Below, in pieces: positions 1 to 37,240 of a stretch of 37,240 bases of DNA (the stretch's first letter is position 1; the number at the start of each line of letters is the position of its first letter). The stretch lies in the IMG/VR virus record IMGVR_UViG_3300037264_002859, positions 1 through 37,240 of that record. One strand, written 5' to 3'. A program made the position numbers and the translations under genes. The notes beneath the pieces are model-generated. The model ran no database searches. It was not told the origin of the DNA and saw nothing but the letters and a program-made list of their open reading frames with translations. This DNA is from a virus.

Positions 1-150
1 ACGCTCGGCGCGGCAGCGGGTGCGGGGGTGATCTGGACCTTCGGCGGAAGCGGGCTGGTGATCCCCGTGGGCGCGGCCAACGGCATCGGCGTCATCTGCC
101 CCACGGGCACCGGGCAGATCCTTGATTTTTATTTTGACTGGGAGGAATAG
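1..150 (+). CDS. Partial small phage protein (3' end only)
   Basis: Forty-nine codons are open in frame 1 from the window edge to the TAG at 148-150. The visible part is rich in Gly, Ala, Val and Ile and ends in aromatic and acidic residues (DFYFDWEE). I do not recognise a family. Its last codons contain the GGAGG that serves as SD for the next gene, so the two are probably co-transcribed. The 5' end lies outside the window; if the genome is circular it could be the ORF that begins at 37191, although the simple junction is one base out of frame. Confidence 0.5.
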   Translation, partial: TLGAAAGAGVIWTFGGSGLVIPVGAANGIGVICPTGTGQILDFYFDWEE

Positions 151-153
151 ACC

Positions 154-825
154 CTGGCTATCCGGTTGTTCCTGCCGTCGTCGGGGACCGCACCGGTAAC
201 CCCGACAACCTGGAACCACGCCAATCAGGCGGGGACGACCTACACCCTGCCCGGACGGCGCTGGCCCGAGGGGACAGCGCTCACCTCCAGGACCACGGCA
301 ACCGGCACGACCAACCCCTACACCAGGGCGGTCATGCGCTACGTGTGGGGGCCGCTGGCGGCGGTGCAGATCAGCGGGACGATCAACGTCGTCATGCGCT
401 GCTCGGAGGCCAACGCCGCAGCCAACGCGACCATGAGCTGTGCGGTGAAGCTGATCCAGCCCGGGGGCGCGGACCGCTCGGTCCTGCTGGCGGCCATCGC
501 CTCAGACTTGGGCGGAGGCGTGCAGGAGTTCACCACGACCCTGGGCACGCGCAGGGCGTACAACGTAACGGAGGTGCGGCCGATCCCGCTGACCTCGCAG
601 ACCCCGACCGCCGGGGACTACCTGGTCGTGGAGCTGGGCTTCCGCAGCGCGACGGGCACGACCTACAACGTGGTGCAGGCCCATGGCGACCCGCTGGCGA
701 CCAGCATGTGCCCGGATAGCGACGGCGACACCAACGTCTTCATCCCCTGGGTGGAGTTCTCCAATGTCGTAGCCTTTCAGGAGTTCCCGCTGCCCGACCT
801 GATTCGGGCGCTGAAGGCCGCGTAG
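154..825 (+). CDS. Hypothetical phage virion protein, apparent CTG start
   Basis: 223 residues if translation begins at the CTG at 154, giving (M)AIRLFLPSS. The SD GGAGG at 141-145 leaves 8 nt to this CTG. The first ordinary start, TTG at 166, would leave 20 nt, and no ATG fits. The protein is Thr/Ala/Val-rich, has no charged coiled coil, and reads like a beta-sandwich. From memory it resembles conserved hypothetical virion-associated proteins that start with 'RLYFPS'-like motifs and contain a 'PLAAQTISG'-like segment (here PLAAVQISG). It directly abuts the repeat protein at 826. Its place among accessory tail genes suggests a tail or fibre component, but the exact role is unknown. Confidence 0.6.
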   Translation: MAIRLFLPSSGTAPVTPTTWNHANQAGTTYTLPGRRWPEGTALTSRTTATGTTNPYTRAVMRYVWGPLAAVQISGTINVVMRCSEANAAANATMSCAVKLIQPGGADRSVLLAAIASDLGGGVQEFTTTLGTRRAYNVTEVRPIPLTSQTPTAGDYLVVELGFRSATGTTYNVVQAHGDPLATSMCPDSDGDTNVFIPWVEFSNVVAFQEFPLPDLIRALKAA

Positions 826-1761
826 ATGTACCAGATCCGGCAGGGAGCCGTCCCAAAGGTGGTCAACCCGAAGTGGGAGCCGCAGGTTCTTTTCGGGCTG
901 ACGCTGGCAGCCGTTAACCATGCCCTGACTGCGAACGGCCTCGCCGCCGGCGCCGCGGTTCTCGCGCATCCGACGATCTCCCAGGTGCACGCGCTTTCCG
1001 CTTCCGGGCTCGCCACTGGCGCGCCAGTCCTCGCGCACCCCTCTCTTTCTCAGGTGCACGTCCTCTCGGCAAACGGGTTATCGGCAGGGGCCCCGGTGTT
1101 GGCCCATCCAACACTCACAGTACAGGCCAATCATGCCCTGACCGCAAACGGCCTCTCTCTTGGAGCTCCCGTTCTCGCCCATCCGTCCATCGCCCAGGGA
1201 CATGCGCTCGCCGCCAGTGGCCTCACGGCCGGCGCCCCCATCCTCGGAACGCCGAGCATCGCCCAGGTACATGTCCTGGCGGCCTCCGGGCTCGCTGCCG
1301 GTGCGCCAGCGCTGGGCCACCCGGCCATCGCGCAGGGACACGTGCTTTCGGCGCATGGACTGGCGGCGGGGGCACCGACGCTCACGCTGCCCACGCTGGC
1401 CCAGGTCCACGCGCTTGTAGCACAGGCCCTCGCTACGGGCGCACCGACGCTCGCTCACCCGGTGCTGACCGAGGAAGGCGTTGACGACCACAACCTCGTC
1501 GCTCTCGGCCTCGCGCTGGACGCGCCACAGATAGGTAGCCCTACTCTTTCGCAGATCCATGCGCTCATCGCTTCGGCGCTGTCTCTTGGCGCACCAGTAC
1601 TCGGCCATCCGAGCCTCAACATCGAAAGGCCAGAGATCATCACGCTGGCGGGCTCGCTCGACAAGCAAGTCACGCTGGTCGGGGAGCTCGACAAGCAAGT
1701 CACTCTGGTCGGGGAGCTCGACAAGCAAGTCACTCTGGTCGGGGAGCTGAGAGGAGAATAA
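826..1761 (+). CDS. Repeat-containing tail-associated protein (10 x 23 aa)
   Basis: 311 residues. The ATG directly follows the preceding stop, which suggests translational coupling. After about 31 N-terminal residues come ten repeats of about 23 residues, consensus H-A-L-x-A-x-G-L-x-x-G-A-P-x-L-x-x-P-x-[LI]-x-Q-x. The C-terminus has three 10-residue repeats (LDKQVTLVGE). The regular Gly/Ala/Pro pattern with no charged core suggests a beta-solenoid or fibrous fold. Similar 'GLxxGAPxLGxP' repeats occur in tail-region proteins of other phages (family recollection). It lies just upstream of a BppU-like gene, so it is probably part of the tail tip or a side fibre. No enzymatic motif is visible. 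Confidence 0.6.
   Translation: MYQIRQGAVPKVVNPKWEPQVLFGLTLAAVNHALTANGLAAGAAVLAHPTISQVHALSASGLATGAPVLAHPSLSQVHVLSANGLSAGAPVLAHPTLTVQANHALTANGLSLGAPVLAHPSIAQGHALAASGLTAGAPILGTPSIAQVHVLAASGLAAGAPALGHPAIAQGHVLSAHGLAAGAPTLTLPTLAQVHALVAQALATGAPTLAHPVLTEEGVDDHNLVALGLALDAPQIGSPTLSQIHALIASALSLGAPVLGHPSLNIERPEIITLAGSLDKQVTLVGELDKQVTLVGELDKQVTLVGELRGE
919..1620 (+). repeat. Ten tandem coding repeats of about 69 bp
   Basis: The unit encodes about 23 residues beginning at His (HALTANGL, HALSASGL, HVLSANGL and so on). Units have diverged at the DNA level, and two are lengthened by a few codons. The array therefore looks old and maintained by protein selection rather than recently amplified. Confidence 0.75.
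1651..1740 (+). repeat. Three tandem 30-bp coding repeats
   Basis: Units at 1651-1680, 1681-1710 and 1711-1740; the last two are identical and the first differs at a few positions. They encode LDKQVTLVGE. The period is a multiple of three, so gain or loss of a unit keeps the frame. Near-identity implies recent expansion, unlike the older 23-aa repeats upstream. Confidence 0.9.
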
Positions 1762-1762
1762 T

Positions 1763-2044
1763 ATGCCACAGATCGGGGATATCGGGACGGTCATTGATTA
1801 CGACGCTGGCGAAAGCATCGTCGATGCCACCGTGCTCAAGCTCAAGTACAAGCGGCCGGACGGCACGATCGGGGAATGGATTGCCACGCTGTACGGGACC
1901 ACCAAGGCGCGGTATACCACGCTGACCACCGGAGACCTACCCTCGGCGGGCGCTTATGACGTCCAATTGTACATCGAGGCGCCCACGTGGAAGGGACACG
2001 GGACCATCAAAGGCATGACCGTGCGCACCAACATCGGCACATAG
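1763..2044 (+). CDS. BppU-like baseplate/tail accessory protein
   Basis: 93 residues starting at ATG 1763 after SD AGGAG, one base after the preceding stop. The sequence fits the small single-domain phage proteins related to the N-terminal domain of baseplate upper protein BppU: an N-terminal 'IGTVI' strand, a 'DATVLKLKYKRPDGTIGEW' segment, 'TGDLPSAGAYDVQLY' and a final 'WKGHG' motif. Such domains are all-beta and attach receptor-binding proteins to the tail tip (family knowledge). It is the last gene before the attachment region. A structural role is likely; assignment to BppU itself is moderate. Confidence 0.55.
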   Translation: MPQIGDIGTVIDYDAGESIVDATVLKLKYKRPDGTIGEWIATLYGTTKARYTTLTTGDLPSAGAYDVQLYIEAPTWKGHGTIKGMTVRTNIGT

Positions 2045-2152
2045 CGGCGAGGTGGTAGTGTGGCTTATCGGGGCTTCCTCGGTCGCCCACCCCTGCGGTG
2101 GCTCTCCGGGTCACCCTTGCGCCCGTTGGCGCGGCTGGCATTAGACAGCCAC

Positions 2153-2174
2153 CGTCATTTTATCGTCATTTTAT
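2153..2174 (+). repeat. Tandem 11-bp direct repeat, candidate integrase arm sites
   Basis: CGTCATTTTAT occurs twice back to back (2153-2163 and 2164-2174), about 110 bp from the tRNA-like core. Tyrosine integrases of the lambda type bind short direct repeats flanking the core. That these serve as arm sites is inference. Confidence 0.5.
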
Positions 2175-2280
2175 TTTCCCCGTGCCATATATATCCTTAC
2201 GCCCGTGTAGCGTCTTCGGCACGATTTTGCCCGATTCTGCCCCGCACACAGGCCCCTATAGCGGATATAATGACTAGTCA

Positions 2281-2327
2281 ACTGCCTTTTAAGCTGTGGG
2301 TCGCAGGTTCGAGTCCTGCGCGGCTCA
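2281..2327 (+). other. attP core: 3' half of tRNA-Lys(TTT)
   Basis: Visible elements: an anticodon loop CTTTTAA in a 5-bp stem with one mismatch, a variable loop, a perfect T-arm (GCAGG / TTCGAGT / CCTGC at 2303-2319), and a 3' acceptor strand GCGGCTC with discriminator A (2320-2327). No matching 5' acceptor or D-arm precedes it, so it is not a functional tRNA gene. Phages that integrate in tRNA genes carry exactly this 3' portion to restore the host gene. The anticodon loop points to tRNA-Lys(UUU). Confidence 0.8.
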
Positions 2328-2421
2328 GATAGATTACTACGCCGCAAGGAGTTGCGGGCCGGCTCGGGGGCGGGCTCTTGCGCCCCTTGCGATCGTATAA
2401 AATTCGTAATAGGATTATCGC

Positions 2422-3528
2422 ATGGGACGCCATGTAAAGCTCTACTGCTTGCGGCGGCGCAAGGATACCGGCTACTGGCAGTACAAGCTGAAGGGGTGGA
2501 AGGACTACCGCACCACCGGCACCCAGCGCGAAGACCTGGCCCTGAAGGTCGTGCTGCAGGCCCTGGAGCGCCAGGCCGGCCGCACGGGAAGCCTGCACGA
2601 CTATGCCTCGCCCTTTTTCTTCCGCGAGAGCTGCCCGCGCACGCAGCACCTGGAGGGTGAGGGGAAGACCATCGGCGACCGGCACCTCCGCGAACAGCGC
2701 CGGGTCCTGGAGCGCCACGTCCTGTCTGATACCCTGGCGGACAAGGCCCTGGCCGAGATCACCCGTGGAGACCTGCTGGCCTTCCGGGCCCGGCTGCTAC
2801 AGGCTCTTCCGGGCCGCTTCCGCACCATCAACAAGACGCTGGCCGTGCTCAAGACGATCTTCCACGAGGCCGTCTACCGCGAGGACCTACGGAGCTCGCC
2901 GGCGCAGGGGATCGGGGCTACCCGCTACCCGGTCCGCAAGTCGGCCACGCTCACCGTCAAGGAGCTGGCCCGCCTGTTCCCGCACCGTCCGCCGGGGCCC
3001 TGGCGGGACATGGACGGCTACGCGGCCTTCCTCCTGGCGGTCAGCACGGGCATGCGCAAGGGCGAGGTCCTGGCGGTGCGTTGGATGGACATCGACTTCG
3101 ACCGGCGCCTGGTGCAGGTGCGCAAAGCCTGGAAGGACGCCGCCCAGACTGGCCCGCCGAAGGGCGGCTACGAGCGGACCAGCCCGATCCTGTTCTGCCC
3201 GGAGCGCATGATCCGCGTCCTGCAGGTGCTGTACGCAAGCCGCGTCGCGGTGGACCCCACAGGCCTGGCCTTCTGTTACGCGGACGGCTCGCGGCTGGGC
3301 GATACCTGGTGGGCGAAGCGCTGGGCCAGGGCCCTGCAGGCCGCGAAGATCGAGGCGGCCGGCCGGCGGCTCACGCCCCACGGTCTACGCCGGACGCTCA
3401 ACAGCATGCTCCGCGCGGCCGGCAAGGACGCCGCGAAGATCCGCGCGGCCCTGGGCTGGCGGCAGGAAGCCACCCAGGACGGCTACACGGAGTTCCGGGC
3501 GGAGGACCTGGAAGACCTGCGGTTGTAG
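2422..3528 (+). CDS. int: Tyrosine-type integrase
   Basis: 368 residues, ATG preceded by AGGA. The product recombines attP with the host tRNA-Lys site. The catalytic set is complete: Arg212 in 'TGMRKGE', Lys247 in 'PKGGYERT', His320-x-x-Arg323 in 'TPHGLRR', Trp346 replacing the second His in 'LGWRQE', and nucleophile Tyr355 in 'DGYTEF'. The N-terminal ~60 residues carry an aromatic/basic arm-binding-like segment (YWQYKLKGWKDYRTTGT). Residues about 85-165 form the SAM-like core-binding domain (ITRGDLLAFRARLLQ...NKTLAVLKTIFHEAV). It is transcribed away from the attP core and ends 8 bp before a convergent lipoprotein gene. Confidence 0.95.
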   Translation: MGRHVKLYCLRRRKDTGYWQYKLKGWKDYRTTGTQREDLALKVVLQALERQAGRTGSLHDYASPFFFRESCPRTQHLEGEGKTIGDRHLREQRRVLERHVLSDTLADKALAEITRGDLLAFRARLLQALPGRFRTINKTLAVLKTIFHEAVYREDLRSSPAQGIGATRYPVRKSATLTVKELARLFPHRPPGPWRDMDGYAAFLLAVSTGMRKGEVLAVRWMDIDFDRRLVQVRKAWKDAAQTGPPKGGYERTSPILFCPERMIRVLQVLYASRVAVDPTGLAFCYADGSRLGDTWWAKRWARALQAAKIEAAGRRLTPHGLRRTLNSMLRAAGKDAAKIRAALGWRQEATQDGYTEFRAEDLEDLRL

Positions 3529-3536
3529 AAGTAGGG

Positions 3537-3869
3537 CTACTTCTGTTCCAGCTCGAAAAAGTAGGTACCCTCCGGCCCCCAGCCCCAAAGGAATAGGGGC
3601 CAAATAAAAAGGCCCGCGACAATATTCCCTATCTTCGCCTCTTTGTTGAGCTCCAGCGTCAGCGTTTTGTACCCGTCTTTTCTCGCTTCAAGATAATAGC
3701 TGTTGCCAACGAAATTGCTCAGCTTGCATTGGACCGGAGATATGCCGATTTTCTCTTTGTTGATATAGATTACGGCCCCGTCCGGCGTAGTCTCAATCCG
3801 CGACATCGTAGCACAGCCAGCGACTGCAAGAGCCAATACGATAGCCATAAAATACTGCACGCGCTTCAT
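3537..3869 (-). CDS. PEGA-domain lipoprotein (lysogenic-conversion candidate)
   Basis: 110 residues from ATG 3869, chosen because GAGGAGG lies just upstream; a start 24 bp further out lacks an SD. The N-terminus is a lipoprotein signal peptide with lipobox V-A-G-C (Cys19). Residues about 25-60 match the PEGA pattern ('TTPDGAVIYINKEKIGISP', then 'YYLEARKDGYKTLTLEL'). A hydrophobic Gly/Trp-rich stretch (IVAGLFIWPLFLWGWG) follows. It is convergent with the integrase and AT-richer than its neighbours, typical of an autonomously expressed moron. Phage lipoproteins at this position sometimes block superinfection at the envelope; that function is inference. The lipoprotein and PEGA calls are solid. 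Confidence 0.75.
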   Translation of the reverse strand: MKRVQYFMAIVLALAVAGCATMSRIETTPDGAVIYINKEKIGISPVQCKLSNFVGNSYYLEARKDGYKTLTLELNKEAKIGNIVAGLFIWPLFLWGWGPEGTYFFELEQK

Positions 3870-3926
3870 AGAATCCTCCTCATGGTTAAGCATTTTCTAA
3901 AGTGTGCCGGGCCTTTTGAAAATTGA

Positions 3927-3968
3927 TGATGCGTCCCGCCGGTAGGCCGCCTTCCGGCTGACGCATCA
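3927..3968 (-). terminator. Terminator-like hairpin after the leftward RHH gene
   Basis: TGATGCGTC (3927-3935) pairs perfectly with GACGCATCA (3960-3968), with an inner GCCGG/CCGGC pair. Read on the minus strand the stem is followed by TCAATTTTC, and it overlaps the stop codon of the RHH gene. The T-tract is modest, so it may be a weak intrinsic terminator. Confidence 0.55.
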
Positions 3969-4211
3969 CGAGCCCAGCTTTCGCCTTTCTTCTTTTCTGC
4001 GATCTATTTCGTTCCAGGCAGATTCTTGATCGGCTATGAGTTGAAACTGCACTCTGTCAAGGAACTGATCAAGCAACTCTTGGACCCATACATTTTTCGA
4101 GAAACCGTTTTTGGCTTTTTCTTCCAGTGTGTGATAGGTCTCCGGTTTCAATCGAATCGTCAACGAGATGCGCCCATCTTTCCCTAATTTCGGTTCAGCC
4201 CTTTTCGACAA
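3966..4211 (-). CDS. Ribbon-helix-helix regulator, leftward (repressor candidate)
   Basis: 81 residues. The start is TTG at 4211, supported by the very strong SD AAAGGAGGT (4216-4224); no in-frame ATG exists nearby. Residues about 14-52 form an Arc/MetJ-type RHH fold: beta-strand 'RISLTIRLKP', helix 'ETYHTLEEKAKNG', turn, helix 'SKNVWVQELLDQFLDRV'. The ~30-residue C-terminal tail is charged and helical and could mediate oligomerisation. RHH proteins bind operators as dimers or tetramers through the strand. The gene is divergent from a second RHH gene (4353-4523) across a 141-bp region with two matched dyads, so it probably takes part in the lysogeny switch. Which of the two maintains lysogeny cannot be told from sequence. 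Confidence 0.8.
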   Translation of the reverse strand: MSKRAEPKLGKDGRISLTIRLKPETYHTLEEKAKNGFSKNVWVQELLDQFLDRVQFQLIADQESAWNEIDRRKEERRKLGS

Positions 4212-4230
4212 GTAGACCTCCTTTCATGAC

Positions 4231-4259
4231 AGCATCGCACCGAATTGGTGCATTGTCAA
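4231..4259 (-). promoter_or_regulatory. Leftward promoter of the RHH switch
   Basis: On the minus strand TTGACA (4259-4254) is a perfect -35, followed by a 17-nt spacer and a weak -10, GATGCT (4236-4231, 3 of 6 matches). The spacer contains the CACC-N5-GGTG dyad. The weak -10 suggests that it may need activation, as lambda pRM does (analogy only). Confidence 0.6.
4237..4251. promoter_or_regulatory. Operator 1 (GCACC-N5-GGTGC)
   Basis: Inverted repeat GCACC-GAATT-GGTGC centred on 4244, inside the spacer of the leftward promoter. It shares the CACC-N5-GGTG core and spacing with the site centred on 4332. Predicted binding site for one or both RHH proteins. Confidence 0.65.
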
Positions 4260-4312
4260 CATAATTCATTATCGAATAAGCCATAGAAAATCGCTATATT
4301 TTATTTCTTTTT

Positions 4313-4351
4313 TGGTTGACAGATTCACCATGATGGTGTATAGATTAACCA
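4313..4351. promoter_or_regulatory. Operator 2, nested dyad with four ACCA/TGGT half-sites
   Basis: A perfect 13-bp inverted repeat CACCAT-G-ATGGTG (4326-4338) lies between -35 and -10 of the rightward promoter. A second pair, TGGTT (4313-4317) and AACCA (4347-4351), shares exactly the same centre (4332). ACCA/TGGT elements thus occur at 4313, 4327, 4334 and 4348, as expected for a tetramer (two RHH dimers). Confidence 0.7.
4316..4344 (+). promoter_or_regulatory. Rightward early promoter (sigma70-type)
   Basis: TTGACA (4316-4321), a 17-nt spacer, then TATAGA (4339-4344). An AT-rich, UP-element-like tract (about 4285-4313) lies just upstream. The expected transcription start is around 4351, only 1-3 nt before the ATG at 4353. 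Confidence 0.8.
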
Positions 4352-4352
4352 T

Positions 4353-4523
4353 ATGGGAAAATTGAAAAATGGATTGATTCCGATGACCGTCCGGCTCGTG
4401 CCGGCGACTTATCGAAAACTCAACAAAATCACTCGCCGGCGGCCCCATCTAAGCTTGAATACTCTGATCAACGAAATCCTGGAGACCGAGTTACGGGCAG
4501 ATCAGCAGGAACCCGCGAAGTGA
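4353..4523 (+). CDS. Small ribbon-helix-helix regulator, rightward, leaderless
   Basis: 56 residues. Residues about 9-48 match the RHH fold: strand 'LIPMTVRLVP', helix 'ATYRKLNKITRRRP', turn, helix 'SLNTLINEILETEL'. At 56 residues it is about the size of P22 Arc. No SD precedes the ATG, and the promoter puts the mRNA 5' end almost at the ATG, so the message should be leaderless. Its stop overlaps the GTG of the next gene (GTGA), so it heads the early operon. The role would be Cro- or Arc-like control of the switch with the divergent RHH protein. The fold is confident; the role is inferred from context. Confidence 0.75.
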   Translation: MGKLKNGLIPMTVRLVPATYRKLNKITRRRPHLSLNTLINEILETELRADQQEPAK

Positions 4524-4717
4524 CCGACGCCCGCGCGGCGCTGATTGCCCGGGCGCGGGAGCGCCACGGCGTGGTGCTGCCCTGCGGCAGCCGGCACACG
4601 CTGGAGGAGTGCTTCACTGCATTGCCCAACGGGGAACTGATGCTGTGGTGGAATGACGAGCGCGGCGATACCCACATTTTGCGCGAATCAGAAATCCAAG
4701 GAGGTCTACATGCATGA
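4520..4717 (+). CDS. Conserved small early phage protein
   Basis: 65 residues, GTG start overlapping the stop of the RHH gene by 4 nt, so translation is probably coupled. The C-terminal half carries 'ELMLWWNDERGDTHILRESEI', a pattern I recall from small hypothetical prophage proteins. There is no TM segment. Two cysteines are present, not in a CxxC arrangement. The gene ends with the SD (AAGGAGGT) of its neighbour inside its last codons. Function unknown. Confidence 0.6.
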   Translation: MTDARAALIARARERHGVVLPCGSRHTLEECFTALPNGELMLWWNDERGDTHILRESEIQGGLHA

Positions 4718-5081
4718 ACGAGAAACTGGCGTCGGGAGTGGAAAGGCAGAAGTCAAAATGAAAATAAAAACGCCGGCAGAACCGAAAAGGATCGGAACGG
4801 ACGGGATCATCAATCTTGACAGCAAACGCGGGAAACGCCTGGGTTTTACTTCCGATCTGTTCGACGGCTATCTCTGGAAGCGGGGCAGGCGGATCATCAT
4901 CTCTTTCATCGAGAGCCTCGACCCGGGGAAGGGCCACCTGAAGGCGCTCTTCGACCGGATCGAATCCCTCGGCTACACGATAGCGGTCCCGACTCCATCG
5001 AAGCGGATGCGGGTGATCTGCGAGAAACGGGGTATGGTCGCGTGCTGGGAAGAGGACTACGAGATGATGGTGAAAAAATGA
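4710..5081 (+). CDS. Phage protein with a small GNAT-like domain (tentative)
   Basis: 123 residues from ATG 4710, chosen for the excellent SD AAGGAGGTCTAC directly upstream. The N-terminal ~35 residues are basic and probably disordered. The rest contains 'LFDGYLWKRGRRIIISFIESLDPGKGHLKALFDRIESLGYTIAVPTPSKRM' in order (positions about 48-100). That is reminiscent of a reduced acetyltransferase-like fold seen in phage hypotheticals: a strand, a G-x-G-x-L loop, a helix and a 'VPTP' strand. The acetyl-CoA loop Q/RxxGxG/A is not clearly present, so enzymatic activity is doubtful. Confidence 0.55.
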   Translation: MHERETGVGSGKAEVKMKIKTPAEPKRIGTDGIINLDSKRGKRLGFTSDLFDGYLWKRGRRIIISFIESLDPGKGHLKALFDRIESLGYTIAVPTPSKRMRVICEKRGMVACWEEDYEMMVKK

Positions 5082-5093
5082 AACGTTGTACGC

Positions 5094-5148
5094 GGCCAGG
5101 CGGGGCGAGGCGCGGCTAGGCGCGGCCTGGCTTGGCGCGGCGAGGCGA
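5094..5148 (+). repeat. Eleven tandem GGCNN pentamers ending in an SD
   Basis: The tract parses without gaps into GGCCA, GGCGG, GGCGA, GGCGC, GGCTA, GGCGC, GGCCT, GGCTT, GGCGC, GGCGA and GGCGA, followed by GGAGG (5149-5153), the SD of the next ORF. The 5-bp period does not match codons, and the tract lies between genes. Confidence 0.85.
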
Positions 5149-5158
5149 GGAGGGAATC

Positions 5159-5317
5159 ATGATGGCTTGCATGGGTGTCAAAAGAAATCGCCGGCAGTGC
5201 ATGAAGTGCAAGAGATTGCCTGGGAGCACGGAAGAAGAAGACTTGGCAAAAGGTTGGTTCAATCATCTCGAAACGGCGAAGCCATGCCAGCAATTTCTCC
5301 AGATTAAAAAGGATTGA
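5159..5317 (+). CDS. Small Cys-containing early protein
   Basis: 52 residues (MMACMGVKRNRRQCMKCKR...). The ATG at 5159 is 5 nt after GGAGG, the last unit of the pentamer tract. Cys at positions 4, 14, 17 and 43, with a CMKC knuckle, could form a small zinc site. The N-terminal third is very basic, the rest helical and charged. Function unknown. Another open frame through the pentamer tract (5086-5307) lacks an SD and is rejected. Confidence 0.55.
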   Translation: MMACMGVKRNRRQCMKCKRLPGSTEEEDLAKGWFNHLETAKPCQQFLQIKKD

Positions 5318-5351
5318 GCCATGCTCAAGCGGAGCAGGCTTTCTGTTACCT

Positions 5352-5392
5352 CGGCGGGCGGCGGGTTGCAACCTCCTTACCGCTGCTCGCCG
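5352..5392 (+). terminator. GC-rich hairpin in the early operon
   Basis: The 13-nt arms 5352-5364 and 5380-5392 pair fully if two G-U pairs are allowed (CGGCGGGCGGCGG with CCGCTGCTCGCCG). The loop holds its own palindrome, GGTTGCAACC. It is followed by TCTTT, a short U tract, so it may be a weak terminator or attenuator ahead of the HTH gene. Confidence 0.4.
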
Positions 5393-5409
5393 TCTTTAAA
5401 AGAGGCTGA

Positions 5410-5781
5410 GTGGTGATCCTTGACATCCCCGAGCTGGCACAGATCCTCGACAACTTGTCCGACCTCCAGGCGTGCGTAGCGGCTCTCGGCCAGCTCGTCA
5501 CGGAACCGCAGCTTGACCAGGAGTGGTACTCACTCCGGCAGGCCGCGCGCCTCAAGCGCGGGGTCGAGCACCGCCAGGGCAAGGACGGCAACGTCCGAGA
5601 GCAGGAGAGCTTTCTTAGCACACTTCGCGCCCGACCGGCCTTGCAGCCCGCAGGCGGCAAGCCGGAGGGACACGTCGGCGGTGTCGCGGTCTGGCACCGC
5701 AAGACCATCTTGGAGTGGCTGCTGCAGCGCGATGAGGACTTGATGCCGCAGCGGACTGGGAAGGAGGCGAAGGCGTCGTAG
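5410..5781 (+). CDS. HTH (MerR/excisionase-like) DNA-binding protein
   Basis: 123 residues, GTG start with AGAGG nearby. After ~35 residues of helical N-terminus the protein reads 'EWYSLRQAARLK' (about 38-49), then 'STLRARPALQPAGGKPEGHVGG', then 'WHRKTILEWLLQRDEDL'. This order (SL-x-x-AA-x-LK helix, 'LQP-GG' wing, W-x-(R/K)-x-x-(I/V)-x-x-WL) matches the small winged-helix proteins of the MerR/HTH_17 group found in prophages. Between helix 1 and 'STL' there are ~19 extra polar residues compared with my memory of the family. It could be an excisionase or early regulator. A strong terminator follows. Confidence 0.55.
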   Translation: MVILDIPELAQILDNLSDLQACVAALGQLVTEPQLDQEWYSLRQAARLKRGVEHRQGKDGNVREQESFLSTLRARPALQPAGGKPEGHVGGVAVWHRKTILEWLLQRDEDLMPQRTGKEAKAS

Positions 5782-5792
5782 CCGGGTGCGGA

Positions 5793-5823
5793 CAGGCAGG
5801 TCCGAAGGCGACCAGTCTGCCTG
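5793..5823 (+). other. Hairpin upstream of the terminator
   Basis: CAGGCAG (5793-5799) pairs with CTGCCTG (5817-5823). It stands 13 nt before the terminator stem. Two adjacent stem-loops in the leader of the recombination operon could act in attenuation or antitermination. Confidence 0.4.
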
Positions 5824-5836
5824 CACTCCAGTAGGC

Positions 5837-5880
5837 CCGGGGGAGGCCTTTCTGGGCTCGTCCAGCTCCCCCGGTTTTTT
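5837..5880 (+). terminator. Strong intrinsic terminator before the recombination operon
   Basis: CCGGGGGAG (5837-5845) pairs perfectly with CTCCCCCGG (5866-5874), followed by TTTTTT (5875-5880). CTGG/CCAG extends the structure inside the loop. The genes on both sides point the same way, so read-through or antitermination is probably required. Confidence 0.85.
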
Positions 5881-5902
5881 ACTCATCCACAAGGAGTGCA
5901 GG

Positions 5903-6922
5903 ATGAACGGAAATCAAGAAACCGCCCTCAGCACGGTTGTTGCTGAAGCCAAGCAGCGAGCGCTCAGGGTCATCGAGGCAAACCCCGGCTGCGTGTCCTA
6001 CGTGAAATCGGAGGACCTGGAGACGCAATCTCTTTTCGTGCCCATCGTTTCAGTTATCAAGCCGAAGGTGGAAGAGTTCCACGATCTGATCCCCGGGATC
6101 GGCATCATGGCGAAAGTCCCGCTCATGAACACGATCCGCGAAAAAGCGGGCGTCAATATCCATCACACCGAAACGACAAAACGCGGCGAATACGTCTGGG
6201 TCGCCCACTGCTTCGGAGACAAGCGCCAGCCGGACGGGACGATGCTTGCCCAGGATGCGGCATACGAGTTCGACGCCGAAAAGCGCGCCGAACTGGACTT
6301 CATCAATCAGCCTGACAAATACAAGAACGAGATCTTGAAGCGGAAGCATGTGCTGGAGCTATGCAAGTTCGGCGCACAGAAGGCGGTCACGGGAGCCCAG
6401 CTCGCGCTCATCCATAAGTTGGCGAAAATCCCGCCCAGCTTTAAGACCCCTGAAGAACTGATGCGGGGGATGATCGTGTGCCGGATAGACCGCAACGTCA
6501 ATGGCATCCTGGCGGACCCGCGGACGCGCAGGGTGGCAACCCAACTTGCCTTCGGCGCGAGCGATACGATCTATGGGCCGCAGGAGAGAAGGGCGATTTC
6601 TGCCGACGTCGGCGCGGAAACCCCTGTGGAGGAAGTCCACGAGCCGCCGGCGGCCGAGCCTGTGGACGAGGATCCCTTCGGTGAGAAAGAAGCCGCCGCC
6701 GAAAAAGAAGCGGCGCAGAAGGAAATGGACCCGAAGACTGCGGCCCGCCTGACGCTGGAGGAGTGGCTGCTGTCGGACATCCTCAAGAAGAGCGCCAAAG
6801 AAGTGATCCGCGCGCAGTTGGCCGACAAGGACATCACCCTGGAGGCCCTGCAGAACACGATCAAGCGCTGCAACGACTTCGAGGAGCGGGTGCGGGTGAA
6901 GGCCGCGGGAGGCAAGAAGTGA
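5903..6922 (+). CDS. Putative phage recombination (single-strand annealing) protein
   Basis: 339 residues from ATG 5903 (SD AAGGAG); a longer frame to 5786 would run through the terminator and is rejected. Residues about 95-175 contain 'GEYVWVAHCFGDKRQPDGT', then 'KRKHVLELCKFGAQKAVTGA' and 'ELMRGMIVCRIDRN', resembling phage proteins of the RecT/Erf-like annealing group that sit beside an exonuclease gene. The C-terminal third is acidic and coiled (EKEAAAEKEAAQKE), then a helical tail. The stop overlaps the GTG of the SbcDC-like nuclease (GTGA), so the two are tightly coupled, as annealase/exonuclease pairs usually are. The family assignment is by pattern and context only. Confidence 0.45.
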   Translation: MNGNQETALSTVVAEAKQRALRVIEANPGCVSYVKSEDLETQSLFVPIVSVIKPKVEEFHDLIPGIGIMAKVPLMNTIREKAGVNIHHTETTKRGEYVWVAHCFGDKRQPDGTMLAQDAAYEFDAEKRAELDFINQPDKYKNEILKRKHVLELCKFGAQKAVTGAQLALIHKLAKIPPSFKTPEELMRGMIVCRIDRNVNGILADPRTRRVATQLAFGASDTIYGPQERRAISADVGAETPVEEVHEPPAAEPVDEDPFGEKEAAAEKEAAQKEMDPKTAARLTLEEWLLSDILKKSAKEVIRAQLADKDITLEALQNTIKRCNDFEERVRVKAAGGKK

Positions 6923-9900
6923 TCAAGATCATCGGAGCCGGGGACATCCACTATCGTCCCGAGCACAAGGACAAGGCCCTCGCCAGCCTGCGGGTCATTC
7001 GGAACACGGCCGCAGAGAAGAGCGTTGATCTCGTCGCGATCCCTGGCGATCTATTTGACCGCGGCCTTCAGGCTTCGGACCGCGATGCCTACAACGCGCT
7101 GATGAAGGCTATCGGAGAAATCTTGGAGGTCTGTCCGATTGTCGCCGTGCGTGGAACGCCGAGCCATGACGTGCTCGGTTGCTATGCGCCGCTGGAGGCG
7201 ATGCGGGCCAAGCATCCTTTCGTCGTGCTTGAGCCCGGAGTGCCCTACATGCTTCCCGGCCTCATAGTGTTTGGAATCCCGGAACCCGGGAAAAGCTGGC
7301 TCCTGGCAAACAAGGACGGCCTGGGCCGCGATGAAACGAACCAAGCCGTCATGGATGCGCTGAAGACGCTTCTCCTGGGACTTGGTGGCCTCCGGAGAGA
7401 GCATCCCGATCTCGCAACCATCCTACTGTACCACGGCCAGATCCGAGGGGCAACCATCGGAGCGGGTCAGACGCTTGGGATTGGAGACATTGCCCTTGGC
7501 CGCGAGGACCTGGAGATGGTGGGGGCAGATTTTGTTCTTGCGGGCCATATCCATGAGCCGCAGGCGATCTCCGAGAGCATGCGTTACGCCGGCAGCGCCT
7601 ATCCCGTGGACTGGGCCGAGACAACGCAGCGGTCTTTCCTGAGCATCGAGCTTCCCGGCCCTGGAGCGCCGCCGCGCGTCCAGCGCGTTCCCTTCCCGCA
7701 CGCTCCGCGCGCGAAAGCAGTTTGGACGCTCGGTGAGCCAGTGCCGGAATACCCCCTGGACGGCACAGACGTCTGGCTCGTCGTGCGACACCAGAAGAAC
7801 GGGGAGCACGCCGCGGCGGAGCATTACCTTGACGAGATGCTTAAGGACGGCTGCGGTCCCGGATCGCGCGTAACCCTGGAAGTGATCCCCACAGAGACGG
7901 TGCGCGCCGGCCAGATCGCCGAAGCCCACGGCCTCGCCGACAAGCTGCGCATCTACGCCGAGAACAGCGGGGAGAAGCTGGCAGACCCGCAGCTGATAAA
8001 GGCCGCCTTCTTGGAGTCCGAGGTGCGCGCCCTGGGGCAGGCACCCGAGGGCCTGCACGTACGCATCGACCGGCTGCACCTGCGCGGCGCCATCGGCATC
8101 TGGAAGGGCCTGGGCCTGGATGAGATCGACCTGGACCTGGCCGACTACGACCCGGGCCTGATCGCCCTGGTGGGCGCCAATGGCCGCGGCAAGACCACGC
8201 TGATCGAGAACATGCACCCCTATCCGGAAATGCTCACCCGCGCCGGCACGCTGCAAGAGCACTTCCGGCTGAAGGACTCCTTCCGGGAGCTGTACTTCAC
8301 CGACGAGCGCACCGGGGCGCAGTATCGGGCGCTCATCCAGGTGGATGGCGGGTCCGCCAGCGGACGGGCCGAGTATCACCTGTTCCGGGACGGGAAGCCG
8401 CTCACCAACGGGCGCAAGGCGGACTACGAGGAAGCCATCGGCAGGCTATTCGGCAGCCTGGCCCTGTTTGTCCGCAGCGCCTTCGTCAGCCAGAAGCCGC
8501 CCAAGGGACACCCGGATCTGACCGACGCCACCAAAGGCGAAAAGAAGGCGTTGTTCCGCGAGCTGGCCGGCCTGGACTACCTGCAGGCCTACAGCGAGGC
8601 CGCGCGGGAAAAGGCCAAGGCCCTGGAGGCGCAGCTGGAGCGGGACGCCGGCCGCGTGGAGGCGCTGCAGGCGCAGCTGGCCGGCCGCGTGGACCAGATG
8701 GCCGTGCTCGGGTCATGCCGCAGCGAGCTGCAGGCCAGATCTATTACGCTGCTGGGCCTGGAGTCGCAGGGCAAGAGCGCGAAGGCCCGCGTCGAAGAGC
8801 TGCGCGTCAAGGTGCAGTCCAACCGGGAGATCGAGCAGCGCATCCGAGAGTCGGAGAACCGGCAGGAGAAGCTGCGCGGGGAAGTCGAGTCTATCGAGGG
8901 GAACCGCGCCGGCTATGAAGCCGCCCTGGTCGGCCGGCCCGCGGCTGAGCAGGCCCTGGCCGAGATCGAGGCCTTGAAGGCCGAGGAGGGGGAACTGCAT
9001 GGAAAGCAAACCGAAGTCCTCAAGGAGCGAGAGCGGCTGCAGCGAGAATACCTGGACAAGAAGCGAGCTGCTGAGGATGCAGAGCGCAAGATCGAGGCAG
9101 CCCAGGCGAAGTTGGACCGCGAGGCTGCGGTCCTGGCTCAGAAGAAAGAGGCGGCGGTCCATCGCGTAGACGAGCTGGAAGCCGAGCTCGCCGCCACCAT
9201 CGTCTGCCCTGCCTGCCAGCATCGCTTTCACCCGGACGCGGATACCGTCCGGGCCAAGATCGCCCAGCAACAGGAGATCGGCTTCGAGGCGGACAAGGCG
9301 CTGCACCGTAACCGGCAGGAGCAGGAGGGGCTGGCGCTGGATAAGGCGCACGTGCCCTCCGTGATCGAGCCGGAGCTGCCTACCTTCGACGCTTCGCGGC
9401 TGCGGGAGATCTCCGCGAAGCTCAAGGATGCCGCGGAGCACATTCAGCGCAGCCTGATCCGCGCCGCCGAGGAGGCCGCGGTCCGAATCCAAGAGGGCGA
9501 GCGGCGCAAGGGGCAGATCGTGCAGGACCTCGCCGAGCTGGGAACGCAACACGACGAACTCGCCGGCAAGCTGCTGGGCCCGGAGTTGGAACAGGCCTTC
9601 GCCGAGGCCCAGTGCGACCTGGCCAACCTGGAGGTCCTGTACCGCGCCTGCCGCGACGAGGTGAAGACGCTGGAGGCTGTCGTAGCCAGCCTGGAGAAGC
9701 AGCTCGGGGATCTCGACCAGGTCGCCCAGGAGCTGGAGAAGCTCAAGGACCAGGTCGCCGGCAAGCAGCAGGACGCCGCGGACTGGCGCTACCTCGAAAG
9801 AAGCTGCGGGCCAGATGGAATCCAGGCGCTGGAGCTTGACGCCATGGGCCCAGGTATTGCGGAGGTGGCCAACCGGCTGCTATCCGCGGCCTACGGCAGT

Positions 9901-10296
9901 CGCTTCGCCGTGGAGTTCCGCACGACGCGGATCGGCGGGGCGGGATCGAAGAAAAAACAGATCGAAGATTTTCAGATCGCCGTGTTGGACAGCGAACATG
10001 GCAGCGAGCAGCTGCTGGAGACACTCTCCGGCGGGGAGGCGGTCTGGATCAAGAGGGCCATCTATGACGCCTTCGGGATCATCCGGGACCGTTCCACCGG
10101 CCAGCGCTTCTTGACCTGCTTCCAGGACGAGGCAGACGGCGCCCTGGACCCGGAGGCCCGGCTGGCCTATTTCCGCATGCTGGAGGCCGCGCACCTGGAG
10201 TCCGGACGCCGGCACACCATCGTCATCACGCACAGCCAGGAAGCGCAGGAGCAGATCCCGCAGCGGATCAGGATGGAGGACCAATGGCAAAATTAA
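6919..10296 (+). CDS. Fused SbcD-SbcC (Mre11-Rad50-like) nuclease/ATPase
   Basis: 1125 residues; GTG start at 6919 overlapping the previous stop. A further in-frame extension upstream lies inside the previous gene and is discarded. N-terminal ~1-390 is a calcineurin-like phosphoesterase: Asp9-x-His11 (GDIHY), GDLFDRG 43-49, 'RGTPSHD' with His83, 'YHGQ', and GHIHEP 209-214. C-terminal ~370-1125 is SbcC/Rad50: Walker A GANGRGKT 419-426, long coiled coils, zinc hook CPAC (Cys763, Cys766), signature LSGGE 1036-1040 and Walker B 'FQDEADGALD' around 1068. Both active sites look intact, except that the Asn of the usual GNHD box is Ser82. Homologous phage enzymes (T4 gp47/gp46) are two genes. It would process DNA ends for the annealing protein upstream. 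Confidence 0.9.
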   Translation: MIKIIGAGDIHYRPEHKDKALASLRVIRNTAAEKSVDLVAIPGDLFDRGLQASDRDAYNALMKAIGEILEVCPIVAVRGTPSHDVLGCYAPLEAMRAKHPFVVLEPGVPYMLPGLIVFGIPEPGKSWLLANKDGLGRDETNQAVMDALKTLLLGLGGLRREHPDLATILLYHGQIRGATIGAGQTLGIGDIALGREDLEMVGADFVLAGHIHEPQAISESMRYAGSAYPVDWAETTQRSFLSIELPGPGAPPRVQRVPFPHAPRAKAVWTLGEPVPEYPLDGTDVWLVVRHQKNGEHAAAEHYLDEMLKDGCGPGSRVTLEVIPTETVRAGQIAEAHGLADKLRIYAENSGEKLADPQLIKAAFLESEVRALGQAPEGLHVRIDRLHLRGAIGIWKGLGLDEIDLDLADYDPGLIALVGANGRGKTTLIENMHPYPEMLTRAGTLQEHFRLKDSFRELYFTDERTGAQYRALIQVDGGSASGRAEYHLFRDGKPLTNGRKADYEEAIGRLFGSLALFVRSAFVSQKPPKGHPDLTDATKGEKKALFRELAGLDYLQAYSEAAREKAKALEAQLERDAGRVEALQAQLAGRVDQMAVLGSCRSELQARSITLLGLESQGKSAKARVEELRVKVQSNREIEQRIRESENRQEKLRGEVESIEGNRAGYEAALVGRPAAEQALAEIEALKAEEGELHGKQTEVLKERERLQREYLDKKRAAEDAERKIEAAQAKLDREAAVLAQKKEAAVHRVDELEAELAATIVCPACQHRFHPDADTVRAKIAQQQEIGFEADKALHRNRQEQEGLALDKAHVPSVIEPELPTFDASRLREISAKLKDAAEHIQRSLIRAAEEAAVRIQEGERRKGQIVQDLAELGTQHDELAGKLLGPELEQAFAEAQCDLANLEVLYRACRDEVKTLEAVVASLEKQLGDLDQVAQELEKLKDQVAGKQQDAADWRYLERSCGPDGIQALELDAMGPGIAEVANRLLSAAYGSRFAVEFRTTRIGGAGSKKKQIEDFQIAVLDSEHGSEQLLETLSGGEAVWIKRAIYDAFGIIRDRSTGQRFLTCFQDEADGALDPEARLAYFRMLEAAHLESGRRHTIVITHSQEAQEQIPQRIRMEDQWQN

Positions 10297-10529
10297 TCCA
10301 CGAGATGAAATGCCCGAAGTGCAAAGCCGAAATCGAAAAGCCGATGCTGATGCACGACCAGCACGGCGAATATCTGCGATGCCCAAATTGTCTGGTGAAG
10401 TTGCGCCTGTACTCGCTACCGCGCGTCGAACCCCGTAGCCGGCCGCACATGAGCAAGAAGGAGCGCATCCGTAAGCGCTGGAAGGGAAAAGAGCAAGAGC
10501 GTTTTACGAAGAAAGGAAGCAGCACATGA
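10284..10529 (+). CDS. Zinc-ribbon protein
   Basis: 81 residues, ATG overlapping the end of the SbcDC gene by 13 nt with SD GGAGG. Two Cys pairs, CPKC (10-13) and CPNC (33-36), about 20 residues apart, form a zinc ribbon. The C-terminal 30 residues are strongly basic (SKKERIRKRWKGKEQERFTKK) and may bind nucleic acid. Small zinc ribbons often accompany phage replication operons. Partner unknown. Confidence 0.65.
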   Translation: MAKLIHEMKCPKCKAEIEKPMLMHDQHGEYLRCPNCLVKLRLYSLPRVEPRSRPHMSKKERIRKRWKGKEQERFTKKGSST

Positions 10530-10714
10530 GCGAAGAAGCGCTGGCACTGCCCGTCTTCCAGATCCGCTGCCGGGGCTGCGACTATGTCCAGCGCCCGGGC
10601 CACCATGGCCTGATCGGCGAGCAGGTCGGGGTCCTCATCCTCAAGGACCGCTGCCCACGGTGCGACGGGCGGATGATGGAGCTGTATCTGCGATACGTAG
10701 GGAGGAGACAATGA
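10526..10714 (+). CDS. Second small zinc-ribbon protein
   Basis: 62 residues, ATGA overlap with the preceding gene. CRGC (15-18) and CPRC (43-46) form a zinc-ribbon pair around 'VQRPGHHGLIGEQVGVLILKD'. It is shorter and less basic than its neighbour. Possibly a nucleic-acid or protein adaptor of the recombination/replication set; function not recognised. Confidence 0.65.
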   Translation: MSEEALALPVFQIRCRGCDYVQRPGHHGLIGEQVGVLILKDRCPRCDGRMMELYLRYVGRRQ

Positions 10715-11691
10715 GTGGCGTGGCCGACAGGACGCAAAAGAGACGCGAGGCTAGAGGAGCTGTTCGCATGAGCGGGCGAGCGACAACCGAGTTCAGGTAT
10801 CTGATGCTCCGCGCAAATCAATTGCAGGCCCACCCAGAGAACATCCGCCGGAGATACATCGAAGACGAGGTGGAGGAGATGGCGGCGTCGATCCGGGCCC
10901 GGGGCCTGATTCACGCGCTGGAAATCGTGGCCTCCGGCGAGAAAGGCACCTGGTGGGTGGTGGCTGGGAACAAACGCCTGGCCGCCGCGCAGAGACTCGG
11001 GAAGGACTGCCCGCTGCTGAAATGCGAACTCGTCGACGTGGACCGCGTCCAGCAGTTGCTCGACATGGCGATTGAAAACTTCATCCGCAGCGACCCGAGC
11101 CCCGTGGACGAGGCCGCCCACTACCAGCGGATGATCGGCTCCGGGCTGTCCGTCCGGGATATCAGCAAGCGCACGGGGATCGGCGAGTTCCGGGTTCGGC
11201 TGCGCCTGTTGATAGCCAGGCTCGATCCGCCGATCCAGGAACTCATGGCCGCTGGGAAGCTCCCTCACGGCCCGCCGGCGTGTGAGGCACTCCTGACAAT
11301 CCCGGAATCCGCGCTGCGGATCAAGCTGGCTAATCGCCTGGCGAAGAATCCCGACACCACTACCAAGACGATCATCGCGACCTGCCGGCGCCTGCTCGAA
11401 GCGAGCGCGCCACAGGAAAAGCTGGATCATCCCGCGACGGATCTCGCGCTGCTGAAGGGGCCGGGAAAAAGGATCGCCCCCTGGCGGCAGGTGAAAACGT
11501 CTGCCTCGACCGTGTGCAGGACCTGCGATTTGAAGCTCTCCCGGCTGGAGGCCGCGGGCAGCCCGGCCTGGTCGCTGATCGTGCATGCGGCGAACGAGGA
11601 ATGCGGCGGCTGCTCAATCGGTCACATCCGGATAGTGTGCGACGTCTGCCCGCTACCGGCGTTCCTCAAGAAGCTGGATGGCAAGGGATGA
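10711..11691 (+). CDS. ParB/KorB-like DNA-binding protein with C-terminal Cys cluster
   Basis: 326 residues from ATG 10711 (SD GGGAGGAG). Residues about 30-105 form a ParB/sulfiredoxin domain: 'HPENIRRRYIEDEVEEMAASIRARGLIHALEIV' then 'WWVVAGNKRLAAAQRL'. It is followed by 'ENFIRSDPSPVDEAAHYQRMI' and an HTH 'LSVRDISKRTGIGEFRVRLRL' (about 145-167), as in ParB/KorB. The last ~60 residues add CRTC, CGGC and CDVCP, an extra zinc-binding region not normal for ParB. Phage ParB-like proteins serve in partition, transcription control or as nucleases. No parA and no obvious parS are seen, so regulation or replication is more likely than partition. The stop overlaps the next ATG. Confidence 0.75.
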   Translation: MSGVADRTQKRREARGAVRMSGRATTEFRYLMLRANQLQAHPENIRRRYIEDEVEEMAASIRARGLIHALEIVASGEKGTWWVVAGNKRLAAAQRLGKDCPLLKCELVDVDRVQQLLDMAIENFIRSDPSPVDEAAHYQRMIGSGLSVRDISKRTGIGEFRVRLRLLIARLDPPIQELMAAGKLPHGPPACEALLTIPESALRIKLANRLAKNPDTTTKTIIATCRRLLEASAPQEKLDHPATDLALLKGPGKRIAPWRQVKTSASTVCRTCDLKLSRLEAAGSPAWSLIVHAANEECGGCSIGHIRIVCDVCPLPAFLKKLDGKG

Positions 11692-12593
11692 AGCGCGAAT
11701 TGATCGAGGTCGCTGTCAGCCTGGCTGAGGCGGAAACGAATTCCCGGCCTTCCCTTTCCGCTCTGGCCGGCCACGCGCGGATCCCCGTCGTCGGCACTGA
11801 GCGGCCGCGGACGGCCCGCGGCGCGCGCTGGACGCCTGCCGAGGACGCCTTCCTCCGGGCTCAACTCGGCCTCCTCCCGGAGGCAGAAATCGGCCGAGCG
11901 ATAGGCCGGACCGTAGTCGCGGTGCAAAACCGCTGGAAACGGGATTTACACTTGGTGGCGCCGAGGCGGAATCCCAACTGGCTGACTCTGGAGGCTTTCG
12001 CACGTGGGCTCGGCGCGGATCAGAAGACGATGGCCAAACTGGCCGATCGGGGGAAAATCTCCGTCCGCCGGCTGCCGCAGGTGATCGCCACTAATGGGCG
12101 AGGATTGATCCGCGTGATCGACCGCAAGGAAGCGCTCGCGTGGATCGCCAATCCAATGCACTGGATCTATTTCAAGCCCGAGCGCGTCGGCATGTTTCGA
12201 AAGCAGGGGCAACGACGGATGGCCAGGCCTGACGTCGTCTTTTGGCGGGGAGCCAGGGCGGCGGTAGACGCGCTCCGGAAGACCTGGGGGGATAGCTGGC
12301 TCACCCCGACACAGACGGCAAATCTGGTTGGCCTGCCGTTCGGCAATCATTCCCGGAGGAGTTGCGGGGGGCTCAACAAGGCGATCCGCGCCGGGATCCT
12401 GCCGGCCGTCCGCTGGGGCAACTGGTGGATCCTCCGGTCGAAGGCCTTGAAGTTCGCGCGCGAACGGATGACCGGCGGCTGGGGCCCGCAAAAGATCAAG
12501 TGGATCCATTTCAAATGCCCTGTAGCCCCGAAGAAGAGGGGAAGAAGGGAGGCGCGAAGGGATAGACCCGCGAGACAAGCAGAGCCTGCCTGA
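11688..12593 (+). CDS. Myb/SANT-like DNA-binding protein
   Basis: 301 residues; the ATG at 11688 overlaps the ParB-like stop. Residues about 45-85 match a Myb/SANT helix triad: 'RWTPAEDAFLRAQLG' then 'EAEIGRAIGRTVVAVQNRWKRDL', with the expected Trp spacing. A second region (about 95-150, 'LTLEAFARGLGADQKTMAKLADRGKISVRR') and a third (about 205-255, 'LTPTQTANLVGLP...IRAGILPAVRWGNWWILRSKAL') each look like a winged helix of the MerR/HTH_17 sort. That gives several DNA-contact modules. The C-terminus is basic. A replication- or transcription-related role is likely; the exact function is unknown. Confidence 0.6.
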   Translation: MKRELIEVAVSLAEAETNSRPSLSALAGHARIPVVGTERPRTARGARWTPAEDAFLRAQLGLLPEAEIGRAIGRTVVAVQNRWKRDLHLVAPRRNPNWLTLEAFARGLGADQKTMAKLADRGKISVRRLPQVIATNGRGLIRVIDRKEALAWIANPMHWIYFKPERVGMFRKQGQRRMARPDVVFWRGARAAVDALRKTWGDSWLTPTQTANLVGLPFGNHSRRSCGGLNKAIRAGILPAVRWGNWWILRSKALKFARERMTGGWGPQKIKWIHFKCPVAPKKRGRREARRDRPARQAEPA

Positions 12594-12723
12594 AAGAGGC
12601 GGCAGGCCCGGGCCGGCGCCCTCCAGAGACGCCGGCCTTCAAGGCGCTGACGGGATTATTAGAGGAATGTCGGGCCGTCTCCCCCGTCGAGTCGGGGGCA
12701 GCGCCAGATGGAGGGGAACTTGG
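12594..12723 (+). other. Intergenic leader with two strong hairpins
   Basis: GGCCGGCG (12611-12618) pairs with CGCCGGCC (12630-12637), and CCCCCG (12681-12686) with CGGGGG (12693-12698). Neither is followed by a U-run, so they are not simple intrinsic terminators. The second ends just before the SD GGAGGGG of the initiator gene and could modulate its translation. A start at ATG 12667 would put the hairpin inside the coding region and is less likely. Confidence 0.45.
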
Positions 12724-13731
12724 ATGACGGCTTATAAAATCGTTGGCTGGGGCAAGTATTACGAGAACAACCGAACTCGAGAACTCAAGAGAATGGCCTG
12801 GGTCCCGATGCCGAATAAGTTTGATGGCGATGGCTACACCTATCTTGTTGATGGGCCAACCGGGGCCGCCTGTTTTGGTGCCTGGTGTGCCCTGGTAGAA
12901 GTCGCATCAAGGTGCGACGTACGCGGCACCCTCCTGCGGACCGGGGGTGCACCCCATGATAGTGAGAGCTTGTCGAGGATAACGAGACTTCCGGAAAAGA
13001 TATGGAATGAGGTATTACCAATTCTCGTATCTATCGGCTGGATAGAGAGATACGAAATCCCGCAGGAAGGTGCGGGAATCCCGCAGGAAGGTGCGGGAAT
13101 CCCGCAGGAAGGTGCGGGAATCCCGCAGGAAGGTGCGACCGCAGTGCGCCCAGCGCCGCACCCTTCTGCCATGGAACGGAACGGAACGGAACGGAACGGA
13201 AAGAATAATAGGCGCACAAGGGTGCGCCCACAAATTACTGCTCCGGGAACTAGTGAGGCGGTGGAAGAAAAAGACGACGACCCCTTCGACGAGAAGCAGG
13301 CGCCGGAGGTGGTCGCTCCCACGGAGCCGCCTGTCCCCATGCCCGCCGCCGAAGAGACGCTGAAGGCGCGCATCGCCGAGGGGGAGAAATCCGGTGATCT
13401 GGCGGCAGTTCTTATGGCGGGCCTGGAGCTAATGAACGGCCATCCCTTCCCGTCCTATCCAAAGGAGTGGAAGGCGGCGCACCAGGTCGAGGAGAAGATC
13501 CGGCGAGTCGGCAAAGGCGAACACCCGCTTGGTTTTCTGCGGGGACTGTTACAGGTCTATCTGGCGAAACGGAAAACATCGAAGCAGGAATATTGGCGCG
13601 ACGCCCTACTATCGCCCTCGGCGATCAACGTGCGCTTCGACCAAATCCTGGGCAGCGTCCAGAAGATTGCCTCGGATGCCCAAGGCGCGCAGATCGTTTC
13701 CGACTTTTTGAAAGAGAGGCAAGCGCGATGA
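12724..13731 (+). CDS. Replication initiator / replisome organiser (O-like)
   Basis: 335 residues from ATG 12724 (SD GGAGGGG). The N-terminal ~110 residues read as a replisome-organiser winged helix: 'WGKYYENNRTRELKRMAWVPMPNKFDGDGYTYLV', 'AACFGAWCALVEVASRCDVRGTLLR', 'SLSRITRLPEKIWNEVLPILVSIGWIE'. A low-complexity linker follows, with four IPQEGAG heptapeptides and an ERNGT run, both produced by DNA repeats. The C-terminal ~120 residues are helical and contain 'SYPKEWKAAHQVEEKIRR' and 'QEYWRDALLSPSAINVRFDQILG', typical of the C-terminal part of such proteins. By analogy with lambda O it should bind the iterons inside its own gene and recruit the helicase machinery. Confidence 0.7.
   Translation: MTAYKIVGWGKYYENNRTRELKRMAWVPMPNKFDGDGYTYLVDGPTGAACFGAWCALVEVASRCDVRGTLLRTGGAPHDSESLSRITRLPEKIWNEVLPILVSIGWIERYEIPQEGAGIPQEGAGIPQEGAGIPQEGATAVRPAPHPSAMERNGTERNGKNNRRTRVRPQITAPGTSEAVEEKDDDPFDEKQAPEVVAPTEPPVPMPAAEETLKARIAEGEKSGDLAAVLMAGLELMNGHPFPSYPKEWKAAHQVEEKIRRVGKGEHPLGFLRGLLQVYLAKRKTSKQEYWRDALLSPSAINVRFDQILGSVQKIASDAQGAQIVSDFLKERQAR
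13057..13140 (+). repeat. Four 21-bp iterons
   Basis: Units at 13057-13077, 13078-13098, 13099-13119 and 13120-13140; the last differs only in its final bases. Each contains the dyad CCCGCA-GGAAGG-TGCGGG. They encode IPQEGAG in the initiator linker. Confidence 0.9.
13173..13202 (+). repeat. GGAAC pentamer run within the initiator gene
   Basis: Five exact GGAAC units (13173-13197) then GGAAA. The strand is almost all purine plus C and leads into AT-rich DNA. Five is not a multiple of three, so gain or loss of one unit would shift the initiator frame. Confidence 0.9.
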
Positions 13732-14039
13732 AAGCGCAGGAGTTCATGAAGGGGCTTGAGTCGGTATTCGGCGAATACCGGCCTGGCATGCGGGCACTCG
13801 TCCAGGACTGGGCTCTAAAGCAACGATCCGAATTCCTGGGCGCTGTGGCGGGCGAGTTATTCGCCACGCATGATGCCTACTGGTCGCCGACGCTTGCTAT
13901 GATTCTGCGGGTCTCCCGTGAAATCATCGCCCGACCTCCGCGGCTCCTCAGCCTTCCGGAGCCGGCGTTGACCAGCGAGGAATACCAGATCGGGGCGGCG
14001 CTGCTTGCGAAACTAAAAGATCTGGTGCTGAAAAAGTAG
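13728..14039 (+). CDS. Small helical protein after the initiator (loader-position gene)
   Basis: 103 residues; ATGA overlap with the initiator stop. Entirely helical in appearance: 'MKAQEFMKGLESVFGEYRPGMRALVQDWALKQRSEFLGAVAGELF', then 'AYWSPTLAMILRVSREI' and a C-terminal helix. Position directly after the O-like gene is where lambda P-type helicase loaders sit, but at 103 residues it lacks an ATPase domain and I do not recognise a loader family. Functionally unassigned; a replication accessory role is inferred from the operon. Confidence 0.55.
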   Translation: MKAQEFMKGLESVFGEYRPGMRALVQDWALKQRSEFLGAVAGELFATHDAYWSPTLAMILRVSREIIARPPRLLSLPEPALTSEEYQIGAALLAKLKDLVLKK

Positions 14040-14138
14040 ATGCCGTCACGAGGTCCGCGGGTCCGCGAGATAAGAGTAGATCAGGTTTCTGAAAACGCGC
14101 AGCCTCCTCCAGCGGGAGAGTTGCCGGCGTTTGGGTGA
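14040..14138 (+). CDS. Possible 32-residue ORF
   Basis: The ATG directly follows the stop of the preceding gene (TAGATG) and the frame encodes 32 residues, starting MPSRGPRVREIRVDQ. No SD other than what coupling would supply. It may be a small coupled peptide or simply noncoding sequence before the peptidase gene. Confidence 0.25.
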   Translation: MPSRGPRVREIRVDQVSENAQPPPAGELPAFG

Positions 14139-14152
14139 ACGAGGAGGAGAGT

Positions 14153-14704
14153 ATGAGCAGACCGATGGATCCGTTTCACTTTTTCGCCATTCTCGCGATC
14201 GTGGTGACGCTGCTCGCCGGCGTTGCCTGCTTCGTCTACCCGCTACAGCCGCCGGTGCGCGGATACACCGTCTCCAGTCCTCCGGGCTGGCGCGTGAATC
14301 CGATGGGCGGCGGCGAGGAAGGCCTGCACCGGGGTATCGACATACCGGGAGAAATCGGGACACCGATCTTGGCGACGGGTTCCGGTGTGGTGCTCGCCAC
14401 GTGGCCCGTGCCGGGGACGCCCGTACCCGGGAAGAAGGGCGCGTACTACCAGGGCTGGGGCGCGTTGGGTGCTGCGATCATCATCGACCACGGCGGGGGC
14501 CTTTGGACGATTTATGGGCATCTGTCACGGATTGACGTGCGGCAGGGCCAGCGCGTGGAGACGGGAAAGCAGATCGGGCTTATGGGCATGACGGGGAAAT
14601 GTACGGGACCGCACCTACATTGGGAATTGGTGCTCGATCCGCGCCTATTGTTTCCGCCACCTGTGGGCATCGCGGACAGAGCGCGGAAAGAGCTGCCGCG
14701 GTGA
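14153..14704 (+). CDS. Membrane-anchored M23 (LytM-type) peptidase
   Basis: 183 residues from ATG 14153 (SD GAGGAGG). Residues 10-31 form a single hydrophobic signal-anchor. The catalytic domain shows the full zinc set: His59 and Asp63 in 'HRGID', His123 in 'YGHLS', and His154-x-His156 in 'PHLHWEL'. M23 enzymes cut the peptide bridges of peptidoglycan. The TM segment would place the domain outside the cytoplasmic membrane. It sits in the early/replication operon, far from the lysis cluster at 35-37 kb, which is unusual for an endolysin. It might be a second lysin or an envelope-modifying function. Confidence 0.85.
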   Translation: MSRPMDPFHFFAILAIVVTLLAGVACFVYPLQPPVRGYTVSSPPGWRVNPMGGGEEGLHRGIDIPGEIGTPILATGSGVVLATWPVPGTPVPGKKGAYYQGWGALGAAIIIDHGGGLWTIYGHLSRIDVRQGQRVETGKQIGLMGMTGKCTGPHLHWELVLDPRLLFPPPVGIADRARKELPR

Positions 14705-14744
14705 CGGCGCCGGTCGAGCGGGGCGGTCCGGTGAAGGAGGGCAC

Positions 14745-14993
14745 ATGAGCGGACAGAACAGGAAGTGGGCGGAGCGAGTGTGGGACGCCTCGTGGGCCGC
14801 AATCCACGACGAGCAACATTCAACGATTTTCATACGGCGCAGGACGAAGGCTATTACCATCATCGCCGCCGCCTTGGCTCACGCGCGGCGAGAGGACTAT
14901 CGGGAGGGCTATCGGGAGGGCATGGAGGAAGGATTGAGGCAGGCCGCCCGCCTGCGGGCGAAGGAGGAAAGCCATGAACCTAATAAATGCTGA
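14745..14993 (+). CDS. Hypothetical small early protein
   Basis: 82 residues, SD GAAGGAGG 5 nt before the ATG. Basic and helical; contains 'REDYREGYREGMEEGLRQAARL', a charged amphipathic repeat of the type found in coiled coils. No known domain recognised. Overlaps the next gene by 20 nt. Confidence 0.5.
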   Translation: MSGQNRKWAERVWDASWAAIHDEQHSTIFIRRRTKAITIIAAALAHARREDYREGYREGMEEGLRQAARLRAKEESHEPNKC

Positions 14994-15519
14994 GCATCAA
15001 AAGAGGCTGGATCTAATAAAGCAGGAATCTTGGGGACCGAAAGACGGAGACAAGGACTGGCTCATCGCCCGGCTTGAGGCCGAGCCCGAAGAAGAACTGC
15101 GCCTCAGCGTGCTGGCCACGCGCTACAACGATGAGCGCATAGCCGCCGAGCTTGCATATGAAGGCGCAATAGATAAGGCAACAGAGTTCGAGGGCAAGTG
15201 GAAAGCCGCCGAGGCCCGCGCCGAGGATCTGGAGGCCCTTTTCCGCCTGCAACGAACGCGGATGACCGAGGCGACAAAAGTCTGGCGCGAGACTACCCAT
15301 CAGCATGATGTGTCACCCGATCTCGGCGATCTGCTGGCGTGGCTACTCTCTGCACGTGAGGCGCTGACAAAGGCGGTTGTATTGCTCGCCGTGCCCTACG
15401 AGGGGTTGCTTTTGGATAGTGAGTCTCGCCGCTGGATTGCCCCCGCCCTATGGGCCGCCATTGAAGAAGGAGTGAAGGCGGCGCGGCCCGCCCTGCCCGC
15501 CGCCGGGGGTGGGGCGTGA
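14974..15519 (+). CDS. Hypothetical coiled-coil protein ending in AGGGA
   Basis: 181 residues, SD AAGGAGG. The first 110 residues are acidic and helical (DWLIARLEAEPEEELRLS..., KWKAAEARAEDLEALFRLQ) and probably form a coiled coil. The rest has a Leu/Ala-rich helix. Its last five codons (AGGGA) lie in a 21-bp sequence that recurs at the end of the next gene. The stop overlaps the GTG of the next gene. Function unknown. Confidence 0.55.
   Translation: MNLINAEHQKRLDLIKQESWGPKDGDKDWLIARLEAEPEEELRLSVLATRYNDERIAAELAYEGAIDKATEFEGKWKAAEARAEDLEALFRLQRTRMTEATKVWRETTHQHDVSPDLGDLLAWLLSAREALTKAVVLLAVPYEGLLLDSESRRWIAPALWAAIEEGVKAARPALPAAGGGA
15499..15519 (+). repeat. Gene-junction repeat, copy 1
   Basis: 21 bp, identical to copy 2 at 16014-16034, ending in GCCGGGGGTGGGGCGTGA. 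It encodes AGGGA plus the stop of one gene and, through GTGA, supplies the start of the next. Confidence 0.9.
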
Positions 15520-16034
15520 GGGACACACATGCCGATCTCGTGAGCCGTGCGCGTAGCTGGCTGCTGCGGCCGCGCCCGAATCGCGGATCGTGTACGCTTG
15601 TGCTCACCGAGTTATCAACTGGCAGCGGCGAAATCCCCGACGCTGTTGGCTGGTGGGGCATCGCGTCGTACCTCGTGGAGTGTAAGGCGTCTCTTGAGGA
15701 CTTTAAGGCCGACGCAAAAAAATCCAGAAGCCGTGCACCGTGGCTTGGCGTGGGTATGTATCGCTATTACCTCGTGCCCGAGGGCTTAATAGATCGTCAG
15801 CAAATTCCGCATGACTGGGGATTGCTCTATGCGATACGGCGCTCATCGGTACGCGTGGTGGCCGAAGCCACGCCGCAAATGGAAAACGCCTATGCGGCCG
15901 TTGACGCCTTGCTGTCAACACTGAGACGCCTGAGTTATCAACGCGATGGTCACGTAAGCACGAAGTTCTACCGATTCCCCACGCAGAATAAGGCCACGAT
16001 ATCTATCATCCAGGCCGCCGGGGGTGGGGCGTGA
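15516..16034 (+). CDS. PD-(D/E)XK nuclease-like (MmcB-type) phage protein
   Basis: 172 residues, GTG start overlapping the previous stop. The nuclease-like core is visible: 'LVLTELSTGSGEIPDAVGWW' (Asp42 and a preceding Glu), then 'SYLVECKASLEDFKAD' with Glu55-x-Lys57, followed by 'GVGMYRYYLVPEGLI' and 'WGLLYAI'. This order fits the phage/prophage proteins related to MmcB-like endonucleases of the PD-(D/E)XK superfamily. A DNA repair or processing role in the early operon is plausible. The C-terminal AGGGA is encoded by the junction repeat and is probably not part of the family. Confidence 0.6.
   Translation: MRDTHADLVSRARSWLLRPRPNRGSCTLVLTELSTGSGEIPDAVGWWGIASYLVECKASLEDFKADAKKSRSRAPWLGVGMYRYYLVPEGLIDRQQIPHDWGLLYAIRRSSVRVVAEATPQMENAYAAVDALLSTLRRLSYQRDGHVSTKFYRFPTQNKATISIIQAAGGGA
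16014..16034 (+). repeat. Gene-junction repeat, copy 2
   Basis: Exact 21-bp copy of 15499-15519, again with the stop/start overlap GTGA. Confidence 0.9.
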
Positions 16035-16693
16035 TTGCGGCGCTCTATGTCCAGCGCGGCGGGGTGTACTACGGTCTGCCCGATGTGGACCCCTGGGACG
16101 AGTCCAGGGATGCGCGGCTGTACGCGGGCCCATGGCCGGTGGTGGCGCATCCGCCGTGCGCGCGGTGGGGGAAGTACTGGAGCGGCGGACCATCGGCCCC
16201 GAGGAAATATCAGAAGGGCGATGATGGCGGCTGTTTCGCGACGGCTCTTGGGGCAGTGCAGAAATGGGGCGGGGTCATAGAGCATCCTGCCGGCAGCTAT
16301 GCCTGGGTAGCATTCGGCTTGGGTCGGCCCCCTTCGGGAGGCAGCTGGGTGCGAACGTTGGGCTTTAGTTCGTTCTGCGGTGGATGGACTTGTTGCGTAG
16401 ATCAAGGACAGTACGGACACCGGGCGCAAAAAAGAACATGGCTTTACGCTTGCGGATTCACTCCTTTGCCCCTGCGATGGGGGCCGGCAACGGGAAAGAT
16501 AAAACTCGATGATGGATTCCATTCGACAGCACAACGCAGGCGGGCGATCGCGAACGGATATATTCCGGTGGTAAGAATGAGCGACAAGGAGAGGAAGGCC
16601 ACGCCGCCAGAGTTCCGCGACTTACTGTTGGACATGGCGCGTCTCGCCGGGGGTGGGGCGCTGCGCGGGGGGAGTGGATCGAGAAGGCCATAA
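16031..16693 (+). CDS. Conserved phage protein with a methyltransferase-like PC motif
   Basis: 220 residues, GTG start overlapping the previous stop. It contains 'GLPDVDPWDESRDARLYAGPWPVVAHPPCARW' near the N-terminus, then 'GGVIEHPAGSYAWVAFGL' and 'QGQYGHRAQKRTWLYACG'. From memory this is a widespread phage family. The PPC-x-x-W element resembles motif IV and 'EHPAGS' the ENV region of cytosine-C5 methyltransferases, but the N-terminal AdoMet-binding FxGxG motif is absent. It may be a reduced or catalytically different relative. The last ~13 codons follow a third junction repeat and may be an extension caused by loss of the original stop. Confidence 0.5.
   Translation: MIAALYVQRGGVYYGLPDVDPWDESRDARLYAGPWPVVAHPPCARWGKYWSGGPSAPRKYQKGDDGGCFATALGAVQKWGGVIEHPAGSYAWVAFGLGRPPSGGSWVRTLGFSSFCGGWTCCVDQGQYGHRAQKRTWLYACGFTPLPLRWGPATGKIKLDDGFHSTAQRRRAIANGYIPVVRMSDKERKATPPEFRDLLLDMARLAGGGALRGGSGSRRP
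16645..16660 (+). repeat. Gene-junction repeat, copy 3 (degenerate)
   Basis: 16 bp (CGCCGGGGGTGGGGCG) shared with copies 1 and 2. Here one extra C follows, so the TGA stop is not in frame and translation continues to 16693. Confidence 0.8.
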
Positions 16694-16709
16694 AAGTTGA
16701 GCGGGGGAG

Positions 16710-17060
16710 ATGATTGCTTTCTGGTCAGGCAAAGCGGTTAGCGCAAACCGTCGACTTGAACCTGGCGCGGACCGCTGGCATACGAGTGATGAGTATCGCG
16801 CCTTCAAGGATTCGCTTGCTTGGACGTTGAAGGCGCACGCGGAATGCTTCAGCGGCCCGGTAAGCGTGCGTCTGTTCGTCGTCCTTATCGCGCAGATGGA
16901 CACCGACGCGATCATCAAGCCGTGCCTGGATGCGCTGCAGCTTGCCGGTGTAGTGGATAACGACCGGCAGGTCCGGCATATCTGCGTGCACCGCGAGGAC
17001 AGAAAGAAGGGAGAGACGGAGGATCGAATCGGATTCTATGTGACGGAAGCAGCGAGATGA
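16710..17060 (+). CDS. rusA: RusA-family Holliday junction resolvase
   Basis: 116 residues, ATG 16710 preceded by GGGGGAG. RusA dimers cut four-way DNA junctions at replication/recombination intermediates. Catalytic acids and lysine are visible: Asp64-x-Asp66 in 'MDTDAIIK', Lys70, Asp74, and Asp83/Asp85 in 'AGVVDNDRQV'. The basic 'ANRR' near residue 13 matches the N-terminal strand of the family. The usual Asn after the second Asp is Ala67. It is the last early gene; a structured leader follows. Confidence 0.85.
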   Translation: MIAFWSGKAVSANRRLEPGADRWHTSDEYRAFKDSLAWTLKAHAECFSGPVSVRLFVVLIAQMDTDAIIKPCLDALQLAGVVDNDRQVRHICVHREDRKKGETEDRIGFYVTEAAR

Positions 17061-17080
17061 GGTTAAAATATGCGGCGCTA

Positions 17081-17109
17081 TTGACATCCGGGTCACGATA
17101 GCTTAAGTT
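17081..17109 (+). promoter_or_regulatory. Candidate late promoter
   Basis: Perfect -35 TTGACA (17081-17086), a 17-nt spacer, and a weak -10 TAAGTT (17104-17109). The predicted start at about 17116 lies just before the long stem-loop, so the primary product would be a short RNA of about 85 nt. Confidence 0.45.
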
Positions 17110-17115
17110 TGGCAT

Positions 17116-17201
17116 AACGGAGTGCGGGTAGTCGTCGATGTGCCTCTTCGGCCGTAAAGGCCGGCTGGGGAGCTGCAGCGGCGGCTACCCGCGTTTTTTT
17201 T
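17116..17201 (+). terminator. Structured leader RNA ending in an intrinsic terminator
   Basis: The 14-nt arm 17124-17137 pairs with 17179-17192 (12 Watson-Crick and 2 G-U pairs), followed by eight T (17194-17201). The 41-nt loop holds an inner hairpin, GGCC-GTAAA-GGCC extended by C-G (17149-17163). The structure separates the early operon from the packaging/late operon. It could be a plain terminator, or a 6S-type RNA target of an antiterminator. Confidence 0.8.
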
Positions 17202-17231
17202 GTCCGCGCCTATGGCGCACGGAGGGGAACT

Positions 17232-17270
17232 ATGATACTTGGCTTCCTGGGCTGGTCTTGGCGGAAGTAG
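17232..17270 (+). CDS. 12-codon leader ORF before the HNH gene
   Basis: ATG 17232 follows a strong SD GGAGGGG by 4 nt and encodes MILGFLGWSWRK. The TAG lies 4 nt before the HNH start, whose own SD is poor (GGAAG within the leader ORF). This is the arrangement of a coupling or regulatory leader peptide. Too short for any homology statement. Confidence 0.4.
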   Translation: MILGFLGWSWRK

Positions 17271-17274
17271 CCGG

Positions 17275-17694
17275 ATGCCTTACGTCGCGCCTTCGCCGTG
17301 CCGCTGGCCCGGCTGCCCGGAGCTCGTCCACGGGACGTACTGCGCCGCGCACCGCACGCCGCGGATCTATGACCAGAAGCGCCCATCTTCCACAGCCCGT
17401 GGCTACGGTCCCAGATGGCGCGCCTGCCGCGCGCAGTACATCAAGGAGCATCCGCTCTGCGTCAACTTCATCCGCTGCAGCGGTCTGACAACCGTGGTCG
17501 ATCACATCAAGCCAGTCAGTCAGGGCGGCGACTTCTGGGACCCGAAGAACCATCAGCCGATGTGCGAGCCGTGCCACAACTCCAAGACGGCGCGGGAAGA
17601 TATGGGCTTCGGCAATACCCCCCGGTCATGTATGACAGCACGCCAGCAAAACCATGGTATGGCTATTGAATACGCTCGACCAGCAAAGACGTGA
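17275..17694 (+). CDS. HNH endonuclease (packaging-associated)
   Basis: 139 residues from ATG 17275; a TTG start at 17239 would need a poorer site. N-terminal Cys9, Cys14, Cys23 and His26 form a likely zinc knuckle. The HNH domain reads 'VVDHIKPVSQGGDFWDPKNHQPMCEPCHNSK' with Asp76-His77, Asn92, His101 and zinc Cys97/Cys100. Many HK97-type phages carry such an HNH protein directly before the terminase genes, where it stimulates the terminase's cos cleavage (family knowledge). Here it is 11 bp from the TerS gene, consistent with that role. Confidence 0.85.
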   Translation: MPYVAPSPCRWPGCPELVHGTYCAAHRTPRIYDQKRPSSTARGYGPRWRACRAQYIKEHPLCVNFIRCSGLTTVVDHIKPVSQGGDFWDPKNHQPMCEPCHNSKTAREDMGFGNTPRSCMTARQQNHGMAIEYARPAKT

Positions 17695-17705
17695 GAGGTT
17701 AGCCG

Positions 17706-18188
17706 ATGGGCAAGGGCGGACACAACCAAAAACCAACCCAGTTGAAGATCCTCCAGGGCACTTTCCGCAGGCATCGCGCCAAGAAGGGCGAGCCCAAGCC
17801 CGCGCCGGTGACCGCGGTGCCGAAGCCGCCGCGGCACTTGAACGGGTTCGGCAAGTGGATGTGGCGGAGGATCGCGCCGGAGCTCGTGGAGAAGCAGATC
17901 TTGACCGTACTGGACCTGCAGGCGCTGGAGATCCTCTGCGACGCCTACGGCTTCTATCGGGCAGCCCGCGCGGCGATGTTGCGGAAGGGGCGCACCTTGC
18001 AGCAGTACCTTTCGGACCGGAACTCACAGACGACGCCCGAGGCGACGATGATGCGTCAGTGCTGGAACACGTTCAAGGGCTTCATGGCCGAGTTCGGCCT
18101 CTCGCCCTCTTCGAGGGCAAAGCTGGACATCCCGACCCCGAAGGGAAAAGAGCAGGACCCGATGGAGGAGCTGCTGAATGAAAGTTAG
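17706..18188 (+). CDS. terS: Terminase small subunit, P27 family
   Basis: 160 residues; SD-like GAGAGG. The N-terminal 'NQKPTQLKILQGTFRRHR' is the hallmark of P27-type small terminases, and is followed by 'PKPPRHLNGFGKWMWRRIAPEL...LTVLDLQALEILCDAYGFY', the usual helical body. It recognises the packaging site and delivers DNA to the large subunit. The C-terminus overlaps the terL start by 11 nt, and the terL SD (GGAGG) lies within its last codons. Confidence 0.9.
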   Translation: MGKGGHNQKPTQLKILQGTFRRHRAKKGEPKPAPVTAVPKPPRHLNGFGKWMWRRIAPELVEKQILTVLDLQALEILCDAYGFYRAARAAMLRKGRTLQQYLSDRNSQTTPEATMMRQCWNTFKGFMAEFGLSPSSRAKLDIPTPKGKEQDPMEELLNES

Positions 18189-19989
18189 GCTCGTCGCCCC
18201 TTTTTTCCTGCTCCTTGTCGCCATGGTGATAGCGATGCCTGAGTACACCGCGCAGAAGTACATCGACGATGTGGTCTCTGGCCAGCAGGTAACGTGCAAG
18301 TGGGTCCGGCTCGCGGTCAAGCGGCATCTGCGGGATCTCGAGCGCGTCGGCAAGGACAAGGACTTCCCGTACTACTTCGACGAGGCACAGGCTAAGCGGG
18401 TCATCAACTTCAAACAGGAGCTGCGGCATATCGAAGGCGAGTGGGCGGATCCGCGCCGGCACGACACGCGGCTGCGCTTGGAGCCCTGGCAGCAGTTTAT
18501 CGATTGGGTGCTGTTTGGCTGGCGTCGGCCGGGCGGTTACCGGCGCTTCACTAAGGCCTACATCGAGGTCGCCCGGAAGAATGGCAAGACCACCGACGCT
18601 GCGGCCACTGCCGACTACTGCTTCCTCGCGGACCGTCCACGCGAGATCGGCGCTCAGGTCTACTGCGTCGCCACCAAGAAGGATCAGGCCAAGATCGCCT
18701 GGGATTATGCGCAGCGGATGCTGCAGGCGAACCGGGCGCTCAGGGATCTGACGCACCTGTATAAGCAGAGCTCCACAGTTGTCCTCCTTGGCACCCCGGC
18801 CCGGATGAAGCCCCTGGGTCAGGACTCCGATACTGAGGACGGACTCAACCCGCATTTCGCGTTGGTGGACGAATACCACGCGCACCCGGACAACTCCATG
18901 GTCGAGGTCATGGCCTCGGGGATGGGCGCCCGGAAGCAGCCTCTCATCTACATCATCACCACGGCGGGATTTGACAAGAGCCGCGCCTGCTACCAGGAGG
19001 AGCACGTACTTTCCGAACGGATCCTCGGTGGGGTGCTGCGGCCGGCCCCGGAGACTTTCTTCTGCATCATCTACACCCTGGACGAGGAGGATGACTGGAC
19101 GGATAAGCGGGTCTGGCCGAAGGCCAACCCAAATCTCGGCGTATCGGTGAGTTGGCAGTTCCTCGAGGAGCGGATGAAGGAGGCGTTGCACTCGCCGGCG
19201 AAACAAAACAAGATCAAGACCAAGCACTTCAATATCTGGACTCAGGCGGAGAACCGCTGGCTCACGGACGAGGTCTGGGCCGCCTGCGGCAAGACGCCGG
19301 TGGACGAGGAGCAGCTCCGGGGGCGCCAGTGCGTGGTGGGCATTGACCTGTCGGCCACGCAGGACATTACCGCGGTCGTTTATTGCTTCCTACCGCGGGC
19401 CGCCGGTGGGGCCTTCGAATACGCCTACCGCTTCTTCATTCCTGCGGAGACGGTGGTAGAACGCGAGCGCAAGGAACAGGTCCCCTACACGCAGTGGATC
19501 GACCAAGGCCTGGTGAAGACTACGCCGGGCGACGCCATCGATTACGATCTGGTCGAGCGGGAGATCCTCAGAGACGCGGAAAAGTTCCGTGTGCTGGAGA
19601 TCACCTACGACCCCTGGAAGGCGCAGGAGATGGTGAATCACCTGCAGAGCGCCGGCTTTCAGATGGTGGCGATCCGCCAGGGGTTCCAGAGCATGAGCGG
19701 ACCGACTGACACCTTCGAAAAGCTGGTGCTTGCCCGCCGGATCGCGCACGGCAACCATCCGGTCATGGCCTGGATGATGAGCTGTACCGAGGTCAAGAAC
19801 AATGCGCACGACGACAAGATCCCGGTGAAGCCCGACCGGCGTAAGAGTGCGAAGCGCATCGACGGCGTCGTGGCCTCGATCATGGCCACTTCAAGGGCGC
19901 TGTCCCTGGCCGAAATACCGGCCGGCGACTACCGCAATGAGCCGACGCCACGGCCACAGGCCGCGGGCATGAGGGAGATGGTGTTCTAG
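18178..19989 (+). CDS. terL: Terminase large subunit (Terminase_1)
   Basis: 603 residues from ATG 18178. ATPase domain: Walker A-like RKNGKT at 133-138 and Walker B 'LVDEYH' with Asp231-Glu232. Nuclease domain from about 385: 'GIDLSATQDITAVVY', 'ITYDPWKAQEM', and 'KRIDGVVASIMA' near the end. The SD GGAGG fits the 18178 start, but that start adds a very hydrophobic stretch (about residues 7-19, VAPFFLLLVAMVI) resembling a signal anchor, which is odd for a cytosolic motor. The alternative ATG 18235 (MPEYTAQKYIDDV) matches the usual terminase N-terminus but has a poor SD. It packages DNA with TerS into the portal. Confidence 0.95.
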   Translation: MKVRLVAPFFLLLVAMVIAMPEYTAQKYIDDVVSGQQVTCKWVRLAVKRHLRDLERVGKDKDFPYYFDEAQAKRVINFKQELRHIEGEWADPRRHDTRLRLEPWQQFIDWVLFGWRRPGGYRRFTKAYIEVARKNGKTTDAAATADYCFLADRPREIGAQVYCVATKKDQAKIAWDYAQRMLQANRALRDLTHLYKQSSTVVLLGTPARMKPLGQDSDTEDGLNPHFALVDEYHAHPDNSMVEVMASGMGARKQPLIYIITTAGFDKSRACYQEEHVLSERILGGVLRPAPETFFCIIYTLDEEDDWTDKRVWPKANPNLGVSVSWQFLEERMKEALHSPAKQNKIKTKHFNIWTQAENRWLTDEVWAACGKTPVDEEQLRGRQCVVGIDLSATQDITAVVYCFLPRAAGGAFEYAYRFFIPAETVVERERKEQVPYTQWIDQGLVKTTPGDAIDYDLVEREILRDAEKFRVLEITYDPWKAQEMVNHLQSAGFQMVAIRQGFQSMSGPTDTFEKLVLARRIAHGNHPVMAWMMSCTEVKNNAHDDKIPVKPDRRKSAKRIDGVVASIMATSRALSLAEIPAGDYRNEPTPRPQAAGMREMVF

Positions 19990-19990
19990 G

Positions 19991-21247
19991 ATGCCAGAGA
20001 CGGAGAAGAAGCTGACTACCCCGGAGGTCGGCGTCACCGGCAACGTCGGCGGCTGGGGCAGTCGGGCGAACTTCATCACCGGCGAGCACCTCGCCAAGCT
20101 TGAGGGGCCGGCCGGTCGGCTGATCTACGACAAGATGCGCCGTAGCGACCATCAGGTCCAGGCGGTCCTGCGCGCGATCATGCTTCCGATCCGCCAGGCA
20201 GACTACTACATGAAGCCGGCGAGCGACGAGGAGCAGGACGTCAAGATTGCGGGGATCCTCCAGCGTGCGCTCATGGAGGAGATGAGCGCGGCCTGGGACG
20301 ACACGGTGCGTCACGCCCTGCTGATGCTTCCTTTCGGCTTCTCGCCGCTGGAGAAGGTCTACGAATACCGTGACGGCCTGATCCTGCCGCGGAAGCTGGA
20401 CCCGCGGCTGCCGCAATCGGTGATCCGCTGGGAGTACGACGAGAAAAAGCGACGCACAACGCACATGGTCCAGTGGGACCCGCACGCGAGGGAGATCTCG
20501 ATCCCGATCGAGAAGCTGATCGTGTTCAGCACCGACAAAGAGGGCGATTCCTGGGAGGGCATCTCAATCCTGCGGGCGGCCTTCAAGGCCTGGTACATCA
20601 AGGACGACCTGGAGAAGACGAACGCGATCATGCACGCCCGCTGGGGCGCGGGCCTGCCGGAGGCCAAGCCGCCGACAAGCGTAGCGCAGGGCTCGCCGGC
20701 CTGGGCAGAAGGTAAGAAGACGCTGGAGGACATTCACGCCAACGAGAAGGCCTACGTCATGTTCCCCAACGGCTGGGAGTTCAAAATCCACGGAGGCCAG
20801 GAGGGGAAGGGCACCGACATCCTGGGCTCGATCAAATACTACGACGAGGCGATCGCCAAGGCCATGCTCGCCATGCACATCAACCTCGGCACCTCCGAGA
20901 CGGGGAGCCGGGCGCTCGGGCAGTCCTTCATCAGTGCTTTCCTAATGGCGACCCAGGCCTGGGCGGACTATATCGCCGAGGTGATCGACCGTTTCTGCGT
21001 GCGCGAGCTCGTCGACCTGAACTGGAAGGTGAAGCGCTATCCGCATTTCCTTTGCAAGCGCATCCACGGCCTGGACCTGCAGGCGATCGGCTACCTGGCC
21101 CAGGCGGGCGTGATCACGAACACGCGCGACCTGGAGAACGACCTACGCGAGGTCTTGCGCCTACCTGAGATCCTGGATGCGGAGGAGTGGGACAGGCAGC
21201 AAGAGCGGAAGCCCAAGACGCCAAGAGAAACGAGGGAAGGAGAATAA
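19991..21247 (+). CDS. Portal protein, Mu gp29-like (DUF935)
   Basis: 418 residues; the ATG follows the terL stop by one base, with GAGGGAG upstream. Pattern of the gp29-like portal family: 'MRRSDHQVQAVLRAIMLPIRQADYYMKPAS' (about 49-78), 'FGFSPLEKVYEYRDG', 'LDPRLPQSVIRWEYD', 'KLIVFSTDKEGDSWEGISILRAAFKAWYIKD' and 'INLGTSETGSRALGQSF'. It forms the dodecameric ring at the head vertex. Length is close to that of typical family members. Between terL and the protease, as expected. Confidence 0.9.
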   Translation: MPETEKKLTTPEVGVTGNVGGWGSRANFITGEHLAKLEGPAGRLIYDKMRRSDHQVQAVLRAIMLPIRQADYYMKPASDEEQDVKIAGILQRALMEEMSAAWDDTVRHALLMLPFGFSPLEKVYEYRDGLILPRKLDPRLPQSVIRWEYDEKKRRTTHMVQWDPHAREISIPIEKLIVFSTDKEGDSWEGISILRAAFKAWYIKDDLEKTNAIMHARWGAGLPEAKPPTSVAQGSPAWAEGKKTLEDIHANEKAYVMFPNGWEFKIHGGQEGKGTDILGSIKYYDEAIAKAMLAMHINLGTSETGSRALGQSFISAFLMATQAWADYIAEVIDRFCVRELVDLNWKVKRYPHFLCKRIHGLDLQAIGYLAQAGVITNTRDLENDLREVLRLPEILDAEEWDRQQERKPKTPRETREGE

Positions 21248-21249
21248 AA

Positions 21250-22698
21250 ATGCCGCTACCTTCAGAACATTCATGTCGGCTGAAAGATCCTGGAAAATAC
21301 GACCGCCTGCGTCGCAAAAACTGCGACCAGAAGCATGAGGGAAAGTGCATCGACGTCATTTACGGCGTCAAGGATAACAAGTCCGAGGTCCAGGCTCTGC
21401 GCTACCCGAAGGACATCTGGACCGCGGCCGACGCGCGCGAACATTGCAAGGCACGCGGAGGCAACTTCGAGGAAGCCTCCAAGGAGGAGGACCTGGCCGC
21501 GCGGCGGTGGTACGCCATCAAGCAGGAAAAAGAGGATACTGCCGAGATCTCCATCTTCGACGAGATCGGCGGCTGGTTCGGCCAGACCCTGGCGGATTTC
21601 AAGCGTCGCTGGGACGAGATCAAGGACAAGAAGGCGATCAAGGTCCTGATCAACTCCCCGGGCGGGGACCCCTTCGACGGCATGGCCATTTATAATTTGC
21701 TGGCTGCCCGCAGGGAAAAGGTCAGCATCGAGATTCTCGGCGTGGCCGCCTCGATCGCCTCCGTGATCGCCATGGCTGGCAAGGAAGTGATCATGGGGGA
21801 GGGGTCCTATCTCATGATCCACAATCCCACCGGCTGCTGTGTTGGGGAGGCCAAGGACATGCTGAAGATTGCCGCGGTCTTGGAGAAAATCCAGGGGCAG
21901 ATCGCCAACGTCTATGCCGGCCGTTCCAACCTGACCAAAGAGGAGTTGCTGGCCCGGATGGCCGAGGAAACCTGGTACACGCCCGCCGAGGCCTTGGAGG
22001 CCGGCCTGGCCGATGCTGTTCTGGACCACGGACCAGTAAAGGCAGCCTTCGACCTGACCGGCTTCGGCTATCGCCGCGTGCCGTCGCGGTTGGCGGAATT
22101 CGCCGCCTCGGCTAGGGCGGCTTTGCAGACGTCTGTAAAAGAATCGGGAGGGAACATGGAAAAGACTGTGACCGAATTGCTCGCCGAGCTGCAGCAACTG
22201 AGCGAGGAAGAGCGGGCGCAACTGAGCGAGGAGGACAGGAAAAAGATCGCCGAATTGTTCGGCTTCGCCAAGCTCGAGCAGCAGATCGCCGACCTCACCG
22301 GCAGCGTCAAGGCCCTGCAGGAGAAGGCCAGCCTGCAGGAAGAGAAGCTCGCCCTGCTGCAGGCGGAGAAGGACACCGCGGCCAAGGAGGCAGCCGACCT
22401 GCGCCTGGAAAAGGCCAGGGCCGAGAAGACCCAGGCGATCGAGGCGGCCCTGGCGGCCGGCAAGATCGCGCCCGTCAACCGCGCGCTCTGGGAGGCGCTC
22501 TACGATAAGGACCCCGAGGGGACTCGCAAGCTGCTCGAGGCGCAGCAGCCCGTCGTGGACCTCGGCGAGCGAGGCACCGCCACGGGCGGTGAGGAATCGG
22601 ATCTGACTCCGGAGGAGCTGGCGATGGCCGCGAAGGCCGGGATCAGCAAGGCAGACATGGACAAGTACGGCCCCAAAGAGGCCGGGAAGGAGAAATAG
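21250..22698 (+). CDS. Head maturation protease (ClpP-like) fused to scaffold
   Basis: 482 residues, SD GAAGGAG. Three parts: (1) 1-80, a Cys-rich module starting 'MPLPSEHSCRLKDPGKYDR' and ending 'TAADAREHCKARGG', common in phage head proteins; (2) about 90-260, a ClpP-type serine protease with Ser168 in 'GVAASIASVIAMAG', His191 in 'LMIHNP' and Asp255 in 'AGLADAV'; (3) 303-482, an acidic, helical scaffold-like segment ('LEQQIADLTGSVKALQEKASLQ...') ending with a Mu I-like domain ('LTPEELAMAAKAGISKADMDKY'). Such fusions cleave the scaffold during prohead maturation. An internal start for part 3 is annotated separately. Confidence 0.85.
   Translation: MPLPSEHSCRLKDPGKYDRLRRKNCDQKHEGKCIDVIYGVKDNKSEVQALRYPKDIWTAADAREHCKARGGNFEEASKEEDLAARRWYAIKQEKEDTAEISIFDEIGGWFGQTLADFKRRWDEIKDKKAIKVLINSPGGDPFDGMAIYNLLAARREKVSIEILGVAASIASVIAMAGKEVIMGEGSYLMIHNPTGCCVGEAKDMLKIAAVLEKIQGQIANVYAGRSNLTKEELLARMAEETWYTPAEALEAGLADAVLDHGPVKAAFDLTGFGYRRVPSRLAEFAASARAALQTSVKESGGNMEKTVTELLAELQQLSEEERAQLSEEDRKKIAELFGFAKLEQQIADLTGSVKALQEKASLQEEKLALLQAEKDTAAKEAADLRLEKARAEKTQAIEAALAAGKIAPVNRALWEALYDKDPEGTRKLLEAQQPVVDLGERGTATGGEESDLTPEELAMAAKAGISKADMDKYGPKEAGKEK
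22156..22698 (+). CDS. Nested in-frame scaffold start
   Basis: ATG 22156 (codon 303 of the protease gene) follows GGGAGGG with 3 nt spacing and begins MEKTVTELLAEL, exactly where the acidic coiled-coil scaffold region begins. It would yield a separate 180-residue scaffold protein, as lambda Nu3 is made within gene C. The SD and domain boundary are seen; production of the short form is inference. Confidence 0.6.
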   Translation: MEKTVTELLAELQQLSEEERAQLSEEDRKKIAELFGFAKLEQQIADLTGSVKALQEKASLQEEKLALLQAEKDTAAKEAADLRLEKARAEKTQAIEAALAAGKIAPVNRALWEALYDKDPEGTRKLLEAQQPVVDLGERGTATGGEESDLTPEELAMAAKAGISKADMDKYGPKEAGKEK

Positions 22699-22701
22699 AA
22701 T

Positions 22702-23121
22702 ATGGCGCTTACAGTAGACAGGCATTATGCAGTCTCGGGTCTCACCGAGGTCCTGCACGGCAAGCTCACGGCCGCCGTCACCTACTACAAGGGTGGCATC
22801 GTGCAGTGGGACGCCACGACCGGGCTCCTGAAGAAGCCGGCGGACGTGGCCGGGGAGTTCCCCTGCGGCGTGCTCAAGGCCGGCAAGGTCGTCGCCGCAG
22901 CCGAGAACCCGAACGCTGAGGTCGAGGTCGGCAAGATCTGGGTCCCATTCGCCGCGGCGGAGCAGGCGGACGTCGGAGACTGGATCTATGCCACCGACGA
23001 CGGCACGCTCACCAAGACGCCGCCTACCAATGCCGGACCCTGCGGCATCGTCGTGGACTTCAAGACCGGCTTTGTGCTGGTCGATTTCCGCAAGGGAGCG
23101 CCGAAGGGCGCCATCCTGTAA
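22702..23121 (+). CDS. Head decoration / capsid-cement protein (DUF2190-like)
   Basis: 139 residues, SD AAGGAG. Sequence features 'YYKGGIVQWDATTGLLKKPADVAGEFPCGVLKAG', 'EVEVGKIWVPFAAAEQADVGDWIYATDDGTLTK' and 'GIVVDFKTGFVLVDF' fit a small all-beta capsid-stabilising protein. It lies between scaffold and major capsid, the standard place for gpD-type decoration genes. The family name is tentative; a capsid role is likely. Confidence 0.65.
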   Translation: MALTVDRHYAVSGLTEVLHGKLTAAVTYYKGGIVQWDATTGLLKKPADVAGEFPCGVLKAGKVVAAAENPNAEVEVGKIWVPFAAAEQADVGDWIYATDDGTLTKTPPTNAGPCGIVVDFKTGFVLVDFRKGAPKGAIL

Positions 23122-23139
23122 GGGAGGAGGGAAACCAAT

Positions 23140-24057
23140 ATGCTTACCTCAACTCAAATCGTCGCGGCCCAGAAGGTCATGCAGACGATCTTCAACCAGT
23201 CTATGGCCGCGATGGCCATCAGCGATCCCTGGACAGCTATGGCCCTGCTGGCCACGGAGATCCCGTCCACCGGAGCGGAGGAGGATTACCGCTGGCTGGC
23301 CGAACTGCCGCTTTTCGAGGAATGGTTCGGGGACCTGACCGTCGAGGATCTCGGCGAATACTCCTACACGCTGAAGAACCGGCATTTCGCGGCCAGCGTG
23401 GGGGTCGATCGCAACGAGATCGCGGACGACAAGTGGAACCTGATCAATCCTCGCATCCAGGGTCTCGCGTTGCGCGCGAAGCAGCACCGCGGGAAGCTGA
23501 TCGAGGATCTGGTCCTGGGCGGCACGACCTACAAGGCTTTCGACGGGATCGCCTTTTTCAGCGACGTGTCCGGCGTGCGGATCAACGACAATCTGCTGGC
23601 CGGCACGATCTCGGCGGCGACGCCGACCATCGCGCAGGTGGAGGCAGACCTCGAAACGGTGCGCCAGGCCATGATGCAGTTCAAGGACGGCCGGGGTCAG
23701 CCCATCGGCGTGGTGCCGACCGTCTACGCGGTGCACCCGAAGCTGGAGCGGTTGTTCCGCACGGTGATGCGCTCCACGGCCGACCCGGGTCTGAGCCATG
23801 CCGGCACCTACAACCCCTTCGCCGAATGGATGAAGGGAGTAATCCCGCTTCCGAGCGCGACCGACGTCAACGACTTCTACGCCTTCTGTGTGGACTACCC
23901 GGTCAAGCCCTACGTCTGGCAGAACCGCCAGGAGGTCGAGACTGAACTGGTCGAGCAGAAGCTCAACAAGAAGCTCGTCTTCAAGGGCGACTACCGCGGG
24001 AACGCCGGGCTCACCATGCCGGTGCTGGCCGCGAAGGTCGTTTCCGCCGCCGCCTAA
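23140..24057 (+). CDS. Major capsid protein, Mu gpT-like
   Basis: 305 residues with a strong SD (GGAGGAGGG). HK97-fold major head protein of the Mu gpT group: 'YRWLAELPLFEEWFGDLTVEDLGEYSYTLKNRHFAASVGVDRNEIADDKWNLINPRIQGLALRAKQH' (about 48-115) is the diagnostic stretch, followed by 'PTVYAVHPKLERLFRTV' and 'ALGVDY'-like C-terminal strands. No N-terminal delta domain is visible, in keeping with a separate scaffold. A perfect 10-bp hairpin follows the gene. Confidence 0.9.
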   Translation: MLTSTQIVAAQKVMQTIFNQSMAAMAISDPWTAMALLATEIPSTGAEEDYRWLAELPLFEEWFGDLTVEDLGEYSYTLKNRHFAASVGVDRNEIADDKWNLINPRIQGLALRAKQHRGKLIEDLVLGGTTYKAFDGIAFFSDVSGVRINDNLLAGTISAATPTIAQVEADLETVRQAMMQFKDGRGQPIGVVPTVYAVHPKLERLFRTVMRSTADPGLSHAGTYNPFAEWMKGVIPLPSATDVNDFYAFCVDYPVKPYVWQNRQEVETELVEQKLNKKLVFKGDYRGNAGLTMPVLAAKVVSAAA

Positions 24058-24089
24058 GCAGGGGCCCTGCGGAATGAAGTGAACTCAAG

Positions 24090-24115
24090 AGGTGGGCGGA
24101 TACTTCCGCCCACCT
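24090..24115 (+). other. Hairpin after the major capsid gene
   Basis: AGGTGGGCGG (24090-24099), loop ATACTT, CCGCCCACCT (24106-24115): a perfect 10-bp stem. A second palindrome GCAGGG-G-CCCTGC sits at 24058-24070. There is no U-run, so mRNA stabilisation, processing or partial termination is more likely than full termination. Confidence 0.6.
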
Positions 24116-24143
24116 ACTCCAAAACAGGAGAAGGGAGAGAGAC

Positions 24144-24317
24144 ATGGTAAAGCTGGTCAAGATCCGCTACATCGGCGGCACGGCTGCGGGCTTCGAGCAC
24201 GTGATGAAAGAGGTCCTTGCGCGGGTGCTCGAAAAGCGCGGGCAGATCGAGATCCTGCCGGGCGATGTGGTCGAGGCGAAGAAGGAATCGAAGAAGAAGA
24301 CGGAGACCAAGGAGTAA
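24144..24317 (+). CDS. Small protein between capsid and connector genes
   Basis: 57 residues (MVKLVKIRYIGGTAAG...), ATG 24144 with SD AAGGGAG. A beta-rich N-terminus, 'QIEILPGDVVEAKK', then a very basic/acidic Lys-Glu tail. Small 'IRYIG/LPGD' proteins of this form are common next to phage capsid genes and may be head-tail joining or scaffolding accessories. Function unknown. Confidence 0.6.
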   Translation: MVKLVKIRYIGGTAAGFEHVMKEVLARVLEKRGQIEILPGDVVEAKKESKKKTETKE

Positions 24318-24323
24318 GACCTC

Positions 24324-24740
24324 ATGGCGGACTACTGCACCTCGGACGATGTGATCCGGGAGCTCCCCGAGGTCAAGATCGATACTAACACGAAGCCCAC
24401 CAAGGCCGAGGTCGACCAGTTCTGCTCTGACATCACCGCGGAGATGGACGCCCGCCTCCGGGCCGTGGGGATCGCGGTCCCGGTGACGGACGAGGACCTA
24501 CTCAAGGTGCTCAAGCCGATCGCCGCCAATGGTGCGAAAGCGAAGGTCCTGCGGGCGAAACAACTCGAGGAGGGTGGGGGCGAGAGGGCGGCGACCTTCG
24601 AGGAGCTCTACCAATCGGCCCTGGGGCGCATCGAGGAGCGGCCGGCGATTCTGCGGGAGGTCGACAGCCCGGGCCGGCCGGAGGGGACCGCGCGGGAGGA
24701 CGAAGATATCCGGTTTACCCGCACCGGGGACGAGTGGTAG
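24324..24740 (+). CDS. Head-tail connector, gp36-like (DUF1320)
   Basis: 138 residues, AAGGAG upstream. 'MADYCTSDDVIRELPEVKIDTNTKPTKAEVDQFCSDITAEMDARLRAVGIAVPV' is typical of the helical adaptor family (gp36/DUF1320 or HK97 gp6-like) that binds under the portal. The position right after the capsid genes supports this. The C-terminus is acidic and probably flexible. Confidence 0.75.
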   Translation: MADYCTSDDVIRELPEVKIDTNTKPTKAEVDQFCSDITAEMDARLRAVGIAVPVTDEDLLKVLKPIAANGAKAKVLRAKQLEEGGGERAATFEELYQSALGRIEERPAILREVDSPGRPEGTAREDEDIRFTRTGDEW

Positions 24741-24746
24741 CAGGCC

Positions 24747-25205
24747 ATGGAAGACACACTGGCGGGGATCAAGGCCTATTTCGAGGCGACGCTCGCCGCG
24801 GAACTCGTGGCCATTGGAACTGAGCGGGGCGTGACCGTGCCGCCCTGGAAGGCGCTGGACACCTGCGAGGTCAAGGACCCGCAGTATCCGGCCATCGAGA
24901 TCCAGCCAGGCGCGATTGAGTACGACTACGGCGCCGAGGAGGCGCCTCTCCTGGAGCCGGCGGAGCACCACCAGGCGTTCGTGGAGGTCACGCAGGCCGG
25001 CTCGGAGCGCAAGGCGGTCCAGGAGGACCTGCTGCGTTATGCCGAAGGCCTCCGGCGGATCACCGTTGAGGACGAATCCTACGGAGGCCGGTTCAACTGG
25101 GTGCGGCTCGTCCGGGCGGACTTCGCAGGCCTACCGGAGGCGCAGGGGAAGGGACAGATCCTGCAGAAGCTGCGCGTGGAGCTTCGGGTGCGCATCTTCC
25201 GATAG
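24747..25205 (+). CDS. Tail terminator / head closure-type protein
   Basis: 152 residues. Mixed alpha/beta: N-terminal helix 'AGIKAYFEATLAAELVAIG', central 'YPAIEIQPGAIEYDYG' strand, 'HHQAFVEVTQAG', a helix with 'QEDLLRYAEGLRRI' and a C-terminal strand 'KLRVELRVRIF'. That layout fits phage tail terminator-like proteins (lambda gpU / gp37-like class). The context between connector and tail tube agrees. The specific family is uncertain. Confidence 0.55.
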   Translation: MEDTLAGIKAYFEATLAAELVAIGTERGVTVPPWKALDTCEVKDPQYPAIEIQPGAIEYDYGAEEAPLLEPAEHHQAFVEVTQAGSERKAVQEDLLRYAEGLRRITVEDESYGGRFNWVRLVRADFAGLPEAQGKGQILQKLRVELRVRIFR

Positions 25206-25214
25206 GAGGCGGCG

Positions 25215-25598
25215 GTGTTCCACATCACCCTAACGGTCGACGACAGCATCAGCAAGCAGCTCGCGCAGTTCGGCGAGGAGGCCCCGCGGCTGCTGGATTC
25301 GGTACTGCGGGGGGTGGCCACGAAGTTCAGGGAGTTCATTGTCCGCGGCTTCCTGAGCGGTCAGATGCTGAAAAAAGTAACGGGCGGCACCCAGAAGTCT
25401 GTTAAGGCCGTGAAGTCAAAGAAGTATCCGCATACCTACTGGGTCTACAGCCCGGCTGCGAATCTCTGGGAGAACTTCAAGACGCGGCCGCGCCGGCCGT
25501 TCATGAGCGCCTCGGCCAGCGCGTTCGATTTCGACGGCGAACTCACGCGGGCAACGGAGAAGGTTGTCGGGCAGGAGCTCCGGAAACGGGGCCTGTGA
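25215..25598 (+). CDS. Tail completion/neck protein, HK97 gp10-like (tentative)
   Basis: 127 residues, GTG start with TAGGAGG upstream. 'SISKQLAQFGEEAPRLLDSVLRGVATKFREFIVRGFLSGQMLKKVTGGTQKSVK' is a helix followed by a basic loop as in HK97 gp10/minor tail proteins. 'RPFMSASASAFDFDGELTRATEKVVGQEL' is the usual C-terminal 'RPFL-PA' helix. It would join head and tail. The gene neighbourhood is consistent. Confidence 0.6.
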   Translation: MFHITLTVDDSISKQLAQFGEEAPRLLDSVLRGVATKFREFIVRGFLSGQMLKKVTGGTQKSVKAVKSKKYPHTYWVYSPAANLWENFKTRPRRPFMSASASAFDFDGELTRATEKVVGQELRKRGL

Positions 25599-25630
25599 AA
25601 ACGTAAGAAAGGACAGAGGAGGAAAAGACC

Positions 25631-26920
25631 ATGCCTGCTGTAAACAATATCAAGCTGACCATCGGCGGACCGGAAGCCACGCCAGGGGGCGCCGAGGCCA
25701 GGACGCACGTCATTCCGGTCCGCGGAGTGCCGGCGCTGGATAAGAAAGCGGAGCGCGGGCTGGATCCGGCCATCATCGGCACCAACATGGACGCCGGTGA
25801 GTACCTGCTGGCTGACTCGGTGGCCGGCGGGATCCCGCTGGCCTTCCGCTCCGTGGCCGGCATCGGGAAGCTCCTGAAGAGTCTCCTGGGCACGGAGGCT
25901 ACGCCGGTCCAGGTCGCCGCCGAGATCCGGATCCGCTACAAGGGCTCTTCGGCGAGCTGCAAGCTGGTTTCCGACACAACCGCGAATACCCTGAAATCCT
26001 ATATCGGGGCCCTCGGCGCCGAGGCGCTGGATACCAACTTCGGGACCGCCGGATCGATCGACCTGACGGCAGTCGGCAATGACACCATCGGGGAGCTAGT
26101 CGCGCTGATCGACGGCTACGCCGACTATGAATGCACGAAGCTGTTCGGGAACGACTCCGTGTCCTCCGGCGAGATCGTCACCGTGGCCGCGGTTCAGGGC
26201 AAGAACAAATGGGCCTATTTCCTGTTTGCCGGCGCCGCCACCGGCGTCTACGCCCATGTGTTCAAATCCAATCTGTCGAACACGGAGCGACCGACCTACT
26301 CGATCCAGAAGGATGGATTCCAGGACAACTTCCTCTTCGCCGGCTGTGCGGTGAGCTCGCTCAATCTATCCGCCGCGCTCAAGGCTATGGTAGAGGCGGA
26401 TTGCGAGATTCTGGGATTCAGCGAGGCGGGGAGCCAAACGGCTTCCGAGCTTATCCTGGAGGATATCGATCCGCTGATTTTCCACAAGGGGAGCTTCTCC
26501 CTGGGCGCAAAGGAATATACCTTCATCCGCAACCACAGCCTGGCGATTGCCAACAACCCGAACGCGGAGGGCTACGGTCAGGGCACGCCATCGCGCCAGT
26601 ACCACCAGAAGGGGAAGTTCGCCGTCACCGGGGACTGCCAGCTGCGGCTGGACTCGGATTCCTTTGTGGAGCGAGCGAAAATCTTCGATGGGGCCCTGGC
26701 GGCCTGCTCGTTCTACTACAAGGGCAAGATGCTGACCGGCGTGATCCCGGAGCTGATGCTCCTCGAGCTGCCCTTCTGTTCGATTAGCAGCTTCGAGTTC
26801 ACGGAAAACAACGGTATTTTCGACGCCAAGATCTCGCTAATAGCGCTGAAACCCAAGGGAACCCTCTATGACGATCCGCTCACCATCACCATGCTGACCA
26901 AGGATTCGGGGGCCTATTGA
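25631..26920 (+). CDS. Major tail tube protein
   Basis: 429 residues, SD GAGGAGG. It follows the neck genes and precedes the G/GT chaperone pair, the fixed position of the tail tube gene. N-terminal 'NNIKLTIGGPEATPGGAEARTHVIPVRGVP', a central beta-rich body, and 'FSLGAKEYTFIRNHSLAIANNPNAEGYGQG' near 290-318 resemble the larger tail tube proteins of siphophages. At 429 residues it is longer than the typical 200-300 and probably carries an extra domain (about 95-200, with 'SCKLVSDTTANTLKSYIGAL'). Confidence 0.7.
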   Translation: MPAVNNIKLTIGGPEATPGGAEARTHVIPVRGVPALDKKAERGLDPAIIGTNMDAGEYLLADSVAGGIPLAFRSVAGIGKLLKSLLGTEATPVQVAAEIRIRYKGSSASCKLVSDTTANTLKSYIGALGAEALDTNFGTAGSIDLTAVGNDTIGELVALIDGYADYECTKLFGNDSVSSGEIVTVAAVQGKNKWAYFLFAGAATGVYAHVFKSNLSNTERPTYSIQKDGFQDNFLFAGCAVSSLNLSAALKAMVEADCEILGFSEAGSQTASELILEDIDPLIFHKGSFSLGAKEYTFIRNHSLAIANNPNAEGYGQGTPSRQYHQKGKFAVTGDCQLRLDSDSFVERAKIFDGALAACSFYYKGKMLTGVIPELMLLELPFCSISSFEFTENNGIFDAKISLIALKPKGTLYDDPLTITMLTKDSGAY

Positions 26921-27489
26921 TGGGCTGGAAAGACGCTACGCGCAGAAATCTGGTCGGCGGAAAGGTGGAGCTCGTCGCGACCGGGAAGGAATGTTGGATC
27001 CGGCCGAAAAAGCTTTCAACGGCTGCCGCAGACCGGATTAACGAGCTGCAGCGCGGGGTGTTTGCCGACGCGGAGAATCGGGCAAAGATCCGTAAGTTCC
27101 GGGAGATCGAGGAGCGGTTGAAGGCGGAGGGCAAGAGCATCGAGGACGCGGACTCCATGGAACTCATGGAGTGCGCCCCGCAGATGGAGGCCGGCTACCG
27201 GAACGAGATTTTCCAGATCGCCCTAGAGCATGGGATCGGCGAGCATAACTTCGTGGACGATACCGGGAACCTCGTCGGCCAGGGGAAGATCTTCGACGAA
27301 AGCACCATTGTGGGGATCTTGGACTGGGAACCCCTGGCCGCGGAGATCTTCCAAGCGATACAGGAGTATAACCGCCCTTTAGCCAGCAGGAGCGGCGGGA
27401 GCTCCATGACGTCGTCGGATGGCTCCACCAAGGATCCCGTTTCGAAGAAGGAGACGAGCTCCCCGACGGAAGCATCCCCTTCGAGCTGA
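26920..27489 (+). CDS. Tail assembly chaperone G (zero-frame product)
   Basis: 189 residues; the ATG overlaps the tail-tube stop (TGATG). Helical and acidic, with 'RINELQRGVFADAENRAKIRKF' and 'ALEHGIGEHNFVDDTGN'. A Ser/Thr-rich tail after residue 155 looks like noncoding-type sequence read in the wrong frame. This is what is expected downstream of a frameshift site, where the -1 frame carries the real T domain. By analogy with lambda gpG it guides the tube protein onto the tape measure. Confidence 0.75.
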   Translation: MGWKDATRRNLVGGKVELVATGKECWIRPKKLSTAAADRINELQRGVFADAENRAKIRKFREIEERLKAEGKSIEDADSMELMECAPQMEAGYRNEIFQIALEHGIGEHNFVDDTGNLVGQGKIFDESTIVGILDWEPLAAEIFQAIQEYNRPLASRSGGSSMTSSDGSTKDPVSKKETSSPTEASPSS

Positions 27490-27689
27490 TCCGGCGCTGG
27501 GAGTCCTGGGTCATCGAGTGCCTGGACCTGCTCGACGGCGACGGGACCTTCCGGCACTACCCCTACCCGGGAAGCCGGCGGGAGCAGCCGGCATTCGACA
27601 TGGACGTGTTTCGGGTAATCCGTGGGGCCTGGGTGGAATTGAGGAACGAGGAGATGAAGGAGTCCACTCGTGGGTACGGCCACAAGTAG
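27372..27689 (+). CDS. T extension of tail chaperone, -1 frame (GT product)
   Basis: The -1 frame opens just after a TAA at 27369-27371 and runs to TAG 27687-27689. It encodes '...QQERRELHDVVGWLHQG', then 'GSIPFELIRRWESWVIECLDLLDGDGTFR' and 'RVIRGAWVELRNEEMKEST'. It has no start of its own, good codon usage, and the helical character of T domains. Fused by frameshifting it would give a GT protein encoded by 26920-27689. It overlaps the tape-measure start by 20 nt. Confidence 0.75.
   Translation, partial: PPFSQQERRELHDVVGWLHQGSRFEEGDELPDGSIPFELIRRWESWVIECLDLLDGDGTFRHYPYPGSRREQPAFDMDVFRVIRGAWVELRNEEMKESTRGYGHK
27375..27381 (+). promoter_or_regulatory. -1 programmed frameshift site CCCTTTA
   Basis: Canonical X-XXY-YYZ heptamer: C-CCT-TTA in the G frame, re-read as CCC-TTT in the -1 frame. 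It begins 4 nt after the last -1-frame stop, so it is the first usable site and lies upstream of all G-frame tail sequence. Confidence 0.75.
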
Positions 27690-30072
27690 AGTCAAGATCC
27701 AAGGCGAAGAATCTGTAAGCACTGCCGCGGAGAAAGCGAGCCGCTCCATCCGTCAGATGAAGAGCGACATGGAGAAGACCGTCGCCCCGCTGAAAGCGCT
27801 GAAAGATCTGTTCACCACGGGCTTCGCGGTGGGCGGCATGATTGCGGCCGCGCGGCAGATCATCGATGTCGCCTCCAAAGCCTTGAAGGCCTACGCTGAA
27901 AACGAGAAGGCCGTAGTGCAGCTCAACATTGCCCTGGCCAACAACTCCCGCGTAACGGCCGACACCTCGCGCAACCTGATTGCCTTTGCCGATTCCATGT
28001 CCCGGACTCTGGGCGTAGAGGATGAAGCGATCCTGGCCCAGGCGGAATATCTGGCCTCCCTGAATCTTACCGAAATCCAGATCAAAGAGGTCCTGCGCGC
28101 CTCCCTGAACATGTCCGCCTCCGGGGTGATTCCGCTGGAGGGGGCGGTGCGCGGCCTGGCTGCGACGCTGAGTGGTACCGTGGGCCAGTTTGGCCGATTG
28201 TTTCCCGCCGTCCGCGATCTCACCGAAGAGCAGCTCCGCCATGGAGCCGCGATCGATCTGGTCGCCGGCGCCTATCGCGGCATGGGCGAGGCCTCCGCGC
28301 AGACCGTGCTCGGGATTCAAGCCCGGTGGAAAGTCCTGATCGGGGAGCAGTTCGAGAAGATCGGGAAGGTCCTGGCTCCCGAGTTTGCCCGAGGCGCGCA
28401 AGCCGCCATGCCCTACATCGACCAGGTGGGCGACGCCCTAGCCAAGGTCACCCTGGCACTCGTCAGGCTGGGAGAGGGCGTCGGGTTGTGGTTCAAGTTT
28501 TCCTACGTGACCTTCTCCAACTTCATCAAAATCATGGTGGATATAGTTGGCACTGTCGCCAAGCTGATTTGGGCGCCGCTGGAAGTGTGGTTTGGCGATG
28601 TGATCTACCGCATCAAAACCGCCTTCGTGAATGTCATCAATTGGCTCATCGATCAAACGGAGGCGATGCTTCAAAGAATCGGCACAGGGCTGAAGAAGCT
28701 CACGGGCGGGGTTCTCGGTGGCGGCATGGCTGGGCTGCAACTCGGCGGCATTGCGCTGCCCAAGCCGCCCGAGGAAGGCCGCACCATCATGGGGGAATGG
28801 GGGCGAATCCTAAAGGAGTTTGCCGACCGGGCCGAGAAGATGGGCGAGGAGGAGGCGAAGCTAATCAAGCAGATGCTCGCCTTGCTGAAGCCGGCTGGAG
28901 CCTTTGCGCCTCCGGCGCGCCTCGGCTTGGCGACCGAAGCGGCGGGCCCCTCTGCGGCGGAGATCCGGGCGACGATCGATGCCATGGGAGGCACGGCGTG
29001 GGGCGTGGAGGTAGCCACTCGGGCAGCGACCGAAGCATCCTTGGCGGCTGCGAAAGAAGCCTTCGAGTCGGGAGCCTATGGTGTCCCCGGCGGGGCCGGC
29101 GGCGGGCAAACGGGCGGCATGCCTCAGTGGCTCGTAGGCCTTTTGGAAGCCTTAGGGAGCGGACTGAAATGGGTCACGGCACAACTGGGTAGTCTAGCGC
29201 TGCAGGGAATTACCAGTCTCTTTAATTTGCTTATGGCATCCGAGCCGGTCAAAGCCGCGCTGGAGGCGTTCAACCAGGCGCTCGGCCCTTTGATCGATAC
29301 GCTCGGTCGTGCGCTGGTTCCCATCGTGCAACAGCTGGCGGATTGGATAGTGGCCCTCGTCGAAACGCTCAAGCCCTTCATCACGGTAATCATGCAAGTG
29401 GTCCAGCAGTTGCTGGCGGCGCTTCAACCCGTGTTTGACGCCTTGCTTCCCGTAGTCGCCGCGGTGGGGCAGATCTTCGCGCAATTGGCGCCCGTAGTGT
29501 CGCTGGTTGTTCGATTGATAGCCGGACCGCTCGCCACGGGGCTGAAGATAGTGGCGCCGATTCTCAACGTTTTTGCAGGGCTGTTGGATGCGCTGATGCC
29601 CATTATCGAAATTCTTGCCAAGGCGCTGGACATTTTGAGCCGGCCCGTGGAAATCGTAGCGCTCATTTTCGGATGGTTGATGCAAAAGCTTATCGCCTTC
29701 GGCACCATGATTATATACATCATTACTTTCCAGTGGGGCAAACTGAAAAATATCAATTGGGGTCAGACCATTGGTGAACTGGGGGCATCGATCGCGGATG
29801 TACTCACCCGGCCCCTGGTAGATCTGGGGATGGCGGGGGTTCCCGAAGCGGCGGCCGGGGGCACGGCGGCCGGCGGCGGCGCAAATCTGGGTAGCACGAC
29901 GACGATCCAGCGGGCGCCCGACATCTACATCTACCAGTACTTCCAAGCTCCGATAATCGGCGTAGGGGGGATGCAGGAGGTAGGGGAGTTCATGGCAGAC
30001 GCTCTGCGGCGCTTTGTTGGCATTGGCGGGCGGATCCATATCATTGAGGGTCTGGCGCCTGTAACGGGATAG
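27670..30072 (+). CDS. Tape measure protein
   Basis: 800 residues, GTG start with SD AAGGAG. Long helical N-terminus ('STAAEKASRSIRQMKSDMEK', 'KALKAYAENEKAVVQLNIAL'), several hydrophobic segments ('LVLGI', 'FSNFIKIMVDIVGTVAKLIW'), Gly/Ala-rich middle with Pro-rich breaks, and a hydrophobic C-terminal half with repeated 'LxPxxxxLxxAL' helices (about 510-690). It sets tail length and threads into the host during injection. With the usual ~0.15 nm per residue this predicts a tail near 120 nm. Confidence 0.9.
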   Translation: MGTATSRVKIQGEESVSTAAEKASRSIRQMKSDMEKTVAPLKALKDLFTTGFAVGGMIAAARQIIDVASKALKAYAENEKAVVQLNIALANNSRVTADTSRNLIAFADSMSRTLGVEDEAILAQAEYLASLNLTEIQIKEVLRASLNMSASGVIPLEGAVRGLAATLSGTVGQFGRLFPAVRDLTEEQLRHGAAIDLVAGAYRGMGEASAQTVLGIQARWKVLIGEQFEKIGKVLAPEFARGAQAAMPYIDQVGDALAKVTLALVRLGEGVGLWFKFSYVTFSNFIKIMVDIVGTVAKLIWAPLEVWFGDVIYRIKTAFVNVINWLIDQTEAMLQRIGTGLKKLTGGVLGGGMAGLQLGGIALPKPPEEGRTIMGEWGRILKEFADRAEKMGEEEAKLIKQMLALLKPAGAFAPPARLGLATEAAGPSAAEIRATIDAMGGTAWGVEVATRAATEASLAAAKEAFESGAYGVPGGAGGGQTGGMPQWLVGLLEALGSGLKWVTAQLGSLALQGITSLFNLLMASEPVKAALEAFNQALGPLIDTLGRALVPIVQQLADWIVALVETLKPFITVIMQVVQQLLAALQPVFDALLPVVAAVGQIFAQLAPVVSLVVRLIAGPLATGLKIVAPILNVFAGLLDALMPIIEILAKALDILSRPVEIVALIFGWLMQKLIAFGTMIIYIITFQWGKLKNINWGQTIGELGASIADVLTRPLVDLGMAGVPEAAAGGTAAGGGANLGSTTTIQRAPDIYIYQYFQAPIIGVGGMQEVGEFMADALRRFVGIGGRIHIIEGLAPVTG

Positions 30073-30076
30073 GGGC

Positions 30077-33000
30077 ATGGCATACTTCGTCCCGACCACC
30101 ACCGAGTTCGATAATGCCGTCAAGGATCGCACCTCCCCGCGTTATCTGAAGATCCTCATCGACACCAATGGGGACGACGTCCTCGAGGACCTCACCTCGT
30201 ATCTGGACAACAACCAGGTCTCGGGTGGAGGACGGCTCGAGGGGGATTTGGGAGGCACCAAGCAATATTCAGTCCGCCTCAAGAATAGCAGCCAGGTTTT
30301 CCACGAAGGCGACTTTGCCGGCGCTGCCTGCGCCATCGAGGCCAAGGTAGGGGTCGGGACCTCGTACATTCGCATTTTCACCGGGTTTGTTGCCGAGGAA
30401 GGATGCCAGCGCGACAAGCTGAATCTAACTTCGGACACGGTGACGCTGCAGTTCCAGGATGCCTCGAAGAGCCGAGGCATGAACCGCAAGACCTTACCGA
30501 TCACCTACGTCAATCACAAGATTTGCGACACCGTGACACCCTCCGCCTCTCTGTTTCATAAGCTGGCCTACCAGCTCGGCCTGGTCGCCGCGGATCTGGA
30601 GACCGCGACGATCGATCACACCAAGGGTTACCTGCCTTTGGAGGGAAAATCCACGGTGTGGCAAGAGCTCCAGGACCTGGCCTCCCAATACCTGGGGCAT
30701 TTGTACTTTCGCTACGATGGCAAGCTGCGGCTGATCAGCCGGCACCAGCAGGGCTGGAGTGAGCCCACCAGCGAGTGGACCTTCGACGACACCAATATCC
30801 ACCGGTGGACTGGCAAGAGCACCGGGATCGCCTGTAACCGGGTACGCACGGAGTTCGAGTACTACGAGAACCTCGGCCAGCGGGTGATCTACAAGAACAC
30901 GGATTCCTGGGACCAGGCCAACGAGCGCAACGCCATCGAGGTGGCCGCTGGCGCTTACTGGCCAGGCCCCAACGCACAGGACAAAGCGCAGCTCCATTAC
31001 AAGGATCCGGCTTCCGGGGAAAGCTTCCTCGTGGGGATCAGCATCCAAACTCCTACGATCGGGGCCGTGGGAAGCGCCTCGGACATCGAGTGCTCTGGGG
31101 GCTTGCTCACCCTGGTCAGCTTCAACGGTTCCACCGGGGATACCCAGCAGAACCCAGGCAGTTCTGAAATCATCCTGCGCAACAACACCGGCGGCACGAT
31201 CACGATCCGCAAGTTCGAGATCCGGGGAACGGCCCTGCGGGTGGCCAAGAAGATCGTGGTGGAGGACCTGGATAGCGCGATCAGCGATGACTGGGAATGG
31301 GTCGATAAAACGATTCCCGGGAAATACGCAGTGTCGGATACCCAAGCACACGTCACCACGCAGCGCTGGGTGGAGTTTGGCAAAGTCAAGCGCAAGCTGT
31401 TCGATTTTACTACCGACTGGATTCCGCAGATCCAAGAAGGAGCTGTTGTCACTTTCCATCCGGATGCGGACATCAATATGAATGCGGTGGTGGAGAGCTT
31501 CGCCCACGACTGCGCCGGATCCCCGAGGAAATGGACTACCAAGATCCAACTCCGGGAAAAAGAAAGCTTCACCCCCTCCGGCTCGCCGAAGCTGATCGTG
31601 CAGGCCCAGGGCGAAGCATCAACCGAAACCGCCCAGGAGTTCGTCACCCACCAGGAGCTGCTGGACGGCTTCGACAATGCCCCGAGCGGCGGCACTACCA
31701 CTCCTACGCAAGTCACGGTCGGACTCTGCCGCGGCTTCTTCAAGGGGATCGAGCTCAAGTGGGACCGGCAGCTGAACCTGACGAACTTCGACCATTACGA
31801 GATCCAGGTAAGCGACGATCAGGTTACCTGGTATAGCCTGAAGTTCGACGGTACTGACTGGAAGGACCAGGTCGGTGGAGTCACGAGTTGGCAGGCCGAA
31901 ATCCTGTTCCACACGAATATCCCGTTCGACGGCAGCGCGGAGATCCCCACCGGCAAGCTGCTGTACTACCACGTCCGCAGGGTGACCAAGGCCCCGGCTC
32001 AGGGGACGTGGAGCGCCATCGTTTCAGCCACCACGGAAGCGCTGGTGACCGGAGATTACGCGGCTTACCAGCTCACCGCCTACAAGCTCGACGGCTACGC
32101 CCGGAGCCAGCACGGCGTGTTCCTGGAGGTCTTCGAGGCCCCGCCGAGCGAGTGGAACAACTGGGCAGGCTCGGGCACCGAGACGATCCAGAATGATGTC
32201 GGAGTGTGCGGCGGCAAGGCTTACCAGACGGCGGGCTACCGCCGGCGGACGTTCCACAAGAACATTCCCTTTGACCCGTCGAAGCAGTACCGGCTGCGCT
32301 GCCGGGTCCGCAGGACGGCCACCTCTGACGCTGCGAAGCAGCAGTTCTATTGCGGCATCGAGGGTGTGCGGGCCGACGGGGTGATGTTGTGCAACCAGAC
32401 TGGGATAGATAGCTATGGCAGCCAGCACTACATCTGCGCCAACAGGGACGGCTCAACCTGGACCCTCAACGAGTGGCAGACCTTCACGGGCTGGTTCAAG
32501 GGTACCGCGGTGACCGGGGAGGGCACCGAACACCCGAACGGTAACGACCCGGCGAAGCTCCATGAGAACGTCCGCTACATCCGCCCGCTTTTCATTATGA
32601 ACTACTCCAACGGTCCCGTCGGCAACGTGATGCAGTTGGACTACATCGCCATCGACGTGTTCGACGAGGACGAGCTGTACCGCACCTACGCCGGGCTGAA
32701 CGTGGACGGCACGGTGGCCGCCAACAAGGTCGTGGCGAACAGCATCCTGGCGAACGCGGTGGAGACCGCGAAGCTCAACGCTCTGGCGGTGACTGGAGAC
32801 AAGATCGCCGCCAATACCATCAGCACGAACAAGCTGATCGCCGCCGAGATCGCTACCATGCTCCTGTCGGCCACAAGCGCCGTGATCGTCGGGCAGGACT
32901 ATGAAGGTACTCCTCCTGCGGGCGCGCAGCGGGTCGTGTGTGATGACAATGAGTTGCGGCTGGACGAGTACAATGGCAGCTCTTGGGACGTGATCTTCCG

Positions 33001-34924
33001 CGTCGGTGGGGACGACATGCTCAAGTGGTACTTGCAAGCCCGCGGCCTGATCAAGACCGGGACAGACATCTCCGGAGTGGAGGTAGGGGACGGAGCACCC
33101 AGCGGTACCCAGATTTTCGACTTCGAGAATGATTATCAGAACAAGGCTGGCTCGGACCCCTGGGACAGCAAGATCGACTTGGTGTTCTCGGCGCTCAGCA
33201 AGTTTGGCTCCTACGCCCTGACCGCTTCGGCGGCGACCGGGCGTTTAACGGAGACGGCAGCGCTGGGAATACCCGGAGTCGACTTCGGGTTGTCGTTCTG
33301 GCATTACAAGCCGGTAAGAACTACGGACCGGGTATTGTTCCAGGCAGTAAAAACGATGAAACAGATAGGCTCAGGTCTGTCCCTCGCAGGAATATCTTAC
33401 CCTGTCCTGGCTGAGCTGAACTCCACCGATGTTGCCTTCATCGATGGTCTGATAGACGAGCTTCGCACTTACCGTTTCAACGGGTCTACTTGGTCGCTGG
33501 TCGGCTCAGGTTTATCTATTCCGGGTATCGGTGCCCCCGCTCTGGCCGCGCTGAACTCCACGGACGTTGCTTTTATCGATCATGCGCTGGACGAGCTTCG
33601 CACTTACCGTTTCAACGGGTCTACTTGGTCGCTGGTCGGCTCAGGTTTATCTATTCCGGGTATCGATGTCCCTGCTCTGGCTGCGCTGAACTCCACGGAC
33701 GTTGCCTTCATCGATTATACGCTGGAATCGCTTCGCACCTACCGTTTCAACGGGTCTACTTGGTCGCTGGTCGGCTCAGGTTTATCTATTCCGGGTATCG
33801 ATGTCCCTGCTCTGGCTGAGCTGAACTCCACCGATGTTGCCTTTATCGATTATGCGCTGAAATCGCTTCGCACTTACCGTTTCAACGGGTCTACTTGGTC
33901 GCTGGTCGGCTCAGGTTTATCTATTCCGGGTATCGGTTTCCCCGCTCTGGCCGCGCTGAACTCCACGGACGTTGCTTTTATCGATCATGCGCTGGACGAG
34001 CTTCGCACTTACCGTTTCAACGGGTCTACTTGGTCGCTGGTCGGCTCAGGTTTATCTATTCCGGGTATCGGTTTCCCCGCTCTGGCCGCGCTGAACTCCA
34101 CCGATGTTGCCTTTATCGATGATGCGCTGGAATCGCTTCGCACTTACCGTCTCGCCGGCATGGTGCTGTGGGAAACTTCTACCGGGTACAAGCTCATCAT
34201 CGATGGGACGGTCGAGCAGACGGGAGCGGCAACCGAGACGCAGTGGCACCACGTGGGGCTTACCAGCCGGGATGTTGCGGGGCAAAAAAAGTGGGGCTTG
34301 GCCGTTGATGCTTGGAGCGTCGAGACGAATATCGCCGCGTACCCAGTCGTCTCCGGGGCTTGGCTGGACATCTTTTTGGATACGAGTGCTCGGGTAGATG
34401 ATTTCGCATCCTTAGCCACGAGCGCACTGTTGAGTTTGGCGGAGATGCTATCTCACTACGCTATCGGCCAGCCCTGGGTCGATGCCTCTACCGGGATCGA
34501 CGCGCTGCTGGACCTGTTCCTGATGGCCAAGAGCGGCGGGACGATCAAACTGCTGAGCCCGACCGGGTATTACAGCCCCGTCGCAGGCGAGCCGAGCCTC
34601 GGGACGCCGCACGAGCACCACAAGGTCATCTACACCAATGCCTCCTTGGCAGCTAATGCCAATCCAACGATTGATCTATCGGGAGATGTTCCGGCCGGCG
34701 TGACCCTGGTGTTCGTCTGGTACGCTTGCTACTTTGGGGGCGGGGGAAACACTTGGCTCAAGAATACGGCAGAAACGGTGAAGTACGCAAAGGTTCGGCA
34801 GAATGCGAATGTACACGCGGGAGCGCAGGCATTCGTAACGCTCGATTCAAGCCGGAAATTCAAGTTTGTCAATGAAGTTGCGGTCTCTGAACTGGACATG
34901 GAGTTGACCTACTACTGGTACTGA
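30077..34924 (+). CDS. Tail tip / receptor-binding protein with inserted repeat domain
   Basis: 1615 residues in one frame. Order: N-terminal tail-hub-like domain (1-~260, 'RYLKILIDTNGDDVLEDLTSYL'), further beta domains, an FN3-like unit (about 545-660, 'GIELKWDRQLNLTNFDHYEIQVSDDQVTW'), a carbohydrate-binding-like jelly roll (about 690-880), a short helical 'ANKVVANSILANAVETAKLNALAVTGDKIAANTI' linker typical of fibre trimers, and a LamG/concanavalin-like domain whose two parts ('DFENDYQNKAGSD...VLFQAV' and 'VLWETSTGYKLIIDGTVEQTG...WHHVGLT') are separated by six 45-residue repeats (1098-1357). The C-terminal domain is all-beta. It is probably the main host-recognition protein. Confidence 0.8.
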   Translation: MAYFVPTTTEFDNAVKDRTSPRYLKILIDTNGDDVLEDLTSYLDNNQVSGGGRLEGDLGGTKQYSVRLKNSSQVFHEGDFAGAACAIEAKVGVGTSYIRIFTGFVAEEGCQRDKLNLTSDTVTLQFQDASKSRGMNRKTLPITYVNHKICDTVTPSASLFHKLAYQLGLVAADLETATIDHTKGYLPLEGKSTVWQELQDLASQYLGHLYFRYDGKLRLISRHQQGWSEPTSEWTFDDTNIHRWTGKSTGIACNRVRTEFEYYENLGQRVIYKNTDSWDQANERNAIEVAAGAYWPGPNAQDKAQLHYKDPASGESFLVGISIQTPTIGAVGSASDIECSGGLLTLVSFNGSTGDTQQNPGSSEIILRNNTGGTITIRKFEIRGTALRVAKKIVVEDLDSAISDDWEWVDKTIPGKYAVSDTQAHVTTQRWVEFGKVKRKLFDFTTDWIPQIQEGAVVTFHPDADINMNAVVESFAHDCAGSPRKWTTKIQLREKESFTPSGSPKLIVQAQGEASTETAQEFVTHQELLDGFDNAPSGGTTTPTQVTVGLCRGFFKGIELKWDRQLNLTNFDHYEIQVSDDQVTWYSLKFDGTDWKDQVGGVTSWQAEILFHTNIPFDGSAEIPTGKLLYYHVRRVTKAPAQGTWSAIVSATTEALVTGDYAAYQLTAYKLDGYARSQHGVFLEVFEAPPSEWNNWAGSGTETIQNDVGVCGGKAYQTAGYRRRTFHKNIPFDPSKQYRLRCRVRRTATSDAAKQQFYCGIEGVRADGVMLCNQTGIDSYGSQHYICANRDGSTWTLNEWQTFTGWFKGTAVTGEGTEHPNGNDPAKLHENVRYIRPLFIMNYSNGPVGNVMQLDYIAIDVFDEDELYRTYAGLNVDGTVAANKVVANSILANAVETAKLNALAVTGDKIAANTISTNKLIAAEIATMLLSATSAVIVGQDYEGTPPAGAQRVVCDDNELRLDEYNGSSWDVIFRVGGDDMLKWYLQARGLIKTGTDISGVEVGDGAPSGTQIFDFENDYQNKAGSDPWDSKIDLVFSALSKFGSYALTASAATGRLTETAALGIPGVDFGLSFWHYKPVRTTDRVLFQAVKTMKQIGSGLSLAGISYPVLAELNSTDVAFIDGLIDELRTYRFNGSTWSLVGSGLSIPGIGAPALAALNSTDVAFIDHALDELRTYRFNGSTWSLVGSGLSIPGIDVPALAALNSTDVAFIDYTLESLRTYRFNGSTWSLVGSGLSIPGIDVPALAELNSTDVAFIDYALKSLRTYRFNGSTWSLVGSGLSIPGIGFPALAALNSTDVAFIDHALDELRTYRFNGSTWSLVGSGLSIPGIGFPALAALNSTDVAFIDDALESLRTYRLAGMVLWETSTGYKLIIDGTVEQTGAATETQWHHVGLTSRDVAGQKKWGLAVDAWSVETNIAAYPVVSGAWLDIFLDTSARVDDFASLATSALLSLAEMLSHYAIGQPWVDASTGIDALLDLFLMAKSGGTIKLLSPTGYYSPVAGEPSLGTPHEHHKVIYTNASLAANANPTIDLSGDVPAGVTLVFVWYACYFGGGGNTWLKNTAETVKYAKVRQNANVHAGAQAFVTLDSSRKFKFVNEVAVSELDMELTYYWY
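33368..34147 (+). repeat. Six 135-bp propeller-type coding repeats
   Basis: Units start at 33368, 33503, 33638, 33773, 33908 and 34043, exactly 135 bp apart. Consensus VGSGLSIPGI-x2-PALAALNST, then DVAFID-x2-L-x2-LRTYRFNGSTWSL. Units 2-6 are nearly identical in DNA; unit 1 is more diverged. The last unit lacks its final strand. The frame is preserved by any whole-unit change. Confidence 0.95.
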
Positions 34925-34943
34925 CGTTGCACAAAGAATAGGG

Positions 34944-35063
34944 ATGAGTGACGGGGCACCAATTGACAGACGACAAGCGCGACGAAAAAATGTGATGCTT
35001 GAAGGAATAGCGATCGACGTAAGTGTACGCACAGATCGAGATAAGGAAGATCGCATGAGTTAG
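34944..35063 (+). CDS. Possible 39-residue protein
   Basis: ATG 34944 to TAG 35063 encodes a basic peptide (MSDGAPIDRRQARRKNVM...) that fills the gap between the tail and lysis regions. The only SD-like bases (AGGG) are too close to the ATG. The frame ends 8 bp before the next start. Real but short, or fortuitous; no homology known. Confidence 0.3.
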   Translation: MSDGAPIDRRQARRKNVMLEGIAIDVSVRTDRDKEDRMS

Positions 35064-35071
35064 GAGTCAAC

Positions 35072-35467
35072 ATGGATGAGCTTGAAGAACGAGTCCTACG
35101 CCTCGAAATCTGGAAGGGTGAGAATGGCGCCCATGGGGCTGAAGATCGACTCTCCGGGGTTGAGAGTCGTCACGAGGCTTGTATGATTGACCGACTGCCT
35201 GTGCGAGTGAAGGAGCTTGAGGACACTGTTGGGAATCCGAACCGGATAGTTAAGATTGTGAGGGAGGCTGGGTTTATGACCGAAGCTGATGCTACGAAGA
35301 TTGCGAACTCGGCTGTCGAGGGTGCATTCGCAAAGATCAACGGCAGAGATCAGACTGCTATCGAAAAGTTGAAGGCCGCAGCCCCAATTATAGTTGCCGT
35401 GATCGCTTTGGCTGGTACGGTAGCAGCACCGTTCATAGCTCGTGCTCTGTACATGCCCAAGCCGTAG
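35072..35467 (+). CDS. Coiled-coil protein with C-terminal TM segment (lysis region)
   Basis: 131 residues, SD TAGGAG. The N-terminal ~50 residues are charged and heptad-like ('MDELEERVLRLEIWKGENG', 'DRLPVRVKELEDTVG'); a helical middle follows, and one hydrophobic helix near residues 103-126 (AAPIIVAVIALAGTVAAPFIARAL). This layout (coil plus C-terminal TM) is seen in XhlA-type and other phage lysis accessory membrane proteins. It opens the lysis cluster. The specific function is inferred only. Confidence 0.6.
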   Translation: MDELEERVLRLEIWKGENGAHGAEDRLSGVESRHEACMIDRLPVRVKELEDTVGNPNRIVKIVREAGFMTEADATKIANSAVEGAFAKINGRDQTAIEKLKAAAPIIVAVIALAGTVAAPFIARALYMPKP

Positions 35468-35476
35468 GAGTATCAG

Positions 35477-35578
35477 ATGTACGAGGCCAGACAGCGAGTG
35501 TTCCTCGACCTGGTGGATACAGGTTATGAAAAATCCATGCCTTCGAAATTGCCTCTTTGGAAATCGGTGCAAGTATGA
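35477..35578 (+). CDS. 33-residue ORF coupled to the peptidase
   Basis: ATG 35477 has a good SD (TAGGAG) and the frame encodes MYEARQRVFLDLVDTGYEK followed by 14 more residues. The stop overlaps the ATG of the C39-like peptidase (ATGA), whose own SD is weak. It may mainly couple translation. No domain can be named. Confidence 0.45.
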   Translation: MYEARQRVFLDLVDTGYEKSMPSKLPLWKSVQV

Positions 35579-36216
35579 CTGAGATTAATGTATCAGCGCA
35601 TACGCCTTTCCACACACAGTGCAACAACCGCTTCTTTCCTGAGTCCAGCTGCAATACGACCTCGGCGGTGATGTGGATGCTCGACTGCGGCATCCCCGTC
35701 CCGGCCACCGCGCCGCTGCAGCCCGAGGACTACCTCACCGGCCTCTCCGAGCTGCCAGAGGCCTACGAGCTCATGCGCCAGGTGGCCCCCTGGGCTTACC
35801 GCGATGGCCGTCCCGTCCTGCGGCCGGCGATGATCCACGAGTGCCTGGACTGGGCCGTGAATCGCTTCGCTGGCCGGCGGGTGATCGGCTTTCGGACAGA
35901 CCTCCGGTACGAGGATTTGGTCGCAGAACTCGCGAGCGGCAAGGCTGTGATCGTCTCTGGCAACTTCACCCCACAGGGGCACATGGTCTGCCTGGTCGGC
36001 GTGCGCACGCGGCAGGAGCGGACGGAGCTCGGGGATCCGACGCAGGTGCAGCTGGCAAGTATCGATGGCTGGATCGTGGATGACCCCTACGGCGACTTCC
36101 ATACGGCATACCACGATCGGCATGGCAATGACCGATTCTTTTTCTTCGACCAGTTCGACCGGCTGACGAAGTTTCCTTGCCGCAACAGGAAGTGGGGCCA
36201 TGTGTATCTGGAATGA
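35575..36216 (+). CDS. C39-like cysteine peptidase, candidate endolysin
   Basis: 213 residues from ATG 35575. Papain-like C39_2 pattern: Gln15 (oxyanion) and nucleophile Cys26 in 'TQCNNRFFPESSCNTTSAVMW', His136 in 'FTPQGHMVCLVGV', and Asp170 in 'DGWIVDDPYGDF'. Enzymes of this group are used by some phages and bacteria to cut peptide cross-links. It lies between a TM protein and two holin-like genes, so it is the most likely endolysin of this phage. No signal peptide, so a holin would be required for release. A bacteriocin-processing role is unlikely in this context. Confidence 0.7.
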   Translation: MTEINVSAHTPFHTQCNNRFFPESSCNTTSAVMWMLDCGIPVPATAPLQPEDYLTGLSELPEAYELMRQVAPWAYRDGRPVLRPAMIHECLDWAVNRFAGRRVIGFRTDLRYEDLVAELASGKAVIVSGNFTPQGHMVCLVGVRTRQERTELGDPTQVQLASIDGWIVDDPYGDFHTAYHDRHGNDRFFFFDQFDRLTKFPCRNRKWGHVYLE

Positions 36217-36252
36217 GGCGGAAACGAAACATCGCGGTAAAGAGGATAGGAG

Positions 36253-36474
36253 ATGAACGCGAAAAACTTGATTCAAATCTGTTGGGTGTTCGAGGCGATG
36301 GCGTTGCTGATCGTTGTCCCGATAGCCTGCGCGTGGATGCCGGTGGACCGGCTGGAGATATTCGGTAAGATCGTCCCGGCGCTGATAGGCGCGGTGCTGG
36401 GTCAGGGGCTCGCGGCGGCTGGCGGGCCCGAAGTGAAACGTCTCATTGAGTCGAGGAAGAAAACGGGTCGTTGA
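36253..36474 (+). CDS. Holin-like membrane protein 1
   Basis: 73 residues with GAGGA upstream. Two hydrophobic segments: about 8-28 (ICWVFEAMALLIVVPIACAW) and about 38-57 (GKIVPALIGAVLGQGLAAAG), then a basic tail (KRLIESRKKTGR). Size, two TM helices and charged C-terminus fit class II holins. It follows the peptidase directly. Confidence 0.6.
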   Translation: MNAKNLIQICWVFEAMALLIVVPIACAWMPVDRLEIFGKIVPALIGAVLGQGLAAAGGPEVKRLIESRKKTGR

Positions 36475-36551
36475 CCCGTCGCCAGGGTAGGTCTGGAAAT
36501 CCAGGCAAACGAAAGTCAGACCACCCCGGCAACTTTTCGCGGAGGTATAGT

Positions 36552-36737
36552 ATGGGTGCAAAGTTCAACTGGAAGAAGTTCTGGCCGGCGTTCCTGACCG
36601 GGACTTCATGGATGACCTTGGCGATCCTGTATGGGTTCAGCGTGCCGCTGACCCTGTACAGCCTGATCGTGCCGCTGATCGCCCAGGCAACCGGGATCAT
36701 CCTGGGTATCATCTGGACCCCCGCGGCCGGGGAATAG
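36552..36737 (+). CDS. Holin-like membrane protein 2
   Basis: 61 residues from ATG 36552 (SD GGAGG, 6 nt spacing); an upstream in-frame extension is less likely. Basic N-terminus (MGAKFNWKKFW), TM helices at about 12-28 and 33-54. It may be the second of a holin/antiholin pair with the preceding gene. No distinct motif identifies it further. Confidence 0.55.
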   Translation: MGAKFNWKKFWPAFLTGTSWMTLAILYGFSVPLTLYSLIVPLIAQATGIILGIIWTPAAGE

Positions 36738-36740
36738 GTC

Positions 36741-37091
36741 GTGAAGTATGCGTGGATTCCGGCGTTGGCGTTGGGGATGGCGCTGGGCGCTTGCCTTGTG
36801 TATCTGGCTTTCGCTTTGCCTCTCGGCCGCAACGCCGCGAATCTGCGCAACGACCTCAAGCGAATTGGGACCGGACTGGCCGCAATTACTGAACAGCTTG
36901 AACGAGATCGAGTCCGGCTTGCTGCTGATCGAGTTGCCCTTGAGCGAGATCGAAAAGCGGTTGATCGCGAGAGAGACCGAATTGGGCGAGATCGAGCAGC
37001 GCTTGAATCTGCGCGAATCGGCCTTGGACGAATCAGAGCAGGACTTGAGGCGGCGCGAGAGTTTGCACGAAAGTATGCGGACCGACCTTGA
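36741..37091 (+). CDS. Possible o-spanin-like frame (lipobox, overlapping)
   Basis: 116 residues, GTG start. The N-terminus has a signal peptide with a lipobox-like L-G-A-C (Cys18), then an Arg/Asp-rich stretch (RDRVRLAADRVALERDRKAV) that repeats because the DNA is heptad-periodic in the other frame. Codon use in its 3' half is poor (many CGA and CTT) and unlike the rest of the genome, so the 3' part may be a shadow of the gene starting at 36748. The 5' part is credible. The SD is weak. Rz1-like only by analogy. Confidence 0.35.
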   Translation: MKYAWIPALALGMALGACLVYLAFALPLGRNAANLRNDLKRIGTGLAAITEQLERDRVRLAADRVALERDRKAVDRERDRIGRDRAALESARIGLGRIRAGLEAAREFARKYADRP

Positions 37092-37182
37092 GGCTGCGGA
37101 GGAAAAACTCAAGCGCGGCTGGCTGTGGCTGCTCCTGGCCGCCGCCGCCGGCGCTGGGGTAGGATACGTAATAGCGAAATAG
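36748..37182 (+). CDS. Spanin-like coiled-coil protein with terminal TM
   Basis: 144 residues, ATG 36748, +1 relative to the 36741 frame. Tryptophan/Arg-rich N-terminus followed by a hydrophobic stretch (WALALCIWLSLCLSAA), a coiled coil with Leu at each heptad start (LSEIEKR, LIARETE, LGEIEQR, LNLRESA, LDESEQD...), and a C-terminal TM helix (LWLLLAAAAGAGVGYVIAK). Codon use in the coil is normal for this genome, so this frame is very probably real. It may be a unimolecular (u-)spanin or one of an overlapping spanin pair that fuses the membranes at the end of lysis. Confidence 0.6.
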   Translation: MRGFRRWRWGWRWALALCIWLSLCLSAATPRICATTSSELGPDWPQLLNSLNEIESGLLLIELPLSEIEKRLIARETELGEIEQRLNLRESALDESEQDLRRRESLHESMRTDLEAAEEKLKRGWLWLLLAAAAGAGVGYVIAK

Positions 37183-37190
37183 GAGGAGAC

Positions 37191-37240
37191 ATGAAAAGCG
37201 AAATGATCGAGATCGGCTCCACGATTCGCGTGGAGAACGG
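37191..37240 (+). CDS. Start of one further gene (partial)
   Basis: ATG 37191 after the strong SD AGGAGGAG, 8 bp after the previous stop, encodes MKSEMIEIGSTIRVENG before the window ends. Sixteen codons plus two bases are visible. The product cannot be identified. The 49-codon open frame at 1-150 might be its continuation in a circular genome if one base is missing at the junction. Confidence 0.5.
   Translation, partial: MKSEMIEIGSTIRVEN

Follow-up and report, generated by a model that had tools for sequence, protein, structure and literature searches.

The DNA analysed here, which we call the window, is virus record IMGVR_UViG_3300037264_002859 over its whole length of 37,240 bp. Its late region is of the HK97 type (terminase relatives at 36 to 39%), and all of its genes but two read rightward, the two being RHH-A, which is the sole leftward regulator in the window, and the gene for a PEGA-domain lipoprotein (Table 1). 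RHH-A and a second small gene, RHH-B, diverge from an AT-rich intergenic region (4212-4352; 35% GC versus 62% for the window) that lies between the integrase gene and the early operon, with attP and the integrase on one side and a recombination/replication operon on the other. An earlier sequence-only reading had described two ribbon-helix-helix (RHH) genes diverging from 141 bp at this point, and every coordinate that it gave proved exact.

Table 1. Features in and around the RHH-A/RHH-B intergenic region
Feature	Coordinates	Strand	Remarks
attP core	2284..2327	+	44 bp, perfect match to spirochaete tRNA-Lys(TTT), 3' part
Tyrosine integrase gene	2422..3528	+	Family match
PEGA-domain lipoprotein gene	3537..3869	−	PEGA 1.4e-6; ATG at 3869 after GAGGAGG; lipobox LAVAGC; downstream of RHH-A
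Strong hairpin	3927..3968	−	−28.3 kcal/mol (z −3.0), weak T run; between RHH-A and lipoprotein genes
RHH-A	3966..4211	−	81 aa; TTG start; perfect Shine-Dalgarno AAAGGAGGTCTAC; Mnt-sized; RHH profile E 1.8e-7
Leftward promoter	4231..4259	−	−35 TTGACA 4259-4254; 17-nt spacer; −10 GATGCT 4236-4231 (weak, TGn ahead)
Left putative operator	4238..4250		Core CACCGAATTGGTG; in RHH-A promoter spacer: TTGACA-N3-dyad-N1-GATGCT
21-bp tandem repeat	4313..4354		Two TGGT-N10-ACCA (4313-4330, 4334-4351); spans rightward −35 and −10
Rightward promoter	4316..4344	+	−35 TTGACA 4316-4321; 17-nt spacer; −10 TATAGA 4339-4344
Right putative operator	4326..4338		CACCATGATGGTG; in RHH-B promoter spacer: TTGACA-N4-dyad-N0-TATAGA
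RHH-B	4353..4523	+	56 aa; ATG start; Arc-sized; first gene of early operon; RHH profile E 1.3e-7
orf65	4520-4717	+	Start overlaps RHH-B stop; next gene of rightward operon
orf123	4710-5081	+	ATG start; rightward operon, after orf65

The assignment of both flanking proteins to the RHH fold, made originally by eye, held when they were compared with a separate RHH profile, to which they were the sole matches among the 392 ORFs of the window (the next had an E of 0.5). The profile was made from 20 Spirochaetota RHH domains of the RelB/HicB type, excluding RHH-A and RHH-B, and it is not fully independent of them, in that its 20 sequences had been recruited by a model containing both proteins. In Pfam, NCBIfam and PHROG neither protein had a match above cut-off; the sub-threshold matches in these libraries were to HicB (0.043), to a RelB-like family (0.023) and, for RHH-B, to an Arc-like repressor in PHROG (E 0.16). 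Structure models (mean pLDDT 77 for RHH-A and 68 for RHH-B) showed an extended N-terminus followed by helices A and B at the positions expected, with a long second helix predicted at 39-80 of RHH-A; the strand was not formed in the monomer models of either protein. Foldseek searches with RHH-B returned NikR, Arc (1PAR) and ParD2 without significance, a weakness to be expected at 56 aa, and those with RHH-A returned ParD alone (E 3.9); a PDB sequence search gave nothing useful. Judged by sequence, both proteins are members of the RHH superfamily and yet fall outside the Arc/Mnt family (PF03869), there being no Pfam Arc match and no BLASTP alignment to Arc or Mnt.

Aligned with each other, RHH-A and RHH-B are 33% identical over 55 residues (BLASTP, E 4e-7), and they are therefore probably paralogues. 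Read in the RHH register, the strand of RHH-A turns S16-T18-R20 outward and that of RHH-B P10-T12-R14, two of the three residues being common to both, and the strand arginine is invariant with Arc and Mnt; in AmrZ the counterpart of this arginine reads a guanine (PMC3325190). Because the reading strands are nearly identical, a common operator is predicted for the two proteins.

A perfect TTGACA serves as the −35 box of each promoter, as the sequence-only reading had it. This hexamer is rare in the window, with 11 occurrences on the two strands together, and the two −35 boxes stand back to back, 56 bp apart. Both −10 boxes are weak: the right one agrees with the consensus at 4 of 6 positions and the left one, taken at 17 nt and with TGn before it, at 3 of 6, and a consensus promoter scan at 9/12 listed neither promoter. 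Of the two 17-nt spacers that had been proposed, the right one fits TATAGA, whereas the left one must be regarded as a fitted choice, since the −10 box that defines it, GATGCT, is poor. RHH-B has no Shine-Dalgarno sequence and the −10 box ends 9 bp before its ATG, and for these reasons its mRNA, with a predicted transcription start at about 4351, is probably leaderless.

Within the spacers of both promoters lies the dyad CACC-N5-GGTG that had been singled out in this region, with centres at 4244 and 4332, 88 bp apart. The left copy extends by one base on each side to GCACC-N5-GGTGC, and the 5-bp linkers are GAATT on the left and ATGAT on the right. The window holds six copies of the dyad, versus 0.65 expected; of the other four, three are within coding ORFs and the fourth, at 2088, belongs to GC-rich sequence close to attP; this copy and the two promoter dyads are still the only non-genic copies in the window when one mismatch is allowed. 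We simulated 2000 Markov sequences from the dinucleotides of the intergenic region itself and found two separated copies of one dyad with at least two G/C per arm in 0.05% of them (1/2000), and a repeated dyad of any kind in 3.75%. Around the right dyad runs the concentric pair that had also been pointed out, TGGTT (4313-4317) and AACCA (4347-4351). A stronger regularity at the same place is a 21-bp tandem repeat, identical at 15 of 21 positions (TGGTTGACAGATTCACCATGA / TGGTGTATAGATTAACCATAT); a tandem repeat as good occurred in 1.2% of the simulated sequences, and the only two copies of TGGT-N10-ACCA in the whole window are those inside it. In the operators of Arc, AmrZ and CopG, too, linkers of 5 bp separate the half-sites, with a preference of AmrZ for an AT-rich one (PMC3325190). 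Taken together, the Arc-type 4-5-4 geometry and the presence of matched dyads in both spacers make it likely that the dyads function as operators. DNA looping between them was considered and set aside; the 88 bp do not correspond to an integral number of helical turns, and the idea found no support.

The 44 bp of the attP core are identical to part of the tRNA-Lys(TTT) gene of Spirochaetes bacterium RBG_16_67_19, and a 42-base attP probe matched no other genome in a collection of 84,980 species. Relatives of the integrase (best at 38 to 44%) were found in 11 of the 26 genomes of the order to which that bacterium belongs. On the strength of this single tRNA match and of the integrase relatives in the same order, we place the host of the phage, probably, in the Spirochaetota, as an environmental spirochaete. 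Within the record, phage genes flank the attP core to the left and to the right, and the sequenced DNA is therefore no prophage inserted at this site; by the same position, among phage genes and next to the integrase, we judge from the sequence that the phage is of the temperate type. This integrase-bearing phage also encodes a ParB-like protein (10660-11691), in which the ParB_N and HTH_ParB domains were matched.

Among the proteins scanned, a set that took in part of the late ORFs, no CI/Cro-type HTH protein was recognised, in agreement with the sequence-only reading, and there was no HTH_3 or CI-type repressor pair; early ORFs of no family remain in the window. Neither orf65 nor orf123 matched an antirepressor, a toxin or any other known family, and no neighbour of RHH-A or RHH-B matched a toxin in Pfam or PADLOC. 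An identical 12 nt, AAGGAGGTCTAC, precedes the starts of RHH-A (TTG 4211; 4199-4222) and orf123 (ATG 4710; 4699-4715). The hairpin at the end of RHH-A may end or attenuate its transcript. Elsewhere in the early operon, one ORF of about 1124 aa (about 6922-10296) is SbcD-like in its N-terminal part and SbcC-like in the rest, an apparent SbcD-SbcC (Mre11-Rad50) fusion. A 354-aa ORF (12667-13731) contains four perfect copies of the 21-bp repeat AATCCCGCAGGAAGGTGCGGG at 13056-13137, giving a GIPQEGA repeat, and the tail protein gene at 30077-34924 contains five to six near-identical 135-bp repeats (33400-34150, about 91% alike; 45-aa unit LNSTDVAFIDHALDELRTYRFNGSTWSLVGSGLSIPGIG...), which look like a recent expansion in a receptor-binding or tip protein.

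Since RHH-A and RHH-B have nearly the same reading strand and both promoters carry one and the same dyad, the simplest reading would be that they regulate themselves and each other through one operator. What we infer for the pair, from binding and repression to the division of labour and the control of lysogeny, would run as follows. One or both RHH homodimers would bind CACC-N5-GGTG, two dimers to each 13-bp site as Arc and AmrZ do, and, since the site takes up the spacer between −35 and −10, RNA polymerase would be blocked. RHH-A would be the lysogenic-side repressor, keeping the rightward early operon off and limiting its own synthesis, and RHH-B, in the manner of Cro or Arc, would feed back on the two promoters once the phage has infected a cell or been induced. 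Were the operators identical and the effects of the two proteins too, the result would be damped autoregulation without bistability; the additional half-sites on the right could give stronger repression of the early promoter, and it is in these right-hand half-sites that we would look for the asymmetry that a two-state switch needs.

We therefore favour, with a probability of roughly 0.55, the reading that RHH-A and RHH-B are divergent, autoregulated RHH paralogue repressors which would act through one operator type, in the fashion of P22 immI, as the primary immunity switch of the phage. By its sequence the region is a genuine and well-organised regulatory one; that it is a variant of the P22 Arc/Mnt arrangement is plausible, as is a role of the pair as the primary lysis-lysogeny switch. 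To our knowledge, phage decision switches have been studied almost solely as HTH repressor pairs, and the RHH case found in textbooks is P22 Arc/Mnt, a secondary region. Only tentatively, and with more doubt than conviction, do we suggest that in this tailed Spirochaetota phage RHH/RHH paralogues with one operator type and no CI/Cro, independent of Arc/Mnt, form the sole lysis-lysogeny switch. A primary switch run by two RHH paralogues with one operator in common would mean that the logic of a divergent repressor pair is independent of protein fold; it would provide a very small testable switch (81 + 56 aa, 141 bp) and would add to the sparse knowledge of spirochaete phages.

The pair might instead be a secondary immunity or accessory module that controls itself and a few genes, the main decision being taken by an unrecognised protein, for which the candidates include a D5-like/HTH_17 regulator at 11685-12590 and an orphan ORF. 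P22 itself has Arc/Mnt as a region of secondary rank behind C2/Cro (PMC8022706; PMC7549136), and the present phage has both this possible regulator, with its HTH_17 and D5-like matches, and many early ORFs without a family. Against this, the RHH pair heads the early operon and adjoins the integrase and attP, no antirepressor follows RHH-B, and the HTH_17 protein is encoded within the rightward early operon, an unlikely site for a maintenance repressor. We consider a secondary role unlikely, while taking it seriously. Partition, copy control or antitoxin function with ordinary autoregulation (RelB, HicB, CopG or ParG-like) would accord with the weak best matches to HicB and RelB-like antitoxins and with the ParB-like protein, but no toxin was matched in Pfam or PADLOC beside either gene and no ParA was seen, and these negatives, together with two operators where an iteron array would be expected and the possession of attP and an integrase, make such a role very improbable.

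A different question is whether the dyads are operators for some other DNA-binding protein, a phage HTH protein or a host regulator, with the RHH pair acting otherwise, for example at other sites. Scans of sequence collections for the promoter/dyad layout yielded 12 and 36 stretches, mostly coding matches or promoters without RHH genes. TTGACA-N4-CACC-N5-GGTG-TATA was present in 36 other viral stretches, and an RHH gene was found near none of them; some of these stretches are apparently from T4-like phages, with Hsp20 and other genes downstream, and in several the dyad is extended to TATACACC-N5-GGTGTATA. We do not count the 36 as an excess, because tens of chance spacers are expected among the many TTGACA/TATA promoters of the collection. 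In one other phage record (stretches L070, 1406-1502, and L078, 4555-5110), two divergent promoters each have CACC-N5-GGTG in the spacer, beside a gene for a 70-aa CI-type HTH protein (PF07022, E 2.9e-4); L070 was accordingly rejected as a second example of an RHH switch. Given these spacers without RHH neighbours and the CI-type HTH case, the CACC dyad by itself does not, on sequence, identify the protein that binds it. Nevertheless, the RHH proteins are the only regulators flanking dyads in the window, the geometry is one known for RHH proteins, and the 36 matches are explicable by chance, so we hold a foreign binder to be rather improbable. That the matching dyads are a mere compositional coincidence in an AT-rich promoter region would fit with the over-representation of the dyad in the window, three of its copies being coding, but it is hardly credible in view of the simulated frequency of two separated GC-holding dyads, the location of both in spacers, and the nesting of the right one in a tandem repeat that the window contains only once.

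To find relatives of the RHH proteins, IMG/VR was searched with single sequences and with alignments, and further searches covered phage and plasmid records and the genomes of Spirochaetota at the levels of phylum, class and order. No homologous RHH pair was found in IMG/VR, in the phage and plasmid collections or in several hundred Spirochaetota genomes; the searches yielded one distant pair, described below, and otherwise only unrelated antitoxins of the RelB/HicB type. No relatives of orf123, of a 340-aa neighbour protein or of the integrase turned up in IMG/VR, and the flanks of integrase relatives, where fetched, contained neither an RHH pair nor an intergenic dyad pair.

The nearest relative of RHH-A (43% over 41 aa) is encoded in IMGVR_UViG_3300021387_000113, where a small RHH gene likewise diverges from it, at a distance of 176 bp. 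The divergent RHH genes there (4669-5177) encode proteins of 50 and 59 aa, and a DNA methyltransferase gene and further small HTH-like ORFs are found in their surroundings. In contrast to the present phage, CACC-N5-GGTG is absent from the 10 kb examined, and the pair is too distant for a comparison of operators. AmrZ of Pseudomonas aeruginosa resembles the RHH pair in being an autoregulatory RHH protein whose GC-containing half-sites are separated by a 5-bp AT-rich linker, GGC-N5-GCC (PMC3325190), but it is a lone chromosomal regulator with no divergent partner, and its half-site is GGC, versus GGTG here. In Pseudomonas Pf prophages, a subset lacking the usual repressor carries an Arc-family gene where the repressor C gene would otherwise be, and its RHH product has been proposed to assume prophage control (PMC7549136); unlike the present case, these are filamentous phages with a single, longer Arc-family protein and no paired operators described.

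The resemblance to lambda CI/Cro is one of design: related repressors diverge between the integrase and the early operon, and one operator type is common to both promoters. Lambda cI is transcribed from PRM as a leaderless mRNA, and in the present phage, too, one product (RHH-B) is probably made from such a message. The fold is RHH and not HTH, however, there is no counterpart here of the CI protease/dimerisation domain, and where lambda has two tripartite operators this region has two single or compound sites.

P22 Arc/Mnt had been named as the best-known relative of the pair. As the best analogue, in layout and operator geometry, it stands; sequence similarity to Arc or Mnt was not detectable. 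Both phages have two divergent paralogous RHH genes of similar size, encoding 82 aa (mnt, leftward) and 53 aa (arc, rightward) in P22 and 81 and 56 aa here, and the region between the two genes measures 90 bp in P22 and 141 bp here. In both, a possible exclusion gene follows the leftward member: the PEGA lipoprotein gene, by analogy with the position of sieA behind mnt, is a candidate superinfection-exclusion or conversion gene. The differences are that the P22 promoters overlap and the Arc and Mnt operators differ, whereas the same dyad is found in both promoters here; that P22 has ant (behind arc) and sar, neither of which was recognised here; and that immI lies in the late region of a phage with C2/Cro elsewhere, whereas the present pair heads the early operon beside the integrase. 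The annotated Arc operator of P22, ATGATAGAAGCACTCTACTAT, lies within TTGACATGATAGAAGCACTCTACTATATT, which reads as TTGACA-N3-[TAGA-N5-TCTA]-N1-TATATT (Pant). The left dyad, for which binding is predicted, has exactly this spacing, TTGACA-N3-[4-N5-4]-N1-(−10), and the right dyad, one base off (N4/N0), keeps the 4-N5-4 geometry between −35 and −10. Thus, by the spacing of its left promoter, the region is a closer parallel to P22 immI in sequence layout than the sequence-only reading had stated.
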